From positions 1 through 64,000 of IMG/VR virus record IMGVR_UViG_3300035145_001308: DNA of 64,000 nucleotides, one strand, 5' to 3'. A program made the translations under genes and the position numbers. The notes beneath the pieces were generated by a model. It saw only the letters and a program-made list of their open reading frames with translations, searched no databases and was not told the origin of the DNA. Positions 1 to 64,000 of this stretch are shown in pieces; the stretch's first letter is position 1; each line of letters opens with the position of its first letter. This stretch comes from a virus.

Positions 1-362
1 ACTTCGTAGGTATTCTCAGCACCACACTTCCTACATCTAGCATTTACAGCCATATCCTCTCCATAAGACGACATTCTAATAGCAACCAAGATAGCATCAA
101 TATCAAGAGTTTTTATTTGCCAAGGATCAAGTATTGCTGGAATACAACTGCTTACGGTTTTTGCTGTTGCTTGTCCGTTAATAAGTGCATCTGGTGTTTT
201 GTAAAGTATTTCGTCACTAGCAGTCATACTAAACACAGCTAGATCTGAATAAGTGCCGTCTGCAACTATATTTTCATTATACCATTTGCCATTGCTAGGC
301 AAACTGAAATACAGTTTAGGTTGCCGGCGATATTTTTTCAGTGGTGATTCTTTGTTTTCCAT
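1..362 (-). CDS. 26: Baseplate hub protein, T4 gp26/gp51-like (3' end outside window)
   Basis: About 120 N-terminal residues are visible, reading leftwards off the window. The start is the ATG at 362-360, after a purine-rich stretch. The protein opens with a basic segment (KKYRRQPKLYFSLPSNGKWY), then a DEILYKTPDAL segment, an IRMSSYGEDM segment and a CRKCG zinc-knuckle-like pair. This order (LPS-x-G, DE-x-L, R-x-SYG, C-x-x-C) is that of the T4-like baseplate hub/assembly family that includes gp26 and gp51. In T4 these proteins help build the central hub of the baseplate. It is divergent from the tape-measure-like gene at 428. A perfect late-promoter octamer on this strand (394-401) lies 31 bp before the start. 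Family assignment is firm; choice between gp26 and gp51 is not. Confidence 0.8.
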   Translation of the reverse strand, partial: MENKESPLKKYRRQPKLYFSLPSNGKWYNENIVADGTYSDLAVFSMTASDEILYKTPDALINGQATAKTVSSCIPAILDPWQIKTLDIDAILVAIRMSSYGEDMAVNARCRKCGAENTYE

Positions 363-377
363 GGAGGTTTCCTATAA

Positions 378-385
378 GGTAAATA
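378..385 (+). promoter_or_regulatory. Probable late promoter (GGTAAATA)
   Basis: One or two mismatches from the GATAAATA form common in this window. Expected start of transcription is near 391, giving a leader of roughly 37 nt before the TTG start at 428. It overlaps the territory of the opposing promoter at 394-401. Confidence 0.4.
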
Positions 386-393
386 CTATAGCA

Positions 394-401
394 TATTTAT
401 A
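394..401 (-). promoter_or_regulatory. Late promoter octamer TATAAATA
   Basis: Read on the minus strand the bases are TATAAATA, identical to the T4 late -10 consensus recognised by the gp55 sigma factor. It would start transcription near 387 and serve the gp26-like gene. The plus-strand late-like octamer for the next gene lies 8 bp to its left. Confidence 0.65.
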
Positions 402-427
402 AGTTCATTAAGTAGGAGTATTATTTA

Positions 428-2530
428 TTGGCTGAAGAAGAGAATCGAGCTAGTACCAAGCTCTTTGGTTTAGCATCTAACGCATTTACTGGTGTAACAA
501 AGTCTGCACTTGGACTTGGTGAAGCATTACTCACGGGCAAACAGAACCTAAGTGCATACTCTGGTGCCATTGCTAATAACACTGATCTACTTGGTAAAAA
601 TGCAAAAGCTCTTGGACAACTAGTAAATGGTCTTGCACAGTTTGCAGAAGGTGCATTAGCACAATATCAAGTGCTAACAGGCACAGGTGCAACCTTTGGC
701 AAAGAAATTGGCGAGATAATGATTGGTGCCGCTGAACTAGGTTTGACTGTTGAAGAAATGACCAAGTTCTTGCAAAAGAACAGTGAGAGTTTAAGAGCAT
801 TTGGTGGTACTACAGATCTTGCAATGGCAAGATTCAAAGCTGTTAGCACCACCATATTAGATTCAGCAGAACTAGGCACACAGTTACGTAGATTAGGTTT
901 TACAACTGCTGACATAAACGAAAACCTAGCACTGTTTGGCGAAATCAGTGATGCAAACAGCAGAACTGATAGAATGAGTGTAGAAGCTCAAGCAAGGTCT
1001 GCAAAAGCACTTATGGTAGAGTTAGATGGACTGAGCAAGTTAACTGGTATACAACGTGAAGAACTTGCTGATGAAATGAGAACACGTAGACGTCAAGGTG
1101 ATGTTAATGCATTCTTGATGGGCAAAAACGCAGAAGAACAAGCTGCATTTACAAGTCAACTTACTGAACTACAAGCAAAACTAGGTAAAGATGCTGCTGA
1201 TGCGTTTGTTGATATTGCATTACGAGGTGCACCGACCACAGAAGCTACACGTGGTGCTGTGCTGGCTATGGGCGACGGTGCAGATCAGCTTTATGCTGCG
1301 GCAGAACAGTTTAACAGAGGCGATATAAGATCTTTCCAAGACAGTTTAAGATCTGCTGCAACTGCTGCTGCTGATTTCCAAAACACAGACGAGTTTAGAC
1401 AAACTGCTATACTTGGTGGGTTATCTACTACAAGTAATGCATTTGCTGATGCAAGTGCAGCAGCGATTAACTATAAAAATGCTATTGACAGTGTGCGTGA
1501 CACAACAACAACTAGTGCGCAAGCTGAAGCAGATTTACGAGCACAAATAGCTGCTGAACAAGCAACTCAGATGCAACAAACAACTGGCATACTTGATAGA
1601 ACTGTTGACATACAAGAAAATCTACGCACAGTTTCAACGACTGTGATGAAAGAAACTATTCCAAAACTAGAAAGTGCAGCAGTCGCAGCACTAGATAAGA
1701 TTTCAGAAGTTATGCCTAGTGCAGATGTCTTAGCAGATAGACTAGGCGGTGCTGTTAACAAAGTATTTAATGCAGCAAACATAGAAGACGCTAAAGCTAG
1801 AGCAGATGAATTGGCAAAACTTAATCAAGCGCAAGCAGAGCGTTTAGCACAAGAGTTAGCACTGGCTAAACAACTAGGAGCTGACGCTGTTTCTGCTATA
1901 AAAGATGATACAGTGCAAACAGTCAAAGCAACAGAAATTACTACCGAACAAGTTCAAACTGCACAGAACTTGTTGAGTGATCAAAATGCAGAACTAGCAA
2001 GTGCAACGCAACGTGTAGAAGATATGGTTGCAGCAGGATTCAACAATACAGATCCTCAACTGCAAGCTGCAAAAAGAGCAGCAGAAATAGCAGCAGAACG
2101 AGCAGCAGCAACTGAAAGAGCATTAACAAGTTTGTCTCATATGCAACGCACAGGCAGCATAAGAGGTTTTGCAGAAGGCGGAACTATCAAATCAGGAGAA
2201 CTTGCACTAGTAGGAGAAGACGGACCTGAGTTTATGGTTGGTAATAATGTTATGTCACAAAACACCAGTATGGGTGTAATGAACAACCTTATGAAAAGCA
2301 TAAGACAACTAGATGATAATGTTCAGAACCAGACGACAGAAACGCAAAATGCGATAAGTAATAATAACGATGTTGCAAATATTGAGTCTCTAATGTCAGG
2401 CAAATTTGATCAAATGATAGCACAACTACAGCAGTTAGTGAGTATAGAAACCAGCAGTGTAGCAACACAGCAAAGAAGTTTAAGGGCAACCAAAGGGTTA
2501 CAGGGCAATATGTTGAAAGGTGTAGTGTAA
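428..2530 (+). CDS. Putative tail tape-measure protein (gp29-like)
   Basis: 700 aa. The start is a TTG at 428, chosen because AGGAG lies 9 bp upstream (414-418) and no in-frame ATG is close. Most of the protein is Ala/Gln/Glu-rich and predicted helical, with coiled-coil-like stretches around residues 400-560. Near residues 579-602 it carries FAEGG followed by ALVGEDGPEF, a motif typical of the C-terminal part of tape-measure proteins of many tailed phages. The size is near T4 gp29 (590 aa), and the neighbouring gp26-like hub gene supports a hub/tape-measure role. A tape measure sets tail length and fills the tube. The motif and helical composition are seen; equivalence to gp29 is inferred. 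It could alternatively be another elongated hub component. Confidence 0.6.
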   Translation: MAEEENRASTKLFGLASNAFTGVTKSALGLGEALLTGKQNLSAYSGAIANNTDLLGKNAKALGQLVNGLAQFAEGALAQYQVLTGTGATFGKEIGEIMIGAAELGLTVEEMTKFLQKNSESLRAFGGTTDLAMARFKAVSTTILDSAELGTQLRRLGFTTADINENLALFGEISDANSRTDRMSVEAQARSAKALMVELDGLSKLTGIQREELADEMRTRRRQGDVNAFLMGKNAEEQAAFTSQLTELQAKLGKDAADAFVDIALRGAPTTEATRGAVLAMGDGADQLYAAAEQFNRGDIRSFQDSLRSAATAAADFQNTDEFRQTAILGGLSTTSNAFADASAAAINYKNAIDSVRDTTTTSAQAEADLRAQIAAEQATQMQQTTGILDRTVDIQENLRTVSTTVMKETIPKLESAAVAALDKISEVMPSADVLADRLGGAVNKVFNAANIEDAKARADELAKLNQAQAERLAQELALAKQLGADAVSAIKDDTVQTVKATEITTEQVQTAQNLLSDQNAELASATQRVEDMVAAGFNNTDPQLQAAKRAAEIAAERAAATERALTSLSHMQRTGSIRGFAEGGTIKSGELALVGEDGPEFMVGNNVMSQNTSMGVMNNLMKSIRQLDDNVQNQTTETQNAISNNNDVANIESLMSGKFDQMIAQLQQLVSIETSSVATQQRSLRATKGLQGNMLKGVV

Positions 2531-2531
2531 T

Positions 2532-4283
2532 ATGAGTTGGAAAAAATATTTTACTCCAGTACCTACTACAGATAATAGGAACGGAAGTTATTCACCGTTT
2601 AGTCTCAAAGGCAACAACGGTGTTGGTCCAGCGGCAGCAAACTATTCATCACACCTTCCGGATGTATATGTTGGATCACCTAATCGTATTGAGAGATACA
2701 ATCAATACAACACAATGGACAGCGACAGTGAAGTAAATGCTGCACTAGATATTCTAGCAGAGTTTTGCACTCAAAAGAACAAATCAAACGACACACATTT
2801 TCAAATAGATTTTAAAGGCAATCCTACTAACAGTGAAATACAAGTTATTGGACAGTATTTACAACAGTGGTGCAAACTTAACAAGTTTGAAACAAGAATG
2901 TTTAGAACTATCCGTAATGCATTCAAGTACGGCGATCAGTTCTTTATTAGAGATCCAGAAACACAAAAACTGTATCATGTTGATCCTAGCCAAGTTACAA
3001 AGATTATTGTTAATGAAAGCGAAGGTAAAAAACCTGAGCAGTATGTTGTAAAAAATCTAAACTTTGCATTTGATGCATTAGAAGCAACACCTCTTAATAC
3101 ACAAAACAGTTATGGTCCGGGTGGTACTAATGGTTATCAGCAAGTTAAACAAACAGGTATGACTGGTACTAACAATCATACACCTAGCGGTAACACAAGT
3201 AGATTTGCTCAAGAACATGATGAAACATATATTGATGCCAATCATGTATTACATTTAAGTATGAGTGAAGGACTTGATCAAAACTATCCATTTGGTAATA
3301 GTTTGCTTGAAAGCATTTTTAAAGTATACAAACAAAAAGAACTATTAGAAGATGCGATTATTATCTATCGTGTCCAACGTGCGCCAGAGCGCAGAGTATT
3401 CTACGTTGATGTGGGCAACATGCCTTCACACCTTGCTATGCAGTTTGTGGAGCGTGTTAAAACGGAAATACACCAAAGACGAATCCCATCCAAGACAGGT
3501 GGTGGCACAAATGTCATAGACAGTTCATATAATCCACTGTCAATCAACGAAGACTACTTCTTTCCACAAACTGCTGAAGGGCGTGGATCAAAAGTTGAAA
3601 CTCTACCAGGCGGTACTAACCTAGGAGAGATTGATGACCTTAGATACTTTACTAATAAGTTGGTACGCGGCTTACGTATCCCAAGTTCGTACTTACCAAC
3701 TGGAGCAGATGACGGCGCTTCACAGTATAATGATGGACGTGTGGGTACTGCCTATATACAAGAACTACGCTTCAACAAATATTGCGAACGTTTGCAATCC
3801 ATGGTTGAAGAAGACTTCAACAAAGAGTTCAAACTATTCTTACAAAGCAAAGGCGCAAACATAGACTTTAGTATGTTTGACTTGAGGTTAACACCTCCAC
3901 AAAACTTTGCAGCATACAGACAAGCAGAACTTGATAACAATCGTATTAGCACATTTACAAGTATGGCAGCAGTGCCTTACATTTCAAATAGATTTGCACT
4001 ACAACGTTTCTTAGGACTAAGCGAAGAAGAGATTGCAGAGAACGAACGTTTATGGCAAGAAGAAAATGATGAAAACTTAACCGACTTAATTTCAGATGAC
4101 ATGGCAGGTGAAATGCGTGGCGCTGGATTAAGTGGTGCTGACTTAGCAGGAGATCTCGGAGGGCTTGAGGACGAGTTAGGTGGCGATGCTGGTGGCGTAG
4201 ATGGCGGCACTGGAGATGCACCTGAAACAAATACTGAAGCTGAACTTGGTGGAGCAGAAGCTGATACGGCACAAACTATATAA
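2532..4283 (+). CDS. 20: Portal vertex protein gp20
   Basis: 583 aa, T4 gp20 family (T4: 524 aa). The dodecameric portal occupies one capsid vertex, nucleates prohead assembly and is the DNA channel. Diagnostic stretches are MDSDSEVNAALDILAEFCTQ near residue 62 and, at about 248-300, PFGNSLLESIFKVYKQKELL followed by EDAIIIYRVQRAPERRVFY. The N-terminus also has the usual short Ser/Asn-rich segment. The C-terminal 60 residues are Gly/Asp/Ala/Glu-rich and probably unstructured, which accounts for the extra length. The ATG lies 2 bp after the preceding stop with no clear ribosome-binding site, so translation is probably coupled. The downstream genes are the prohead core and protease, the usual T4 order. 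Confidence 0.95.
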   Translation: MSWKKYFTPVPTTDNRNGSYSPFSLKGNNGVGPAAANYSSHLPDVYVGSPNRIERYNQYNTMDSDSEVNAALDILAEFCTQKNKSNDTHFQIDFKGNPTNSEIQVIGQYLQQWCKLNKFETRMFRTIRNAFKYGDQFFIRDPETQKLYHVDPSQVTKIIVNESEGKKPEQYVVKNLNFAFDALEATPLNTQNSYGPGGTNGYQQVKQTGMTGTNNHTPSGNTSRFAQEHDETYIDANHVLHLSMSEGLDQNYPFGNSLLESIFKVYKQKELLEDAIIIYRVQRAPERRVFYVDVGNMPSHLAMQFVERVKTEIHQRRIPSKTGGGTNVIDSSYNPLSINEDYFFPQTAEGRGSKVETLPGGTNLGEIDDLRYFTNKLVRGLRIPSSYLPTGADDGASQYNDGRVGTAYIQELRFNKYCERLQSMVEEDFNKEFKLFLQSKGANIDFSMFDLRLTPPQNFAAYRQAELDNNRISTFTSMAAVPYISNRFALQRFLGLSEEEIAENERLWQEENDENLTDLISDDMAGEMRGAGLSGADLAGDLGGLEDELGGDAGGVDGGTGDAPETNTEAELGGAEADTAQTI

Positions 4284-4286
4284 ATA
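4279..4286 (+). promoter_or_regulatory. Late promoter TATAAATA
   Basis: Perfect T4-type late octamer spanning the end of gp20. The next ATG (4292) is only 5 bp downstream, so a transcript starting here would be leaderless or have a leader of 1-2 nt. Confidence 0.5.
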
Positions 4287-4291
4287 ATAAT

Positions 4292-4540
4292 ATGATACTA
4301 CGAGAACTATATTACTTTGACCAAGATACAATGGAACCAGTTGAGGATCAAACATATGATCCTGAAAACGATAAAAGTGTGGTCGATATAGATGATAGTC
4401 GTAAAAGTAAACTTTCATTAAAGGATATTAATCGCGCCCGCAAAGCCAGTGATGCTCATAGAGAGCAAAAAGCTAAAGACTTAAACTACATTAGACAAAT
4501 GTATGGATTAGCAGCACAGGCAGCCGCCGGTGGGATGTAA
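4292..4540 (+). CDS. Small conserved-position protein between portal and core
   Basis: 82 aa, not recognised as a named family. It is highly charged (DDSRKSKLSLKDINRARKAS) with a hydrophobic Ala/Gly-rich C-terminus (MYGLAAQAAAGGM). Its place directly after gp20 is that of small head-core proteins such as gp67/gp68 in T4, so a minor prohead role is plausible, but no sequence match supports a name. Its stop TAA overlaps the next ATG by one base (TAATG at 4538-4542), indicating coupled translation. Confidence 0.7.
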   Translation: MILRELYYFDQDTMEPVEDQTYDPENDKSVVDIDDSRKSKLSLKDINRARKASDAHREQKAKDLNYIRQMYGLAAQAAAGGM

Positions 4541-5133
4541 TGAGCAGAAAAAAAGCGTTTGTATTAGGCAACGGTACTAGTCGCCAAAAGATAAATCATC
4601 ATAAACTAAAAGAACACGGAACTGTATACGGTTGCAACGGACTATACAGAGAGTTTGTTCCTGATCATTTAGTAGCAGTAGACACTAAAATGATTATTGA
4701 AATAGCTGAAACCGGATATCATGCTAAACACAGTGTTTGGTCAAACAGAAACAAACTAACAGAAAAACATCATGATGTAAAAATTATGGAACCTAACAAA
4801 GGCTGGAGTAGCGGACCTACTGCATTATTGTTAGCTTCTCAGCATGAACATAAACAAATATTCATTTTAGGTTTTGATTATGTAGGTATAGGTAAAGATA
4901 AAGAACGTGTAAACAATGTATATGCTGGTACTAGAAACTATAAAAAACTAGAAGATAGAGCAACATATTATGGTAACTGGCAAAGACAAACTATGATGTG
5001 TATAAATCAGTATCCTAGGACTAAATACTATCGAGTGCTTGAAACAGCAGAGGATTACATACCAGATCATTTAAAAGATTTATCTAACCTATCGCATATA
5101 ACTATAGATGATTTTAACAAGATTTATGGGTAA
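4540..5133 (+). CDS. DUF115/MptE-like Rossmann-type protein
   Basis: 197 aa. The N-terminus KKAFVLGNGTSR followed by a conserved-looking VYGCNGLYREF, LVAVDTKMI and a later FILGFDYVG resembles the DUF115 (MptE-like) group, which has a Rossmann-like nucleotide-binding fold and includes pterin pyrophosphokinases and flagellin-glycosylation proteins. Here the similarity is motif-level only. In phages such proteins accompany glycan-modification genes, and this window has many. It is inserted inside the head operon between gp20 and the core protein, which is not a T4 arrangement. Substrate is unknown. It may act on sugars or nucleotides in the infected cell, or be a minor virion protein. Confidence 0.5.
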   Translation: MSRKKAFVLGNGTSRQKINHHKLKEHGTVYGCNGLYREFVPDHLVAVDTKMIIEIAETGYHAKHSVWSNRNKLTEKHHDVKIMEPNKGWSSGPTALLLASQHEHKQIFILGFDYVGIGKDKERVNNVYAGTRNYKKLEDRATYYGNWQRQTMMCINQYPRTKYYRVLETAEDYIPDHLKDLSNLSHITIDDFNKIYG

Positions 5134-5174
5134 AACCATAAAACGGGCTGTTTTGACCCCATTTTCAGCGTATA

Positions 5175-5194
5175 TTTTAAATAATGTGTAAATA
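5175..5194 (+). promoter_or_regulatory. Possible late promoter(s) before acidic core gene
   Basis: Two overlapping near-matches occur: TTAAATA at 5177-5183 and GTAAATA at 5188-5194. They lie in the 97-bp gap before the gene at 5231, which has a good AAAGGAG ribosome-binding site. Which of the two is used cannot be told. Confidence 0.35.
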
Positions 5195-5230
5195 TAATAG
5201 ACAGCCTTGTAACATATAAAGGAGATTAAC

Positions 5231-6205
5231 ATGACTGATCGCAACAAGTTTGAAGAAATGCTTGAGCGTCTTGTCAACGAAGACAAAGAAGGTGCAGAAG
5301 CATTATTCCACGAAATCGTGGTAGAAAAATCAAGAGATATTTACGAATCACTACTTGAAGATGAAGAAGTAGAAGAAACAACTGATGAAGAAGTTGATGA
5401 AGCTACAGATGAAGAAGTAGATGAATCAGAAGAAGATTTAGACGAAGCAACTGATGAAGAAGTTGATGAAGCTACAGATGAAGAAGTAGAAGAAACAACT
5501 GATCAAGAAGTAGACGAGTTTATCGAGCCAGCTTTAGAAGGTGACCCAGTAGATGACATGATGGGTGACGTAGAAGACCCAGATATGGGCGGAGACATGG
5601 ACATGGGCGGCGACGACATGGGCATGGGCGACGAAGAAGAAGATCTAGCTGACGAAGTTGCAGACCTAAAAGACGAACTAGAAGCATTAAAAGCTGAGTT
5701 TGAAGCAATGATGGGCGACGAAGAGCCAGGAGACGAAGAGCCAGCTGACGACATGCCAATGGACATGGATTCAGAAGAAGGCGAAGACGAAATGGAAGCC
5801 TTTGAAGCAACAGACGAAGAAGTTGAAGAAGCAACAGACGAAGAAGTTGAAGAAGCAACAGACGAAGAAGTTGAAGAATCAAAAACTGCAAAGTCACAAA
5901 CAGAAATCATGCGTGAATACACAGATAAAGTCACAGCATCAATGGGCGACAATGGCGCAAATGCAACATCACCAGTAGCAGGCAAAAACGATATGGGCGG
6001 AACAGCATCAAATATCGTAGCAGGCGGCGAAGCTGATACAAAAGGCACAGGCGCAAGCTCACCTAAAGAAGATAACGCAGGGAACAGAAACGTTCCAGGC
6101 GGTACAAGTGCTAAATCAGGCACTAAAAACGAACCTGGCCACGGCGCTGAGAAAAAGGGCAAGCCAGAGCAAGCAGCTAATACTAAACCAGTAATTGGCG
6201 GCTAA
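5231..6205 (+). CDS. Highly acidic prohead core protein candidate (gp67/68-position)
   Basis: 324 aa with an extreme Asp/Glu content. The octapeptide ATDEEVEE and variants occur repeatedly in residues 48-100 and again around 191-217, where three copies are encoded by perfect 24-bp tandem repeats (5804-5875). The middle is Met/Gly/Asp-rich (DDMMGD, MGGDMDMGG), with one helical segment LKDELEALKAEFEAMMG. The last 100 residues are Gly/Asn/Ala/Lys-rich and low complexity. Its position between gp20 and the gp21 protease, and its acidity, match the role of the T4 core protein gp67, a scaffold component that gp21 destroys during maturation. This is inference from position and composition. Start chosen by AAAGGAG 6 bp upstream. 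Confidence 0.65.
   Translation: MTDRNKFEEMLERLVNEDKEGAEALFHEIVVEKSRDIYESLLEDEEVEETTDEEVDEATDEEVDESEEDLDEATDEEVDEATDEEVEETTDQEVDEFIEPALEGDPVDDMMGDVEDPDMGGDMDMGGDDMGMGDEEEDLADEVADLKDELEALKAEFEAMMGDEEPGDEEPADDMPMDMDSEEGEDEMEAFEATDEEVEEATDEEVEEATDEEVEESKTAKSQTEIMREYTDKVTASMGDNGANATSPVAGKNDMGGTASNIVAGGEADTKGTGASSPKEDNAGNRNVPGGTSAKSGTKNEPGHGAEKKGKPEQAANTKPVIGG
5804..5875 (+). repeat. Three perfect 24-bp tandem repeats in coding sequence
   Basis: Units 5804-5827, 5828-5851 and 5852-5875 are identical and each encodes the acidic octapeptide EATDEEVE. More diverged copies lie upstream in the same gene (about 5380-5515). The identity at DNA level points to recent expansion. Confidence 0.9.
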
Positions 6206-6221
6206 ACTGAAGGACTGACGC

Positions 6222-6845
6222 ATGAAACTACTTAACGAACATCTGAGTTTCGACCAGGCTAAAATTGTTGTTGAGTCTGCCAACGAAGGCAAAGATCTTT
6301 ACATGAAAGGTATTTGCATTCAAGGCGGAGTACGCAACGCAAATCAGCGTGTTTATCCCGTTAACGAGATTGGCAGGGCTGTCACCACACTCAACGAACA
6401 AATTAGTGGTGGCTACTCAGTGTTAGGAGAAGTAGATCATCCAGATGGACTTAACATTAACTTAGATCGTGTAAGCCATATGATCACAGAAATGTGGATG
6501 GATGGACCAAACGGTTATGGCAAGTTAAAAGTTTTACCTACCCCGATGGGACAACTAGTTAAAACAATGCTAGAAAGCAGCGTTAAACTAGGTGTTTCAT
6601 CGAGAGGTAGCGGTAATGTAAGCGAAAGCGGTAACGGTGAAGTATCAGATTTTGAGATTATCACTGTAGACGTTGTGGCGCAGCCAAGTGCGCCAGGCGC
6701 ATACCCAACACCGATATACGAACATCTTATGAATAGCCGAGGCGGTTATAGGGCGTTCCAAACATCAAGGGAAGTTCAAGGCGACAAACAGGCACAAAAG
6801 TATTTAAAAGAGAGTCTATTACATATAATAGACAAACTCCGCTAA
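6222..6845 (+). CDS. 21: Prohead core protease gp21
   Basis: 207 aa, T4 gp21 family (serine protease of the herpes-assemblin-like fold). It sits in the prohead core and, on completion of the shell, cleaves scaffold and the gp23 N-terminus at [L/I]-x-E sites. His73 in EVDHPDG, Ser126/Ser127 in GVSSRGSG and Asp150 in ITVDVV are the expected catalytic region residues. The QGGVRNANQRVYP segment near residues 34-46 is also typical. Length is close to the T4 protein (212 aa). GAAGGA precedes the ATG. It lies directly between the acidic core protein and gp22, as expected. Confidence 0.95.
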   Translation: MKLLNEHLSFDQAKIVVESANEGKDLYMKGICIQGGVRNANQRVYPVNEIGRAVTTLNEQISGGYSVLGEVDHPDGLNINLDRVSHMITEMWMDGPNGYGKLKVLPTPMGQLVKTMLESSVKLGVSSRGSGNVSESGNGEVSDFEIITVDVVAQPSAPGAYPTPIYEHLMNSRGGYRAFQTSREVQGDKQAQKYLKESLLHIIDKLR

Positions 6846-6862
6846 CTAGGAGAGGATAGAAA

Positions 6863-7954
6863 ATGTTAGATGCACTAAAATCACTCTTCGAAAACTCAGC
6901 ACTATCGGAAGAAGTGCGTACTGAACTAGAAGAAGCATGGAACGCAAAGGTGAAAGAAAATCGCCTGCAAGTAACAGCTGAACTACGTGAAGAATTTGCT
7001 AAAAAGTATGAGCATGATAAATCAACAATGGTTGAAGCCATTGATGCTATGATGACAGAAAAACTTAGTGAAGAAATCGCAGAGTTTGCTGAAGACCGTA
7101 AACAATTAGCAGAAGCTAAAGCAAAGTTTGCAGTTGCACAACGTTCAAATGCTAATCTAATGAAGAACTTTGTTTCTGAGCAACTTGCAAAAGAAATCAA
7201 AGAACTACACGCTGATCAAAAAGCAACAAAAGATAAGTTTGTTGCTCTAGAAGAGTTTGTAGTAGAAGCACTTGCAAAAGAACTTGCAGAGTTTTACGAA
7301 GATAAAAAAGATCTTGCCGAAACAAAAGTACGTCTTGTACGTGAAGGCAAAGCTCATGTTGATAAAGTTAAACAAACTTTTATCAAGAAAAGTGCAGCAT
7401 TAGTATCTGAAACAGTGTCAAAAACTCTTACAAAAGAGATTTCAGCATTAAAAGAAGATATTGACGCAGCACGTGAAAATGATTTTGGTCGTAAGTTATT
7501 CGAAGCATTCGCTAATGAATATCAACACTCATATCTTAACGAGAAGAGTGAAACTTCAAAACTTCTAAAAGTTGTAGATACTAAAAATCAACAGCTATCA
7601 GAAGCTAAAGAAGCAGCGGCTAAAGCAATCAAACTTGCAGAAGCACAAGCAAATCAAAATAAAATGATCACTGAAAGTGTGAAACGCAAAGAAATGATCG
7701 ACGATATGGTTTCGCCATTAAGCAAAGACCAACGTGATATTATGATGGACTTACTGGAATCAGTTCAAACACCAAAGCTACGCTCGGCGTTTGACAAGTA
7801 TCTACCGGCAGTAATCGACGGTAACACTCCAGCAAAGAAGAAGGCAGTACTAGCAGAGGCAAAAGAAGTAACAGGCAACAGAGAAAACAAAAATGACATC
7901 AAAGCAGACGTAGACCACAATGTGGTTGACCTAAAACGTCTTGCTGGATTATAA
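6863..7954 (+). CDS. 22: Prohead scaffolding core protein gp22
   Basis: 363 aa, almost entirely charged, helical and coiled-coil-like (Lys/Glu/Ala-rich), as in T4 gp22 (269 aa). It forms the core around which gp23 assembles and is later degraded by gp21. Near residues 275-310 it has KRKEMIDDMVSPLSKDQRDI, a conserved region of marine gp22 homologues, and it ends in VVDLKRLAGL. Start ATG follows AGGAGAGG. The stop is 13 bp before the gp23 ATG. Identification rests on position, composition and the C-terminal motif. Confidence 0.9.
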   Translation: MLDALKSLFENSALSEEVRTELEEAWNAKVKENRLQVTAELREEFAKKYEHDKSTMVEAIDAMMTEKLSEEIAEFAEDRKQLAEAKAKFAVAQRSNANLMKNFVSEQLAKEIKELHADQKATKDKFVALEEFVVEALAKELAEFYEDKKDLAETKVRLVREGKAHVDKVKQTFIKKSAALVSETVSKTLTKEISALKEDIDAARENDFGRKLFEAFANEYQHSYLNEKSETSKLLKVVDTKNQQLSEAKEAAAKAIKLAEAQANQNKMITESVKRKEMIDDMVSPLSKDQRDIMMDLLESVQTPKLRSAFDKYLPAVIDGNTPAKKKAVLAEAKEVTGNRENKNDIKADVDHNVVDLKRLAGL

Positions 7955-7967
7955 AGAGGAGAAACCA

Positions 7968-9137
7968 ATGTCAGAACTATTAGAAAGTCGCTGGCAAGAT
8001 ACAAAAACAGCACTTCTTGAAGGCCTTTCAGGCAACCAAAAAGCTGTAATGGCATCAACTCTAGAAAATACTCGCAAGTATCTTTCAGAGACAGCAACAG
8101 CTGGTGCTACATCTGCCGGTAACATCGCAACTTTAAACCGTGTGATCCTTCCAGTGATCAGACGTGTTATGCCAACAGTCATCGCAAACGAGATTGTTGG
8201 TGTTCAACCAATGACTGGTCCAGTTGGTCAGATCCACACTCTACGTGTACGTTACAGTGATTCATTCACTGGTGCATCAGGTGGTTCAACAACAGCTGGT
8301 GAAGAAGCACTTTCACCTTTCAAAATTGCAGAAGGATATTCAGGTAACACTAACGGTGTTGCTGATTCAACTGCAACACTTGAAGGTAGTGCAGGTAACA
8401 GACTAAGCATTCAGATCTTGAAACAGACTGTAGAAGCGAAAACACGTAAGTTAAGCGCACGTTGGACCTTCGAAGCTGCTCAAGACGCTCAGTCACAGCA
8501 CGGCATCGACGTAGAAGCAGAAATCATGGCTGCATTAGCACAAGAGATTACTGCTGAAATCGACCAAGAGATTCTTTCATCTCTAAAAACATTAGCAGGT
8601 ACAGGTACTGACACATATAACCAAACAACAGTATCAGGTACAGCAACATTCGTAGGTGACGAACATGCAGCATTAGCAGTTCTAATCAACCGCGCAGCAA
8701 ACAGAATCGCACAGCGTACAAGACGTGGTGCTGGTAACTGGGCAGTTGTGTCTCCAGCAATGTTGACTGTTCTACAGTCTGCAACAACTTCTGCATTTGC
8801 ACGTACAACAGAAGGCACATTTGAAGCACCAACAAACACAAAAATGGTTGGTACATTAAATGGCGCAATGAAAGTATACGTAAACACATATGCAGCAGAT
8901 GATGACGTATTAGTCGGATACAAAGGTACATCAGAATCAGACGCAGCAGCGTTCTACTGCCCATACATCCCATTGATGTCAAGCGGTGTTGTACTAGATC
9001 CAACATCATTCGAACCAACAGTGTCATTTATGACTCGTTACGGATATGTTGAGCTATCAAACAACGCATCGTCACTAGGTAACGCAGCTGACTACTTGGA
9101 AACAGTAGAGCAAGCAGGCGCATTGTCTTTCAGCTAA
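7968..9137 (+). CDS. 23: Major capsid protein gp23
   Basis: 389 aa, HK97-fold major capsid protein of the T4 type, shorter than T4 gp23 (521 aa). I start it at the ATG at 7968 because AGAGGAGA lies 5 bp upstream; an in-frame TTG at 7941 is inside gp22. Typical blocks are NRVILPVIRRVMPTVIANEI, VGVQPMTGPVGQI, and a C-terminal FMTRYGYVELSNN. The sequence YLSE at residues 38-41 fits the gp21 cleavage rule, so the mature chain probably begins at TATAGATSAG. No separate gp24-like vertex gene is visible in the window. A strong terminator follows. Confidence 0.95.
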   Translation: MSELLESRWQDTKTALLEGLSGNQKAVMASTLENTRKYLSETATAGATSAGNIATLNRVILPVIRRVMPTVIANEIVGVQPMTGPVGQIHTLRVRYSDSFTGASGGSTTAGEEALSPFKIAEGYSGNTNGVADSTATLEGSAGNRLSIQILKQTVEAKTRKLSARWTFEAAQDAQSQHGIDVEAEIMAALAQEITAEIDQEILSSLKTLAGTGTDTYNQTTVSGTATFVGDEHAALAVLINRAANRIAQRTRRGAGNWAVVSPAMLTVLQSATTSAFARTTEGTFEAPTNTKMVGTLNGAMKVYVNTYAADDDVLVGYKGTSESDAAAFYCPYIPLMSSGVVLDPTSFEPTVSFMTRYGYVELSNNASSLGNAADYLETVEQAGALSFS

Positions 9138-9160
9138 GTTTTTACCAAACAAGTTTTAAA

Positions 9161-9185
9161 ATAGGCCCTACGGGGCCTATTTTTA
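9161..9185 (+). terminator. Intrinsic terminator after gp23
   Basis: An 8-bp stem (ATAGGCCC / GGGCCTAT) closes a TACG loop, a UNCG-type tetraloop closed by C-G, and runs into TTTTT. It should end most transcription of the head operon. Confidence 0.9.
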
Positions 9186-9198
9186 TGATAACTACTAT

Positions 9199-9897
9199 AT
9201 GGACATAAGTGTAGAAAAAACCCCAAAACAAAAACTAAGTCAGTATGCAGTTGACACAGCAAGTAGTGTAAGTATTACACATTTGCCTAAAACTGATTTA
9301 TCTCGTGTAAAAGATGCAGCAATAGAGTTAAACCAACAAGCAGGTAGTGCAAAAGCAGTTGCACACATTGCTGCACGTAATATTCAAAGCCAAAGTGAAC
9401 TACATGAAAACTGTATTGCTATGCGCAAAGCAGGTGTAGATAAGGTTTTGCTTATAGGTGGTAGCACATACGAAGGCAAAGTATATCAAACTTTTTATGA
9501 AGTACGTAACGAGATCGAAGAATATGGATTTAAAATGTATTGTGGTGTGTATCCACAAAGCGAAACATATTCAAATATGCAATGGACAAAATACATGCAT
9601 TTTGAAGGCGGCATTAGTCAACTTTGTTTTAATCCAAGACTACTTAACACTTGGGAAAAGAAAACAAGATTTGGCGTTGCCACAAATTGCACACTGAACG
9701 GGCTTTGGAAGTATGCTAAGTTATGCGGACTTACTGATAGTGTTGCATACGCTGTAGGTAACTTGAGAGGACTTACTTATGTTAGTGCCAAAGGATTTAA
9801 CACAGTAAAATTTGTAAAAGATTTAAGAAATAATCCTATTCATTTATATAACTTTGGCAAGTTAGATCAAACACTTTTACAACTGGAGATGATGTAA
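9199..9897 (+). CDS. MetF-like (methylenetetrahydrofolate reductase family) protein
   Basis: 232 aa, shorter than MetF (about 290 aa). MetF uses FAD to reduce 5,10-methylene-THF to 5-methyl-THF. Features of that TIM barrel in order: ISVEKTPKQ near the N-terminus (catalytic-Glu region S-x-E-x-x-P), VSITHLPKTDLSR at about 24-36, VAHIAARN at about 54 (the v-x-H-l-x-x region), and GVDKVLLIGGS at about 79, equivalent to the Gi-N-i-L-A-L-R-G-D turn but with the Asp replaced. It lies between gp23 and a cold-shock-like gene, after the terminator. The ATG follows the string GATAACTACTAT, one base off the late-promoter pattern. It may support one-carbon or methionine metabolism during infection, or be a repurposed barrel. 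Family likely, activity uncertain. Confidence 0.6.
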   Translation: MDISVEKTPKQKLSQYAVDTASSVSITHLPKTDLSRVKDAAIELNQQAGSAKAVAHIAARNIQSQSELHENCIAMRKAGVDKVLLIGGSTYEGKVYQTFYEVRNEIEEYGFKMYCGVYPQSETYSNMQWTKYMHFEGGISQLCFNPRLLNTWEKKTRFGVATNCTLNGLWKYAKLCGLTDSVAYAVGNLRGLTYVSAKGFNTVKFVKDLRNNPIHLYNFGKLDQTLLQLEMM

Positions 9898-10091
9898 TGT
9901 TAGAAAAAGGACAAGTATACAAGTTCACAGGAATATGGGGACATATTAAACCAGACACATGGGGACAGAATCGTGTTGATGTGTTATTCAAAAGAAACGA
10001 ACATAAACTAGTTTTAGGTGACCATGTGCAGTATGATCTTACTGAAAGAAAAGAAAGAAAATATGCAGAAAATCTTAAAAAAATAGGTTGA
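9897..10091 (+). CDS. Cold-shock-domain-like small protein
   Basis: 64 aa, the length of a single cold-shock domain. The pattern matches a CSD strand by strand: KGQVYKFTGIWGHIKPD (usual G-x-V-K-x-F-x-x-x-x-G-F-I), then RVDVLFKRNE (usual d-V-F-v-H), LVLGDHVQYDL (usual l-x-x-G-x-x-V-x-F-x-v) and YAENLKKI (usual A-x-x-V). Several RNA-contacting aromatic residues are changed (GHI for GFI, LFK for FVH), so it is a divergent member. Such proteins bind single-stranded RNA or DNA. Its ATG overlaps the MetF-like stop (TAATG), so the two are co-translated. The next element downstream is a predicted ncRNA. Confidence 0.6.
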   Translation: MLEKGQVYKFTGIWGHIKPDTWGQNRVDVLFKRNEHKLVLGDHVQYDLTERKERKYAENLKKIG

Positions 10092-10116
10092 CCTTTAGAG
10101 ATTCTTTTGTTATATT
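10088..10116 (+). promoter_or_regulatory. Sigma70-type promoter for the 10123-10372 transcript
   Basis: TTGACC (10088-10093), a 17-bp spacer, then TATATT (10111-10116). The -35 overlaps the stop codon of the preceding gene. Initiation is expected near 10122-10125. Unlike the other two sigma70-like promoters in the window it has no late octamer in the spacer. Confidence 0.7.
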
Positions 10117-10122
10117 ATAAAC

Positions 10123-10372
10123 ATAACAAAGACGACGGTCCTAGTTAGATAGTGCAAGGAAACGCTGCTAACCCAGGCAGTAACTTGATTCACACGCTGT
10201 GGTGGCGCTGTAAGACTTAGGTGACTAAGAGTTGCAGAGAAAGTAGAACTAACCATTCTATTGTGAAGTTCCGTGCTGTTTTGAGCCTGATGGGGCATAG
10301 TGCGGTTGTTGGTAATCAGTAGTCCAACCTATCATATATTATAAAAAGGTCTATTTTGATAGGCCTTTTTTT
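10123..10372 (+). ncRNA. Predicted structured non-coding RNA, about 250 nt
   Basis: This is most of the only gap longer than 300 bp in the window (10092-10492). It has its own promoter and terminator and no convincing reading frame on either strand. Candidate helices are CTGC/GCAG at 10165-10180, CACA/TGTG at 10191-10201, CTTAG-GTGA-CTAAG at 10216-10229 (a GNRA-type tetraloop), GAACT/AGTTC at 10246-10271 and GGTTG/CAACC at 10304-10329. I could not match it to tmRNA, RNase P RNA, 6S RNA or any riboswitch. G+C content is higher than in flanking genes, as expected for a folded RNA. Function unknown. Confidence 0.6.
10348..10372 (+). terminator. Intrinsic terminator of the ncRNA unit
   Basis: Stem GGTCTAT / ATAGGCC (7 pairs including one G-T) around a TTTG loop, followed by seven T. 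Preceded by an A-run. Confidence 0.85.
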
Positions 10373-10402
10373 ATGAACATTATAACCCATTTTTTCCTTT
10401 TT

Positions 10403-10410
10403 GATAAATA
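10403..10410 (+). promoter_or_regulatory. Late promoter GATAAATA before virion genes
   Basis: Octamer 30 bp after the ncRNA terminator and 82 bp before the ATG at 10493. It should drive the virion/fibre operon beginning at 10493. Confidence 0.65.
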
Positions 10411-10421
10411 CTTATGTCATG

Positions 10422-10461
10422 ATAAGAGCCTCATGATGAGGACTTATGCGGAACCAACCGC
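10422..10461 (+). promoter_or_regulatory. Structured 5' leader: two adjacent hairpins
   Basis: Hairpin 1 pairs ATAAG with CTTAT and, after a small bulge, CCTCA with TGAGG around TGA (10422-10447). Hairpin 2 pairs GCGG with CCGC around AACCAA (10448-10461). They abut and could stack. An AAAGGAG site and the ATG at 10493 follow. A similar layout exists at 19867-19904. Confidence 0.55.
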
Positions 10462-10492
10462 GTAGACCTAGAACGTCATAAAGGAGAAACAA

Positions 10493-10846
10493 ATGGGACG
10501 TCCTATTAATAAAAGATTCTTCGGTGCAACCGGAGACAACTCACAACCAACAATACCAGTAAGATATCACAATGGTTCATCAAGTGTAGAAGGATACATT
10601 GTAAATCAAAAAGGTACAAACAAATTTACAGTAACAACTAACGGTACAGATACATTTATTTGCAGACTAGTTAACGAAATGGCACCAAACGCAGCAGGCG
10701 AAATGTCATTAGTAGGTTTAACAGGTAGTGCTGTTATCCTCAAAAAAATGTTTAACAGAACAGCAGTTGACTGGAACGGAAATCGTTATTCATGGACTGT
10801 AGAAGATGACTCAACAGAATCATTGATTAGACTTACAGCACTTTAA
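10493..10846 (+). CDS. Small conserved virion protein (MGRPINKRFFG family)
   Basis: 117 aa, beta-rich. The opening MGRPINKRFFG and the later WNGNRYSWTVEDD are recalled from small virion proteins of marine T4-like phages, where they lie near tail or fibre genes. No enzymatic motif. It starts the fibre operon after the late promoter and structured leader, with AAAGGAG before the ATG. Family resemblance is from memory of the motif; exact place in the virion is unknown. Confidence 0.7.
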   Translation: MGRPINKRFFGATGDNSQPTIPVRYHNGSSSVEGYIVNQKGTNKFTVTTNGTDTFICRLVNEMAPNAAGEMSLVGLTGSAVILKKMFNRTAVDWNGNRYSWTVEDDSTESLIRLTAL

Positions 10847-10856
10847 GGAGTCTTAA

Positions 10857-11906
10857 ATGGCTGAACGTATTAATCGTATAGGTGCAGACAAGTATACCAT
10901 CAAAGTTAATGCTGATGGTGATATTGTACTTGATGTCGGCGACGGCGGCAAGGTTACAGTTAGTGGTAACCTAGACGTTCTTGGCGAAACAACCAGTATT
11001 GGTTCAAGTACACTTGTTGTTGATGATAAAACTATTGTTATTAACAATAATGATCCTGGCGGAGACGCTGGTATCACTGACCTATTAGACGGATACAACA
11101 GAGGCGCAGGTATTATTATCGAAAGAGGTCCTGACGCTTTTGAAGCCAGACTGTTCTATGATGAAGATTTAGATTCAATAAGAGCTGGCGCAACACCTGT
11201 TAACGAAGGTGCGTTTGTATTTAAACTAGGAAATGGAAATCTATCAGGTATCCATACAACTAGTATTTTTACAGACACTAACGAAGACTTGTACTTACTA
11301 GGTACAGGAACTGGTGTTGTAACTGTTGTAGGCACAACTGACTACGAAAAGCAAGTTTGGCCTTATACAGGAAGTGCAATCACTGTAAATCCATCTGCAG
11401 ACGATGGACTACAACCACCTATTGACGACGATGCACTTGTTAACGCAAAAGGTTTAAAAGACTATATAAGAGATTATAATCTTTATAATTTCCAAACTAA
11501 AATTTTAGATGGCGAGTTATCAGTAACAAGTGTTGAAGCACTTGATCAAGAATCGGGTGCAGGAACTAGTAGAGTTGAAGTAACTGTAGACGGTGCTGTA
11601 ATAGGTACATTTTATGAAACTAGATTTGAAGTAGACAACTTACGTTTCAGCGGACAAACAATCACAAACAATGGTATAAACCAGGATATAATCCTTACCG
11701 GCTCAGGCACAGGTAGAGTACAAGTAGACGGTTGGCAAAACTTCACAATTGAAGCTGATCCAGCAGCAGCACCTTCTGAAGGTGTTACTATATATTCAAA
11801 GACACTTGCAGATGGCGGTACAGGATTGTTTTTTTACAATGAAGACGGCACTAATGACGAATTTGTAAGCAGAAACAAAGCATTACTTTATAGTATTATT
11901 TTTTAA
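10857..11906 (+). CDS. Fibre-type virion protein
   Basis: 349 aa. Residues about 24-62 contain DVGDGGKVTVSGNLDVLGET and STLVVDDKTIVINNND, a module that recurs in many phage tail-fibre proteins and that appears again in the giant fibre at 19935 (LTGDLQVDGTT ... LQVDDKNIELG). The rest is Gly/Asp/Thr-rich and beta-like. It is probably a shorter fibre or adaptor subunit. TTAAGGAG-like sequence precedes the ATG, 10 bp after the previous stop. Confidence 0.7.
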   Translation: MAERINRIGADKYTIKVNADGDIVLDVGDGGKVTVSGNLDVLGETTSIGSSTLVVDDKTIVINNNDPGGDAGITDLLDGYNRGAGIIIERGPDAFEARLFYDEDLDSIRAGATPVNEGAFVFKLGNGNLSGIHTTSIFTDTNEDLYLLGTGTGVVTVVGTTDYEKQVWPYTGSAITVNPSADDGLQPPIDDDALVNAKGLKDYIRDYNLYNFQTKILDGELSVTSVEALDQESGAGTSRVEVTVDGAVIGTFYETRFEVDNLRFSGQTITNNGINQDIILTGSGTGRVQVDGWQNFTIEADPAAAPSEGVTIYSKTLADGGTGLFFYNEDGTNDEFVSRNKALLYSIIF

Positions 11907-11915
11907 GGAAGAACA

Positions 11916-12248
11916 ATGGCAGTAGTAAATAGCGCAATAGCAACAACAGATACAACCTTAATAACTGTGCCAGCAGAGAAAAAATATGCTTTGACAACAC
12001 TTCTTGTATGTAACACAGGCGCAGACGATGGAGCAGGAACAAATGACACTAGTGTAGATGTACACGTTGTACCAAACGGAGACACTAAATCTACAACTAA
12101 CCTGATTTTGAATGACTTGGAAATCGCCGCAGCAGATACATTTACTTTTTCTGCAGAACGTTTAATATTGGAAGCTGGAGACAGACTTATTCTAGTAGGA
12201 CAAAGTCCTACTAATCTTGTCGCTACATTAAGTTATTTGGAAGTATAA
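11916..12248 (+). CDS. Small beta-sandwich virion protein
   Basis: 110 aa, no named family. Alternating hydrophobic strands (KKYALTTLLVCNTGADDG, TSVDVHVVPNGD, RLILEAGDRLILVGQSP) suggest a small jelly-roll or beta-sandwich, like short tail or decoration proteins of other phages. It lies between two fibre genes in the same operon; its stop TAA is followed immediately by the next ATG (12249). Confidence 0.65.
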   Translation: MAVVNSAIATTDTTLITVPAEKKYALTTLLVCNTGADDGAGTNDTSVDVHVVPNGDTKSTTNLILNDLEIAAADTFTFSAERLILEAGDRLILVGQSPTNLVATLSYLEV

Positions 12249-15200
12249 ATGAGTTTTATTAAAAGACAGTCATTACATCAAAGGAAAGTAGGAGATAAAA
12301 CATTTATCTTGACTGCCGACGGTAATGTTGAAATGAACCTCGATGAGGGTAAAACATTTACAGTTGCCGGTGACATGCAAATTACAGGTACTCGAGCAGG
12401 ACCTACAACAACAAACATCTATTACGTGTCAGAAGAAGGTAGTGATGATAATGACGGAAGAAGTTTTGATGCTAATGGTGCTTTTGCAAGTGTTAAAAAA
12501 GCAGCAGAAGTAGCACCATCAGGATCAACTATTATTGTTGCACCTGGTGATTATTATGAAAACAATCCAATCACTTTAAGAGACTTTGTAACTGTTAAAG
12601 GTGATGGCGAGTTACGTAACACAAGAATATTTCCTAAAAACAACACAGATGACTTGTTCTTTATGGGTAACGGTTGCTACCTATTCCAAATGACATTTAG
12701 AGGATTACGTTATCCAGGATGGTGTGCAAGAATACGTCCAGGCGCTCTAGTAACAACATCACCTTATGTACAAAACTGTACTAACATGAACGGTCCTTGG
12801 TTAAACGACGGAACAGAATTTATTCCGTTTGAAACAGTGCAAATCGAAGGCATCGAACCAGGTGCAAGACCGTTACAAGTATCAGATTATCCAGACTTAC
12901 CGACTGAAAAACAAGTTAACGACACAGGCGGCGGTGGAGGTATATTAGTTGACGGTGACGAATATGATCCAGCATCACTTGTGTTCTCATTCGTTGCTGA
13001 CGCATTTACACAGATTTCACAAGGTGGTATTGGCTTCCACATTACAAACTTTGGTTATACACAGATTGTTAGTTGCTTCTCAGTTTTCTGTTCTGTTGGT
13101 TTCTTAACTACCAAAGGCGGCTACCTATCAATTTCAAACTCAGTTAGTGACTTTGGACTAGAAGGTGTAAAAGCAGATGGATTTTATCCTATTGCATACA
13201 CAGGTGCTGTGCCTGCTGCAAACTATTATTCAAGTGTTGCAAGTATTACACTTGATTTTGCAGGTCAAGGATATACAAGCACACCTACAGTGACATTTGA
13301 TGCGCCAACAGGAGTCGGAGGAGTAACTGCTACAGGTACAGCGACAGTTGATTTAACAACAGGCGAAATTGCAGCAGTTAGTATTACTAATCCAGGTAGC
13401 GGTTATAAAACAATACCAAATGTAACATTTAGCGGAGGTGGAGCAGCCATTGATGCTACTGCTGATGTAAACCTTAGAACAAATGGAAGTATTGAGATTT
13501 CAAGTTTGCGTGATAAACCTGCAACAGGTAGTATTATTAAGTTTGAAGGAGATGATACATATTACTATATTACAGGTAGTGAAGTATCTGTTAATCCATT
13601 TACATATAATGAAGAGACATGTAAACGTGACGTAAGACGCATTATTGATGCAGTAACTGGCGATATTGTAATGGGTACATATTATCAGAGTACAGCAGCA
13701 GCAACAAGTTACCTAAGAAGCACATCAAGAAAAGTTATACTTGATCAGCTTGCTCCTACAATATTTGCTATAAACTCTGTAAGAGATGAAATGAAAGCTC
13801 TTACATCGAACTTAGCTATGAAAGAAGAAATAGATCAGCGTATTGCTATTATTACAAGCACATTGGCAGCAGATGATAGTAGTGTGACTGAGTTTATAGG
13901 TAGCGATTATTTAGATAGCTTAAATGATTTATCAAGTATCGACGACGAGATTATTCAAGCTAAAGATAATATTTTACAAAACAGAGATTTTATTTTAGAT
14001 GAAATCTCAGCATACATTAATGACCAGTTTACTGAACTAAGTTATAACACTGCACACTACGAAGAAGACTTAACAGAATTTTTGAATGCCTTAGCTGAGT
14101 ATATGGCACACGGCGGCGATCACTTGGTTATTAGAGCAGCACAAGAATTTAGATTCAGAACAAGATTTGAAGATTTACTTTTATCAAGTTTTGATTATTT
14201 GAGACAACAAGTTTTAGGCTACTCAAATGTATCTGCGGATGCGACAGCAGTTGAAAGAACAAACGAAGCATTTAATGTTTTGAAAAATGTTGTCGACGAT
14301 GGCGATAGTGCTGGATTAGTAGCAACTTTTAATGAAAGTGCAGGAGCTACAGCAAATGGTATTGATACTAAAGATCAGTTACAAGCAAACAAAGAGTTTA
14401 TTAAAGCAGAGTTTGTTGCATACCTAGATACACTAGATTCAACAATAACTTACACAGAAAGTGAATGGTTAGGTTATGTTGAAAATCTTGTAGATGCATT
14501 AACTTATGATATGTTATATGGTGGTAATAGTGCGACTGTACAAGAAACAAAATATATTTTTAATGCAGTAACATGGAGCGACTTTACAACATCGAATATA
14601 CAAGCAATAGAAGATGCATTTGCTAGAGTAAGATTTATTGTACAACGTATTGTTAGAAACTTAACAGTAACAAAAACAGCAGCTAATGCTGAAAACCAAG
14701 ATTTTTCAAGTGGTAGTGCCACACAAGTTGAAGCAACAGCTCTTGATGCATTAATACAAAATTTAGAGTTAGTCATTGACGAACAAGCCTTAACTAATCT
14801 TGCTACTAAAATATATCCTGTAACAGAAGATGAACCTGCAGGACAACAAAATGCTAAACTTACATTGCAACCACAAGTTGCAAACTTGATTAGCCTTGCA
14901 GCAGATTATAACCTTACAAACAATCCTGATTTAACTTATAATATAGAAAAATGTAAAAGAGATGTTGGCTATATTTTTGATGCTATATATAGAGATGCTC
15001 AGTTAGGTACAAATCATAACAGTATTACAGCAGGACTTGCTTATACGAGAGCAAATGTTGCTTACTTGAATACACAACAAAAACCAGCAACTATTATTGC
15101 ACTTAGAGAAGCAAAAAGATTACAAGTTGCAGCAGCTAACGGCGAAGCAGCTTTCCAAGAAAAAGTTGGAGATTTATGGGATAATGTACTAGATATTATC

Positions 15201-18200
15201 GAGTTTGAGCAACAGCCTAGCGAAGGACTTGAATATCCAGAACCAGGACCTGCAAGTACAAATCTTATCAACGCACATGCACAACTAGTAGCCAACAGGG
15301 ACTTTATCAAAGCTGATGTTGTTGCGTACATTAATGCAAACAACTTTACATATAATGAAGAAAAGTGTCGTAGAGACACAGGACTTATTATAGACGCAGC
15401 AGGTTACGATGCATTACTTGGCACAAACTATAATGCAGTAACAGCAGGACTTGCATACCAAAGAGCTAACAGTGCAAAAGTTTTAAGTGATCAGTTGACT
15501 GAAACTGTTGCAGGTATTACTTTTGCTAAAAATGCAGCGAGTACAGCAACAGCAAGTGATGCAACAGCACAAAGTGATGTTGAAGCAGCATTTGACGAAG
15601 TGCTAGATATTTTACAGAACGGCGTATCAAATGCCGATGCACTTACATGGACAAATCCAACTGCTGCAACAACAGGACAAATTAATGCTAGACTACAACT
15701 GCAAAATAACAGAAACTTTTTAGCAGCAGAAGCAGTCAGTTACATACAAAACAACTATGAAAACTTCACATACAATCAAGCCAAGTGCGAAAGAGACATT
15801 GGGCTTATAATGGATGCAGTTGCACTTGATGTTGCACTAGGTACAAACTACAACGCAGTGACAGCGGGTCTTTCATATCAACGTGCAAGTAGTGCCGATT
15901 TACAAGATGATCAAAAAATACAAACACTAGATGCATTACGTGAACTTAAAAAAGAGATTGTATTATTAGGGTTAAGTGACGATGCTGAACCATTAGCTGA
16001 AGCAGCAATGGATGAGATTATTGATATTTTAGATAACGGTGTATTAAGCACAGATACAGCAGCAGATGCGCTAGTATTTCCTACTCCTAGCTCATTACCA
16101 ACTACAAATGCCGTTGAAGCAAAAGATCAACTAATAGCAAACAAGACCTTTATTGTTGCTGAAATCACTGCATGGATAGCAGTCAACTTTCCAAGTTTAA
16201 CTTACGACAGCACAAAATGTGAACGTGATGTTGGTTATATTGTTGACGCAGTTTGCCATGATATTTTATACGGTGGCAACAGTGCAACTATCACAGCAGC
16301 AAGAAGTTATTTTGTTGACGGTACAGGACAGTTAGGATCACCTAGTGAAGAAGCTGCAACAGCAGATGCTTATAACAGACTAGCTGACATTATGGGCGAT
16401 ATTGTAATGGAACTACCTGTAACAAAGTCTACAGGCAACTCAGAAACACAAGATACAGCAGGAACTCCAGCAAGCTCAACAGAAGCAGATGATGTTGAAG
16501 GTTTGGTAACAATCATCGAAGATGTTATTAGAGCAGACGACTTAGATGATATTCCAGCAACAGTATTGCCAAGTGTAACTTGGGCAGCAAATGATTTACA
16601 ACAAGCATACAACACAATAAAATCTAACAAAGAAGACGTAACAGAAACAGTTATTATACACATTGCAAACACATTCCAGTCATTCACATATGACGAAACA
16701 AAGTGTCGTAGAGATGTAGGAATAATGATTGAAGCAGTTGCATATGATGCATTGTTCAATACAAACTACAATCAAGTTACTGCTGGTCTTGCATATCAAA
16801 GAGCTAATAGTGCATATGTTTTAAGTGATCAAAACTTGCAAACTGTGAAAGCGATTGAATACTTAAGAGACGAAATAGATAACAGTGGTTTTGGATTGAC
16901 CAGCTTGTATAAAACAAGAGTAAAAGCTGGCTTCAATGAGATACTTGATATTATTAACAATGGTACTGTAAGCACAGATACCGCTGCTGATACAATAAAT
17001 TTTCCAGATAGTGGACTAGATGCAGAATATCCAAAAGCAGTTACGCAGATACAAGCAAACAGAGATTTCTTAGCTGTTGAAACAACTGCATATGTAACAA
17101 ACAACTATCCTCTTCTTACATTTGACAGCGACAAGTGTGCAAGAGATGTAAAGTACATTGTTGATGCAATATGCTATGATATCATGTATCGTGGTAACTT
17201 AGCGTCAAAACAAGCGGCAGAAAGTTATTTTGTTGGAACCAGTAGTCAACTAGGTGCAGGACAACAGGCAGCAACAGTAGCAGCGTATCAAGAACTTGCA
17301 AACGTTCTAAGTGATGTTGTGCAACAAATCTCACATGGCACACTAGAACAAGTAGGAACTGCACAAGATACTAGCAATCCTGGCGCTACACTTGCTATTG
17401 CTAACGAAGCAGAAGCATTGCTACAACTTGTTGAAGATGTTATTGCAGCAGGCAATATCAGCACACTACCAGCAGACGATTTGCCAAACACAACATGGCC
17501 AACAGCAAGTTTACAAGCAGACTTTGGATTGCTATTCACAACATCAAGGGTAGAGTTTTACCAAGATGAAGTGATTGATTACATTAATAGAACGTTTACA
17601 CGTAGTTTTACATTTGATGCAACTAAGTGTAACAGAGATACAAAATATATTATTGATGCACTCACATATGATATCTTATATGGCGGCAATAGTGCTACAC
17701 ACCAAGCAGCACAAGCATACTTTGTTGGTGCTACAAGCCAAGTTGCAGGACAGCAAACTGAAACAGCTGATGCATTAGGATGGGTTGATACCCTATTAGG
17801 TAGTGTGTTACTTGATACAGTGTATGGAGATCCAGAACAGACAGCTGAAACACAAGATACCACCGCAGGTGCAGCTACTTCAACCGAAGTTGATAGAGTA
17901 GGAGAGCTAATAGGCATATTCCAAAATGTTATTAAAGACGGTATTGATCAGCTTCCAACAGAGACATATCCTGATACAACATGGGCAACTAGTGGTGCTC
18001 AAACTGCAATCGCAGCATTGAATACTGCGAAGGATACTATTGTTGCAGATACTATTACAGAACTAGAAGACAACTATAATGCTCTATCATATGATAGTGA
18101 CAAGTGTGCAGAAGATACCGGACAGGTATTAGATGGAGTTGCGTTTGATTTGTTATATACAGGAAACATTGCTACACTTATTGCAACTAGAGCGTATTTC

Positions 18201-19826
18201 TTAGGTACTACACAATATTTGCCACAAGAACAAAGACAACCAACTGTCGATGCATATGCTCACTTCCAAAGTATTGCAAGTAGCTGTATTCAAGGTATAG
18301 CGGTTACACCACAAGCCGGAAACACTGAATCTCAAATATTGTCAGGAAACTACGGTACAAGTTTAGAAGCAAGTGATTGTACGTCTCTTATAGGTATTGT
18401 AAAAGATGCAGTAGACAACGGAACACTTGTTGGCACACCAAGCGAAATAGAGCCAGACTTTAGTTGGTTACCAGCAACTACAAGAAGTGCAGCAGCAAGT
18501 ATGTTAGCACAAAAAGTAACAATACAAAATAGTGTTATCGACTTTATTAACAGTGATATTATTGGATTTACTTATAATATTGAGAAATGTAAAAGAGACA
18601 CAGGTTATATTGTTGATGCAGTAGTATATGACCTAATGTATGGTGGTAACAAGCAATCACGTAGGGCAGGATTAGCATATTACAGTGGTGCAATACTTGG
18701 AGCAGCTAAGGTAGGAAACACCGATCAAGTTGATATTACAGCGTATTCATACTATTACTTAGGCGATATTATGAATAAAATAGCACAAAACGAAACTGTG
18801 ACACCAAGTTACAATAACAATACAAGCCAAATACAAACCACACCTGATGCAGACACAAGCGTTGGTGCTAGTGTAGAGTTGCTTGTAGATAGACTTGCAT
18901 TGAGTGTTCTACAAGGATACACCACAGGATGGAGTGAAGTTAACCATAACTACGAACTTGGTAGTAGTGTATACAATACAGAACGCACAACTATCGTAAA
19001 TGCTACTGAAGATATTGTTGACACAAGTATTGCTGCATTGAATGCAGAATACGGTGGAACAGCACTTATTAATGTATTCCCAGGTATTGTTTCAGTAGAA
19101 ACTACACAATCTGCAGGACTGTATAATGTGTCAACAATCAGTACTTCAGGACATGCTTTTGAGTATGTAGGTGCAGGTGTAACTTATAATGCACTTCCGT
19201 TCTTCGGCGGCACAGCTATACCTGAAAAAGAGATTATTGAGTCAAACCAGGGTAAGGTTTTTGCTGGTGGTACAGTTGACCAAATAGGTAACTTTAGAGT
19301 TGGTAACTTCTTTGGTGTTAATGCTCTAACAGGTGCTATTACCCTAAACGCTAACGAAATTGACTTGTCAGGACTTACAAGTGTAGGACCATTTATCAGA
19401 GACGGCATTCCAGTTGGTGTTGAACTAAAAGAGGTTAGTGATAACGCAAACTTAGTGGCAAGCGTTGGTACACAAGACTTTAACACTGTTCCAACACAGA
19501 AAGCAGTTTCAACTTACGTTGAGAACAGATACCTAAACAAACTTACAGGTGGTACTGTTGAAGGCAACACTACATTTGAAATAGATGTAAACATAGAAGG
19601 CAACTTGGTCTTAGTAAATAATGACCTTGAGGTGCAGTACGGTGGTACTGGTGTAAGCACATTTACTGAAGATGGTATATTATACGGTGACACTGCTAAC
19701 CCTGTAAAAGTTACAGCCGCAGCAGGCACAAGTGATGCAAGCAACAGTTTCCAAATACTAACAGTCACAAGTGGTGCTGATAGCACTCCGGTATGGACAG
19801 ATACTATCGATGGTGGTAGCTTCTAA
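12249..19826 (+). CDS. Giant repeat-containing fibre/adhesin (2525 aa)
   Basis: After a short attachment region and a FTVAGDMQITGT segment, residues about 55-310 look like a right-handed beta-helix (YYVSEEGSDDNDGRS, IIVAPGDYYENNPI, FVTVKGDGE), the pectate-lyase-like fold used by many receptor-binding proteins. From about residue 450 to 2150 a module of 140-165 residues recurs about ten times, each starting [FL]-[TS]-[YF]-x4-KC-x-RD and continuing I-x-DA-x-x-x-D. Starts fall near 450, 893, 1032, 1172, 1316, 1477, 1622, 1785, 1944 and 2106; a copy near 733 lacks the KC-x-RD. Two sub-types alternate (GTNYNAVTAGLAYQRANS and YGGNSAT...AYFVG). The C-terminus has GGTGVSTFTEDGILYGD, a fibre-type module. 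Probably binds the host surface. Confidence 0.8.
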   Translation: MSFIKRQSLHQRKVGDKTFILTADGNVEMNLDEGKTFTVAGDMQITGTRAGPTTTNIYYVSEEGSDDNDGRSFDANGAFASVKKAAEVAPSGSTIIVAPGDYYENNPITLRDFVTVKGDGELRNTRIFPKNNTDDLFFMGNGCYLFQMTFRGLRYPGWCARIRPGALVTTSPYVQNCTNMNGPWLNDGTEFIPFETVQIEGIEPGARPLQVSDYPDLPTEKQVNDTGGGGGILVDGDEYDPASLVFSFVADAFTQISQGGIGFHITNFGYTQIVSCFSVFCSVGFLTTKGGYLSISNSVSDFGLEGVKADGFYPIAYTGAVPAANYYSSVASITLDFAGQGYTSTPTVTFDAPTGVGGVTATGTATVDLTTGEIAAVSITNPGSGYKTIPNVTFSGGGAAIDATADVNLRTNGSIEISSLRDKPATGSIIKFEGDDTYYYITGSEVSVNPFTYNEETCKRDVRRIIDAVTGDIVMGTYYQSTAAATSYLRSTSRKVILDQLAPTIFAINSVRDEMKALTSNLAMKEEIDQRIAIITSTLAADDSSVTEFIGSDYLDSLNDLSSIDDEIIQAKDNILQNRDFILDEISAYINDQFTELSYNTAHYEEDLTEFLNALAEYMAHGGDHLVIRAAQEFRFRTRFEDLLLSSFDYLRQQVLGYSNVSADATAVERTNEAFNVLKNVVDDGDSAGLVATFNESAGATANGIDTKDQLQANKEFIKAEFVAYLDTLDSTITYTESEWLGYVENLVDALTYDMLYGGNSATVQETKYIFNAVTWSDFTTSNIQAIEDAFARVRFIVQRIVRNLTVTKTAANAENQDFSSGSATQVEATALDALIQNLELVIDEQALTNLATKIYPVTEDEPAGQQNAKLTLQPQVANLISLAADYNLTNNPDLTYNIEKCKRDVGYIFDAIYRDAQLGTNHNSITAGLAYTRANVAYLNTQQKPATIIALREAKRLQVAAANGEAAFQEKVGDLWDNVLDIIEFEQQPSEGLEYPEPGPASTNLINAHAQLVANRDFIKADVVAYINANNFTYNEEKCRRDTGLIIDAAGYDALLGTNYNAVTAGLAYQRANSAKVLSDQLTETVAGITFAKNAASTATASDATAQSDVEAAFDEVLDILQNGVSNADALTWTNPTAATTGQINARLQLQNNRNFLAAEAVSYIQNNYENFTYNQAKCERDIGLIMDAVALDVALGTNYNAVTAGLSYQRASSADLQDDQKIQTLDALRELKKEIVLLGLSDDAEPLAEAAMDEIIDILDNGVLSTDTAADALVFPTPSSLPTTNAVEAKDQLIANKTFIVAEITAWIAVNFPSLTYDSTKCERDVGYIVDAVCHDILYGGNSATITAARSYFVDGTGQLGSPSEEAATADAYNRLADIMGDIVMELPVTKSTGNSETQDTAGTPASSTEADDVEGLVTIIEDVIRADDLDDIPATVLPSVTWAANDLQQAYNTIKSNKEDVTETVIIHIANTFQSFTYDETKCRRDVGIMIEAVAYDALFNTNYNQVTAGLAYQRANSAYVLSDQNLQTVKAIEYLRDEIDNSGFGLTSLYKTRVKAGFNEILDIINNGTVSTDTAADTINFPDSGLDAEYPKAVTQIQANRDFLAVETTAYVTNNYPLLTFDSDKCARDVKYIVDAICYDIMYRGNLASKQAAESYFVGTSSQLGAGQQAATVAAYQELANVLSDVVQQISHGTLEQVGTAQDTSNPGATLAIANEAEALLQLVEDVIAAGNISTLPADDLPNTTWPTASLQADFGLLFTTSRVEFYQDEVIDYINRTFTRSFTFDATKCNRDTKYIIDALTYDILYGGNSATHQAAQAYFVGATSQVAGQQTETADALGWVDTLLGSVLLDTVYGDPEQTAETQDTTAGAATSTEVDRVGELIGIFQNVIKDGIDQLPTETYPDTTWATSGAQTAIAALNTAKDTIVADTITELEDNYNALSYDSDKCAEDTGQVLDGVAFDLLYTGNIATLIATRAYFLGTTQYLPQEQRQPTVDAYAHFQSIASSCIQGIAVTPQAGNTESQILSGNYGTSLEASDCTSLIGIVKDAVDNGTLVGTPSEIEPDFSWLPATTRSAAASMLAQKVTIQNSVIDFINSDIIGFTYNIEKCKRDTGYIVDAVVYDLMYGGNKQSRRAGLAYYSGAILGAAKVGNTDQVDITAYSYYYLGDIMNKIAQNETVTPSYNNNTSQIQTTPDADTSVGASVELLVDRLALSVLQGYTTGWSEVNHNYELGSSVYNTERTTIVNATEDIVDTSIAALNAEYGGTALINVFPGIVSVETTQSAGLYNVSTISTSGHAFEYVGAGVTYNALPFFGGTAIPEKEIIESNQGKVFAGGTVDQIGNFRVGNFFGVNALTGAITLNANEIDLSGLTSVGPFIRDGIPVGVELKEVSDNANLVASVGTQDFNTVPTQKAVSTYVENRYLNKLTGGTVEGNTTFEIDVNIEGNLVLVNNDLEVQYGGTGVSTFTEDGILYGDTANPVKVTAAAGTSDASNSFQILTVTSGADSTPVWTDTIDGGSF

Positions 19827-19842
19827 TAAAGCTGCCACTTTT
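19813..19842 (+). terminator. Terminator overlapping the fibre stop codon
   Basis: Stem GTGGTAGCTT / AAGCTGCCAC (10 pairs, one wobble) with a 6-nt loop that contains the TAA stop at 19824-19826, then TTTT. The gene's last codons therefore form the terminator. Confidence 0.7.
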
Positions 19843-19850
19843 ACTCCTAT

Positions 19851-19858
19851 GATAAATA
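19851..19858 (+). promoter_or_regulatory. Late promoter GATAAATA before second giant fibre
   Basis: Lies 9 bp after the terminator hairpin tail and 77 bp before the ATG at 19935, so the second fibre gene is probably a separate late transcription unit. Confidence 0.65.
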
Positions 19859-19866
19859 ACATTACA

Positions 19867-19904
19867 GCGATTTCTATCGTGTAGTTTTGGGCGTCTATAT
19901 AGAC
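19867..19904 (+). promoter_or_regulatory. Structured 5' leader of second giant fibre
   Basis: GCGAT/ATCGT around TTCT (19867-19880), then the perfect 12-bp palindrome GTCTATATAGAC (19893-19904), flanked by GGG and CCC that could extend it. AGGAGG before the ATG follows. Shares the string TAGACCT with the leader upstream of 10493. Confidence 0.45.
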
Positions 19905-19934
19905 CTGACCCGTACCTAAATAGGAGGCAGCCGG

Positions 19935-22900
19935 ATGGCAACAACAATCAAACACAAGCGATCTGCGATCGCAGGTAAAAAACCTATAGTTTCGCAACTT
20001 GAATCTGGTGAACTAGCAATCAACACAGCAGACGGTAAAGTATTTTTACTACGTGACGATAGCACAGTTCAAGATATCACAAAACGTATTTTTGTTAATG
20101 ATACTGAGATTACTATTGATGATTTTGGAGATAGTGCTTCAGCTGAAATCAACATGCGTGTTAATGATAATGATGCATTAAATGTAACAGATGCAGGTTT
20201 TAACTTTTTTAAAGACGTTGATGTTGAAAATGCCAACACACTTACATTCAAAGAACTTACTGCTTCAGGTGACGACGGTGTTTCATTAAAGGCACCAAAC
20301 ACACTAGACTCTGGTTACACCTTGACATTGCCTCCGACTCAAGGTTCAATCGGTCAGTTATTAAAAGTAGATGCCACAGGTAACCTTAGTTTTACAGATC
20401 CAGACGTGTTTGGCGGTAACGTTATCTATGTGTCTCAAGAACAAGGTGATGATGCTAATGACGGACAGAGCGCTCCTGTTAGAACAGTTAAGAGAGCATG
20501 TAAACTTGCTTCAGCATTGGTTTACAATGCAGACGGTACAATCAACTTCAAACGTGTCAACATCAAAGTTGCGGTTGGAGACTACACAGAAGACAATCCA
20601 ATCATTGTTCCAGATAACACAGTTATTAAAGGTGACGGTTTGCGTGGTTGTATTATCCGTCCTGCTAATGCTAACCAAGACATGCTTCGTGTACGTAATG
20701 CATGTTACTTTGGTGAATTTACTTTCCGTGATGGTGTAGATAACAACTTTGTTCCTACATTGACAGCAGACTATGCTGTGGCATTTGATGATCCGTTTGA
20801 TACAACTATTACAGACAGAGCAGATTACACAAACTTGCCTAGCACAAGACCAACTATTACTACGTCACCGTATATCCAAAACTGTTCGATTCTTTCGTTC
20901 TTAGGTATGAACGGTGCTAAGATCGACGGTGCAAAAGTTGAATCGCCCAACGTTCCGGCATTTGGTATCGAGGCTGAAAATCCAGTCGTCGGTGCTATAC
21001 CTGAACAAGGTAAGTCAATGGTTGCTAACGCATTTACTATTTTATCGTTTGGTGGTACAGCGTGGAGATTACTGAACGATGCCTATGCACAGATCGTGTC
21101 TTGTTTTGAAATCTTCCTACTCAACGGTGTTTACTGTCAGTCAGGCGGATATTGTTCTATTACCAACTCTGCTACAAACTTTGGTTTGTATGCTCTACGT
21201 TCATCAGGTTATTCACCAAAAGCATTTAGTTTTGATAGAAGTCACGTAACTGCAACTGGTCAAGCAGATGGTAAACAAACTGTAAGTATTGTAGGTATCA
21301 ATCGTGATAGTCCTGTTGAAGAATTTATTTTAAGATTCCGTGAACCAGAATATAAAACTGCTCACGACTTGTTGATATTAAACAAAGATTTGATAGCAGA
21401 TGATGTTGTGACTTGGATTAATGCACAGATATCTGGTGCGTCACCAAGTATTTGGGCTGGTTTTACTTATAGCGAAGATAAGTGTCGTAGAGACACACAA
21501 CTATTACTAGACGCTATCAGATATGACATTATTTTTAACTCAAACTATAGAACTGTTAGTGCAGCCTTAAGATATTTTAGTGGTAGTTTTCCTACATTTA
21601 CTGATCAAAAAGATCAGCATATTGCAGCATTTGGACAAGCAAAAACATTAACTGCAAACTATCTAAGTGACGCAACTGCAACAAGTAGATCTAATGCATT
21701 GTGGGACGAAATCATTGATATCTTACAAAACGGTAGTAGTGATCTTACACAAGCAGGCAATGATCCAGCTGATGCATATACATTTCCAACACCAACAGGT
21801 GGTACAGATAACGCTAGTGATAGCGGCTATGCAAATGCTGTACAGCAACTTCTTGCTAACAAAGAGTTTATCGTATCTGAAATTACTGCATATATAAATG
21901 TTCAAATAGCAGCTGGTAATGCACCGTTTAGTACTGGTTTTGTATACAACGAAGAAAAATGTGAACGTGATACTAGACTTATTATAGATGCACTAGTTTA
22001 TGACTTAACTTATGGCGGTAACCTACAAACTAAGATAGCAGCTGAAGCATACTTTGTTGACGGCACTGCACAATACGGTACAGGACAACAAGAAGAAACT
22101 ATCGCTGCATATGAGCGTTTAAAAACTGTTGTTGAACAGGTTATCCTAGAAACCACAGTTTCTGTAAGTGCAGGCAACGCATTAACACAAGACACATCAA
22201 ATGCTGCCGGTTCGAGCGATGCTAGTACTACAGCAGGAACTCGTGTGCAAACTATTTTAGATTTCATTGACAACGCTGGTGCAGTTGCGGTAACACAGAT
22301 CGATCCTGACGTAAGTTGGGTATCAGGTAATGCTGAATATTCAGCATACGACGAACTAGATTTAGAAGGCCGTATCAATGTTGCACAAAATGTTACACAA
22401 TATATAAATGAGCAGATACAAGCAAACATATGGTATAACTTTACATACAACGAAACTAAGTGTAACAGAGACACACAACTTATTGTTGAAGCAGCAGCAA
22501 AAGACACATGGGATACTGGTAACAGATATTCACGTAGTGCTGGTTTGGCATACTATACTAGAAACCTTCAAGACAGTTCTCAAATTAGTATTAGTGGTCA
22601 AGAATTACAAACTATAGCAGCTATTGATCGAGCAAAAACTGAGGCACTTACATACCTAACAGCATTAACATCAGACTTACAAGACTTTGTAGGATCACGT
22701 TTTGATATAGTAACAACAATCATTAATGATCCTTTAGACTTACCAGATCCTACAGAAGTTAGTGCAGAAGGTGATATTACAAATGATTATAAAACTACAC
22801 CAAGTGAAACAACTTTTAATGCTGCTACTGCTGTAAATGCTATAACTAATACATTTACTATTGTTGGACATGGACTAACTAACGGATTAAAAGTTATCTA

Positions 22901-25900
22901 CGACACAGACGGAAACGCACCAGTAGTTGGTCTTGACCAAGAACAAACTTACTATGTTGACTTAATAGACGAAGACAACTTTAAACTAGCATTCGATGAT
23001 AGTTTAGAGTTTCCTGTGAATATTATTTCTGCAAGTACAGGAACACACAAGTTCCTATCTGGAGTTATTGAATTTTTTGTAGAAGAAATATTAAGCTCGC
23101 ACCAAACATATCAAACTTTGATATTAGAATCAGGTGCAGAAAGTTATAACTTTGTTGCAGGTCGTGTTATTACAGGTACAACTGGTGCAAGTAATAACAG
23201 TGCTATTGTACACAGTTGGGAACCACGTGAGCGTAGACTTGTTGTAAGTATTGAAGAAGTAGCTGTTGGGGCTAGTTTGCTGAGAATCCAGTTTGACGAA
23301 ACAAGTGTTATTGCAGAAGACCATACAAGTGGTACACCTAACACAAGTATTGGTGTTAACGAAGCAGCAGCACGTACTGGTTTAGGCACAGCAACATTCA
23401 GTATCACAGCAACAGATGGTAGTTCAAGTCTTAGTAACCTAGTTAATCTATTAGAAAAACAGTGTTGGTTCCACAGACCTTCTGTTGTTAACTCATCTGC
23501 ACATACTTGGGAATATGCAGGTTCAGGTACAGACTATAATGCACTACCACAAAACGGTGGTAACACTAAATCAGAATACGAACAGTTTGAAGAACTACCA
23601 GGGCGTGTGTACTCATCAGGTACAAACGAACTTGGTGACTTTAAAGTTGGTGACTTTATTACAGCGTTCAACAGAACAGGTAACATTACATTTAGAAACA
23701 AAGTGCAGGTGGACGAACTTGATGCTTTGAGACTGAGCTTGTCAGATGTTGCTATTGAAGAAATCTCAACAAGTGTCAACTTAGGTGATGATGAGATTGG
23801 TGGACCAAGCGATGGCAGATTATCTACACAGTTAGCAGTTAGAAGTTTTATTAGTAATAGACTAGGTGGCTTTGTTGACAAAACAGTGAGTACTGCTGCT
23901 GTTCCAGGTGCTATTGTTCAGTTGAACACAAACGGTCAGTTAAACGGCGACTTGATTCCTGCTACTAGACAGTTTACAAACACAAACACAAATGGTTATC
24001 AATCACGCCTAGAGCAAGTTGATGACATTCCTGCTATCGACTTGAAAGCTGGTGACATTGCTACTGAGAACTATGAACAAGTAGAACTTACACTGAGTGG
24101 TAACATTAATGCAGCAGATGGTGCTGAGATTACACAGCCTGGTATCGCTGGAGCGGTTGCATATGCTAAAGGTAGTTATACTGCAAGTGGTAACATACTT
24201 GTTGTTACACAAGACGGAGCATGGAACGATGAAGACGACTCAGTTGGTGATCCTTGGGATGTAAGCGGCACAGCACCTAACTTGTTTGTTAACGGTGTTG
24301 ACTCAGGTGTGCGCCCAACTTCAAAAGGTCCAAGCACAGAGATCGTTGACAACTGGTTCTTACGTAGTTCGAATACAAGTCAGTATTTAGAGTTAGACCC
24401 AGGCGAAGACTATACATTTACAAGCGCAACACTTACAACTATTGAACGTAACAGTAATGTAGCTACAGCAACAACTAGCACAGCACACAACCTACAAGTA
24501 GGAAACAATGTTCAAGTTTTATGTGTAGAAGATACTACATTTGATGAAAACACACTTGTTATTAGTACTCCAACAAGTACAACATTCACTTATGCTAACA
24601 CCGATAGTGCTGATCCAACAAAAGCAAGTGCAAGTGTTACAGGTACAGTACGATCTATAGTAACAAGTGCTGATGGCGGTGCTCAAGGTGCGGTAACCGA
24701 AGTAAGATTTGGTATTGCGTCAAACTTGGATAATGCAAACATCACAGGAGGTAGCGGATACACTCCTACACTAGGAAACAAAGTATATGAAAATGTTGAT
24801 CTACAAGCAAAGACTGGTTCTGGTACTGGTGCAAGGGCTGACATCACAGTTACGGCAGGACAGGTTACTGATGTAGATATTGACAGAGGCGGTACCGGAT
24901 ACGAAGTCGGTGATTTGCTTGAAGTAAATGCAAGCGATGTAGGCGGCACAGGTAGTGGATTTGAAATTGAAATCACTGGTATTGAAAAACGTGCATATGT
25001 TAATATCTTAGGTGGTGAACTATTTGTTGCAAGTAGTTCTAGTATTGACTTTGTTGAAGACAATACTGCGGTTGCCACAGGAAAAGATATAAACTTAGAT
25101 GACATTCTATCGCACAACTTTTTAGCAGGTGTATCAGGATCTGGCGGTGCTGTAAACTATACAGACAGTCGTATCATCATTACTAATCACGGCTTTGGAA
25201 ACGGTGATCCAGTATCTTATGATTCACTAGCAAATACTCCTATTGGAGGTTTGTTAAATGGTAGTGTGTATTACGTAAAAGTTATAGACGCAAATACCAT
25301 TGAACTATATAACGGTTTTGCTCTTCTTTCAAAAGTAACATTTACAAGCACACCAGCAAACAACAACCATAACATCACACGTAAGACAATAAACATTACT
25401 GATAACAGTGTTGTTGTTATAGGACACGGTTATACAACAGGTGACGCTATACGTATTGAAACATTAAGCGATGGATCAACTTCTAATGAGTTGCCCACTA
25501 TTGATGGCGGTGATCCTATAGACAGCGGTTCAAGATTCTTTGTAGGATCTCTTACAACAAACTCATTTACACTACACACACTCCGTTCAGATGCTATTAG
25601 CAGTATCAATGACTTGGTTACAAATGCAGAAGATATTACTGCAATTGGTACAGGTAGTGCGCAGGTTATCCAAAACAATGTTCAAGTAAATGCTGTTATC
25701 AACACATCAAGTAGATTACTTGCAAACTGGAACACACTTGCTGTTACAAATATTGACGCAGAAAATATTATTTCTGGTACAATATCTCCAAGCAGACTTG
25801 GCTCTGGCATACCAAACAGTGACTCGGTGCTATTTGGTGATAGTGCATATAAAACTGTTGTTCAGAGTTTGAAAAAAGCAACTACAACTGACAACCCAAT

Positions 25901-28900
25901 CACTCTTACTGGTTCTAGTTTAAGTGGAGAGTTCTACGGTGATCCAGTTAACATTGGTATTGCTAACGCAGACTATGATCCACTTGGTACATTCTCAACA
26001 CTTGGTGTAAGTAGATTCTTGCAAACACAGTTTGATGTTGATTCAGCAGGCACAGGTCAAGTGTTTATTAAAGACGGTGTAGTTGATGCAGGTACACTTG
26101 ACGGTTTAGATAGTGCTTACTTTCTTAACCCTGCTAACTTAACAAGCAACGTTCCAGTTACAAAAGGTGGTACAGGATTAAGCACTTACGCTGTTGGTGA
26201 TATCTTATATGCAGAAACATCAGGTTCACTTAACACTGTAAACATTGGTAGAGCTAACAACTTCTTAAAGTCAAATGGTACAAATCCTGAATGGGGTACA
26301 GCACTTGATCTTGCAGAAGGCTTAGACGTTGGTTCTGCTGCACTTACTTCAACAAGCACAGGTGCTGGTAGACTTTATAATGATAATGTTACAAGTTTAG
26401 AAATCGGTGGAGACGCTACAAATATTATAATGGGTAATGGCTCAGGACCAAGAAACTTGTTTACATTTGTAGCCAGTTATGAAGCAGATACAAGTAGAGA
26501 TGTTGCAGTAAACTTAGAAAATGTGGTTCAATCGACTGCTGAGGTTACTGATAATGGTATTAACGAAGTCATTATGTCAGACACAACAGGTATCTTATCA
26601 GGAATGATTGTTACAGGTAGTGCAAGTATTCCTTCTAACACAACTGTTAGTGGTGTTACAGAGGATGCTATCTATCTAAGCGCAAATACAACAGGTTCAA
26701 TCTTAAGTGGTGTGTCATTATCATTTACATACACTCCATATACATTAGGTATAAATGTAGGTGATACTGTAAATATTAGCGGCAGTGGAGTTTCTAACTT
26801 AGATGGTACACATCCGGTAAGTGGTGCAACAGATACAGCAACTTCTTTTACTATTAGAACTGAAAACTTAGTAGTAGCACTAGCAACTGACATTCCAGCA
26901 GGTGCTATAACTATTAACAATAACTTAGTGTTACGTAATAACAATGTAATCATTGGTAATGCTGAAACTAGCACAGCACCTGTTGATGGTGCTATTAGAG
27001 GCGCGGATGGACTAGGAGCTGACGTAGGCGGTGGTTCATTAACAATAGAAGCTGGATTAGGTACTGGTAATGCAACCGGAGGCGATATTATTATCAAAAC
27101 TGGTGAAGTAGGAAGCACAGGTGATTTGGCACAAACAAGCACAACAAGACTTACTATTGACACAAGTGGTAACACGACTATCACAGGTTACACGAACTTC
27201 TCAGATGATACAGCAATCAAAGTGCCCGTTGGTACAACAGCACAACGTCCAACAGCGGCAACAGGTCAGATTAGATTTAACTCAACTGATAGCACATACG
27301 AAGGTTACGATGGTACTGCTTGGTCATCACTTGGTGGAGTTATCGACCAAGACCAAGACACAAAAATTATTGCGCAAACAGCAGCTGGTGACGACAACGA
27401 TGACTTGGATTTCTTTACAGCTGGCACACAGCGTATGCAGATTGACGAAAATGGTGATCTCAAGTTTGGTGATAGCTTAGACAAGTTCACAGTTGCATAT
27501 TCGTCAGGTAATATGACAGTAGCTGGTAACTTAACATTGACAGGTGATTTGCAAGTTGATGGTACAACCTCAACAATCAACTCAACTACATTACAAGTTG
27601 ATGATAAAAATATAGAACTAGGTACTGTAGATACTCCAACTGATACAACTGCTAATGGTGGTGGTATCACATTGAAAGGTACTACTGATAAAACTATTAC
27701 TTGGGATGTTTTACAAACAAGTTGGGATTTTAGCGAGCATGTCAATCTTGCAAACACCAAAGAATTTAGAATCAATGATGTAGCAGTGCTAAGTTCAACT
27801 ACATTAGGTTCAGCAGTTGTAAGCAGTAGCTTAACAGGAACAGGCATACTTAACTCAGGTAGTATTAACACAGGCTTTGGTAATATCAATATTGGAACAA
27901 GCACATTTACTGGTAACGGTAGTGGACTTACTACATTAAATGGTTCAAACATTTCAAGCGGTACTGTCGACGGCGCTAGACTAGGCGGCAACCAAACAAT
28001 GGCTGGTGTGAAAACATTTAGCGATACAAGTGCTGCAACTAACACAACCACTGGTGCGATTAGAGTTGGCGGCGGTATGGGTGTAGCAGGCGCAATATAT
28101 GCAGGCAGCTTGAACACCACACAAGGTGGCGGTATCCAAAACTTGAGTGCAAATAACTTAGGAACTGGTACTGTACCAAATGCCCGTATATCAGGCACAT
28201 ACAGTAACTTAACAGGTACTGGTGCATTAGATGCTGGTGAGATTACAAGTGGCTTTGGTAATATCAATATTGGTACTAGCACCTTTACTGGTAATGGTAG
28301 TGGATTAACAAACGTAGATGCAGAAACATTAGATGGTATTGACAGCGCAAGTTTCTTACGCAGTGACGCAGCAGACACTATGGCTGCACTACTTACTATA
28401 GAACACGCCGGCGACGAACTTTTAAGATTGACCGATACTAGTGCAAGTGGTTCTCCAGCAATGACTTTTTATCAGTCAACTACAGAAAGAGCTACTATCG
28501 AATATCTAGATAGTGGAGATGTGTTCCGTTTTACTAATGAAACTAGTGATGAATACTTACAAATTGGATCTGGTCATACCGGTCTACAATACAACGTGAG
28601 TGGTGTAACTGGTGGACTTTACACAGTTTGGCACAGCGGTAACGACGGTGCAGGAAGCGGGCTTGATGCTGATAACTTAGATGGATTAGCATCTACAAGT
28701 TTTATACGTAGTGACACTAACGATGCATTCTCAGGAACACTAAGTGGTACAGGTAGCATTAGTATTACTGGTAACATTGGAGCAACTGCATTTACAGGTG
28801 ACGGTAGTGGACTTACAGGTATCAGTGCTGACGATGCGCAAACGCTTGACGGTATTGACAGTACAGGATTCTTACGTAGTAATGTATCTGATATAAAAAC

Positions 28901-29405
28901 AAATGGTAATCTAAGATTTGACGATAGTGTATTCTTAAACTTTGGTACTGGAACTGATGCAGAGATGTATTTTAATGGTACTGATTTCTTTATTGATATG
29001 AACAGCGATGCAGATATTCGCTTTAGAGATGGTAACAGCAGTAATAACACTAGATTCTTCTTTGATATTAGTGCAGGCGATTTTACTGCTGACGGTGAAA
29101 TAACAGCTTATTCCGATGTTACACTTAAAGACAATATCGAGGTGATTGCAGATCCTCTTACTAAAATACTAAGTGTAAGAGGTGTTACATTTACACGTAA
29201 AGATAAAAATGATGGTCAAGTTCATATGGGTGTGATTGCACAAGAGATTGAAGAATACTTCCCAGAAGTTGTTAACACAAATGACGAAGGTATTAAGTCA
29301 GTCAACTACGGTGCAATGGCAGGTGCATTTATTGAAGCGTTTAAAGAGCAACAGTCTCAAATCGATGAACTGAAAGAAATGGTGCAAAAATTACTAGATA
29401 AATAA
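19935..29405 (+). CDS. Giant tail fibre with C-terminal S74 chaperone domain (3156 aa)
   Basis: N-terminus: ATTIKHKRSAIAGKKP, a common fibre attachment opening. A beta-helix domain follows at about 155-420 (VIYVSQEQGDDANDGQ, NTVIKGDGLRG). Three KC-x-RD modules (near 509, 668 and 835) match those of the upstream giant protein. Later parts hold two HG-x-x-x-G modules (GHGLTNGLKVIYD, NHGFGNGDPVSYD with YYV), GGTGLSTYAVGDILYA, and repeated FTGNGSGLT and LDGIDSASFLRSD units (residues about 2640-2990). From about 3059, SDVTLKDNIEVI, GVIAQEIEEYFPEVV, and SVNYGAMAGAFIEAFKE followed by a coiled coil form a Peptidase_S74 intramolecular chaperone, which trimerises the fibre and is then cut off. Probable receptor-binding long fibre. 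Confidence 0.88.
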   Translation: MATTIKHKRSAIAGKKPIVSQLESGELAINTADGKVFLLRDDSTVQDITKRIFVNDTEITIDDFGDSASAEINMRVNDNDALNVTDAGFNFFKDVDVENANTLTFKELTASGDDGVSLKAPNTLDSGYTLTLPPTQGSIGQLLKVDATGNLSFTDPDVFGGNVIYVSQEQGDDANDGQSAPVRTVKRACKLASALVYNADGTINFKRVNIKVAVGDYTEDNPIIVPDNTVIKGDGLRGCIIRPANANQDMLRVRNACYFGEFTFRDGVDNNFVPTLTADYAVAFDDPFDTTITDRADYTNLPSTRPTITTSPYIQNCSILSFLGMNGAKIDGAKVESPNVPAFGIEAENPVVGAIPEQGKSMVANAFTILSFGGTAWRLLNDAYAQIVSCFEIFLLNGVYCQSGGYCSITNSATNFGLYALRSSGYSPKAFSFDRSHVTATGQADGKQTVSIVGINRDSPVEEFILRFREPEYKTAHDLLILNKDLIADDVVTWINAQISGASPSIWAGFTYSEDKCRRDTQLLLDAIRYDIIFNSNYRTVSAALRYFSGSFPTFTDQKDQHIAAFGQAKTLTANYLSDATATSRSNALWDEIIDILQNGSSDLTQAGNDPADAYTFPTPTGGTDNASDSGYANAVQQLLANKEFIVSEITAYINVQIAAGNAPFSTGFVYNEEKCERDTRLIIDALVYDLTYGGNLQTKIAAEAYFVDGTAQYGTGQQEETIAAYERLKTVVEQVILETTVSVSAGNALTQDTSNAAGSSDASTTAGTRVQTILDFIDNAGAVAVTQIDPDVSWVSGNAEYSAYDELDLEGRINVAQNVTQYINEQIQANIWYNFTYNETKCNRDTQLIVEAAAKDTWDTGNRYSRSAGLAYYTRNLQDSSQISISGQELQTIAAIDRAKTEALTYLTALTSDLQDFVGSRFDIVTTIINDPLDLPDPTEVSAEGDITNDYKTTPSETTFNAATAVNAITNTFTIVGHGLTNGLKVIYDTDGNAPVVGLDQEQTYYVDLIDEDNFKLAFDDSLEFPVNIISASTGTHKFLSGVIEFFVEEILSSHQTYQTLILESGAESYNFVAGRVITGTTGASNNSAIVHSWEPRERRLVVSIEEVAVGASLLRIQFDETSVIAEDHTSGTPNTSIGVNEAAARTGLGTATFSITATDGSSSLSNLVNLLEKQCWFHRPSVVNSSAHTWEYAGSGTDYNALPQNGGNTKSEYEQFEELPGRVYSSGTNELGDFKVGDFITAFNRTGNITFRNKVQVDELDALRLSLSDVAIEEISTSVNLGDDEIGGPSDGRLSTQLAVRSFISNRLGGFVDKTVSTAAVPGAIVQLNTNGQLNGDLIPATRQFTNTNTNGYQSRLEQVDDIPAIDLKAGDIATENYEQVELTLSGNINAADGAEITQPGIAGAVAYAKGSYTASGNILVVTQDGAWNDEDDSVGDPWDVSGTAPNLFVNGVDSGVRPTSKGPSTEIVDNWFLRSSNTSQYLELDPGEDYTFTSATLTTIERNSNVATATTSTAHNLQVGNNVQVLCVEDTTFDENTLVISTPTSTTFTYANTDSADPTKASASVTGTVRSIVTSADGGAQGAVTEVRFGIASNLDNANITGGSGYTPTLGNKVYENVDLQAKTGSGTGARADITVTAGQVTDVDIDRGGTGYEVGDLLEVNASDVGGTGSGFEIEITGIEKRAYVNILGGELFVASSSSIDFVEDNTAVATGKDINLDDILSHNFLAGVSGSGGAVNYTDSRIIITNHGFGNGDPVSYDSLANTPIGGLLNGSVYYVKVIDANTIELYNGFALLSKVTFTSTPANNNHNITRKTINITDNSVVVIGHGYTTGDAIRIETLSDGSTSNELPTIDGGDPIDSGSRFFVGSLTTNSFTLHTLRSDAISSINDLVTNAEDITAIGTGSAQVIQNNVQVNAVINTSSRLLANWNTLAVTNIDAENIISGTISPSRLGSGIPNSDSVLFGDSAYKTVVQSLKKATTTDNPITLTGSSLSGEFYGDPVNIGIANADYDPLGTFSTLGVSRFLQTQFDVDSAGTGQVFIKDGVVDAGTLDGLDSAYFLNPANLTSNVPVTKGGTGLSTYAVGDILYAETSGSLNTVNIGRANNFLKSNGTNPEWGTALDLAEGLDVGSAALTSTSTGAGRLYNDNVTSLEIGGDATNIIMGNGSGPRNLFTFVASYEADTSRDVAVNLENVVQSTAEVTDNGINEVIMSDTTGILSGMIVTGSASIPSNTTVSGVTEDAIYLSANTTGSILSGVSLSFTYTPYTLGINVGDTVNISGSGVSNLDGTHPVSGATDTATSFTIRTENLVVALATDIPAGAITINNNLVLRNNNVIIGNAETSTAPVDGAIRGADGLGADVGGGSLTIEAGLGTGNATGGDIIIKTGEVGSTGDLAQTSTTRLTIDTSGNTTITGYTNFSDDTAIKVPVGTTAQRPTAATGQIRFNSTDSTYEGYDGTAWSSLGGVIDQDQDTKIIAQTAAGDDNDDLDFFTAGTQRMQIDENGDLKFGDSLDKFTVAYSSGNMTVAGNLTLTGDLQVDGTTSTINSTTLQVDDKNIELGTVDTPTDTTANGGGITLKGTTDKTITWDVLQTSWDFSEHVNLANTKEFRINDVAVLSSTTLGSAVVSSSLTGTGILNSGSINTGFGNINIGTSTFTGNGSGLTTLNGSNISSGTVDGARLGGNQTMAGVKTFSDTSAATNTTTGAIRVGGGMGVAGAIYAGSLNTTQGGGIQNLSANNLGTGTVPNARISGTYSNLTGTGALDAGEITSGFGNINIGTSTFTGNGSGLTNVDAETLDGIDSASFLRSDAADTMAALLTIEHAGDELLRLTDTSASGSPAMTFYQSTTERATIEYLDSGDVFRFTNETSDEYLQIGSGHTGLQYNVSGVTGGLYTVWHSGNDGAGSGLDADNLDGLASTSFIRSDTNDAFSGTLSGTGSISITGNIGATAFTGDGSGLTGISADDAQTLDGIDSTGFLRSNVSDIKTNGNLRFDDSVFLNFGTGTDAEMYFNGTDFFIDMNSDADIRFRDGNSSNNTRFFFDISAGDFTADGEITAYSDVTLKDNIEVIADPLTKILSVRGVTFTRKDKNDGQVHMGVIAQEIEEYFPEVVNTNDEGIKSVNYGAMAGAFIEAFKEQQSQIDELKEMVQKLLDK

Positions 29406-29410
29406 TAAAA

Positions 29411-29434
29411 AGATAGTCGCTTTGGCGACTATCT
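29411..29434 (+). terminator. Strong hairpin after giant fibre
   Basis: 10-bp perfect stem AGATAGTCGC / GCGACTATCT with a TTTG loop. Preceded by five A; the downstream side is not a real T-run (ATATTG), so it may act as a terminator mainly for leftward transcription or as an RNA-stabilising 3' end. Confidence 0.6.
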
Positions 29435-29437
29435 ATA

Positions 29438-29466
29438 TTGACTTGTATTAAATAATGTGCTAGTAT
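29438..29466 (+). promoter_or_regulatory. Composite promoter: sigma70 type with late-like octamer in spacer
   Basis: TTGACT (29438-29443), a 17-bp spacer, TAGTAT (29461-29466). Inside the spacer is TTAAATAA (29448-29455). The same arrangement with the same -10 hexamer precedes gp32 at 51516. Confidence 0.55.
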
Positions 29467-29487
29467 AAGAACACTAAAGGAAAGTAA

Positions 29488-29664
29488 ATGGCATTACCTG
29501 AAACCGGCTTAACTATTACAATGTCAGAGATTCGTAACTATTTTGGTAGTAGTACGACTCCTGTATCGTTAAGCGCCGACTTAGCACCGTTTCTTAGCAT
29601 AGCCGTATCGACAACTATTACAATGAGTAGTACATTTGGCGGATATTACTTTCCAGCTACATAA
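29488..29664 (+). CDS. Short virion-like protein, 58 aa
   Basis: 58 aa, starting MALPETGLTITMSEIRNYFG and ending GGYYFPAT, preceded by AAAGGAAAG. The pattern LP-x-[ST]-G-x-[IL]-[ST]-x-S-x-I-x-x-x-[FY]-G is common at the start of short virion/fibre-associated proteins in marine myoviruses, where it is often followed by a variable tail domain; here only the short part is present. It is the first gene after the composite promoter. Function unknown. Confidence 0.65.
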   Translation: MALPETGLTITMSEIRNYFGSSTTPVSLSADLAPFLSIAVSTTITMSSTFGGYYFPAT

Positions 29665-29673
29665 GGAGTTGAA

Positions 29674-30051
29674 ATGAAAACATTATTTGAAGTCATTAAT
29701 CTTGACTTAGCACAAGAATATACAAAGGCACGTAAACGTGCTGTACTTGCAACAATCGAAATGGATGCACAAACACAGATTGAAGCAAACAAAGCCATTG
29801 ACGAAATGGATATTCCAGAAGACGATGAGAATCATCACTGGGTGCAAAAGATTGGTAAAGCAGCAGGTGCAGACTTGCTAACACTAGGAAAAGTACAACC
29901 TGAAAACATGCTGGCAATGGCAAGTTTAGGTAACGAAGGCTTTAGTGCCTGTGTGAAGGTTGCTACAAGTTCAGCCCGTGAATGGAACAACTTAACAATC
30001 GCAGCTGAAAAAGAACTTAATCAAGAATCTATTCCTAGCACAATGTTGTAA
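29674..30051 (+). CDS. Hypothetical protein, mostly helical
   Basis: 125 aa, not recognised. The first half is charged and helical (YTKARKRAVLATIEMDAQTQ), followed by an acidic turn MDIPEDDENHH. It follows the 58-aa gene after AAGGAG and its stop overlaps the start of the glycosyltransferase (TAATG at 30049-30053), so the three form an operon. No transmembrane segment or catalytic motif seen. Confidence 0.65.
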   Translation: MKTLFEVINLDLAQEYTKARKRAVLATIEMDAQTQIEANKAIDEMDIPEDDENHHWVQKIGKAAGADLLTLGKVQPENMLAMASLGNEGFSACVKVATSSAREWNNLTIAAEKELNQESIPSTML

Positions 30052-30635
30052 TGCAACTTAGTATTTGTGTACCGGCAGGTGATACATTACATACTGTATT
30101 TGCAAATAGTTTAGTTAATCTTACAAATAGATTGACAAAGCTAACAATACCTTGGAATCTACACATTGTTACAGGAAGTGTTATCTGTCAATCAAGAACA
30201 AAACTTGCAAATGAAGCACTTGATAGCGGCGCTACACATTTGCTATGGCTAGATAGTGACATGTATTTTCCTGCGAATGTTTTACTTGATTTGGTAAATC
30301 ACAAAAAAGATATTGTCGCTGCACAATATAGCACAAGATATTCTCCTTATCAAACTGTTGCTTTTACAAATCCTGATAACATTAACGAAAGACTAAATGC
30401 AAGTTTTGGCTTACACAAAGTTTGGGCAGTAGGAATGGGATGTATGCTAGTAACAAGAAAAGTATTTGAAGATTTACCCAAGCCTTGGTTTGCACACGAA
30501 TACAATAAAACTTTAGACTCGCACAGCGGCGAAGATATATATTTTTGCAACCAAGCTATGCATCATGGTTACGATACATACATAGATGCTAGTATAAAAG
30601 TTGCACACATAGGAACAAAGGCACATACATTATGA
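30051..30635 (+). CDS. GT-A type glycosyltransferase-like protein
   Basis: 194 aa. N-terminal strand LSICVPAGDTLH, an RTKLANEAL helix, and HLLWLDSDMYFP at about residues 63-74 with a D-x-D metal/nucleotide-sugar motif, then AVGMGCMLVTRKVFE and a late SGEDIYFCNQA. This is the architecture of small GT2-like (GT-A) enzymes, somewhat shorter than cellular ones. It should transfer a sugar from a nucleotide donor to a glycan or protein; acceptor unknown. It overlaps the next gene by 4 bp (ATGA), so it is coupled with the modular 870-aa protein. Confidence 0.75.
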   Translation: MQLSICVPAGDTLHTVFANSLVNLTNRLTKLTIPWNLHIVTGSVICQSRTKLANEALDSGATHLLWLDSDMYFPANVLLDLVNHKKDIVAAQYSTRYSPYQTVAFTNPDNINERLNASFGLHKVWAVGMGCMLVTRKVFEDLPKPWFAHEYNKTLDSHSGEDIYFCNQAMHHGYDTYIDASIKVAHIGTKAHTL

Positions 30636-33244
30636 GAGCTATTGATAGATTTGAAAGATTTTCACAACCTACACATAATGCCCAGGACTGGCTAAAGAAT
30701 CATATTTTTGACCGTTATCCTGTTATTCATACAGAAGAAGAAATAGGAGACTGGCAAAATAGCACTGATTATGTTTGGCTTGTAGATCCTGATATTCAAA
30801 TCTATGATAGTTTTCCTTGGTACTACAAACCTAGAGAAAATGACGAAGTTGCTATACATGCATTTCCTTATGTATTCAAAGAAAGTAGGAAAGTCAAGTC
30901 TTGGGAAAAGGTAAGACTTGTTCCAACAACACCTGGATCATATAAGACTTTAGAACATGCACATATTTGTGGCCATTATGATCCTTATAAGGGCAAAGAA
31001 AAGTTTGACATCTTTTTTATAGGAAATGACAAAACAGTTCATGATAATCTTATAGACAGAGGCTTTGGTGTTCAAGTTGTTGACAGTATTCAACAAGCAC
31101 AAGATCAAAGTTTTAGTGATATGTTTTGGGTTGTATATGATGACACAATCATAAGAAATACATTCAAGTTTAGTTACAAACCAGATGAATGGAGTTACGA
31201 TATTCCACATGTATTTTGTAACGGTGATATGGATAGATTAGATGGTATTGTTCTTATGCCACGTGATTATTATATTTCACAAAAAGAAGCTGAACACAGA
31301 TTCTTTACAAACAAAAAAGAAATACGTATCATGGCAAGCGATCCAAGACCATACGATCAGTTTGTTATTAATACCTATTCAGATTATAAACATGCAATGA
31401 ATGTTACTACTACAGACATGTTTTGGGGATATAGTGACAAGATTATTGTTAACGAAGAGTTCAAGTTTGATTATTATATAAGTCATCATAGCACAGACAA
31501 GAAAAGTAATCATGCATGGTTAAATGGCAACAAATACGATGGTGTGTTTTTGTTTAGTAAAAAAAGTCCGGTAAGTGAAGAAGAAATTACATTTCGACAA
31601 CTAAATGAAAAAATAGATCATGAACAAGTTGCAAGTGTGCCAAAAAACTTTGAACGTTTTACTGTAGAAACCTACGAACAATACTTAGAGGCAGTAAAGT
31701 CGTGTGGTACAGACATGATGTGGTTAATACCAGACGATGTTGAACCTTGTGAAGATTTTATTTGGGATAGATATTTTCATGAACAAGAAACTATAGATTT
31801 ATCTACTAATCATGTGTTTTTGAACGGGGAAAATTTTGACGGTATTGCATTACTTACTACTGCAATGGAAATAACTGAAAAAGAGTTTGAACATAGATTT
31901 TATGTTAATAAAAAAGAACACAACATTGTTGCAAGTACTCCTAAAAAATATCCTGTGTTTACAATAAACAACTATGAAGATTATACAGAAGCATTGTACA
32001 ACACACATACAGAAATGTTTTGGGGTGTTCCAAGTGACGTAGAAATAAAAGACGACTTTGATTTCAATATTACTTTCAGTCATCAAAATAGATATGACAG
32101 AAATATAAATCATGTATTTTTAAATAATGAAAACTATGACGGAGTTGTTCTTTATAGTAAGCACGTATTGGTAAGTGAAAAAGAAATAGAGCACAGATTC
32201 CTTGTAAAGAAAAAAGAATGGGACGTTGTTGCAAGTATGCCTAAACAATATCCTATATACACAGTTAATAACTATCAAGATTATTTAGAGGCAAAACAAG
32301 ATTGTAACACAGATATGTTTTGGATTGTAAATGATCATATTTTACCTAGTGCTGATTTTGATTGGAACTTTTATATAAGTCATCATAATCAATATGAACG
32401 TAAAATAAACCATGTTTGGAAAAACGGAGACTATTACGACGGTGTTGCACTAATAAGTAAAAAACTAAACATTAGTCAGCGTGAAATAGATTATAGATTT
32501 TTTGTAACAAAAAAAGAATATAACGAACAAGCAAGTTTGCCAAAGCCTTATGACATTGTGTTTATTAGTAACGGCGAACCTAATGCAGATGAAAACTATG
32601 CAATGCTGTGTGATAAGTTTCCACGAGCAAAAAGAGTTATGGATATTAAAGGTATTCATGCAGCACATAAACGTGCAGCAGAGCTAGTTGAAACAGAAAT
32701 GTTTTGGGTTGTAGACGGCGATGCAGAAATCATTGACGGTTTTGAGTTTGATCATTATGTACCTGCATACGATATTGATGGTAAAGATACTGTGCATGTG
32801 TGGCGTAGTTTTAATCCAGTTAATGGACTTGTTTATGGATATGGTGGCGTCAAACTATTGCCTACTGTTCTTACAAGAAACATGGACGAATCTACTACAG
32901 ACATGACAACTAGTATCAGTGACAAGTTTAAAGGTGTTGACGAAATGAGCAACACAACAGCATTCAACACTGATGCATTTAGTGCATGGCGCAGCGGATT
33001 TAGAGAGTGTTGTAAACTTAGCAGTAGAGTTATTGATAGACAAAAAGATGATGAAACTGAGTTTAGATTAGATGCATGGTGCTCACGTGGTGATGATAAA
33101 CCTTTTGGCAAAGCAGCAATCAACGGTGCGATCAATGGAAGAAAGTACGGCGAAGAAAATAAAAACAATCCAGAAGCACTTAGTAAAATTAATGATTTTG
33201 ATTGGTTGCAAGAACAGTTTACGCTATTATATCAACAAGTTTGA
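30632..33244 (+). CDS. Seven-module protein with glycosyltransferase-like DxD remnants
   Basis: 870 aa. A module beginning [DE]-MFW-x-[VI] recurs near residues 45, 162, 262, 359, 460, 560 and 688; the inner ones have a period of 97-101 residues. Each runs MFW... - F-x-[FW]-x-[FY] - N-H-V-[FW]-x-N-G-x-x-[YF]-DG-[VI]-x-L - EHRF-x-V-x-KKE - V-AS-x-P-K-x-[YF]. The last copy reads MFWVVDGDAEI with an intact D-x-D, then VHVWRSFNPVNGL and YGYGGVKLLP; the first has VWLVDPDIQI. The middle copies have lost that pair (VPSD, VNDH). The layout suggests a GT-A-like domain duplicated into a scaffold. It is coupled to the glycosyltransferase upstream. Exact role unknown; it could be an enzyme or a virion protein. 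Confidence 0.7.
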   Translation: MRAIDRFERFSQPTHNAQDWLKNHIFDRYPVIHTEEEIGDWQNSTDYVWLVDPDIQIYDSFPWYYKPRENDEVAIHAFPYVFKESRKVKSWEKVRLVPTTPGSYKTLEHAHICGHYDPYKGKEKFDIFFIGNDKTVHDNLIDRGFGVQVVDSIQQAQDQSFSDMFWVVYDDTIIRNTFKFSYKPDEWSYDIPHVFCNGDMDRLDGIVLMPRDYYISQKEAEHRFFTNKKEIRIMASDPRPYDQFVINTYSDYKHAMNVTTTDMFWGYSDKIIVNEEFKFDYYISHHSTDKKSNHAWLNGNKYDGVFLFSKKSPVSEEEITFRQLNEKIDHEQVASVPKNFERFTVETYEQYLEAVKSCGTDMMWLIPDDVEPCEDFIWDRYFHEQETIDLSTNHVFLNGENFDGIALLTTAMEITEKEFEHRFYVNKKEHNIVASTPKKYPVFTINNYEDYTEALYNTHTEMFWGVPSDVEIKDDFDFNITFSHQNRYDRNINHVFLNNENYDGVVLYSKHVLVSEKEIEHRFLVKKKEWDVVASMPKQYPIYTVNNYQDYLEAKQDCNTDMFWIVNDHILPSADFDWNFYISHHNQYERKINHVWKNGDYYDGVALISKKLNISQREIDYRFFVTKKEYNEQASLPKPYDIVFISNGEPNADENYAMLCDKFPRAKRVMDIKGIHAAHKRAAELVETEMFWVVDGDAEIIDGFEFDHYVPAYDIDGKDTVHVWRSFNPVNGLVYGYGGVKLLPTVLTRNMDESTTDMTTSISDKFKGVDEMSNTTAFNTDAFSAWRSGFRECCKLSSRVIDRQKDDETEFRLDAWCSRGDDKPFGKAAINGAINGRKYGEENKNNPEALSKINDFDWLQEQFTLLYQQV

Positions 33245-33653
33245 TAACAGTTTCTAACTTTTGCTGATTAGTTTTGCTACGTAATGTATTTGCTAAACCG
33301 TTGTGTAATGGTTTTGGCCAACTACCAAAGTTTACCCATGCATACCCGTTGTGTTCTTCATTAAGTTTTGGAATAAACTCTTTATCTATTACACACAAAT
33401 AAGTATGAAAGTGAAAATGTTCGTCACTGCTTATAAAAGTTTCTAATGGTACAGTTTTTTTAATATCAGGAAGTAGCCCAAGTTCTTCTTCTATTTCACG
33501 TTGCAAGCCTTGCCATGGTGTTTCTTTATCTTCATTAGTGCCTCCAACTAATCCCCAAAGATTTTTTGTTTTACTTTTACATCTGTGTAAAAATAAAAAG
33601 CGTTTTGTATCTAATGTATAAAATAAAGCACCGCTGCAAATGATTTTGTTCAT
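33219..33653 (-). CDS. Nudix hydrolase
   Basis: 144 aa, standard size. The Nudix box G-x5-E-x7-REUxEExGU is complete: GTNEDKETPWQGLQ joined to REIEEELGL. These enzymes hydrolyse nucleoside diphosphates linked to another group (nucleotide sugars, oxidised dNTPs, NAD, capped RNA). WGLVGG before the box and the C-terminal YAWVNF strand resemble GDP-mannose mannosyl hydrolase-type and MutT-type members. It is the last gene of a minus-strand unit after gp14 and gp15, and its 3' end overlaps the convergent 870-aa gene by 26 bp. The ATG follows GATAATATACTAT, close to the late-promoter/start pattern seen elsewhere. Given the neighbouring sugar genes a nucleotide-sugar substrate is possible. Confidence 0.9.
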   Translation of the reverse strand: MNKIICSGALFYTLDTKRFLFLHRCKSKTKNLWGLVGGTNEDKETPWQGLQREIEEELGLLPDIKKTVPLETFISSDEHFHFHTYLCVIDKEFIPKLNEEHNGYAWVNFGSWPKPLHNGLANTLRSKTNQQKLETVIKLVDIIA

Positions 33654-33666
33654 ATAGTATATTATC

Positions 33667-35379
33667 TTATAATACTATAGTCCATGTTCCTCTTGGATAC
33701 AATCCATCTACTGCACTTTGCCAATAGTAGTTGTTCCAATAAAACTGTTGTCCAGTTGTAACATTAGTAATATATGTGGTAGTATTGTTTGCACTTGCAT
33801 CCCAAATAATGTTCCATTTAGTACCGTCCCATTCACATATATCATTTGCATCAGCAGTAAAATCTGTATTATCAGCATTTTTCCATGCTGCTGCACCGTC
33901 TTCGTTAAGAGAAAGTATGTATTGAACTTTATCGCCAATATCGTAAGATGCATCAAGGATAATAACAAACTTGTCATTTACATTTGAACCTGTTGCAGAT
34001 ACTTCTGTACCATTTACCAATACTCTAAAACTAGTAACAGTTTCGTCTCCAACACGACTGCCTAGTGACGCACTTATACTTTGGTCATCGATTAGAAAAT
34101 CTAAATCAGTATCGATACGATTAGTTTTTGTAGTAGCAGTAAACGCTCTATCTACTTTGTAACCTAAAGGTCCAAGTGTTAACACACGTACACCTGGAGT
34201 TTTTATATTCTCAGGATTGAACTTAATAGGATCTACAATATAATCTACAGTGCCAGATGTTGTTACAGGACCTGTGATTATAGTATTACTCGGTAATGTA
34301 TCTTGATCCCAAGTAATGTCCATTATAAAACTATCGTTTTCTCTTATTTCAAATGTACCAATAATCTCTGTATTAAGTTCTGCTCTACGCAATCTTATCT
34401 GACTAATGTTTGGTTGATATTTACTTGGAAGTTCTGCTTCTAATACATTTAACCAAGTAATCTCACCTAAACGTAGTTTTCTATTAATAGCAAGTTTTGC
34501 AGTTTCGTCTTCAACAATAATATCAAAGTTTCTATAACTAGTAACTTGTGGATTGCTTAAATCTAATTGTCCGCTTGTAATGCCAACAATAGAACTGTTA
34601 TTACTATCTTGTCCAACAATAGTTCCATCTGGCAATACAGTGGTTCCGCTTGCTGCACCTTGATCGCCTGATGTAGGTGGATTAAATCCTTCTAGACTAA
34701 TAGTACCTGCTGTTTGATCATACACACTTGTAATAATATCTGTAATAATACCTAACTTTTTAACTTTTGTTGGAGGTGAAACATATATAGGTGCAGTAAA
34801 ACCTAAAGTAGCAACATCTATTTCATCTTGTGTTCCTACAGGGATTGTCCTACTACTAAAGTTAATATCTTCTAGATATAAAAATGTTAAACTTGTCCAA
34901 TCAATATAGTTGTCATTTGTTTGAAACTCCATGTCTGGATTGAACAACATAAAAATTTGTTCTAGTATTTGTAACTTTTGATCTGTGCTTGTGCTCCAAA
35001 CATCAACATTTACTGACAAAGTATATGGAGTAGGATGTAATCTTTCAACCGTATATCCTTTTGCTTGAGCTGCAACGTAACTATTTGTTTCTTGGTCAAA
35101 CTCTTTTTCACGCAGATTTATTTTACTGATGAAACTGCTATCACTAAGTCTTGCTCTATCCATTTGTAGACTTGTGATGTAGACACCCATACGTGGCGCA
35201 CTAGGTATTTTATTTTCACTATTTTCTCTAATAATACTTGCAACTTGTCTTGATATATCACCATACATAACTGGCACACGTCTAAGATCTCCGTCGCCGT
35301 CTTTGTAGCTAAAGTTGCTAAATGCCCTAACTATCTGCGTAATATATCTACGTATTTGTCCATCATAAAAAAACTGCAT
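33667..35379 (-). CDS. 15: Tail sheath stabiliser gp15, enlarged
   Basis: 570 aa, against 272 in T4. The N-terminus MQFFYDGQIRRYITQIVRAF matches the T4 gp15 opening (YFYNSSFRRY...LFSN), followed by RRVPVMYGD and a central LHPTPYTLSVNVDVW. gp15 caps the sheath and joins tail to neck. The C-terminal 300 residues are an extension: a Gly/Thr linker around residue 235, beta-rich segments, and near the end aromatic modules (CEWDGTKWNIIW, QFYWNNYYWQS) that resemble decoration-like modules in the gp14 and gp18 of this phage. Start ATG overlaps the gp14 stop by one base (TAATG). Assignment of the N-terminal half is good. Confidence 0.8.
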   Translation of the reverse strand: MQFFYDGQIRRYITQIVRAFSNFSYKDGDGDLRRVPVMYGDISRQVASIIRENSENKIPSAPRMGVYITSLQMDRARLSDSSFISKINLREKEFDQETNSYVAAQAKGYTVERLHPTPYTLSVNVDVWSTSTDQKLQILEQIFMLFNPDMEFQTNDNYIDWTSLTFLYLEDINFSSRTIPVGTQDEIDVATLGFTAPIYVSPPTKVKKLGIITDIITSVYDQTAGTISLEGFNPPTSGDQGAASGTTVLPDGTIVGQDSNNSSIVGITSGQLDLSNPQVTSYRNFDIIVEDETAKLAINRKLRLGEITWLNVLEAELPSKYQPNISQIRLRRAELNTEIIGTFEIRENDSFIMDITWDQDTLPSNTIITGPVTTSGTVDYIVDPIKFNPENIKTPGVRVLTLGPLGYKVDRAFTATTKTNRIDTDLDFLIDDQSISASLGSRVGDETVTSFRVLVNGTEVSATGSNVNDKFVIILDASYDIGDKVQYILSLNEDGAAAWKNADNTDFTADANDICEWDGTKWNIIWDASANNTTTYITNVTTGQQFYWNNYYWQSAVDGLYPRGTWTIVL

Positions 35380-36533
35380 TAGTTAGTTGCCTTTGCTCTT
35401 AATGCTTTACTTAGTGCTTGTCTTTCAACTACTTCTTCACCAGATATGGTATTTACATTTGTATTGTTAATAAATGTGCCTTTTAGAGTATCTCTATTGC
35501 TATCTGGTGTTAGTGATGTTCTTACATCGTCTTCTACCTTACGCCAGTTATTACCGTCGTATCTAAATAATCTGTTTGGCAATAAATCAGTCCTTAAAAA
35601 GTATTGTCCAAGGTCTGCACTTGATGGAAAACTTACACCGCTTCCAAAAGGTGCTCCGTTAGGAGGAATACCGTCACCTACAAGATATCCTTGATATCCG
35701 TTACCATCAGGAGTTAAAAACACTGTGTCAGCTGTTATTGTTTCGTCTGATAATAATGTATCATAATCAGCACTTACAATAGCAACTTCACCTAAATCAT
35801 TGATAGTCAGAGTATAAAACTGTATTGTACTATATCCACTTTGATTAGCATATGATTCTGCTTGAGCAATAACAGCATCATTGATTTGCATTTCTTTTTC
35901 GTATGTGCTGAGTATATCTCTTAATGTATTATTAGCATCATCCTCTGCAGGTAAATCTAAAATATCTTTGTATTCTTGTGAATCTAGTATTTGTTTTGCA
36001 CGTATTCTGTACAAATGAGGATACCAAGTTTGACTAAATCCTTCTGCTGCTCTTGTTACTTCGTCAACGACATAAAAACGTTTGAGAGCAACAGAATAAT
36101 CATTTGCTGCAAACTCGTCTTTCAAATGTGGTAGTTCAAATACATCTCCTGGCATAATCTTTCTACCAAGTGTTTTTACACTGCTATTAATGTGTATTGT
36201 CATAAACAATGTGTCGTTTTGTAAAAATAAACCAAACTGGCTTAAATCAAAATCTTGGTCCTGAACATTATAATGTCCACGTATTGTATAGATATCTTCA
36301 TCGTATTTTCTATCTCTATTTTCTAAAAACAACAAGTCTTGGATATTTGTTTCACTAACAATATTGTTAGCAGGTTGCTCATCAGTAACATTTTCTGTTG
36401 CTGTTGCTTTTGGTCCTAAGTATTTGTGTATCAAAAAATCAGTACCGCCAACTGTAAACTGCTCTAAGATTACTCGGTCTAAGAACTGGAAATCATGTGT
36501 TTTTGTTGGTCTATATAAACTTAAACGTGGCAT
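35379..36533 (-). CDS. 14: Neck protein gp14
   Basis: 384 aa (T4 gp14: 256). Like T4 gp14 it contains the run FGLFLQNDTLFMTI - KTLGRKIMPGDVFELPH (about residues 97-130), which corresponds to the FGM...L-x-I...K...EGD-liyFP block. gp14 with gp13 forms the head-tail neck that seals the filled head. An extra C-terminal region includes GQYFLRTDLLPNRLFRYDGN, a module also recognisable in gp15 and gp18. Coded on the minus strand, divergent from gp13, and coupled to gp15. A GATAAATA octamer lies only 5 bp before the ATG, so its late mRNA would be almost leaderless. Confidence 0.8.
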   Translation of the reverse strand: MPRLSLYRPTKTHDFQFLDRVILEQFTVGGTDFLIHKYLGPKATATENVTDEQPANNIVSETNIQDLLFLENRDRKYDEDIYTIRGHYNVQDQDFDLSQFGLFLQNDTLFMTIHINSSVKTLGRKIMPGDVFELPHLKDEFAANDYSVALKRFYVVDEVTRAAEGFSQTWYPHLYRIRAKQILDSQEYKDILDLPAEDDANNTLRDILSTYEKEMQINDAVIAQAESYANQSGYSTIQFYTLTINDLGEVAIVSADYDTLLSDETITADTVFLTPDGNGYQGYLVGDGIPPNGAPFGSGVSFPSSADLGQYFLRTDLLPNRLFRYDGNNWRKVEDDVRTSLTPDSNRDTLKGTFINNTNVNTISGEEVVERQALSKALRAKATN

Positions 36534-36538
36534 AGTTA

Positions 36539-36546
36539 TATTTATC
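36539..36546 (-). promoter_or_regulatory. Late promoter GATAAATA for gp14-gp15-Nudix
   Basis: Reads GATAAATA on the minus strand. Separated by only 3 bp from the plus-strand octamer at 36550; together they form the near-perfect inverted repeat TATTTATCGCCGATAAATA. Confidence 0.7.
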
Positions 36547-36549
36547 GCC

Positions 36550-36557
36550 GATAAATA
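36550..36557 (+). promoter_or_regulatory. Late promoter GATAAATA for gp13
   Basis: Plus-strand half of the divergent promoter pair. 17 bp before the ATG of gp13, with TTGGAGAA as ribosome-binding site. Confidence 0.7.
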
Positions 36558-36574
36558 CTATTGGAGAACAATCA

Positions 36575-37339
36575 ATGGATAGCAATCTAGCAACACAAAA
36601 ACAACACATATTTGATTACGTAAATGCTTTCTTAGGCGGAGGCATGATTGATGTAGAACTTGATCCAATGCACTATGAGACTGCCTTAATGAAATCATTA
36701 AGCAAATACAGACAACGTAGTGAAAATAGTGTTGAAGAAAGTTATGTAACAATGAAAATCAATGAGAATCTCAATGAATATACATTGCCTCATGAAATCA
36801 TTGAAGTACGTAAAATCTATAGACGCAGCATAGGCAGTAGACTAGGCGGTAGTGCAGATGGTGGTAGTTTGTTTGAACCGTTTAACTTAGCATATACAAA
36901 TACCTATTTGTTAGCAGGTAGCGGTATTGGTGGTCTTGCAACGTATGATTTCTTTTCACAACAACAAGAACTTGTAGGACGTATGTTTGGTAGCTTTATC
37001 GAATTCACGTGGAACACAAGCACAAAGAAACTAACTATATTACAGCGTCCGAGAGCAGAAGAAGAAGTGTTGCTTTGGTGCTACAACTATAGACCAGATT
37101 TTGAAGTGTTTAATGATTACAAGGCAGTGCAGTGGATCAAAGATTATACTCTAGCAAACTGTAAATACATGCTCGGCGAAGCACGTAGTAAGTTTGCAAC
37201 CATAGCTGGTCCAGGTGGTGGTACAACACTCAATGGAGATGCTCTAAAGTCTGAAGCTCAAATGGAGATGGAAAAACTTGAAAAAGATCTTGATTTAGCA
37301 GCAGCGGGCGGAGTAGGCTATGGGTTCTTGATTGGATAA
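36575..37339 (+). CDS. 13: Neck protein gp13
   Basis: 254 aa (T4: 309). gp13 binds the portal after packaging and, with gp14, closes the head. The region QKQHIFDYVNAFLGGGMIDV, ELDPMHYETALMKSLSKYRQ and YTLPHEIIEVRKIYRRSIG in the first 95 residues is typical of marine gp13. In the second half, LLWCYNYRPDFEV followed by WIKDYTLANCKYMLGEARSK is also family-like. The 5' side carries its own late promoter, divergent from gp14. The stop TAA overlaps the start of the next gene. Confidence 0.85.
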   Translation: MDSNLATQKQHIFDYVNAFLGGGMIDVELDPMHYETALMKSLSKYRQRSENSVEESYVTMKINENLNEYTLPHEIIEVRKIYRRSIGSRLGGSADGGSLFEPFNLAYTNTYLLAGSGIGGLATYDFFSQQQELVGRMFGSFIEFTWNTSTKKLTILQRPRAEEEVLLWCYNYRPDFEVFNDYKAVQWIKDYTLANCKYMLGEARSKFATIAGPGGGTTLNGDALKSEAQMEMEKLEKDLDLAAAGGVGYGFLIG

Positions 37340-38144
37340 TGTAAAAAAACTTATTGTAGGAGGATGTAGTTTTACAGCTGGAGATGAACTAGCTGACTAC
37401 AACGATGACTTGCCAACACAAGGCATTATACGTCCAAGGAGCAACAGCACTTGGGCTAACTGTTTGCAACGTGAACTTTTTCCAAACGCAACAGTTGATA
37501 ATACTGCAATATCAGGTTGTGACTTTGGCGCAATAGTAAGACGAGTTATATATCAAACTAGAAGAGCAATGCACGTTTGGCCTGCAGAAGATATCCGTGT
37601 TGCAGTCATGTGGACAAGTATAATACGTAGAGAATATCCTAGCATATATCCAGATGGTCATAAAATAAACGACGACGAAGATAGATTTCTATATTCTTTG
37701 CCTTCGGACGGAGACGGTGTAACATTAGGTCCTAATGGTAGCTGGATGGTAGCACGTAGAAGAAAATGGGCAGCAGAGAAACTTGTTAGAACACATGTTG
37801 AGTTTTATTCAAGACGAGCAACAGCAGATAATCATATCTATTATCCATTACAACAACTAGAATACTTGACCAGTTGGCTAAAAGCAAACAATATAAAGTT
37901 TTATTATACAGCAGCATTTGATGATTTGTTACGAGTAAAGCCGCATCCTGATAATATATTCTATAATGATATGTTTGCAAGATTAAATATTCCAAAACTT
38001 GTATATCTAAAAGACGGAACAGGATTCTGGGAATATTCTAAAGAAAACGGTTATCCATGTGGCGATTTTGCTGACCATCCGTTAGAACAAGCTCATATAG
38101 ATTGGGCAAAAGATTTTGCAAAATGGATCTTGACAAAGCAGTAA
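37332..38144 (+). CDS. SGNH/GDSL-hydrolase-like protein
   Basis: 270 aa. Residues 8-17 VGGCSFTAGD form a GDS-like nucleophile block (Ser13), and near the C-terminus FADHPLEQAH supplies a D-x-x-H-like pair (Asp248, His249/His255). Between them are ATVDNTAISGCDF (block II-like Gly) and VAVMWTSIIRRE (block III-like). SGNH enzymes deacylate or deacetylate esters, including acetylated glycans. TTG at 37332 is the only sensible start; it overlaps gp13 by 8 bp. A role in trimming host-surface or virion glycans is inference from the family. Not part of the T4 core gene set. Confidence 0.6.
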   Translation: MDNVKKLIVGGCSFTAGDELADYNDDLPTQGIIRPRSNSTWANCLQRELFPNATVDNTAISGCDFGAIVRRVIYQTRRAMHVWPAEDIRVAVMWTSIIRREYPSIYPDGHKINDDEDRFLYSLPSDGDGVTLGPNGSWMVARRRKWAAEKLVRTHVEFYSRRATADNHIYYPLQQLEYLTSWLKANNIKFYYTAAFDDLLRVKPHPDNIFYNDMFARLNIPKLVYLKDGTGFWEYSKENGYPCGDFADHPLEQAHIDWAKDFAKWILTKQ

Positions 38145-38163
38145 AAAAATGTTATTTTAAATA

Positions 38164-38682
38164 ATGAATAAAAAGAAGCTGTTGGTAATCGGACATGGCA
38201 GGCACGGTAAAGATACTGTCTGCGAAATACTTAGAGACAAGTACGGATATAGTTTTGAAAGCAGCAGTGCTTTCTGTTCAAAACTTTTCATTTATGATTT
38301 GTTAAAAAAGAAGTACAACTATGATACTGAAGAACAGTGCTATGCTGATAGACACAATCATAGGACTGAATGGTATAATGCTATAAGCGACATGAACAAA
38401 CGTGATGCTGCTACATTAGGCAGAGCTATCTTTAATGAGCATGATATTTACTGCGGACTAAGGAACAAACGTGAATATTTTGCAATGCGAAACACAAATG
38501 TTTTTGATTATGCTATTTGGGTAGACCGCAGCGACTACTTACCCAAAGAGCCAGTAGAAAGTATGACACTAGAACCTTGGATGGCTGACTTTTATATAGA
38601 CAATAATGGCACACTTAAAGACTTAGAGTTTTGGGTAGATGAACTGTATAAAGGCAAGTTAACTACGCATATAACCCCTTAA
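38164..38682 (+). CDS. Deoxynucleoside monophosphate kinase-like P-loop protein
   Basis: 172 aa. Residues 7-18 VIGHGRHGKDTV are a Walker A P-loop of the type GxxxxGKD seen in T4 gp1 and other dNMP kinases, which phosphorylate dNMPs for phage DNA synthesis. A later RDAATLGRAIFNEHDIY segment and VDRSDYLPKEP near residue 120 fit the lid/base-binding half. Shorter than T4 gp1 (241 aa), so adenylate-kinase-like alternatives are possible. The start is 20 bp after the SGNH-like gene. TTTTAAATA immediately precedes the ATG and TTGACA occurs 17 bp before TATTTT, but both may be fortuitous. Confidence 0.65.
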   Translation: MNKKKLLVIGHGRHGKDTVCEILRDKYGYSFESSSAFCSKLFIYDLLKKKYNYDTEEQCYADRHNHRTEWYNAISDMNKRDAATLGRAIFNEHDIYCGLRNKREYFAMRNTNVFDYAIWVDRSDYLPKEPVESMTLEPWMADFYIDNNGTLKDLEFWVDELYKGKLTTHITP

Positions 38683-38705
38683 AACCGCTATTTTCACCTA
38701 GATCT

Positions 38706-38713
38706 GCTAAATA
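38706..38713 (+). promoter_or_regulatory. Probable late promoter GCTAAATA before gp18
   Basis: One base different from GATAAATA, 33 bp before the gp18 ATG, which has TAGGAG 9 bp upstream. Weaker than most sites in the window. Confidence 0.45.
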
Positions 38714-38746
38714 ATACAGTAAAGCATTTTTATAGGAGAAAAGAAA

Positions 38747-41700
38747 ATGGCATTAACATCACCAGGTGTAGAGGTCAGCGTTATTGACGAGAGTTTTTAT
38801 ACTCCAGCAGAACCAGGCACAGTACCGATTATATTTGTCGCTACAAGCGAAAATAAAACTAATGGCGCAGGAACTGGTATCGCACCAGGTACAACTAAAG
38901 CCAAAGCAGGTGTCCCATATCTACTAACATCACAAAGAGATCTTGTAGATACTTTTGGAGATCCTGCATTTTATACAGACGCAAACAACAATCCAATCCA
39001 TGGCGGAGAACAAAACGAATATGGATTGCAGGCAGCATACAGTTACTTAGGAGTAGCTAACAGAGCGTATGTTGTAAGAGCAGATATTGATTTAGGTGCA
39101 TTGAACGCAAGTGCAGATGCAACTACAGCAAATCCAGCAGACGGCACATATTGGCTAGACACTGGTAACTCAAAATACGGTATTTTTGAATGGGATGGAA
39201 GTGCTCTATCAACAACAAATACCACAGGACAACAATTCACTAACAAAACTCCTATTGTTATTACAAGTAAAACTAACACAGCAAGTAGCTCACCTTTTGC
39301 TCCAAAAGCAGCAGTAGGTGGCATTGGTGATTATGCTATTACTGCGGTTTCAACTGTGATCCGTTTATGGTACAAAAACAGTTCAGGCACATGGGTACAA
39401 GTTGGTAGTGCAGACTGGAAAAACAGTTGGCCAACAGTAACAGGCACAGCAGCAACACCAACATTTACTGCAAGTGATAGTATTACATTTGTGAATGCTG
39501 CTACATCATTAAACGCAACAGTAACATTGTCGGGTACAGCATTGGCAACTGTTGTTAGTGATATCAATACAGCATTAACAGGCACCGGTATTACAGCAGC
39601 AGCGGTAAACAATAAGTTAGAAATTAAAAATAACGGAAGTAACCATCCTAAGTTTACTATTGGTAATGGAGTTGGTACACCATTAACAGACGCAGGTATC
39701 ACTGCTGATGAGTATCATACCCCAACATTACAAGCAAGTGCGCACACAAGCGTTCCTGCATTTAAAGATACTGATGCAGATCCAAAACCAACAGGTAGCA
39801 TCTGGGTCAAAACAACTTCACCAAACGCTGGTGCAAATTGGAAAGTAAAAGAATGGAATGGTGCTACAGGACTTTGGGATACAATCGCAGCACCTATCTA
39901 TTCAACAACACAAGATGCATTATTAGGATTAGATAAGTCAGGCGGCGGCGCGAACTTAACAACTGATAATCTATTTGTAATGACAAATGTTTCTGAAGCA
40001 GATACAAATGTAGGCGATTTTACAATCTACAAGCGTAATACCTCAGGCGCAACAGCAATCACAAGTGCTATTATTACAGCAAGCACATTTACATCAGGCA
40101 CAGGTGATTTCACAATCAGTGAAACAGTAAAAGGCAGTGCAACACTAAGCACACCAGTAAACGTTTCATTTGCTCCAACAGGTGCAACAACAGATGCTGA
40201 TGTACTTGCAGGTGCAATCAACACAGCAGGTTTAACTAATGTAACAGCAAGTGTTGATGCAGCAAACAAAGTTGTCATTACACACGCACTAGGCGGCGAT
40301 ATTAGATTTGTTGACACAAACACAAAACTAGCAAATGCGTTTACTGCATTTGACTATACAACCAGCACAGGAACTGCAAACTTCTATGATGCACCAGATG
40401 CTGCACCAAATGAATATATTGCAACACTTTGGAAAGAGTTGACATACACAGCAAGTGCAAGTGCTCCTACAGCATTAGCCGCAGATGGCGCACTATGGTA
40501 TAGCAGCACAGTTGATGAAATCGACATCATGGTACATGACGGTACAACATGGAAGGGTTATCTAAATGAGTATGCAAGTTCAGACCCAGAAGGTCCTATT
40601 GTAAGTGCTACAGAACCAACTGAACAATCAGATGGTAGCGCACTTGTCACAGGAGATTTATGGATAAGCACAGCAGATTTAGAAAACTTCCCATTAATCT
40701 ACAGATACAATTCAACATTATCAAGTTGGGTGGCACTAGATACTACAGACCAAACAACTGAAAATGGTGTACTATTTGCAGATGCACGTTGGAGCACAGA
40801 TGGCGGTACTGCAACTGCACACGAAGCAGGAAGTATTGTAGACTTGTTATCAAGTGATTTCCTTGATCCAGATGCTCCAGATCCAGCACTTTATCCAAAA
40901 GGCATGTTGCTATGGAACTTGCGTAGAAGTGGATTCAATGTAAAACGTTTTGAGCGTAACTATATTGACTTAACTGATACAAATGCTCGTGCAGGAGATG
41001 CTAGTATGGCAGCATATTATCCACATCGTTGGGTAACAGAGTCAGGCAACCAAGCAGACGGCACAGGCAGTTTTGGACGTAAAGCGCAACGTAAAGTTGT
41101 TATCCAAGCATTGCAATCACTAGTAAATAGCAATGAAGATATCCGTGATGATGAATCACGTATCTTTAACTTGATTGCAACTCCAGGTTATCCAGAACTT
41201 ATTGGCGAAATGGTTACACTAAACTATGATAGAGGCTTAACAGCATTTGTTGTAGGTGACACACCAATGCGTTTGACACCAGATGCTACATCATTAAACG
41301 AATGGGCAACTAACGTTGCAGTGGCTACCGAAGATAACGATGACGGACTTGTAACAAGTGACGAATACTTGGGTGTTTATTATCCAAGTGGTTTCACAAG
41401 TGACAATGCAGGTAACAATGTTGTTGTTCCAGCTTCGCACATGGTACTACGCACTATTGCACTTAATGACCAAGTTGCTTATCCATGGTTTGCACCAGCA
41501 GGTACAAGACGTGGTGGCGTAACTAACGCAACATCAACAGGTTATATTAACAACGAAGGCGAGTTTGTTGCAGCAGCATTAAACGAAGGTCAAAGAGATA
41601 CACTGTATCAAAACAACGTTAACCCAATCACGTTCCTAACAGGAGCAGGTTTAGTTGTATTTGGACAGAAAACTCGTGCAAGAAATGCAAGTTCTCTAGA

Positions 41701-42016
41701 CAGAGTAAATGTTGCAAGACTTGTAATATTCCTACGTAGTCAGCTAAACACACTAGCAAAACCATACTTGTTTGAACCAAATGATAAAATCACACGTGAT
41801 GAAATCAAACAACAAGTTGAAAGTTTACTAGTAGAACTAGTTGGACTAAGAGCTCTATTTGACTTCTTAGTTGTATGTGATGAAACAAACAACACACCAA
41901 CAAGAATAGATAGAAACGAGTTGTATGTAGATATTGCTATTGAACCAGTCAAAGCAGTTGAGTTTATTTACATTCCGCTACGCTTGAAAAACACTGGAGA
42001 AATCGCAGGATTATAA
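38747..42016 (+). CDS. 18: Tail sheath protein gp18, enlarged
   Basis: 1089 aa against 659 in T4. The contractile sheath subunit: N-terminal SPGVEVSVIDESFYTP, LVDTFGDPAFYTD, ANRAYVVRAD and the C-terminal half from about residue 740 (DARWSTDGGTA, YPKGMLLWNLRRSGFNVK, LNTLAKPYLFEPND, DETNNTPTRIDRNELYVDI) are the conserved sheath core. Between about residues 125 and 690 lies a large insertion of beta-rich, Thr/Ala-rich domains with repeated aromatic motifs such as YWLDTGN...FEWDG, GSIWVKTT...WNGATGLW, GALWYSST...HDGTTW and GDLWIST. The inserted part is likely exposed on the sheath surface. Own late promoter; followed by a hairpin. Confidence 0.92.
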   Translation: MALTSPGVEVSVIDESFYTPAEPGTVPIIFVATSENKTNGAGTGIAPGTTKAKAGVPYLLTSQRDLVDTFGDPAFYTDANNNPIHGGEQNEYGLQAAYSYLGVANRAYVVRADIDLGALNASADATTANPADGTYWLDTGNSKYGIFEWDGSALSTTNTTGQQFTNKTPIVITSKTNTASSSPFAPKAAVGGIGDYAITAVSTVIRLWYKNSSGTWVQVGSADWKNSWPTVTGTAATPTFTASDSITFVNAATSLNATVTLSGTALATVVSDINTALTGTGITAAAVNNKLEIKNNGSNHPKFTIGNGVGTPLTDAGITADEYHTPTLQASAHTSVPAFKDTDADPKPTGSIWVKTTSPNAGANWKVKEWNGATGLWDTIAAPIYSTTQDALLGLDKSGGGANLTTDNLFVMTNVSEADTNVGDFTIYKRNTSGATAITSAIITASTFTSGTGDFTISETVKGSATLSTPVNVSFAPTGATTDADVLAGAINTAGLTNVTASVDAANKVVITHALGGDIRFVDTNTKLANAFTAFDYTTSTGTANFYDAPDAAPNEYIATLWKELTYTASASAPTALAADGALWYSSTVDEIDIMVHDGTTWKGYLNEYASSDPEGPIVSATEPTEQSDGSALVTGDLWISTADLENFPLIYRYNSTLSSWVALDTTDQTTENGVLFADARWSTDGGTATAHEAGSIVDLLSSDFLDPDAPDPALYPKGMLLWNLRRSGFNVKRFERNYIDLTDTNARAGDASMAAYYPHRWVTESGNQADGTGSFGRKAQRKVVIQALQSLVNSNEDIRDDESRIFNLIATPGYPELIGEMVTLNYDRGLTAFVVGDTPMRLTPDATSLNEWATNVAVATEDNDDGLVTSDEYLGVYYPSGFTSDNAGNNVVVPASHMVLRTIALNDQVAYPWFAPAGTRRGGVTNATSTGYINNEGEFVAAALNEGQRDTLYQNNVNPITFLTGAGLVVFGQKTRARNASSLDRVNVARLVIFLRSQLNTLAKPYLFEPNDKITRDEIKQQVESLLVELVGLRALFDFLVVCDETNNTPTRIDRNELYVDIAIEPVKAVEFIYIPLRLKNTGEIAGL

Positions 42017-42025
42017 TATCATAAA

Positions 42026-42051
42026 GTAGGGTGAAAATAAAATCACCCTAC
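42026..42051 (+). terminator. Hairpin between gp18 and gp19
   Basis: Perfect 9-bp stem GTAGGGTGA / TCACCCTAC with an A-rich 8-nt loop. There is no T-run after it, so it could be a weak terminator or a 3'-end stabiliser/processing element that sets gp18 and gp19 mRNA levels apart. Confidence 0.6.
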
Positions 42052-42055
42052 AAAT

Positions 42056-42063
42056 GATAAATA
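42056..42063 (+). promoter_or_regulatory. Late promoter GATAAATA before gp19
   Basis: 22 bp before the gp19 ATG, with AAGGAG between. Gives gp19 its own late transcript. Confidence 0.7.
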
Positions 42064-42085
42064 CTTGTGATAAGGAGAAATATAG

Positions 42086-42724
42086 ATGGCAATCTCAACT
42101 CTATTAAATTTAACAGTACCATTAGCAAACGATACTACTTCTAGTACACAAGGTTTGTTAATGCCAAAACTAGCTTACCGTTTTCGTGTAACGCTAGAAA
42201 ACTTCGGTATTACTGGAAACACTACAGAGCTTACAAAACAAGTTATGGAAGCTGGTAGACCAAACATTCAGTTCGATCCAATCGTACTAGATGTTTATAA
42301 CAGTAAAATCCAAATGGCAGGCAAGCATACATGGCAGCCTGTAAGTTTAATGCTACGTGACGATATTAATGGTAACGTGCAAAAATCAGTTGGTGAACAA
42401 CTACAGAAGCAGTTTGATTTCTTTGAACAAGCAAGTGCTGCTACTGGTCAAGACTATAAGTTTACACAACGTATTGAAGTTTTAGACGGTGGTAACGGTG
42501 CAAATACACCAGCTGTACTCGAAACTTGGGAACTATACGGTTGTTACTTAACTAACGTGGACTATGGATCAATGAACTACTCAACACAAGATCCAATGAC
42601 AGTAAGTTTAACTATTCAGTATGATAATGCTGTACAACTTAATGTTGGTGTTGGTGTTCCAAATAACTTCCAAGATAGAAACACTGAAACAGGCACAGGC
42701 GCAACAGGTGGCGCTTCTCTTTAA
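42086..42724 (+). CDS. 19: Tail tube protein gp19
   Basis: 212 aa (T4: 163). Forms the rigid inner tube inside the sheath. Residues about 25-80 PKLAYRFRVTLENFGI, TKQVMEAGRPNIQFDPIVLD and VYNSKIQMAGKHTWQPVSLML carry the gp19 beta-barrel motifs, and LETWELYGCYLTNVDYGSMN follows near 150. The short Gly/Thr tail at the C-terminus is extra. Separate late promoter and terminator, consistent with a very abundant product. Confidence 0.92.
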   Translation: MAISTLLNLTVPLANDTTSSTQGLLMPKLAYRFRVTLENFGITGNTTELTKQVMEAGRPNIQFDPIVLDVYNSKIQMAGKHTWQPVSLMLRDDINGNVQKSVGEQLQKQFDFFEQASAATGQDYKFTQRIEVLDGGNGANTPAVLETWELYGCYLTNVDYGSMNYSTQDPMTVSLTIQYDNAVQLNVGVGVPNNFQDRNTETGTGATGGASL

Positions 42725-42752
42725 TATTTAAACGAGATTGCCTAAAGAATAG

Positions 42753-42780
42753 AAGGAGCCTTAATGGCTCCTTTTGTTTT
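42753..42780 (+). terminator. Intrinsic terminator after gp19
   Basis: Stem AAGGAGCC / GGCTCCTT (8 bp), loop TTAAT, then TTGTTTT. Confidence 0.85.
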
Positions 42781-42800
42781 ATACGCACTTATTTTGTGAG

Positions 42801-42808
42801 GATAAATA
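42801..42808 (+). promoter_or_regulatory. Late promoter GATAAATA directly before ATG
   Basis: Followed by CTAT and the ATG at 42813. There is no room for a ribosome-binding site in a transcript from here, so the message would be leaderless. Confidence 0.6.
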
Positions 42809-42812
42809 CTAT

Positions 42813-44111
42813 ATGCCATTAAACAGGTTTTTTGATAACTTTAGTAACTTTGACTCTAACAAAGGAATCATGGGTGATTTTACTCATGCAGCAAACGTCT
42901 ATAGACGAAATAATTTTAGACTTGCACCAAAATCAAAGTTTCTTTATCATGTTGTAATAGATGTTAATCAAACTGCATTATCTACATTAGGTAGAAGTGT
43001 GAGTAATAGACTTGCAGCTCGCGAGTTTAATATACTTGCATCAAGTGCAGATTTACCTACTTACACTGTAAACACAGAAACACTTATACAGTATAATCGT
43101 AAAAAGAATATCCAAACAATGATTAACTATAATCCTGTAGGTATAGAGTTCCACGATGATTCAGCAGGGCTTACAACACTGTTATGGGAAGCATATTATA
43201 GATATTATTATGAAGATGGCAACTATGCTGACCAAGGTACAAAACCTAGAGCATATTACACGGGCTTGTATGACAGTGAGCCACAAAATACTTATAGACA
43301 TGGGTTTAACAGAAGCAGACCTGATATTCCATTTTTCAATAGTATAACAATACATCAGCTGCATCATCAAAACGTTGACAGTCATTTTACAAGTTTTACT
43401 CTTGTAAATCCTATTATACAAGAATGGCAGCATGACAGAGTTGATCAAAGCGACGGTTCTGGTATGATGAAAAACACAATGAGAGTACAGTTTGAATCTG
43501 TATTGTATGATAGAGGATATACTGAAGAAGGTAATCCTGCCGGCTTTGCTGACGATGCACATTATGATAAATCGCCTAGTCCTTACGAAAGTGTAAGTTC
43601 TAGTGCTATTGATAACGCTATTAACAGCACAGACGAAGGCTGGATTGGATTGTTTAAAGACATATTTGATACGATTGTAGGACTTACTGATGTAAACTCA
43701 CAACAACAGGAAGACATAAGAAATACTATTCCTACACAGCCTGTAATTATAAACACAGTTCGATCATTAAATAGTTTTAATTTGTTTCCAGTGAACAATC
43801 AAAATCAAAACTTAGTATTTGCTCAACCTGCACAAACATTACCAACACAAAGTTTAGCTACACAAGAGTTTGTTAGACAGTTAAATACCAATCCAAAAAA
43901 ACTTGCAGATTTTGGCAAAAGCGAAGCATCAATATCAATCGCAGTTGCTTCAGGTTTAAACATACAAGAATCAAAAGCATTTTATGATAATCTGTCTCCT
44001 AGTGTAAAAGCAGGAATAGAACAGGCAGCTTTAGAAAACGCAGCTGAGTTATCCAATAAAGGATTCAGTACTGGCTTCCAGCAATCATTGAGTGCATTAA
44101 ATATCATATAA
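42813..44111 (+). CDS. Tube-like virion protein (gp19/gp54-type fold)
   Basis: 432 aa from the ATG at 42813; an earlier in-frame start at 42774 would lie inside the gp19 terminator and upstream of the late promoter. Residues about 42-125 carry the tail-tube pattern KFLYHVVIDVNQ - NILASSADLPTYTVNTETL - IQYNRKKNIQTMINYNPVGI - EFHDDSAGL, close to gp19-type proteins. Unlike gp19 it has a long second half, Ser/Asn/Gln-rich with helical segments. In T4 the baseplate-to-tube initiators gp54 and gp48 share the tube fold, so this may be the initiator or a tube terminator. Position right after gp19 is conserved in marine T4-like phages as I recall. Exact role not certain. Confidence 0.65.
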   Translation: MPLNRFFDNFSNFDSNKGIMGDFTHAANVYRRNNFRLAPKSKFLYHVVIDVNQTALSTLGRSVSNRLAAREFNILASSADLPTYTVNTETLIQYNRKKNIQTMINYNPVGIEFHDDSAGLTTLLWEAYYRYYYEDGNYADQGTKPRAYYTGLYDSEPQNTYRHGFNRSRPDIPFFNSITIHQLHHQNVDSHFTSFTLVNPIIQEWQHDRVDQSDGSGMMKNTMRVQFESVLYDRGYTEEGNPAGFADDAHYDKSPSPYESVSSSAIDNAINSTDEGWIGLFKDIFDTIVGLTDVNSQQQEDIRNTIPTQPVIINTVRSLNSFNLFPVNNQNQNLVFAQPAQTLPTQSLATQEFVRQLNTNPKKLADFGKSEASISIAVASGLNIQESKAFYDNLSPSVKAGIEQAALENAAELSNKGFSTGFQQSLSALNII

Positions 44112-44120
44112 GAGATAATC

Positions 44121-44495
44121 ATGTCAAGTATTACAGATCCAAGTATAAACAAATCAAATGATAGCGCAGCTGAAACAAGAAGTTTCTTTGACAGGTATTT
44201 TACAAAAAGTATTAGTATTACTAGTAACGAAGTTGATAGTGTTATAGGATTCTTTCTAAAAAGACAGTTTGACAGAAGTGCAGCTATTGCTGTAACAACA
44301 GTTTTATTGCAACAAGCAAAAGCAGAAAAGAAAAATATCTTTGATTTACTAGATGGTTTAGAAGGATTAGATAGTGTCAAACTCAGTCAACTTGTAACCG
44401 CAATCTTAAATAATAATAGAAGTAAAGTAAGTGCATTAGGTTACACAGCTCCTTTCGAAATCCAAACATTAGATAATAGGAATGTGCTTGTATAA
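44121..44495 (+). CDS. Small helical virion-associated protein
   Basis: 124 aa, alpha-helical: FFDRYFTKSISITSNEVDSV, IGFFLKRQFDRSAAIAVTTV, LLQQAKAEKKNIFDLLDGL, LSQLVTAILNNNRSKVSALG. This pattern (ffk-x-yy... vL-x-x-A-k-x-x-x-x-n-i-f-x-l-LD-x-l... LvaxILN-x-NR-x-x-x-s-x-LGy) recurs next to gp4 in marine T4-like phages, where it is listed as a structural protein. ATG follows AGAGATAA; its stop overlaps the gp4 ATG. Confidence 0.65.
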   Translation: MSSITDPSINKSNDSAAETRSFFDRYFTKSISITSNEVDSVIGFFLKRQFDRSAAIAVTTVLLQQAKAEKKNIFDLLDGLEGLDSVKLSQLVTAILNNNRSKVSALGYTAPFEIQTLDNRNVLV

Positions 44496-44932
44496 TGGCA
44501 CGTTTTGCACAGGGTAAGTATACTCTAAAAAACCCTGAAAAATACATTGGCGGTAGAACTCCAACATATCGAAGCAGTTGGGAGTTTGCATTTTGCCGTA
44601 TGTGTGATACAAATGAAAACATTACCAAGTGGGCTAGTGAATCAATAAGGATACCTTACAGACATCCTTTCACAGGCAAGTACACAATATATGTGCCTGA
44701 TTTTTTTATTGTGTACGGAGATAGAACAGGTAAACAACATGTTGAGCTAATAGAAGTAAAACCTGCTAATCACACCTTCAAAGAACAACTAGGACGTAGC
44801 CAAGCTAACAAAGCACATTATGTTGTTAATCAAGCAAAATGGGCAGCGGCTAGACAATATTGTAAACAAAAAGGCATGTACTTTAGAGTTGTAAATGAAC
44901 AAGATATTTTCCATCAAGGAAAACGTAGATAA
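44495..44932 (+). CDS. 4: Head completion protein gp4
   Basis: 145 aa (T4 gp4: 150). Needed to finish DNA-filled heads; its fold is that of restriction-type nucleases. Residues 6-29 QGKYTLKNPEKYIGG, TYRSSWEFAFCR and TKWASESIRIPY are near-identical in form to T4. The catalytic-type residues Asp in VPDFFIVY (about 69-76) and Glu-x-Lys in LIEVKP (about 86-91) are present, so nuclease-type activity is possible. Coupled to its neighbour by TAATG. Confidence 0.92.
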   Translation: MARFAQGKYTLKNPEKYIGGRTPTYRSSWEFAFCRMCDTNENITKWASESIRIPYRHPFTGKYTIYVPDFFIVYGDRTGKQHVELIEVKPANHTFKEQLGRSQANKAHYVVNQAKWAAARQYCKQKGMYFRVVNEQDIFHQGKRR

Positions 44933-44935
44933 ATA
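44928..44935 (+). promoter_or_regulatory. Late promoter GATAAATA before gp16
   Basis: Overlaps the end of gp4 and is 23 bp before the gp16 ATG. Confidence 0.6.
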
Positions 44936-44958
44936 CTAGCATATAATGGAATAGTACT

Positions 44959-45444
44959 ATGACTAAGAAACTTGAAGAAATGTTAAATTTGCCAGATAAT
45001 GAAGACATTGTAGCACAAGAAAAAACCACACAAGAAGTTGTTGCACACGAAGATACATTTCGTGATATTGCAGAGTTTGATAAAATTGCAAGTGCGTTAC
45101 CTGCTGTAAAAGGTTTAGGACAAATGGCAGATGACGAACTAAACGAAGTTGCAGACAAAGCAATGACCGCATATGACGACTTGATGGATTTAGGAATGAA
45201 TGTTGAAAGTCGTTATAGTGGTAGAGTTTTTGAAGTTGCAGGTACTATGCTCAAAACTACACTAGACGCTAAAGTTGCAAAACTAGATAAAAAACTTAAA
45301 ATGGTTGAGCTACAACTCAAAAAAGAAAAAATGGATAGAGACAGCGGACCAGGGGACGGCGACATTGTAAGCGGAGAAGGCTATGTTGTTACTGATAGGA
45401 ATAGTCTACTTGAGCGCCTAAAAGGCATGGATAAAGATAAATAG
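44959..45444 (+). CDS. 16: Terminase small subunit gp16
   Basis: 161 aa (T4: 164). Binds DNA ends or pac-like sites and stimulates gp17 during packaging. The central ESRYSGRVFEVAGTMLKTTL and AKLDKKLKMVELQLKKEKMD coiled-coil match the core helices of gp16-like proteins in marine phages, and the C-terminus is acidic/charged. gp17 is two genes downstream. Confidence 0.85.
   Translation: MTKKLEEMLNLPDNEDIVAQEKTTQEVVAHEDTFRDIAEFDKIASALPAVKGLGQMADDELNEVADKAMTAYDDLMDLGMNVESRYSGRVFEVAGTMLKTTLDAKVAKLDKKLKMVELQLKKEKMDRDSGPGDGDIVSGEGYVVTDRNSLLERLKGMDKDK
45436..45443 (+). promoter_or_regulatory. Late promoter GATAAATA before 45467 gene
   Basis: Overlaps the gp16 stop and is 23 bp before the next ATG, the same spacing as at gp16. 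Confidence 0.6.
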
Positions 45445-45466
45445 TAATATAGTTTAGGATACGTCA

Positions 45467-46021
45467 ATGAAAAATTTCGCAGATTATTTAACAGAGTCTA
45501 AAAGGACTTATGATTTCAAAATCGGTGTAGCTGGCGAGCTACCAGAAGGTTTTGCAGATAAACTAGAATCTAGTTTACAAAAATACGGATGTTCAGGAAT
45601 AAGTGCAGGTAAATCAACACCTATTCAAAAACGTCCATTAGATTTTCCACAGTTAGAAAATGTAGAAGCAACATATTATGAAGTAAGTTGTATGTATCCA
45701 ACAACTGTACAAGTGCTACAAGAATATGTAGGACAGTGCTGTGGTGTTCCACAAAGTCATATTATTGTGCGTAATCCTAACGAACCACAAGAGCTTTATC
45801 AAGAAGAAAAAACCGACGAAGAATATGTAGCTAAACTAACACAAGAAGACATGGGCGGAGAAAGCGCACAAGAATCTGCAGGCGCAAACCGTGTAATGGA
45901 CTTGTTGAAAGAACTTGAAGCATCACGTAAAGAAAGATCAAATGATTATGTAGGTGATGCACCAGTTGGCGAAAGTAAAGACATTGGCGATACTGAAAAT
46001 ACAAAGGCGGTGGTATCATGA
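45467..46021 (+). CDS. Conserved terminase-region virion protein
   Basis: 184 aa. The block YDFKIGVAGELPEGFADKLE, KRPLDFPQLENVEATYYEV, YPTTVQVLQEYVGQCCGVP (residues about 15-100) corresponds to a protein that is regularly found between gp16 and gp17 in marine T4-like phages, which I remember only as a conserved structural/hypothetical family. An alpha/beta ferredoxin-like fold is plausible. The acidic tail (EEKTDEEYVAKLTQEDMGGE) is probably disordered. It overlaps the next ATG by 4 bp. Confidence 0.7.
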   Translation: MKNFADYLTESKRTYDFKIGVAGELPEGFADKLESSLQKYGCSGISAGKSTPIQKRPLDFPQLENVEATYYEVSCMYPTTVQVLQEYVGQCCGVPQSHIIVRNPNEPQELYQEEKTDEEYVAKLTQEDMGGESAQESAGANRVMDLLKELEASRKERSNDYVGDAPVGESKDIGDTENTKAVVS

Positions 46022-47883
46022 AAATCACTGAAGTAACAAAGCCTTTAACAGAAGCACCAACAACATTTACACCAACACACTATGGCGGAGCATTTGGTGC
46101 AAATAGATTGATGGCACATAGCGATGGTAAAATATATTGGATGGGCTCTGATCGTAAAATACAACCATGGCAAGGTAATCCAAATGCCAATGGTATACTA
46201 GGAAGATTCAATCCAGCAACTGTTAGAGGTAAAATTGTAAACGGTCAAAAAGTTCCATATGGACCAGGCGAAAACTTTGCTAATGATCCAACCAATAGAG
46301 GACCACAAGCATCTACATGGAAAAATCCAGATGCGCAAGGTGCTCAAACTCAAGCAGCAAAGCCAGTTACTGGTGCGAAATATGATCAAGGTTTACTACG
46401 TAGAGGCAGCAGAGGCGCTGGTGTAAAAGAACTACAAGCAAAACTAGGTATGCCTGCAAGTGAACAGGATGGTATCTTTGGTCCTAAGACAGAAGCAGCA
46501 GTTAAAAAACTACAGCAATCACAAGGTATTAAAGTTGACGGTATTGTAGGTCCAGAAACACGCGGTGCTATTGCAAAACTACAAGCACCTGAAAACAAAA
46601 AAGCCACTGTTGTTAATCCACCGGTAGTGAAGAAACCAGAACCAAAAACACCTGGAGGTGAAGAAACACCTGGAGGTGAAGAAACACCTGGTGGTGAAGA
46701 AACACCTGATACGTCGGCAAACGATAATCAAAATAATGCTAATAATGCTCAAGGTGATCCAGCAACGTATAATGATGACGAAGACGATACACAAAATGAT
46801 ACTAGTGAACCTGTTGCGTCAGGAGTAGTAGCAGCAGATACTATTAAAGATCGGTTGTCTCCAGAAGCACAAGAAAAGTTTGACGATCAAATGCAAGAGT
46901 TTGACGGCGACCTACTTACTATGCTAATAGATGCAAAAAAACAATCAAAGGATTTTTGGCAACGTCCAGCATGGAGAGCATTTTACGAAGAAGTATTTGG
47001 TATCGAGGCGTCATTAGGCAAAGTTACTGATATACCAACTAAGGGTATTATCGACATAGATACTATTCCTGATAAAAGACCAGGAGATCGTAGCAAAAGA
47101 GGTGTAGTATTTGCAGCACCTGGCGATGCAAAATACGATAATGCATTAGGAAGTATAAAATACAAATCCATAGACGATATGGAAGAATCAAGAATACTAG
47201 ACTTAGCAGGAGTCAATATGAAAAAACTAGATGAAGAAATAACTATTACAGGCAGTGCAGATGATTTACTTCGCATGATGCAACTAGCTGGTGCATCAGG
47301 AGCAAAAGCTATAGATGCAGATGATATTAATCCTAAACCAATGCCAATGCCTACACCAGGCGGATGCGGATCTAAACCAAAAGAACCTGGCATGAGTGAC
47401 ATGATAAAAATGATGTCAACAGAAGAAGAAGGTCCAATGGGCGACGAATATGACGATGATCCTAGTTCACCAGCTGACAACTATGCAGATGGAGGCTTAG
47501 ACACAAATGTAATAAATGGTGATGATTTACATAAACAAAAAACACCATATCCGCCTACAGCAAGTAAAGGCGATAATCCAATGGCTCTTGAAGATGAAAT
47601 CAAAGAGAGATTAATGAAAGCATTTGAAACATACAAAGATAGAGATGCGTATGATGCTTCACAACAAAGTGGTAAAAAAGTTACGTTACCAAAAGCACCA
47701 TGGGAAAAAGATCATGATGCAGAAAAAGGCGAAAAGCCAGATTATGCAGATTTAGACGGTGACGGCAACGAAGACGAAGCAATGAAAGATGCTGCAAAAG
47801 ATAAAAAAGATAAAATGGCAGCTTTGAAAAAAGCCGGCAATGCTAAAGCTGATGCAGAAGCAGCCGAACGTAAAAATAAGTAA
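46018..47883 (+). CDS. Virion protein with peptidoglycan-binding domain
   Basis: 621 aa. Residues about 124-190 are a PG_binding_1 domain: LLRRGSRGAGVKELQAKLGM, DGIFGPKTEAAVKKLQ, DGIVGPETRGAIAKLQ. This domain binds cell-wall peptides in lysins and structural proteins. No catalytic lysin domain is present. A linker follows with three GGEETP repeats and an Asn/Asp-rich segment, then a charged helical half with PNPMPMPTPGG-type Pro/Met stretches. Near the end DYADLDGDGNEDE looks like a Ca-binding EF-hand loop (D-x-D-x-D/N-x-D/E). It ends in a Lys/Ala-rich tail. Probable tail-tip or head-associated protein that docks on the cell wall. Confidence 0.7.
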   Translation: MKITEVTKPLTEAPTTFTPTHYGGAFGANRLMAHSDGKIYWMGSDRKIQPWQGNPNANGILGRFNPATVRGKIVNGQKVPYGPGENFANDPTNRGPQASTWKNPDAQGAQTQAAKPVTGAKYDQGLLRRGSRGAGVKELQAKLGMPASEQDGIFGPKTEAAVKKLQQSQGIKVDGIVGPETRGAIAKLQAPENKKATVVNPPVVKKPEPKTPGGEETPGGEETPGGEETPDTSANDNQNNANNAQGDPATYNDDEDDTQNDTSEPVASGVVAADTIKDRLSPEAQEKFDDQMQEFDGDLLTMLIDAKKQSKDFWQRPAWRAFYEEVFGIEASLGKVTDIPTKGIIDIDTIPDKRPGDRSKRGVVFAAPGDAKYDNALGSIKYKSIDDMEESRILDLAGVNMKKLDEEITITGSADDLLRMMQLAGASGAKAIDADDINPKPMPMPTPGGCGSKPKEPGMSDMIKMMSTEEEGPMGDEYDDDPSSPADNYADGGLDTNVINGDDLHKQKTPYPPTASKGDNPMALEDEIKERLMKAFETYKDRDAYDASQQSGKKVTLPKAPWEKDHDAEKGEKPDYADLDGDGNEDEAMKDAAKDKKDKMAALKKAGNAKADAEAAERKNK

Positions 47884-47901
47884 TACATCCCCCCAGAACT
47901 C

Positions 47902-47928
47902 AATAGCGCCTTAGGGCGCTATTTTTTT
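47902..47928 (+). terminator. Intrinsic terminator before gp17
   Basis: Perfect 9-bp stem AATAGCGCC / GGCGCTATT, loop TTAG, then T7. Confidence 0.9.
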
Positions 47929-47929
47929 G

Positions 47930-47937
47930 GTTAAATA
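47930..47937 (+). promoter_or_regulatory. Late-like promoter GTTAAATA before gp17
   Basis: Immediately follows the terminator and is 4 bp before the ATG at 47942; another case where the message would be leaderless. Confidence 0.5.
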
Positions 47938-47941
47938 CAAT

Positions 47942-49519
47942 ATGAGCAAAAGTTTAGACGGCGTATTAACAAAAAAAGCAAATCAAAAAGAAACATTTAC
48001 AAATGAACAAGTTGAAGACTTGTTAGCGTGTATGGATCCTAATGAGGGGTACTTGCATTTTGCAAGGCATTTTGCTTACATACAACACCCTGTGCAAGGC
48101 AAACTTATGTTTGATCCTTATGAATATCAACTTCGTTTGTTGCACAGTTATCATAGTTATAGATTTAACATTAATATGATGCCTAGACAAACAGGCAAAA
48201 CAACTTGTGCTGCTATCTATCTTGCTTGGTTTGCAATGTTTAATCCAGATCAAACTATTCTTATTGCTGCACACAAATACACAGGTGCGCAAGAGATTAT
48301 GGCACGTATACGCTATGTGTATGAAACTTGTCCAGATCATATTAGAGCAGGTGTTACTAGTTATAACAAAGGTAGCATAGAGTTTGAGAATGGTTCAAGG
48401 ATTGTAAGTCAAACAACAACAGGCAACACAGGACGTGGTATGTCTATCTCACTACTATACTGTGACGAGTTTGCGTTTGTTATGCCTAACATTGCAGAAG
48501 AATTTTGGACTTCTATTTCACCTACACTAGCAACAGGTGGTCGTGCTATTATTACAAGCACACCTAACTCAGATGAAGATACATTTGCTACCATATGGAA
48601 ACAAGCAGAACAAAAGTTTGACGAGTTTGGAAATGAAAGTGAAGTAGGTATAAACGGCTTTCATAGTTTTAGAGCAGAATGGCATGAGCATCCTGACAGA
48701 GACGAAGAATGGAAAAAAGCTGAGATTGGTCGTATAGGCGAAGAAAAGTTTAGACGTGAATATGGCTGCGAGTTTTTGATTTTTGACGAAACACTTATTA
48801 ATAGTATTAAACTTGCTGCAATGGAAGGTATTGAACCTATTATAAAAATGGGTCAAATACGTTGGTACAAAAAACCAGATCCTAAAAAGTCATATGTAGT
48901 AGGTTTAGATCCGAGCATGGGCACAGGTGGAGATTTTTCTGCTATACAAGTTATTGAACTTCCTAGTTATGAACAAGTAGGCGAGTGGCAACACAATCTA
49001 ACAGCAATACCAGGACAAGTTAGAATACTTGCAGATGTATGTAAGTATCTTGCAGAAGAAATGAAAAGCTCTAGTAACATTTATTGGAGTGTAGAAAACA
49101 ACGGCATAGGAGAAGCATGTCTACTAGTAATACAAGACTTTGGCGAAGAAAACATTCCAGGCTTGTTTATTAGTGAACCAATACGCAAAGGACATGTAAG
49201 AAAGTTCCGAAAAGGATTTAACACAACACACGGTTCAAAAACCACAGCATGTGCTAGACTAAAAACAATGATTGAAAACGACAAACTTACTGTGCGTAGC
49301 AAAGCACTTATAAGTGAACTCAAAGCATATATTGCAGCAGGAAGTAGTTTTCAAGCTAAGCCAGGACATTACGATGATTTGGTAAGTAGTTTATTACTAA
49401 CATTAAGGATTATGAATGTTATGAAAGATTGGGATCCTACAGTGTACAATACATTCAACCAAATAGAACATGACGAGGAATACGAAATGCCAATGCCAAT
49501 CTTTATAAGCAGTTATTGA
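47942..49519 (+). CDS. 17: Terminase large subunit gp17
   Basis: 525 aa. Packaging motor ATPase plus headful nuclease. I take the ATG at 47942 rather than a TTG inside the terminator. Walker A PRQTGKTT at 81-88, Walker B LLYCDEFAF at 171-179, coupling motif TSTPN at 205-209. Nuclease domain: VVGLDPSMGTGGD near 318-331 (catalytic Asp ~322), the SVENNGIGE acid near 380 and HYDDLVSSLL near 476. T4 gp17 is 610 aa; the missing length is N-terminal. Its product should work with gp16 and portal gp20. Confidence 0.96.
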   Translation: MSKSLDGVLTKKANQKETFTNEQVEDLLACMDPNEGYLHFARHFAYIQHPVQGKLMFDPYEYQLRLLHSYHSYRFNINMMPRQTGKTTCAAIYLAWFAMFNPDQTILIAAHKYTGAQEIMARIRYVYETCPDHIRAGVTSYNKGSIEFENGSRIVSQTTTGNTGRGMSISLLYCDEFAFVMPNIAEEFWTSISPTLATGGRAIITSTPNSDEDTFATIWKQAEQKFDEFGNESEVGINGFHSFRAEWHEHPDRDEEWKKAEIGRIGEEKFRREYGCEFLIFDETLINSIKLAAMEGIEPIIKMGQIRWYKKPDPKKSYVVGLDPSMGTGGDFSAIQVIELPSYEQVGEWQHNLTAIPGQVRILADVCKYLAEEMKSSSNIYWSVENNGIGEACLLVIQDFGEENIPGLFISEPIRKGHVRKFRKGFNTTHGSKTTACARLKTMIENDKLTVRSKALISELKAYIAAGSSFQAKPGHYDDLVSSLLLTLRIMNVMKDWDPTVYNTFNQIEHDEEYEMPMPIFISSY

Positions 49520-49525
49520 TAAATA
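49518..49525 (+). promoter_or_regulatory. Late promoter GATAAATA before 49533 gene
   Basis: Overlaps the gp17 stop codon (TGATAAATA) and ends 7 bp before the ATG. Confidence 0.55.
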
Positions 49526-49532
49526 GTATACA

Positions 49533-51479
49533 ATGAGAGATTTAAACGTAGTAGCAGAACAACTTTTTAATGAAATCAGAGGACGTTATCCAAGCGTTAC
49601 CATCGGCGACGAAGAAGGTAACGTAACTAATGAGCCTCGTTTGGCTAGATTTTATGAGTTTGATTTTAAAAGCAATGATACAAATGTAGGCAAAGTAAGC
49701 ATATCACTAGATGAAAAAACTGGTGTAACTATTATGTACAATAAAGATTTTACAGCAGAAGTAGGAGATGCTGAAACAAAAGATTGGTATAACTTTTTAA
49801 AGCAAGTACGTAACTTTTCTAAAAGACGTTTATTAAACTTTGAAGTTAGAGATATTAATAAAACAAACTTTACAAAAAGAGATTATGGCTATATGGCAGC
49901 AAATCGCGGAGAAACACAAATGGCAGAGTCAAAAATGTATGGCACTCACAAAACCAGCTTTCAAAAGTTTGGTGGTGCTAAATTATCTATTAGGCACACA
50001 GGTGCAATAGCTGAAGGCGAAAGCAGAAACAAAAAGATTGGTGCATTGTTTATTGAAAATGCAGATGGTGAAAAATTTAAATATCCATTCAAACATTTAG
50101 CAGGTGCAAGAGCAATGGCAATCCATGTAAGCGAAGGTGGACACCCATTTGATGATTTTGGCAAACATATTACTAGCCTAAGTGAAGAACTTTCAAATCT
50201 CCGCAAGTTCAAACAGTATATGGGCAAAAGCAATGTTATGGCTGAAAGTTTAGCTGAACATATGGATACTGTAAATGAGCGTGTTGCCACAGTAAAAAAA
50301 GAAATGCAGACACTTCAAAAACTTGCAGGTTATAGAACTGTATTTGAAGAGTTTGTTCCTATTGAAGAATCAGAAGTACCAGAAGAAGTACAAGAAGATT
50401 GGATCAATCAATTAACTATTAAGCAGTTTAACGAAGAACTTAAAGATGTATTTCCTTACATTTACAAACTAGTTAGTGAAACAACTGCTGTAGAAAGTAT
50501 AGGATTTGATGATATTGTAAATGAAGTTGACAAAGCTAGTATTGATGCTGCTGTTTCTAAAGCATTATCTTCAGAGCCACAAAGGACAGCACCAACAACA
50601 AGTCCACGTCCTAAGGTAAGACCAAAAGTATTTGCAAGTCCTCGTCAAGCAAGAGACGCAGCAATGAAAGCTGGCTATCGTCAAGAAGGCAAAGACTTCA
50701 AAGTTGAAAAGTTTGGTAATGGATATATTTTCTCACAGATAGGACCAGATCAGAGCAACATTGGTAGCACAGAGATTGGTCCTGATGGAAAAATGACAGG
50801 CAGCACAAGAGGCTTTAACACAGAGTCAGAAATAGATATGGCATTTGATAAACTACTAGGCCAGTTTGCAGACAACTTTAGTGCTCAAGTAGAAGGCAGT
50901 TTAGACGAAGGATCAATGAAAGACATGTTGATCCAAGCAATGGAAAAGATTGCATCTGATAACAGCGGAGAAGAACTATATAAAGCATTGAACAAAGGCT
51001 CAATGGGTAAAGAGATCCAAAAATACTTACAAGACATGTATGACGAAGTAGCAGTTGACAATGGATGGCATCCAGATGATGATCATGAAGAAATCGAACA
51101 ACGCATGTGGGATGAGATTCACGACGAGTATGGTATGGGCGAAGGCAACGCATACGCACACGCTGTAAGAAAAGCAAAAATGAATGGCGCAGAAAAAGGC
51201 GATAAAATAGATCATCCAGATTCAGACGAAGATGATATTGTAATTGAAAAAGACAAAACACCATTAGGCGAGTTTATCCTAAGTTACTTTGATAGACATA
51301 CAGGCAAGTTTCCAAAAGGCGAAACAGCAGTATTGACAGCAATAGAAAAAGACTATGGCGATCAATACGTCAAGCCAGCGAGTCAGTTCATAGAACGTCT
51401 AGGTCAAGTATATGAAAAATATCAGGCACGTAAAATGGCAGACTTTACACGTATTCAAGAGTTAGCTGGTTTAAGATAA
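49533..51479 (+). CDS. Large conserved marine-phage structural protein
   Basis: 648 aa, no enzymatic family recognised. The N-terminal half (about 1-220) has ARFYEFDFKSNDTNVGKVSI, NFEVRDINKTNFTKRDYGYM, MYGTHKTSFQKFG and HLAGARAMAIHVSEGG, a pattern I associate with virion proteins of marine T4-like phages. The second half has helical regions, an Asp/Glu/His segment DNGWHPDDDHEEIEQ, and PLGEFILSYFDRHTGKFPKG, GETAVLTAIEKDYG, ending in RIQELAGLR. The ending resembles that of other proteins in this region. Own late promoter. Role in the particle unknown. Confidence 0.65.
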   Translation: MRDLNVVAEQLFNEIRGRYPSVTIGDEEGNVTNEPRLARFYEFDFKSNDTNVGKVSISLDEKTGVTIMYNKDFTAEVGDAETKDWYNFLKQVRNFSKRRLLNFEVRDINKTNFTKRDYGYMAANRGETQMAESKMYGTHKTSFQKFGGAKLSIRHTGAIAEGESRNKKIGALFIENADGEKFKYPFKHLAGARAMAIHVSEGGHPFDDFGKHITSLSEELSNLRKFKQYMGKSNVMAESLAEHMDTVNERVATVKKEMQTLQKLAGYRTVFEEFVPIEESEVPEEVQEDWINQLTIKQFNEELKDVFPYIYKLVSETTAVESIGFDDIVNEVDKASIDAAVSKALSSEPQRTAPTTSPRPKVRPKVFASPRQARDAAMKAGYRQEGKDFKVEKFGNGYIFSQIGPDQSNIGSTEIGPDGKMTGSTRGFNTESEIDMAFDKLLGQFADNFSAQVEGSLDEGSMKDMLIQAMEKIASDNSGEELYKALNKGSMGKEIQKYLQDMYDEVAVDNGWHPDDDHEEIEQRMWDEIHDEYGMGEGNAYAHAVRKAKMNGAEKGDKIDHPDSDEDDIVIEKDKTPLGEFILSYFDRHTGKFPKGETAVLTAIEKDYGDQYVKPASQFIERLGQVYEKYQARKMADFTRIQELAGLR

Positions 51480-51515
51480 TCAGCTAACCTTTTGAAAATC
51501 TTGGCAAAAAAATAG

Positions 51516-51544
51516 TTGACAAGATAAATAAGATTGTGTAGTAT
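51516..51544 (+). promoter_or_regulatory. Composite promoter before gp32
   Basis: TTGACA (51516-51521, perfect -35), 17-bp spacer, TAGTAT (51539-51544). The spacer contains a perfect GATAAATA late octamer (51523-51530). Expected starts: near 51550 from sigma70 and near 51537 from the late sigma. Confidence 0.65.
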
Positions 51545-51604
51545 TATAAACATGTGCTACACATTTAAGGCACAATGCATAGGCAAAAAACAGGAGGCAT
51601 AACT

Positions 51605-52621
51605 ATGGCATCATTAGCAGAAATCCGAGCGAAGCTCAAAGAACAAGAAAATCGTACAAGCGGTGGCAACACAGGCGGTGGCGATAACAGCATTTACCCA
51701 TTTTGGAATATGAAAGAAGGCGAGCAAGCAACGCTACGCTTTTTGCCTGACGGCGATGATTCAAACACTTTCTTTTGGAAAGAACGTTTGGTTATTAAAC
51801 TTCCATTTGCAGGAGTAAAGGGCGAAACAGATTCACGTCCAGTACAAGTACAAGTTCCGTGTATGGAAATGTATAACGAATCATGTCCAATCCTACAAGA
51901 AGTACGTGGTTGGTTTAAAGATCCAAGTTTAGAAGACATGGGTCGTAAGTATTGGAAAAAACGTTCTTATATCTTCCAAGGCTTTGTTGTTGATAATCCA
52001 CTTAATGAAGATACAACGCCAGAGAATCCGATTCGTCGATTCATTATTGGTCCACAAATCTTCCAACTAATCAAAGCAGCACTAATGGATCCAGATATGG
52101 AAGAACTGCCAACAGATTATACTGCTGGTGTAGACTTCCGTTTGTCTAAAGGTTCAAAAGGTGGATATGCTGACTACGGTGCAAGTAACTGGGCACGTAG
52201 AGAGCGTCCACTAGGCGATACTGAAATGAACGCAATCAACACAAATGGATTGTTTAACCTAAATGACTTCCTTCCTAAAAAGCCAGGCGAAGTAGAACTA
52301 AAAGTTCTTACTGAAATGTTTGAAGCAAGTGTTGACGGAGAAGCATACGATGCTGAACGTTGGAGTCAATATTTCCGTCCAAGCGGAATGCAAGCACGTA
52401 CAGGTGATCCTGTAACTGCAACTCCTGCTCCGGCACCAGCAGCACCAGCAGCACCAGCAGCAGAAACAACATCTGATACAGGCTGGAAAGAACCTGCTCC
52501 GGCAGCAACACCTGAACCAACTCCTGCTCCTGCTCCGACAGCAGAGGCAGCACCTGCAGAAGAAAACGCAGGCGGCGCACAAGACATTCTAGCAATGATT
52601 CGTGCAAGACAAGGTCAATAA
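51605..52621 (+). CDS. 32: Single-stranded DNA-binding protein gp32
   Basis: 338 aa from the ATG at 51605, chosen because AGGAGG lies 7 bp upstream. Coats ssDNA in replication, recombination and repair. N-terminal LAEIRAKLKEQENR is the basic LAST-like cooperativity region; IYPFWNMKEGEQATLRFLPD and YWKKRSYIFQGFVV form the OB-fold. Where T4 gp32 has a zinc site ending CPxC, this protein has C86-x7-CPIL, so one Cys is missing. The C-terminal 80 residues are an Ala/Pro-rich linker then acidic, and end in DILAMIRARQGQ, where T4 gp32 binds partners. It is followed by uvsX, as in other T4-like genomes. Confidence 0.93.
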   Translation: MASLAEIRAKLKEQENRTSGGNTGGGDNSIYPFWNMKEGEQATLRFLPDGDDSNTFFWKERLVIKLPFAGVKGETDSRPVQVQVPCMEMYNESCPILQEVRGWFKDPSLEDMGRKYWKKRSYIFQGFVVDNPLNEDTTPENPIRRFIIGPQIFQLIKAALMDPDMEELPTDYTAGVDFRLSKGSKGGYADYGASNWARRERPLGDTEMNAINTNGLFNLNDFLPKKPGEVELKVLTEMFEASVDGEAYDAERWSQYFRPSGMQARTGDPVTATPAPAPAAPAAPAAETTSDTGWKEPAPAATPEPTPAPAPTAEAAPAEENAGGAQDILAMIRARQGQ

Positions 52622-52630
52622 GATAACAAC

Positions 52631-52670
52631 ACCCCCCAGGCTTGTCATAGACAGCTCAATACCGGGGGGT
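52631..52670 (+). other. G/C-run hairpin between gp32 and uvsX
   Basis: ACCCCCC (52631-52637) pairs with GGGGGGT (52664-52670), extended by GG/CC after a bulge, with an inner TGTC/GACA hairpin. No T-run. It could be a partial terminator or an mRNA-processing element that lowers uvsX relative to gp32. Confidence 0.55.
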
Positions 52671-52699
52671 TACTTACGCTTTTTAGAATAGGAGAAAAT

Positions 52700-53791
52700 A
52701 TGGCTACTAAGGCATTCGATCCTTCAAAGTTTCGAAACAGTTTAACAAAATCTATTAAAGGTATGAGTTCAGGGTTCAATGATCCACAAGATTGGATCAG
52801 CACAGGTAACTTTGCACTTAACTATTTACTTAGTGGAGACTTTAGAAAAGGTGTTCCATTAGGAAAAGTAAGCGTGTTTGCAGGCGAATCAGGTGCAGGC
52901 AAATCTTACATTGTGTCTGGTAATATTGTAAAGTCAGCACAAGAACAAGGTATTTTTGTTGTATTGATTGACAGTGAAAATGCACTTGATGAAAAGTGGC
53001 TACACGCATTAGGTGTAGAAACAACAGAAGACAAAATCCTAAAACTTAACATGGCAATGATTGATGATGTTGCTAAAACTATTTCAACATTTATGGATGA
53101 CTATCGTGCAATGGACGAAACAGACCGTCCTAAAGTGTTGTTTGTAGTTGATAGTTTAGGTATGCTTATGTCACCAACTGAAGTTAATCAGTTTGAAGCA
53201 GGTGATATGAAGGGTGATATGGGTCGTAAGGCCAAAGCACTGAAAGCATTGGTTACTAACTGTGTTAATATGTTTGGTTCACACAACGTAGGTATGGTTG
53301 TTACTAACCACACATACGCATCGCAAGATATGTTTGATCCAGACGACAAGATCTCAGGTGGTAGTGGTTTTATCTATGCAAGCTCGATGGTGGTTGCTAT
53401 GAAAAAGCTGAAACTAAAAGAAGATGCAGATGGTAACAAAACTAGCACTGTGAATGGTATTAGAGCAGCGTGTAAAGTTATGAAAACACGTTACGCAAAA
53501 CCGTTTGAAGGTGTACAAGTAAAAATCCCATACGAAACAGGTATGGATCCATATTCAGGTATGTTTGATTTGTTAGAAGCAAAAGGCTTACTTGAAAAAC
53601 AAGGTAACCGCTACAAGTATATTGATAGCAAAGGCGAAGAAACTCTAGAATATCGCAAGAACTGGACAGGTGACAAACTCGAAATGATCATGGCCGATTT
53701 ACCGGCAAAAGAAGAACAAATGGTAAATATCGCTAACGCAGACGAAGAAGCTGTGGTTGATCATGAAGAGGGACTTGCGATAAATGAATGA
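52700..53791 (+). CDS. uvsX: UvsX recombinase (RecA-like)
   Basis: 363 aa (T4: 391). ATP-dependent strand exchange, recombination-dependent replication. Walker A GESGAGKS at 62-69, Walker B KVLFVVDSLGML around 146-157, and VVTNHTYASQDMFDPDDKIS then GGSGFIYASSMVV as the L2-type segment. NYLLSGDFRKGVPLGK precedes the P-loop as in RecA. C-terminus is acidic. GGAGAAAAT before the ATG. Overlaps the next gene by 8 bp. Confidence 0.96.
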   Translation: MATKAFDPSKFRNSLTKSIKGMSSGFNDPQDWISTGNFALNYLLSGDFRKGVPLGKVSVFAGESGAGKSYIVSGNIVKSAQEQGIFVVLIDSENALDEKWLHALGVETTEDKILKLNMAMIDDVAKTISTFMDDYRAMDETDRPKVLFVVDSLGMLMSPTEVNQFEAGDMKGDMGRKAKALKALVTNCVNMFGSHNVGMVVTNHTYASQDMFDPDDKISGGSGFIYASSMVVAMKKLKLKEDADGNKTSTVNGIRAACKVMKTRYAKPFEGVQVKIPYETGMDPYSGMFDLLEAKGLLEKQGNRYKYIDSKGEETLEYRKNWTGDKLEMIMADLPAKEEQMVNIANADEEAVVDHEEGLAINE

Positions 53792-54011
53792 AGACTTTGT
53801 AGCCGATTTATGGAACTTGTTTAAAGAGTATCTAGACAAGAAACATACGGATATGGCAGCTGAAAGATTTGTTGACATGCTAGTTGATTACGGAATGACT
53901 GATGTTCAGTTACAAGAAATACTAGGACAAGATAAAATACTAGACGCTGCTATACAATATTACTTAGAAATGGATTCCGACGACGACGAAGATTATGATT
54001 GGGATGAGTAA
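53784..54011 (+). CDS. Small acidic protein between uvsX and uvsY
   Basis: 75 aa. A helical protein (EDFVADLWNLFKEYLDKKHT, AAERFVDMLVDYGMTD) with a very acidic tail (EMDSDDDEDYDWDE). I recall similar small proteins following uvsX in marine T4-like phages. A clamp- or polymerase-binding tail like that of gp33/gp55 is possible because such tails are short and acidic/hydrophobic, but I see no match to those proteins. Starts 8 bp inside uvsX and its stop overlaps the uvsY ATG. Confidence 0.65.
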   Translation: MNEDFVADLWNLFKEYLDKKHTDMAAERFVDMLVDYGMTDVQLQEILGQDKILDAAIQYYLEMDSDDDEDYDWDE

Positions 54012-54466
54012 TGGGTTGGTACAGCCGAGTAAGCAGAGATATTGGACAAATACCTTCTGCTGTACAATATTTTGAAAACGAACTTATTGAAGCAAAACGT
54101 GAATGTAATATCAGCGGTAGCATAGAAAAAGCTGCCGCTGCTATGCCTGGTATTGTTGAACACAGATTTAATCAGTTACAAGAACTTGAGGCAATCTTAG
54201 AGTATCTCAATATTGAACTAAGACGTTTGCGTAGTCAGTTTTTTAAGAAATATTTAGAAAACTATCAACGTGCATTAAGCAGTCGTGACGTAGAAAAATA
54301 TGTCGACGGCGAAGCAGATGTTGTTGATTATGAAAAGATTATAAACGAGTTTGCTCTAATACGTAACAAATGGTTAGGTGTGTTAAAAGCACTTGATCAA
54401 AAACAATGGCAACTAACTAATATTGTAAAACTACGAGTCGCAGGAATGGAAGATGCAAGTTTATGA
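54011..54466 (+). CDS. uvsY: UvsY recombination mediator
   Basis: 151 aa (T4 UvsY: 137). Helps UvsX displace gp32 from ssDNA. Helical throughout. LRRLRSQFFKKYLENYQRAL, SSRDVEKYVDGEADVVDYEK, FALIRNKWLGVLKALDQKQW and QLTNIVKLRVAGMEDASL fit the marine UvsY pattern (Y-Q-R-x-L-S-S-R-D-v-x-k-Y-x-d-G-E). Order gp32 - uvsX - uvsY supports it. Its stop overlaps the first glycan gene by 4 bp (ATGA). Confidence 0.85.
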   Translation: MGWYSRVSRDIGQIPSAVQYFENELIEAKRECNISGSIEKAAAAMPGIVEHRFNQLQELEAILEYLNIELRRLRSQFFKKYLENYQRALSSRDVEKYVDGEADVVDYEKIINEFALIRNKWLGVLKALDQKQWQLTNIVKLRVAGMEDASL

Positions 54467-55176
54467 GCATAACAATAGTTTCTACTTGGAGTGAAAAGAA
54501 CTATCAAGAATATGCAAAATACTTTTTAGAAAGTGCAAAAAAATACATTTCAGAAGATATAAATGTTCGGGTATATACTGATGTTCCTTATAAAGACTTA
54601 CCTGGACATTTTGAAAATCTACCATTAGAAGCAAGTTGTCCCGATTTAGTAGATTTTAAAAGACGTAACGAACATAGAAAACCTACAGGCAAAAAAGCAT
54701 TTATGCAAGATGCAGTAAGATTTGCACATAAAAGCTATGCCATTATACATGCAAGTAGAACTGTTGACACTGAACAGTTAATATGGTTAGATGCAGATAC
54801 AGAAATATTATGCCCATTAACAAGCGATTGGTTTAAATCTTTTTTACCAAAAAAATACTTTTGTGCATATCTAGGACGTGATAACAAATATAGCGAAACA
54901 GGATATCTACAGTTTAATCTGAAAAAAGCAAAATCATTTTTTGACAAATGGGATTGGTATTATAAGTCTGATGAAATATACAACTTACGTGCCCAGTTAG
55001 ATTGTCATGTTTTTGATGCTTGTTTAGAACATTTTCCAAAACTTAATGGACACAATATTAGTCCTCCTTGGACACAAAAAAGACATTTTGATATAGCATT
55101 TGAAAAATACATGTGCCATTATAAAGGCAGTGATAAAGAGAAACGAGATATATATTTTTGGAAAGCAACTAGATGA
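54463..55176 (+). CDS. Glycosyltransferase-like protein (GT-A)
   Basis: 237 aa. SITIVSTWSEKNYQEYAKYF at the N-terminus, NVRVYTDVP, FMQDAVRFAHKSYAI, and QLIWLDADTEILCPL at about residues 105-119 with a D-x-D (Asp110-Ala-Asp112). ETGYLQFNLKKAK and a DAQLDCHVFDA-type segment follow. This is the layout of small GT8/GT2-like enzymes. First gene of the glycan cassette; coupled to uvsY and to the epimerase by ATGA overlaps. Confidence 0.75.
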   Translation: MSITIVSTWSEKNYQEYAKYFLESAKKYISEDINVRVYTDVPYKDLPGHFENLPLEASCPDLVDFKRRNEHRKPTGKKAFMQDAVRFAHKSYAIIHASRTVDTEQLIWLDADTEILCPLTSDWFKSFLPKKYFCAYLGRDNKYSETGYLQFNLKKAKSFFDKWDWYYKSDEIYNLRAQLDCHVFDACLEHFPKLNGHNISPPWTQKRHFDIAFEKYMCHYKGSDKEKRDIYFWKATR

Positions 55177-56033
55177 AAACAATACTTACAGGACATAACG
55201 GATTTATTGGTGGTCATTATCATAGGTATTTGAAAGATAAAAATATCTCGCCTATTACTGTGGATAAAAGATCAGGACAGGATTTGTGTGATGTTAATAT
55301 TACAAACGATTTGCCTGATTGCGATGTTGTAATACACTTAGCAGCAACAAATGGCACAAAACTGTTTTACGAACAACCTACAGATGTGTGTTTTAACAAC
55401 ACACTTCCTACATTTAATCTTGTTGCTAGATATAGACACTCTAACACAAAGTTTGTATTCGCAAGCACATGCGAAATATTTTCAGGAGCAATAGATGCGG
55501 GTCATTACCATATTCCAACTGATGAGCAAGTACCAGTTATGTTTAACGACATTCTCAATCCGAGATGGAGTTATAGCGTTCCGAAAGCTGTCGGAGAAAA
55601 CCTAGTTGCAAACTGCGGATTGCCTTGGTTGATTATTAGATATTTTAATATATACGGTCCCGGACAAGTTGATCATTTTATAAGTGAGTTTGTAGAACGT
55701 TGTAAACAAGGCGAATATTATATCAAAGGCGATGACACTAGAAGTTTTTGCTATGTAGACGATGCTATTGAAATGACAGACCGTCTTGTTAATAATACAA
55801 ATAATAAAATAGTACACGTAGGTAATGATCAAGAAGTAAACATTAGTGTTGTTGCAAAACTTATAATGGGGTATATGGATATTAATCCTGCTAAACTGGA
55901 AGTTTTACCTGGTCCTAAAGGCAGTGCTAAACGCAGATGTCCTGATACTACACTTGTACAAACATTAACAGGTTTTTTAGATTATACACCGTTAGAAGTA
56001 GGTCTTAAAAAGACAGTGGAAAGTTTATTATGA
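55173..56033 (+). CDS. NAD-dependent epimerase/dehydratase (extended SDR)
   Basis: 286 aa. Glycine-rich TGHNGFIGGH at 6-15 binds NAD(P); the active-site Ser98 in FASTCEIF and Tyr134-x-x-x-Lys138 (YSVPK) are in place; RYFNIYGPGQ at 156-165 is typical of extended SDR enzymes that work on nucleotide sugars. Slightly shorter than most (300-340 aa). Likely makes or interconverts a UDP/GDP/dTDP sugar. Translationally coupled on both sides. Confidence 0.88.
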   Translation: MKTILTGHNGFIGGHYHRYLKDKNISPITVDKRSGQDLCDVNITNDLPDCDVVIHLAATNGTKLFYEQPTDVCFNNTLPTFNLVARYRHSNTKFVFASTCEIFSGAIDAGHYHIPTDEQVPVMFNDILNPRWSYSVPKAVGENLVANCGLPWLIIRYFNIYGPGQVDHFISEFVERCKQGEYYIKGDDTRSFCYVDDAIEMTDRLVNNTNNKIVHVGNDQEVNISVVAKLIMGYMDINPAKLEVLPGPKGSAKRRCPDTTLVQTLTGFLDYTPLEVGLKKTVESLL

Positions 56034-56824
56034 ATATAGGTATTATTGGTTTAGGTGCAGTAGGATCTGCTAACAGACATGGCTTTGTACAGTTAGGGCA
56101 CAGTGTTGTAGAACATGATATAAAACTAGATACAAAAATAAATGATGTATTAGATTGCGAAATATGTTTTTTATGCGTTCCTACTCCGCAAGCAGATGAT
56201 GGCAGTTGTGATACAAGTATTATTGAAAATGTAATCAAAGAACTAAACTTGTATAGTTACAAAGGTATAGTTGCAATACGCAGTACAGTTGTTCCAGGTT
56301 TTACACAACGCATGATTGACACTTATAAAAATCTTACAATATGTTTTGTGCCCGAGTTTTTGCGTGAACGTTGTGCAGAAGAAGATTTTATAAACAACCA
56401 TAAGTTGCTTGCTATTGGAACACATGATATTCAAGTATATAGGAAACTTGTACAAGCACATGGTAGTTATCCTGAACACACAGAACACCTTACACCAAAT
56501 GAAGCAGAAGTATTAAAGTATTATAACAATGTATATGCAGCATTGCGTGTAACATTTGCAAATGTAATGTATGAAGTTTGTGAAAAACTAGATTGTGATT
56601 ATACAACTATAAAAAATGCTTACATTAAAACAGGCAAAGCAAAAGACATGTATCTTGATGTTAATCCAAATTTACGTGGATACGGTGGTATGTGTTTACC
56701 AAAAGACACACAAGCAATAATGAGCTTACTAAACAAACTAGACTTAGATTATGATTTGATCGATAGTATTGATGCAGATAATCGCAAGTTCAAAAAAACA
56801 GTATTTAATGGCATGCGTGATTAA
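56030..56824 (+). CDS. UDP-glucose/GDP-mannose 6-dehydrogenase-like, short
   Basis: 264 aa versus about 390-430 for full enzymes. Rossmann GLGAVG at 7-12, CFLCVPTPQADDGSCD near 46-60, IRSTVVPGFT near 83, FVPEFLRE near 107 and the catalytic-Cys block GGMCLPKD near 219-226 are intact. The C-terminal UDP-binding domain is missing; the chain ends soon after the central helix. Known family enzymes oxidise the sugar C6 twice to a uronic acid. Whether the short form is active is open. Confidence 0.82.
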   Translation: MNIGIIGLGAVGSANRHGFVQLGHSVVEHDIKLDTKINDVLDCEICFLCVPTPQADDGSCDTSIIENVIKELNLYSYKGIVAIRSTVVPGFTQRMIDTYKNLTICFVPEFLRERCAEEDFINNHKLLAIGTHDIQVYRKLVQAHGSYPEHTEHLTPNEAEVLKYYNNVYAALRVTFANVMYEVCEKLDCDYTTIKNAYIKTGKAKDMYLDVNPNLRGYGGMCLPKDTQAIMSLLNKLDLDYDLIDSIDADNRKFKKTVFNGMRD

Positions 56825-56831
56825 ATAATGT

Positions 56832-57602
56832 ATGAGCAAAGTTATTCTAGTAACAGGTGGATTTGATCCATTACACAGTGGACATATTGAATATTTTAAA
56901 GCGGCAAAAGAACTAGGGCAACATTTAGTTGTCGGGGTTAATAGTGACGAATGGCTTGCCCGTAAAAAAGGTAAGCCTTTTATGCCCTTTACAGAACGTA
57001 CAGCAATCATAAAATCTTTAGAATGTGTTGACGAAGTTATTGGCTTTGACGATGCAGACGATAGTGCATGTGCTGCTATAGGACAAGTGTTAGCAACAAA
57101 AGGATCAAGCTGGAAACTTGTGTTTGCTAATGGCGGAGACAGAACAAAAACAAACAGTCCAGAACTTGATATATATGGTGATCATCCTGATGTTGAGTTT
57201 GCGTTTGGTGTAGGCGGCGAAGATAAAAAGAATAGCTCAAGCTGGATATTAAAAAACTGGGATAAACCAGTAACCAAACGTGCTTGGGGTGAATACAAAG
57301 TACTAGATAGCAACGGAGAATGGCAAGTCAAAGAACTTACATTTTATGAAGGCAAAGCACTTAGTGATCAAAGACATTTCAAACGCAGCGAACACTGGCA
57401 CGTTGTTGATGGTGTTATAGCAATGTTGCTTGAAGATAGAAAAGGCAACAAATACCAACAACTTCTTGTGCCTGGAGATAGTATTGATATTCCTACTGGT
57501 TATTGGCACAAAGCAATCAACATGGATAACAAAGCAGCCAAAGTAATAGAAGTTTGGATGGGTAAAGATTTAACTGAAGAAGATATTGAAAGAAGAGACT
57601 AA
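56832..57602 (+). CDS. Nucleotidyltransferase-cupin fusion
   Basis: 256 aa. N-terminal half: VTGGFDPLHSGHIEYFKAA (HSGH at 15-18) and KKGKPFMPFTERTAIIKSL are the HxGH cytidylyl/adenylyltransferase signature as in RfaE domain II and TagD, which activate a sugar- or polyol-phosphate with CTP or ATP. FGVGGEDKKNSSSWIL at about 118-133 ends this domain. C-terminal half (about 145-256) is a cupin: LSDQRHFKRSEHWHVVDGV, VPGDSIDIPTGYWHKAINM, like mannose-6-phosphate isomerase type II. A two-domain enzyme for making one activated sugar is likely. ATG follows TTAAATAATG, a late-like string. Ends TAATG with the next gene. Confidence 0.85.
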   Translation: MSKVILVTGGFDPLHSGHIEYFKAAKELGQHLVVGVNSDEWLARKKGKPFMPFTERTAIIKSLECVDEVIGFDDADDSACAAIGQVLATKGSSWKLVFANGGDRTKTNSPELDIYGDHPDVEFAFGVGGEDKKNSSSWILKNWDKPVTKRAWGEYKVLDSNGEWQVKELTFYEGKALSDQRHFKRSEHWHVVDGVIAMLLEDRKGNKYQQLLVPGDSIDIPTGYWHKAINMDNKAAKVIEVWMGKDLTEEDIERRD

Positions 57603-58276
57603 TGAAAGTATTTGTAGGATATGACACTAGAGAAGATATTGCTTATCAAGTGTGTAAGCACAGTATAATAAGCAAACAGCCAGCAGCTGATGTGCGTCCA
57701 TTAAAACAACAAGAGTTACGTGATGCAGGATGGTACAAACGTGATGTAGATAAACTTGCAAGCACTGAGTTTACATTTACACGTTTTCTAATACCAGAAC
57801 TCACAGATTTCAAAGGCTGGGCATTGTTTATGGATTGTGATATGATCCTTACTACAGATATTAAAGAACTTTTTGATCAAGCAGATGACAAGTATGCTGT
57901 AATGTGTGTGCAGCATGACTATACTCCAAAAGCAGGCATAAAAATGGATGGGCAAAAACAAACTATCTATCCACGCAAAAACTGGTCAAGTGTCATGTTG
58001 TTTAACTGTGGTCATCATGCTAATCGTAAAGTTACACAAAGTCTAGTTAACGATCCTGAAATCACTGGTGCATACTTACACAGGTTTAGTTGGCTTAACG
58101 ATTTTGAAATAGGAGAACTACATCACACATGGAACTATCTTGTTGGCGTATATGACGATATTGAAAAACCTAACCTTATACATTACACAGAAGGTGGTCC
58201 GTGGTTTGAAAACTATAGAGATTGTGAGTTTGCAGATTTATGGAAAGCAGAACTACAGGATATGATGAATGGCTAA
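57602..58276 (+). CDS. GT8-like glycosyltransferase
   Basis: 224 aa. MKVFVGYDTREDIAYQVC, TEFTFTRFLIPEL, WALFMDCDMILTTDIKELF (D-x-D at 78-80), NWSSVMLFNCGHH and HYTEGGPWFENY are the ordered motifs of this family of glycosyltransferases, frequent in marine phages. Overlaps the methyltransferase by 8 bp. Confidence 0.85.
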   Translation: MKVFVGYDTREDIAYQVCKHSIISKQPAADVRPLKQQELRDAGWYKRDVDKLASTEFTFTRFLIPELTDFKGWALFMDCDMILTTDIKELFDQADDKYAVMCVQHDYTPKAGIKMDGQKQTIYPRKNWSSVMLFNCGHHANRKVTQSLVNDPEITGAYLHRFSWLNDFEIGELHHTWNYLVGVYDDIEKPNLIHYTEGGPWFENYRDCEFADLWKAELQDMMNG

Positions 58277-59069
58277 AGACAAGCCTAAGTTTAGAATGCA
58301 CATAGAGTATCCTGATGGTACTGTACATAGAGGCAAAAAAGACTTTAGAGTTTGGACTGATCTTATTGGCATAAGTGATGTAGATTTTACAGGCAAACGT
58401 GTATTAGACATTGCCACAGACGAAGGTTGGTGGGCTTTTTGGACAGAAATGCGTGGCGCAGAATATGTAGAAGCAAGCGATGTAGAAAGAGGAGAAGATT
58501 ACGATTGGGGAAATAAAAAAGACTGGAACTGGATTAACGAACTAAATGCAAACAGAGGTGGACGAAATGTCTTCGATTTTCATCATAAAAATCTCAATAG
58601 TAAAGTTGTAGTTAAAAAAGAAAGCATATATCAAGCAGATGGAGAGTTTGATTGGATATTTGCACACGGTCTTATGTATCATCTACGCCATCCTTTATTA
58701 GCTATAGATAATATGTATCGAATATGTAAAGGTGTGTTTATATTTGAAACTATGGTAGATATTCATAATAATCCTATGGTAGCAGAAGCAAAGTTTTATA
58801 GAACAACAGAACTTGGACCAATATCAAACTGGACAGGTGCAACAACAGCATGTTATGCTAGTTATTTAAAAGATGCCGGATTTGAAGATGTATATTTTAC
58901 ACAAACAGGTACACCTCTAGGCACACCCAGACAACTCTTTATAGCTGTTAAAGATCCAATATACAATAGGTTGTTTTGGAAAAATAAAAACTTAACATAT
59001 TGTGACTCAAAATATTGGGATTATGTTTTTGAACAAACAAGATTTAATAGCAATGATAATATCGCATAA
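58269..59069 (+). CDS. Class I SAM-dependent methyltransferase
   Basis: 266 aa. Motif I RVLDIATDEGWWAFWTEM at 44-61, acidic ASDVERGEDYDW after strand 2, and DWIFAHGLMYHLRHPLLAID around 127-146, resembling the CmoB/tRNA-wobble methyltransferase and sugar O-methyltransferase groups. A late segment QTGTPLGTPRQLFIAVK is typical of glycan methyltransferases. Likely methylates a sugar of the cassette product. It overlaps the following sulfotransferase by 17 bp. Confidence 0.8.
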   Translation: MAKDKPKFRMHIEYPDGTVHRGKKDFRVWTDLIGISDVDFTGKRVLDIATDEGWWAFWTEMRGAEYVEASDVERGEDYDWGNKKDWNWINELNANRGGRNVFDFHHKNLNSKVVVKKESIYQADGEFDWIFAHGLMYHLRHPLLAIDNMYRICKGVFIFETMVDIHNNPMVAEAKFYRTTELGPISNWTGATTACYASYLKDAGFEDVYFTQTGTPLGTPRQLFIAVKDPIYNRLFWKNKNLTYCDSKYWDYVFEQTRFNSNDNIA

Positions 59070-59649
59070 ACATAAGTTTATATTTGTAAAAACTTTCAAA
59101 ACAGCAGGGTCTAGTATTGAAAACTATTTACAGAAGTACCTTGGCCCAAATGATATTATTAGAGGTAGTCAGTATGACAACACACCTTCGTTAAATGCTC
59201 CATCAAAAGGAAGACATGCATCAGTACAACAAATAAAAGAATGGTATCCAAATGATTGGAACGATGAATATTTTTCTTTTTGTGTTGAAAGAAATCCATG
59301 GAACGTAGCAGTTAGCTATTATTTCTATATGAAACATGCAGGCAGGATAAAATCACAAACATTTGATGAATGGATAAAAGTTGAAGATTTACAAAAACTG
59401 AATAACTACAAAAAATATACTATCAATAATAAAGTTGTAGTGAACAAAGTTTTAAAATATGAAAACTTAGAAAGTGATATTAATAATATACCTGTACCGT
59501 ATAATGGAGAATTAAAAACTATTTTTCTAAAGAAAGGGCATAGACCTTCCAAAGATTATAAAATACATTATACAGATGAAACAAGAAAGTTAATAGAAGA
59601 TAACTTTGCAGAAACAATAAGTATGTTTGGATACACGTATGAAGATTGA
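59053..59649 (+). CDS. Sulfotransferase family protein
   Basis: 198 aa from the ATG at 59053 (an earlier in-frame start lies deeper inside the preceding gene). Phosphosulfate-binding loop FVKTFKTAGSSIENYL at about 11-26 and CVERNPWNVAVSYYF at about 77-91 are the 5' and 3' PAPS-binding motifs of the Sulfotransfer_2 type. It would transfer sulfate from PAPS to a glycan hydroxyl. Small compared with most (220-300 aa). Overlaps the next ATG by 11 bp. Confidence 0.8.
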   Translation: MIISHKHKFIFVKTFKTAGSSIENYLQKYLGPNDIIRGSQYDNTPSLNAPSKGRHASVQQIKEWYPNDWNDEYFSFCVERNPWNVAVSYYFYMKHAGRIKSQTFDEWIKVEDLQKLNNYKKYTINNKVVVNKVLKYENLESDINNIPVPYNGELKTIFLKKGHRPSKDYKIHYTDETRKLIEDNFAETISMFGYTYED

Positions 59650-60112
59650 ATTTGGAGCAGGAGAAACACCAACAAAAACAGACTTTCTACAGCAAGATAT
59701 AAGAGCAGTAGAAGGTATTGATTTTGTGTGTGCTGCCTGGGATATAGATAAACATGTGAATTTGAACTCTGTAGACGAAATATTTTCAAGACATTTCTTT
59801 GAACATTTAACATTTAGACAAGGGGAATATTTGTTGGAAGTTTGGCACAAAATATTAAAGCCAGGAGGCAGAGTAGAAATGATGTTGCCAAATATGTTAT
59901 GCCATGTGCATCAATGGATAAATGGTGATCCAAGAGCAGCAGAAAATATATACGGACATCAACGAGGCGAGTTTGAAGATACATGGGATACACACAAAAG
60001 CGGATACGATGCATACAGTATGCAAGAACTAGTAGAAAGAAAAAACTTTGTTAGATATAAATCGTTTAACAAAGATAAAAGCAAACACTTACATGTAGAG
60101 TTTTATAAATGA
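59639..60112 (+). CDS. SAM-dependent methyltransferase-like (Methyltransf_11 type)
   Basis: 157 aa from the ATG at 59639, which begins MKIEFGAGETPTKTDFLQQD as motif I. SVDEIFSRHFFEHLTFRQGE corresponds to the x-x-lEHl post-motif and WHKILKPGGRVEMMLPN to motif III. Shorter than typical. Ends with a basic C-terminus. Overlaps the next gene by 4 bp (ATGA). Confidence 0.72.
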   Translation: MKIEFGAGETPTKTDFLQQDIRAVEGIDFVCAAWDIDKHVNLNSVDEIFSRHFFEHLTFRQGEYLLEVWHKILKPGGRVEMMLPNMLCHVHQWINGDPRAAENIYGHQRGEFEDTWDTHKSGYDAYSMQELVERKNFVRYKSFNKDKSKHLHVEFYK

Positions 60113-60885
60113 TTTGCCTTAGTAAAAATAAAAAAGATGTTTTTATAAACAGATTTGCAAAAGGATCTAATCTTCCTATACAAGATTATGACGAACCAAT
60201 ACCAGATGGTCCAATATTAATACGCAGTATTGCAAAAAAACTTTTGATAAGAGAACGTTGGAAAACAGGCAAACCTTTTTATTATATGGATAGTGGATAC
60301 TTTGGCAACTATAAATCAAGGGCTAATCCAAATGGCTGGAAGTTATGGCATCGTATTGTTAAGAATGATTTACAACACAGTGAAATAAAAGAACGTCCAG
60401 ATGATAGATGGAAACGTTTAGATATCGAACTGAAGTTTAATAACTATGGTGGTAGACATATATTACTTGTTTTACCAAGCGAAAAGCCATGTAAGTTTTA
60501 CGGCATTGACTTGGACGAATGGACAGAACAAACAATACACGAAATAAAAAGACATACTGATAGACCTATTGTGGTAAGAGCAAAAGGCACTAGAGGCGAA
60601 AGACTAAAAAATACAATATGGCAAGACTTGGAAAAATGTCATGCCATGGTTACATATCAAAGTATTGCAGCAGTTGAAAGTGTTATTGCAGGAGTGCCTG
60701 CTTTTACACTTGCACCGACAGCAGCAGACCCGGTGTGTGATAAAGATTTAACTAAACTAGAAAATCCTACTGTACAACATAAAGAAAAGCTACGTGCTTG
60801 GGCACATCATTTAGCATATGGACAGTTTCATACAGATGAGTTTCTAAATGGCAATGCATGGAGAATATTAAAAAATGAAAGTTGA
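60109..60885 (+). CDS. Tandem paralogue 1 of 4: capsule-type GT-B-like protein
   Basis: 258 aa. The C-terminal half shares a signature with the three following genes: TDRPIVVRAK (others have R-x-HP), CHAMVTYQSIAAVESVIAGVPAFTL, an LENPT turn, and AHHLAYGQFHTDEFLNGNAWR. This arrangement (strand-HP-..., V-x-TY-x-S, GiPVf, W...SGEAW) recalls capsular polysaccharide synthesis/export proteins (KpsS/Kdo-transferase-like, GT-B). This copy lacks the His-Pro pair. Part of the coupled operon. Confidence 0.6.
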   Translation: MICLSKNKKDVFINRFAKGSNLPIQDYDEPIPDGPILIRSIAKKLLIRERWKTGKPFYYMDSGYFGNYKSRANPNGWKLWHRIVKNDLQHSEIKERPDDRWKRLDIELKFNNYGGRHILLVLPSEKPCKFYGIDLDEWTEQTIHEIKRHTDRPIVVRAKGTRGERLKNTIWQDLEKCHAMVTYQSIAAVESVIAGVPAFTLAPTAADPVCDKDLTKLENPTVQHKEKLRAWAHHLAYGQFHTDEFLNGNAWRILKNES

Positions 60886-61900
60886 TGTATTTTTATCGAG
60901 CACGTTCAACAACACAGAACGTGAAACGCTTGTAAAGTTTTACAATGGTATCAAACGAGATTTGTGGCCAGACGATGCTTTATTAAAACAAAAAAAGATG
61001 ATGGCACATATTAACAAAGAAAACGGATTACGTTCAGGTGTTGAACTTAACTATCATGAAAAAGGTCGAGGCAAGTATGACTTAGCAGTCATAATGGGTA
61101 GTTGGAAACCAGAAAGATCAAGTGTGCATCATGGAGTTAGAACTGCTATTGCTAACAATGAAGAACAAAAACCATTTTTAGTTGTAGAAACACAACTTGT
61201 AGGTAGAAAAGTATTCCAGCCTAATGCGTATCATAGAATAGGACTAAATGGTTTCTTATGTAACCAAGGTATATTTGGTCCTGTAAAAGATTATCCTAGC
61301 GACAGATTTGATAGACTAGATCTGCCTTACAATGGATGGAATAAAAATAGAGGCGATAAAGTTATTATTGCTTTACAATTACCAGGTGATGCTAGTATGC
61401 GTGGCGTCGATATTACTAAATGGGCTATTGAAACTGTAGGTAAAATAAGAGCAGTAAGTGATCGTCCAATAGAAATAAGAACACATCCAGGTGCAAGTGC
61501 TAAAGGTGTATCTTCGTATGCAGAACTATATGAATATCTTGCGTTTGCAAATCACCCAAATGTGCATTGTGTAAATGGTAGAGACATACCCTGGGAAGAT
61601 CATATACTTACAGCTCATTGTGTAGTTGTATATTCTAGTGGATTAGCTATTGATGCAATACTAAATGGCATACCTGTTATAGCACATGATAGCGGTAATT
61701 TTGCTTATCCAATTTGTGATTGTAAAGCAGATCAAGTTGAGAATCCAAAAATGGCAGATGAAGACATTGTTAAAAACTGGCTCAACACCTTAGCGTACTC
61801 TCAATGGTCTCCTAGTGAAATGGAGTCAGGAGAAGCTTGGCAACATATCAAGCCGTGTGTATATGAATATTTAGAGTTTATAAAAGATGAAAGTAGTTAG
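60875..61900 (+). CDS. Tandem paralogue 2 of 4: GT-B-like protein
   Basis: 341 aa, the longest copy. Carries SDRPIEIRTHPGASAKG, AHCVVVYSSGLAIDAILNGI, IPVIAHDSGNFAYPI and YSQWSPSEMESGEAWQHIKP. N-terminal half has YDLAVIMGSWKPERS and VHHGVRTAIANNEEQKPFLV with a GLNGFLCN, different from copy 1. Start ATG lies 11 bp inside copy 1. Presumed glycan transferase; substrate unknown. Confidence 0.62.
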   Translation: MKVDVFLSSTFNNTERETLVKFYNGIKRDLWPDDALLKQKKMMAHINKENGLRSGVELNYHEKGRGKYDLAVIMGSWKPERSSVHHGVRTAIANNEEQKPFLVVETQLVGRKVFQPNAYHRIGLNGFLCNQGIFGPVKDYPSDRFDRLDLPYNGWNKNRGDKVIIALQLPGDASMRGVDITKWAIETVGKIRAVSDRPIEIRTHPGASAKGVSSYAELYEYLAFANHPNVHCVNGRDIPWEDHILTAHCVVVYSSGLAIDAILNGIPVIAHDSGNFAYPICDCKADQVENPKMADEDIVKNWLNTLAYSQWSPSEMESGEAWQHIKPCVYEYLEFIKDESS

Positions 61901-62816
61901 TTATTTAAAAGGCATACCTAATAGCAAAAACCAAGAAAAAATAGATGTTTTAAATCATTTTATTACTGGTGTAAATCGTTGCGGAGATATTGGTATAGCA
62001 AGTCAAGACAGAGTTTGGCAACCTAGTGATGCAGCGATATTACAGGGTTTTATCAGCGATCATAGTAGCAAACTACCTAGATCTCCTCATTTGTTATTGC
62101 GTAAACAAGTATATGATCAACAACTTGCAAATAAGAAACACACTATTATTATTGATAGTAATCTATTTTTATATGCAGATCCAGGTAACACAAAAAGGTA
62201 TTTACGATATAGTATGAACGGAGTGTTTCCTACAACAGCAAATTATTTCTGGGATAAGCCTGATCCTAGAAGATGGGAAAGTATAAGTAAAAACTTGAAC
62301 TTGGATTTGAAACCAGTTAGACAAACTGGAAAACATATCCTTATTTGTTGCCAACGTAATGGCGGTTGGAGCATGGGCGGACTAGAAGTAATGGATTGGT
62401 TAAGACAAACTGTAAAAAGATTGCATAAGTTTACTGATAGACCTATTGTAGTGCGAGGACACCCTGGAGATAAAAAAGCACCCGGATATCTAAGACTACC
62501 AAAAAAATGGACTAATGTACGTATTAGTAAGAACGAACATATACAACAAGATTTTAAAAACTGTTGGGCAGTTATAACATATAACAGTAGTCCAGGTGTT
62601 GCAGCAGCTATAGAAGGCATACCTGTATTTGTTACAGATCCTGTTCCAGAAGTTAGTCAAGCGTTTGATATTTGCAATACAGAAATAAGAAAAATAGAAA
62701 GACCTAGGTTACCAGATAGACAAAGGTGGATAGAAAAAATATCAATGTGTCATTGGAACTTCGACGAGCTTAAATCCGGAGAAGCGTGGCGTCATATGAG
62801 GAGATATATTTGTTAA
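61887..62816 (+). CDS. Tandem paralogue 3 of 4: GT-B-like protein
   Basis: 309 aa. TDRPIVVRGHPGDKKAPGYL, CWAVITYNSSPGVAAAIEGI, PVFVTDPVPEV, IERPRLP and CHWNFDELKSGEAWRHMR. DKPDPRRWESISKNL in the middle resembles DRWNKFVK in copy 4. Start overlaps copy 2 by 14 bp. Confidence 0.62.
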   Translation: MKVVSYLKGIPNSKNQEKIDVLNHFITGVNRCGDIGIASQDRVWQPSDAAILQGFISDHSSKLPRSPHLLLRKQVYDQQLANKKHTIIIDSNLFLYADPGNTKRYLRYSMNGVFPTTANYFWDKPDPRRWESISKNLNLDLKPVRQTGKHILICCQRNGGWSMGGLEVMDWLRQTVKRLHKFTDRPIVVRGHPGDKKAPGYLRLPKKWTNVRISKNEHIQQDFKNCWAVITYNSSPGVAAAIEGIPVFVTDPVPEVSQAFDICNTEIRKIERPRLPDRQRWIEKISMCHWNFDELKSGEAWRHMRRYIC

Positions 62817-63727
62817 AAATAGCAGGTATTAGAGGATGTACAAAAGCAGTAAAAAATATTTTGAAAGGTATACAAAGACATGGTGATCAATATATACTTG
62901 CTGAAAAACATTCTGAAGAAGCTAGAAACGCAGATGCATACCTACAAACTAATCTTTTAAAACCAAAGTATGCTACAAAAGATAGATCTGGTTCATACGA
63001 ATATGTTTTAGATAGTGGCAAGCCTTTCTTAGTGCAAGAAAGTGCTAACTTTAGAAACTATTACAAAGAATGGCAAAGACTAGGATGGTACAGTTACAAA
63101 TGGACGGATGGCATATTCGGCAATGAAAAATCTCCTCCAGATAGATGGAACAAGTTTGTAAAAATGACAGGCTGTAAAATAAAAAATTGGCAAAGTCATG
63201 GTGGCAAAATTATTCTCATGGGTCAGAAAGAAGGAGATAGTAGTCTTACAGACTTGTATGATCAAGGTAAAACTTTTGCACAATGGACACAAGAAACAGT
63301 AAATGAAATAAGAAAGTATTCAGACAGAGATATAATCATAAGACCGCATCCAAGAGGACTTAGCAGAGGAATAAAAGTTGCCAATAGCATAAAAGGAAAA
63401 AATGTATATGTATCTGAAAACATAAGCCACGGAGGAAATCAAGGCGGTGAAGGATTGTTAGCAGATTTACAAAATGCACATTGCGTAGTTACATACAATA
63501 GTTTAAGTGCTATTGAAGCTGTATGTGAAGGAGTTCCTGTTTTTGCTTTGAACAACGGAAGTATGGTCTGGCCTATAGCACATAGAAAGTTGAGTAGAAT
63601 AGAAAACTTGAACTATTCAATAGATATTACGCAATGGTGTAACGATATTGCATATACACAATGGCATATTGACGAAATGAGAGCTGGCGAAGCGTGGGAA
63701 CATTTACGTCCATTAATGTTCAAATAA
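62810..63727 (+). CDS. Tandem paralogue 4 of 4: GT-B-like protein
   Basis: 305 aa from TTG at 62810, supported by GAGGAG at 62798-62803 and by the N-terminal length of the other copies; an earlier GTG at 62786 is less likely. Carries SDRDIIIRPHPRGLSRGIKV, AHCVVTYNSLSAIEAVCEGV, PVFALNNGSMVWPIA, IENL and YTQWHIDEMRAGEAWEHL. Also has DRWNKFVKMTGCKIKNW and GKIILMGQKEGDSSL. Its stop lies inside the convergent FkbM-like gene by 8 bp. Last gene of the plus-strand operon. Confidence 0.62.
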   Translation: MLKIAGIRGCTKAVKNILKGIQRHGDQYILAEKHSEEARNADAYLQTNLLKPKYATKDRSGSYEYVLDSGKPFLVQESANFRNYYKEWQRLGWYSYKWTDGIFGNEKSPPDRWNKFVKMTGCKIKNWQSHGGKIILMGQKEGDSSLTDLYDQGKTFAQWTQETVNEIRKYSDRDIIIRPHPRGLSRGIKVANSIKGKNVYVSENISHGGNQGGEGLLADLQNAHCVVTYNSLSAIEAVCEGVPVFALNNGSMVWPIAHRKLSRIENLNYSIDITQWCNDIAYTQWHIDEMRAGEAWEHLRPLMFK

Positions 63728-64000
63728 ACATTTCTTCGTTTATATATTTTTTCCAATACGGATGTTCTTTTAACATTTTACAATATTGTTCTTTAGACAT
63801 ACTTCTATCTCTAACTCTATCAACAGTGTGTATAACATCTTTTGTTAATTTATTTTCATCAACACATTCTGGTTTGTAAAAAAATGCATTTAATCCTGAT
63901 GTACAAAGTGTAAAAAACTTATATCCTTTAGACTCTAAATATGTTTGATATTTTTTTAAACTTACTCCGTGTAATATTTTTTTATCAAATACACCTTGAT
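63720..64000 (-). CDS. FkbM-type methyltransferase C-terminus (start outside window)
   Basis: Only the last 93 residues are in the window. HGVSLKKYQTYLESKGYKFF and TSGLNAFFYKPE are the usual end of FkbM-like glycan methyltransferases (L-x-x-kGY ... GlNaFFv). A short charged tail (DRVRDRSMSKEQYCKML) follows. Stop TGA at 63722-63720. Converges with the tandem-paralogue operon. Assignment rests on two short motifs. Confidence 0.5.
   Translation of the reverse strand, partial: QGVFDKKILHGVSLKKYQTYLESKGYKFFTLCTSGLNAFFYKPECVDENKLTKDVIHTVDRVRDRSMSKEQYCKMLKEHPYWKKYINEEMFI

Follow-up and report, generated by a model that had tools for sequence, protein, structure and literature searches.

The gene run that follows uvsX and uvsY in this viral DNA (the window, 64,000 nucleotides) is best explained, at about even chances, as an assembly line for a Kdo-type glycan with a late-expressed core; phage structural proteins are slightly favoured as the acceptor, with host LPS a close second. 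The earlier note had read these genes as a cassette that makes, transfers and modifies a glycan, arranged like an operon and continuing straight on from uvsY, and this was borne out by the ORFs, their overlaps and the family matches. All twelve ORFs were present on the + strand at 54463–63727. From uvsY onward the junctions measured −4, −4, −4, +7, −1, −8, −17, −11, −4, −11, −14 and −7 bp, nearly all of them overlaps of 1–17 bp, and the sole gap within the island (7 bp) lies 5' of the nucleotidyltransferase-cupin (NT-cupin) gene g4. These values assume starts at ATG 59053 for g7, ATG 59639 for g8 and a TTG with a Shine-Dalgarno sequence at 62810 for g12, which we read from the sequence where the automated ORF list chose longer GTG/TTG starts. 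The genes are:

54463–55176, + strand: g1, GT-A glycosyltransferase (GTa family), by AF2 and Foldseek fold; no family match in Pfam
55173–56033, + strand: g2, SDR nucleotide-sugar epimerase/dehydratase (Epimerase PF01370, 1.1e-33; phrog_540)
56030–56824, + strand: g3, short UDP-sugar-dehydrogenase-like protein (PF03721 and PF00984 only)
56832–57602, + strand: g4, NT-cupin fusion with which the conserved core begins (PF01467, 8.7e-15; PF01050, 9.6e-20)
57602–58276, + strand: g5, GT8-type glycosyltransferase (Glyco_transf_8 PF01501, 1.4e-06; phrog_28018, 7e-53)
58269–59069, + strand: g6, SAM methyltransferase (Methyltransf_23 PF13489, 1.3e-07)
59053–59649, + strand: g7, sulfotransferase (PF03567, 7.3e-05, barely over the cut-off; phrog_3347, 1.2e-08; also listed as Sulfotransfer_2, 7e-05)
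59639–60112, + strand: g8, probable short SAM methyltransferase (PF08241, 0.0011, weak and below the cut-off)
60109–60885, + strand: g9, GT-B paralogue 1; PSEKP in place of QxxxD, HP motif lost
60875–61900, + strand: g10, GT-B paralogue 2; QLPGD and RTHP, retaining Kdo-transferase signature
61887–62816, + strand: g11, GT-B paralogue 3; QRNGG and RGHP, HP kept, Gly at the nucleophile position
62810–63727, + strand: g12, GT-B paralogue 4; QKEGD and RPHP, retaining Kdo-transferase signature

With several glycosyltransferase and nucleotide-sugar genes in one run, the island has the make-up by which LPS/O-antigen clusters are recognised. On the opposite strand, from the window edge outward, lie an FkbM-like methyltransferase, a second methyltransferase and a glycosyltransferase, which had been missed earlier. 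Export as an O-antigen was rejected: the proteins of the window have no hydrophobic spans, 1 of 705 downstream proteins of relatives is membrane-spanning, and flippase family PF01943 was absent in the nine relatives examined.

The AF2 model of g1 (pLDDT 93.2) matched LARGE1 (1.6e-08), BoGT6a and GT6 and GT8 enzymes in Foldseek, and WxDxD is invariant in its family. The g3 protein has the N-terminal and central UDPG_MGDP_dh domains (8e-18) and the catalytic Cys motif GGxCxPKD but not the UDP-binding C-terminal domain, and its NCBIfam match (NDP-sugDHase, 2.9e-43) was below the cut-off; counterparts in relatives are ~264 aa long. In g4, a CTP_transf_like domain is joined to a MannoseP_isomer cupin. 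Its best NCBIfam match was rfaE_dom_II (8.8e-20, under the cut-off), and as HldE/RfaE domain II it reached 71 bits against the TIGR02199 cut-off of 181.5. The substrate of g4 may be heptose-, glycerol- or ethanolamine-phosphate-like, and the donor derived from it may be heptose- or glycerol-like. NT-cupin has 590 IMG/VR relatives, and in ~20 relatives GT8 and GT-B are joined in a single polypeptide of 550–587 aa.

The paralogues g9–g12 are mutually homologous (24–32% identity, E 1e-20 to 1e-35), match no Pfam family above the cut-off and, to judge from modelling, are GT-B glycosyltransferases. The first 23 PDB fold matches of the g11 AF2 model (pLDDT 96.3) were all CMP-Kdo transferases, namely KpsC, WbbB and KrkA (E 5e-8 to 4e-6, TMq up to 0.59), with generic GT-Bs ranking behind; g11 was the one paralogue modelled and stands here for the family. 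The TM-scores of these matches are moderate. KpsC (GT107), WbbB (GT99) and KrkA (GT140) are retaining beta-Kdo transferases (PMC10148158, PMC9587256, PMC12887879). They share with the paralogues the GT-B fold and, in g10 and g12, QxxxD and (K/R)xHP. Unlike them, the paralogues (258–341 aa) form four subfamilies, two without the nucleophile, and have no significant PDB sequence match: a profile search of PDB sequences gave nothing at E≤1, with WbbB only at 1.9. Judged by sequence, the paralogues form a family of their own that is new, and we did not place them in GT99/107/140.

The QxxxD nucleophile motif is kept in g10, g12 and their orthologues and missing from g9 and g11, and the (K/R)XHP CMP-binding motif is present in all but g9. 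The g9 subfamily is PSEKP-like and without HP in 17/17 rows, that of g10 has QxxGD and RxHP in 6/6, the 30 rows closest to g11 have Gly at the nucleophile position, and the 12 closest to g12 all have Asp there. A viral-contig scan with g10 alone matched solely a near-identical contig. Both g10 and g12 bear the double-displacement signature of retaining beta-Kdo transferases, their predicted activity, and the modelled fold and the motifs of the transferases point to CMP-Kdo-type donors.

Comparison with related contigs, which the earlier note had proposed, placed the island between uvsY and uvsW and found the same gene families at this site in dozens of contigs, so that its occurrence is not a matter of chance. 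Some relatives (L158, L161) have an empty site; the island is accessory, yet widely conserved in this marine phage lineage. Just downstream of it, many relatives carry a Kdo-8-P synthase (KdsA), above the NCBIfam cut-off, and a probable CMP-Kdo synthetase (KdsB-like), below the cut-off although KdsB is its best match. The record of the window (G000) ends at 65,910, short of this region. The uronic-acid- or heptose-like glycan suggested earlier is weakened by these two enzymes together with the transferase fold and motifs, which indicate CMP-Kdo-type donors.

Other phages and an Alteromonas combine the same families in different orders: cupin-KdsA-GT8-GTB-GTB (L264, L267, L268), KdsB-GTB-GTB (L302) and, in Alteromonas (L315), GT8-KdsA-KdsB-SIS/CBS protein. 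Cyanophage S-SCSM2R has GT8 near KdsB-KdsA, and no homology to GT-B was detected in the genes beside its GT8. By manual count, KdsA occurred in about 10 of 15 GT-B-positive contigs versus 0 of 3 negatives, a difference that is not significant. Strict co-occurrence was rejected, since KdsA is missing from part of the GT-B-positive contigs, about five of them with >10 kb more downstream sequence, and KdsA presence does not follow the QxxxD subfamilies. A recount on fetched loci was uninformative because most loci end too soon.

The timing of the island bears on its acceptor, and the following features are relevant to it:

51516–51544, + strand: sigma70-like promoter TTGACA-17-TAGTAT, 5' of gp32, conserved in relatives
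51523–51530, + strand: late-type octamer GATAAATA inside the sigma70-like spacer upstream of gp32
52622–52699, + strand: G+C-rich hairpin and T-run in the gp32/uvsX gap, terminator- or attenuator-like by RNA folding
52700–53791, + strand: uvsX recombinase (PF00154)
54011–54466, + strand: uvsY-like gene, as assigned in the earlier note; position constant in relatives
56822–56827, + strand: TAAATA late-promoter-like element, 4 nt 5' of the NT-cupin ATG, at a conserved position

The TAAATA at 56822 occupies the only intergenic gap of the island. A TATAAATA-like element at a putative transcription start, as in T4-type late units, was found in 60 of 73 NT-cupin genes, with TAAATA ending 4–7 nt before the ATG, versus 302 of 48866 ATGs overall (0.6%) and none in the uvsX, uvsY, gp32 and GT-B gene sets. 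The window has TAAATA so positioned at only 5 places, one at the terminase (47932), and g1–g3 have no late element. Exact TATAAATA occurs only twice in the window, below chance, and was dropped as the operative motif; GATAAATA is the local form (11 versus 4.1 expected). In CBB, a jumbo phage related through uvsX, an ATAAATA motif before structural genes and a gp55-like sigma factor have been reported (PMC5259590). Early expression, as first supposed, is thus unsupported for the core, and the late-type element led us to reject an early-only operon with uvsX/uvsY. If this element is active, most product of the core would be expected during virion assembly.

Read-through from the gp32 promoter into the island is possible. 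The site matched at ≥10/12 positions in 64 of 79 relatives versus 5 of 79 shuffled controls, and it alone stood out in the region, where a generic sigma70 scan gave no more hits than shuffles. The hairpin that follows gp32 has a folding energy of −19.9 kcal/mol (z −2.1), and the corresponding gaps of relatives reach z<−2 in 73 of 80 distinct cases (mononucleotide shuffles), with differing stems. The closest cultured relatives of uvsX are large phages of ~350–490 kb, among them Atu_ph07, CBB and GAP32. The uvsY-like gene has no significant Pfam match and in relatives always follows uvsX and a small ORF.

In the explanation that we prefer, CMP-Kdo would come from the host, to which many relatives would add their own KdsA and KdsB-like enzyme, and NT-cupin, epimerase and dehydrogenase would furnish one or more other activated sugars. 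GT8 and GTa would build the chain, the paralogues, KpsC/WbbB-like in modelled fold and in motifs, would add Kdo-type sugars, and methylation and sulfation by the remaining enzymes would complete the glycan, with the core from NT-cupin on presumably transcribed from its own late-type element. The GT8 and GT-B genes of Caulobacter phage CcrBL9 follow tail genes, and marine Synechococcus LPS is without Kdo (PMC4515613), although S-SCSM2R, a Synechococcus phage, carries KdsA/KdsB; we counted these observations for the preferred explanation. No protein-linking glycosyltransferase was identified, which counts against the preferred explanation. We know of no Kdo-decorated phage virion. A bolder version, that a jumbo lineage makes its own CMP-Kdo and late in infection coats virion proteins with a methylated, sulfated Kdo-rich glycan, using a new transferase family with two subfamilies lacking the Asp nucleophile, seems rather unlikely.

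The same enzymes could instead extend or cap the lipid A-core of host LPS, excluding other phages or altering the phage's own receptor, and we regard this as a serious possibility, though short of an even one. KpsC, WbbB, GT8, HldE-like nucleotidyltransferases and KdsA/KdsB all belong to families that act on envelope glycans. LPS core requires neither flippase nor polymerase, so that soluble glycosyltransferases suffice, and read-through from the gp32 promoter could carry transcription across uvsX, uvsY and the island. This is also the published view for pelagimyophages (PMC7029224) and for P-SSM2 (PMC2984593). In two single-cell genomes of Alphaproteobacteria (L271, L277), homologues of GT8, GT-B and GTa are neighbours on the chromosome, but no obvious LPS genes adjoin them. 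Superinfection exclusion is usually an early function, and mainly early expression is opposed by the late-type element and the conserved gp32/uvsX hairpin. The host-surface target of the earlier note is still tenable, but gene order lends it no special favour.

That the HP-motif paralogues use another CMP-ulosonate, such as sialic or pseudaminic acid, is improbable but credible: (K/R)XHP also occurs in CMP-sialic acid transferases, pseudaminic acid is the sugar transferred by one homologue of KpsC (PMC12887879), and g11 lacks the retaining nucleophile, whereas relatives encode Kdo-8-P synthase and the nearest solved folds are Kdo enzymes. Glycosyltransferases close to recombination genes in a T4-superfamily phage recall the DNA glucosylation of T4 near uvsX. 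We rejected DNA hypermodification as highly improbable, since PF00303 (thymidylate-synthase/hydroxymethylase) was found in 0 of 9 relatives, including possibly incomplete contigs of 201–236 kb, and the enzymes are Kdo- and capsule-type rather than DNA glycosyltransferases. Scarcely more probable is neutral cargo; stuffer DNA was proposed for cyanophage LPS clusters (PMC3037559) and empty sites exist, but the frames are intact and overlapping, the active-site signatures subfamily-specific, and the positioned promoter element conserved among relatives at 40–60% protein identity.

The earlier note knew of no such system in a T4-like phage. However, LPS/glycan clusters of marine T4-like phages are already published, and the present island is a further variant of that kind. 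The accessible parts of two reports describe multi-gene envelope-glycan clusters in P-SSM2, S-SSM7 and S-SM2, for which a changed host surface or a role as stuffer DNA was suggested, and mention neither a KpsC-like paralogue family nor a late-promoter-led core (PMC3037559, PMC2984593); from what they describe, these clusters sit near hli03/phoH and tRNAs, unlike the present site. Pelagimyophages share GT8, rfaE and UDP-glucose dehydrogenase with this type of cassette, their glycosyltransferase genes were assigned to the host O-chain, and the same exclusion hypothesis was advanced (PMC7029224). In Pelagibacter phage Mosig, as here, a sulfotransferase and methyltransferases stand together with GTa, GT8 and two GT-B paralogues, but after a ruvC-like gene and with no KdsA match in the phage collection. 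The marine viral genome TARA_ERS478052_N000008, alike by description, has Gmd, WcaG, ManC, NeuA, KdsA and WaaG with T4-like structural genes and inspired a 'lock-out' hypothesis; the accessible part of its report describes no paralogous Kdo-transferase family (PMC5332604). Caulobacter jumbo phages CcrBL9 and CcrColossus carry homologues of GT8 and GT-B in a single stretch of genes with a methyltransferase, but after tail-fibre genes, without NT-cupin there and in another phage group. Mycobacteriophage glycosyltransferases, likewise compared by description, act on capsid and tail subunits (cited in PMC12619734). Membership of this phage in the Moraphage lineage of that paper was not upheld.

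Such clusters of marine T4-like phages have a history of ~20 years, in which, to our knowledge, no sugar, timing or target was assigned. The core of the present island is shared by many marine contigs, CMP-Kdo can be named as a likely donor, two enzymes (g10 and g12) have recognisable catalytic residues, and timing can be tested with the help of the positioned late-promoter element. With the paralogue family, phages would join the few known sources of retaining beta-Kdo transferases, and donor, catalytic residues and timing could each separate virion decoration from host-surface remodelling.

All twelve ORFs proposed in the earlier note proved to be real and to lie on one strand. Neighbours overlap by 1–17 bp with the preferred starts of the sulfotransferase (g7, 59053), the probable short methyltransferase (g8, 59639) and the last GT-B paralogue (g12, 62810), and the sole gap among the island genes, of 7 bp, lies ahead of the nucleotidyltransferase-cupin (NT-cupin) gene. 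The window belongs to a viral contig of 65,910 bases, and upstream it carries a structural and packaging module with portal, tail sheath, tail tube, endolysin and terminase genes. Its uvsX is nearest to those of large cultured phages (~350–490 kb), such as Atu_ph07, CBB and GAP32 (best hits 57–67% identity). Past the window, three convergent genes carry on the glycan theme and close the island from the opposite side:

Contig 63720-65744 (9721-11745 of fetched locus L002), minus strand: FkbM-like methyltransferase, methyltransferase, glycosyltransferase (GT-A gene)

Relatives were gathered through the NT-cupin (590 matches, 80 kept), g10 and uvsX. The usual order in 56 non-redundant loci was gp32-uvsX-small ORF-uvsY-island-c4-uvsW-c9, c4 and c9 being protein clusters beside uvsW, and in two loci (L158, L161) uvsY was followed directly by c4-uvsW with no island between. 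The conserved core is established, with the NT-cupin, GT8, GT-B paralogues, GTa and a ~283-aa GT-B recurring, and the epimerase, dehydrogenase, methyltransferases and sulfotransferase are variable members; these enzyme families are likewise secure. Among 32 non-redundant contigs picked by uvsX and having at least 7 kb of downstream sequence, NT-cupin and GT8 were each present in 23, at least two paralogues in 20 and all three in 19. GT8 and a g9-type paralogue were joined as a single protein of 550–587 aa in about 20 loci. The island site is fixed and its gene content variable.

The cassette had been proposed to be made early with uvsX and uvsY. Scanning the window revealed 11 GATAAATA sites (4.1 expected). 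Ten of them fall within or beside the structural and packaging genes, almost every one shortly ahead of a gene start; one precedes gp32, and the island has none. An ATAAATA motif lies ahead of structural genes in CBB (PMC5259590), and S-PM2 has NATAAATA (PMC2984593). TAAATA ending 4–7 nt before an ATG was found at the NT-cupin gene in 60/73 relatives, compared with 0.6% of all ATGs, in none of the uvsX, uvsY, gp32 and GT-B sets, and in 5/16 sulfotransferase genes. Since the genes upstream of NT-cupin vary among relatives, this established element belongs to NT-cupin. It reads GATTAAATAATGTATG at NT-cupin and GGTTAAATACAATATG at terminase, and the window positions are:

42803: tail gene
47932: terminase
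49520: 648-aa protein
56822: NT-cupin

Possibly, these four genes give near-leaderless late transcripts; by analogy with T4, the NT-cupin transcript would start at or near its ATG and so be nearly leaderless. Early-only timing is thus contradicted for the core (NT-cupin onward), for which we infer late expression.

The region upstream of gp32 carries a composite signal:

Window 51516-51544: promoter of sigma70 type whose spacer contains a late-type octamer

The sigma70-like promoter was kept in 64/79 relatives, as against 5/79 shuffled, and a late octamer lay near it in 41 of those 64. Overlapping early and late promoters are reported for RB49 and S-PM2 (PMC2984593), and gp32 may be under conserved dual early/late control. 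Between gp32 and uvsX, a hairpin (52622-52699) is followed by CTTTTTAG and a Shine-Dalgarno. Its form is kept among about 80 relatives while the stem sequence changes completely, and the gap folded with z<-2 in 73/80 against mononucleotide shuffles. It resembles a conserved terminator or attenuator that would insulate uvsX from gp32.

Pfam gave only sub-threshold hints for the paralogues. An AlphaFold2 model of g11 from an 84-sequence alignment (pLDDT 96.3) established the fold: the first 23 places in a Foldseek search of the PDB were all KpsC, WbbB and KrkA (E 4.7e-8 to 4e-6), with further KrkA entries reaching 2e-5 and generic GT-Bs ranking below. KpsC, WbbB and KrkA are CMP-Kdo transferases defined by QxxxD and (K/R)xHP (PMC12887879, PMC9587256). 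The motifs are equally clear:

g10: QLPGD and RTHP, both motifs present; pattern in 6/6 orthologues
g12: QKEGD and RPHP, both motifs present; each of the 12 closest rows has Asp
g11: QRNGG and RGHP; Gly in 30 closest rows
g9: PSEKP, without HP; pattern in 17/17 orthologues
~283-aa GT-B type: QHDKS-like and RPHP

Because each pattern is common to the orthologues, these are specialised subfamilies rather than products of decay. A PDB sequence profile search found no significant similarity of the paralogues to solved enzymes, and we therefore leave them outside the families GT99, GT107 and GT140. The g1 fold is a GT-A enzyme close to LARGE1, GT6 and GT8. Among viral models, the g11 model matched 'capsule polysaccharide' proteins of Tetraselmis virus 1 and CcrColossus. 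The cell covering of the green-alga hosts of Tetraselmis virus 1 is rich in Kdo and methylated Kdo; this virus has several same-fold paralogues (BFVD A0A2P0VNK4, A0A2P0VP54, A0A2P0VP72, A0A2P0VP74).

Searches with PF00793 and PF02348 placed KdsA and KdsB-like genes together in the same nine contigs, where they lie shortly after uvsW and are accompanied by a cupin gene; a tenth had KdsA alone, at its cut end. In contig G004, whose uvsX is 97% identical to that of the window, KdsA scored above its NCBIfam cut-off; the KdsB-like protein matched KdsB best, under the cut-offs. GT-B family genes lay within 10 kb of KdsA in 45 of the 80 loci from a KdsA scan, a set biased by kinship, so that independent contexts weigh more: cupin-KdsA-GT8-GTB-GTB in L264, L267 and L268, L302 with a KdsB gene that overlaps GT-B genes, Alteromonas L315 with the order GT8-KdsA-KdsB-SIS/CBS protein (the last KdsD-like), and KdsB-KdsA with GT8 nearby in phage S-SCSM2R. 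The link is not strict: several contigs with GT-B genes and plenty of sequence further downstream had no KdsA, and there CMP-Kdo, the donor we infer, could come from the host. G010 (232 kb, no island) had neither KdsA nor KdsB.

The earlier note knew of no described system of this composition in a T4-like phage, a view weakened by the published LPS clusters of T4-like cyanophages (PMC3037559, PMC2984593) and GT8/rfaE/UGDH genes of pelagimyophages, the latter with an exclusion hypothesis (PMC7029224). A marine viral genome with KdsA is also published (PMC5332604). The open-licence literature yielded no account of the fixed uvsY-uvsW island, its KpsC-like paralogue family or the late-promoter-led core.

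Binning had placed this phage type within bacterial or archaeal MAGs (L269, L270, L281, L302; Neomarinimicrobiota, Euryarchaeota, Pelagibacter, Rickettsiales), probably in error, possibly as host hints. In the alphaproteobacterial single-cell genomes L271 and L277 (9992-15409), GT8, GT-B, TPR protein, GTa and GT-B genes adjoin purH-like and thioredoxin-like genes; GT8 is likewise flanked by TPR proteins in L314. The structural module of the window holds two very large ORFs, possibly tail or fibre proteins and glycan acceptors:

12249-19826, + strand: ORF of 2525 aa
19935-29405, + strand: ORF of 3156 aa

Modification of DNA is an unlikely role, PF00303 being absent from nine relatives, whose contigs may be incomplete. 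A PF01943 search of nine relatives found no flippase, and the island enzymes are soluble, which suits modification of the LPS core or glycosylation carried out directly on proteins. A lean towards the host envelope, as the earlier note had it, comes from the homologues on bacterial chromosomes (L271, L277, L315) and from published practice. Late timing, the glycosyltransferase homologues that CcrBL9 carries close to structural genes, and the presence of KdsA/KdsB in the Synechococcus phage S-SCSM2R, whose host genus has LPS without Kdo in the marine strains studied (PMC4515613), tip the balance slightly the other way, and we slightly prefer decoration of the virion.
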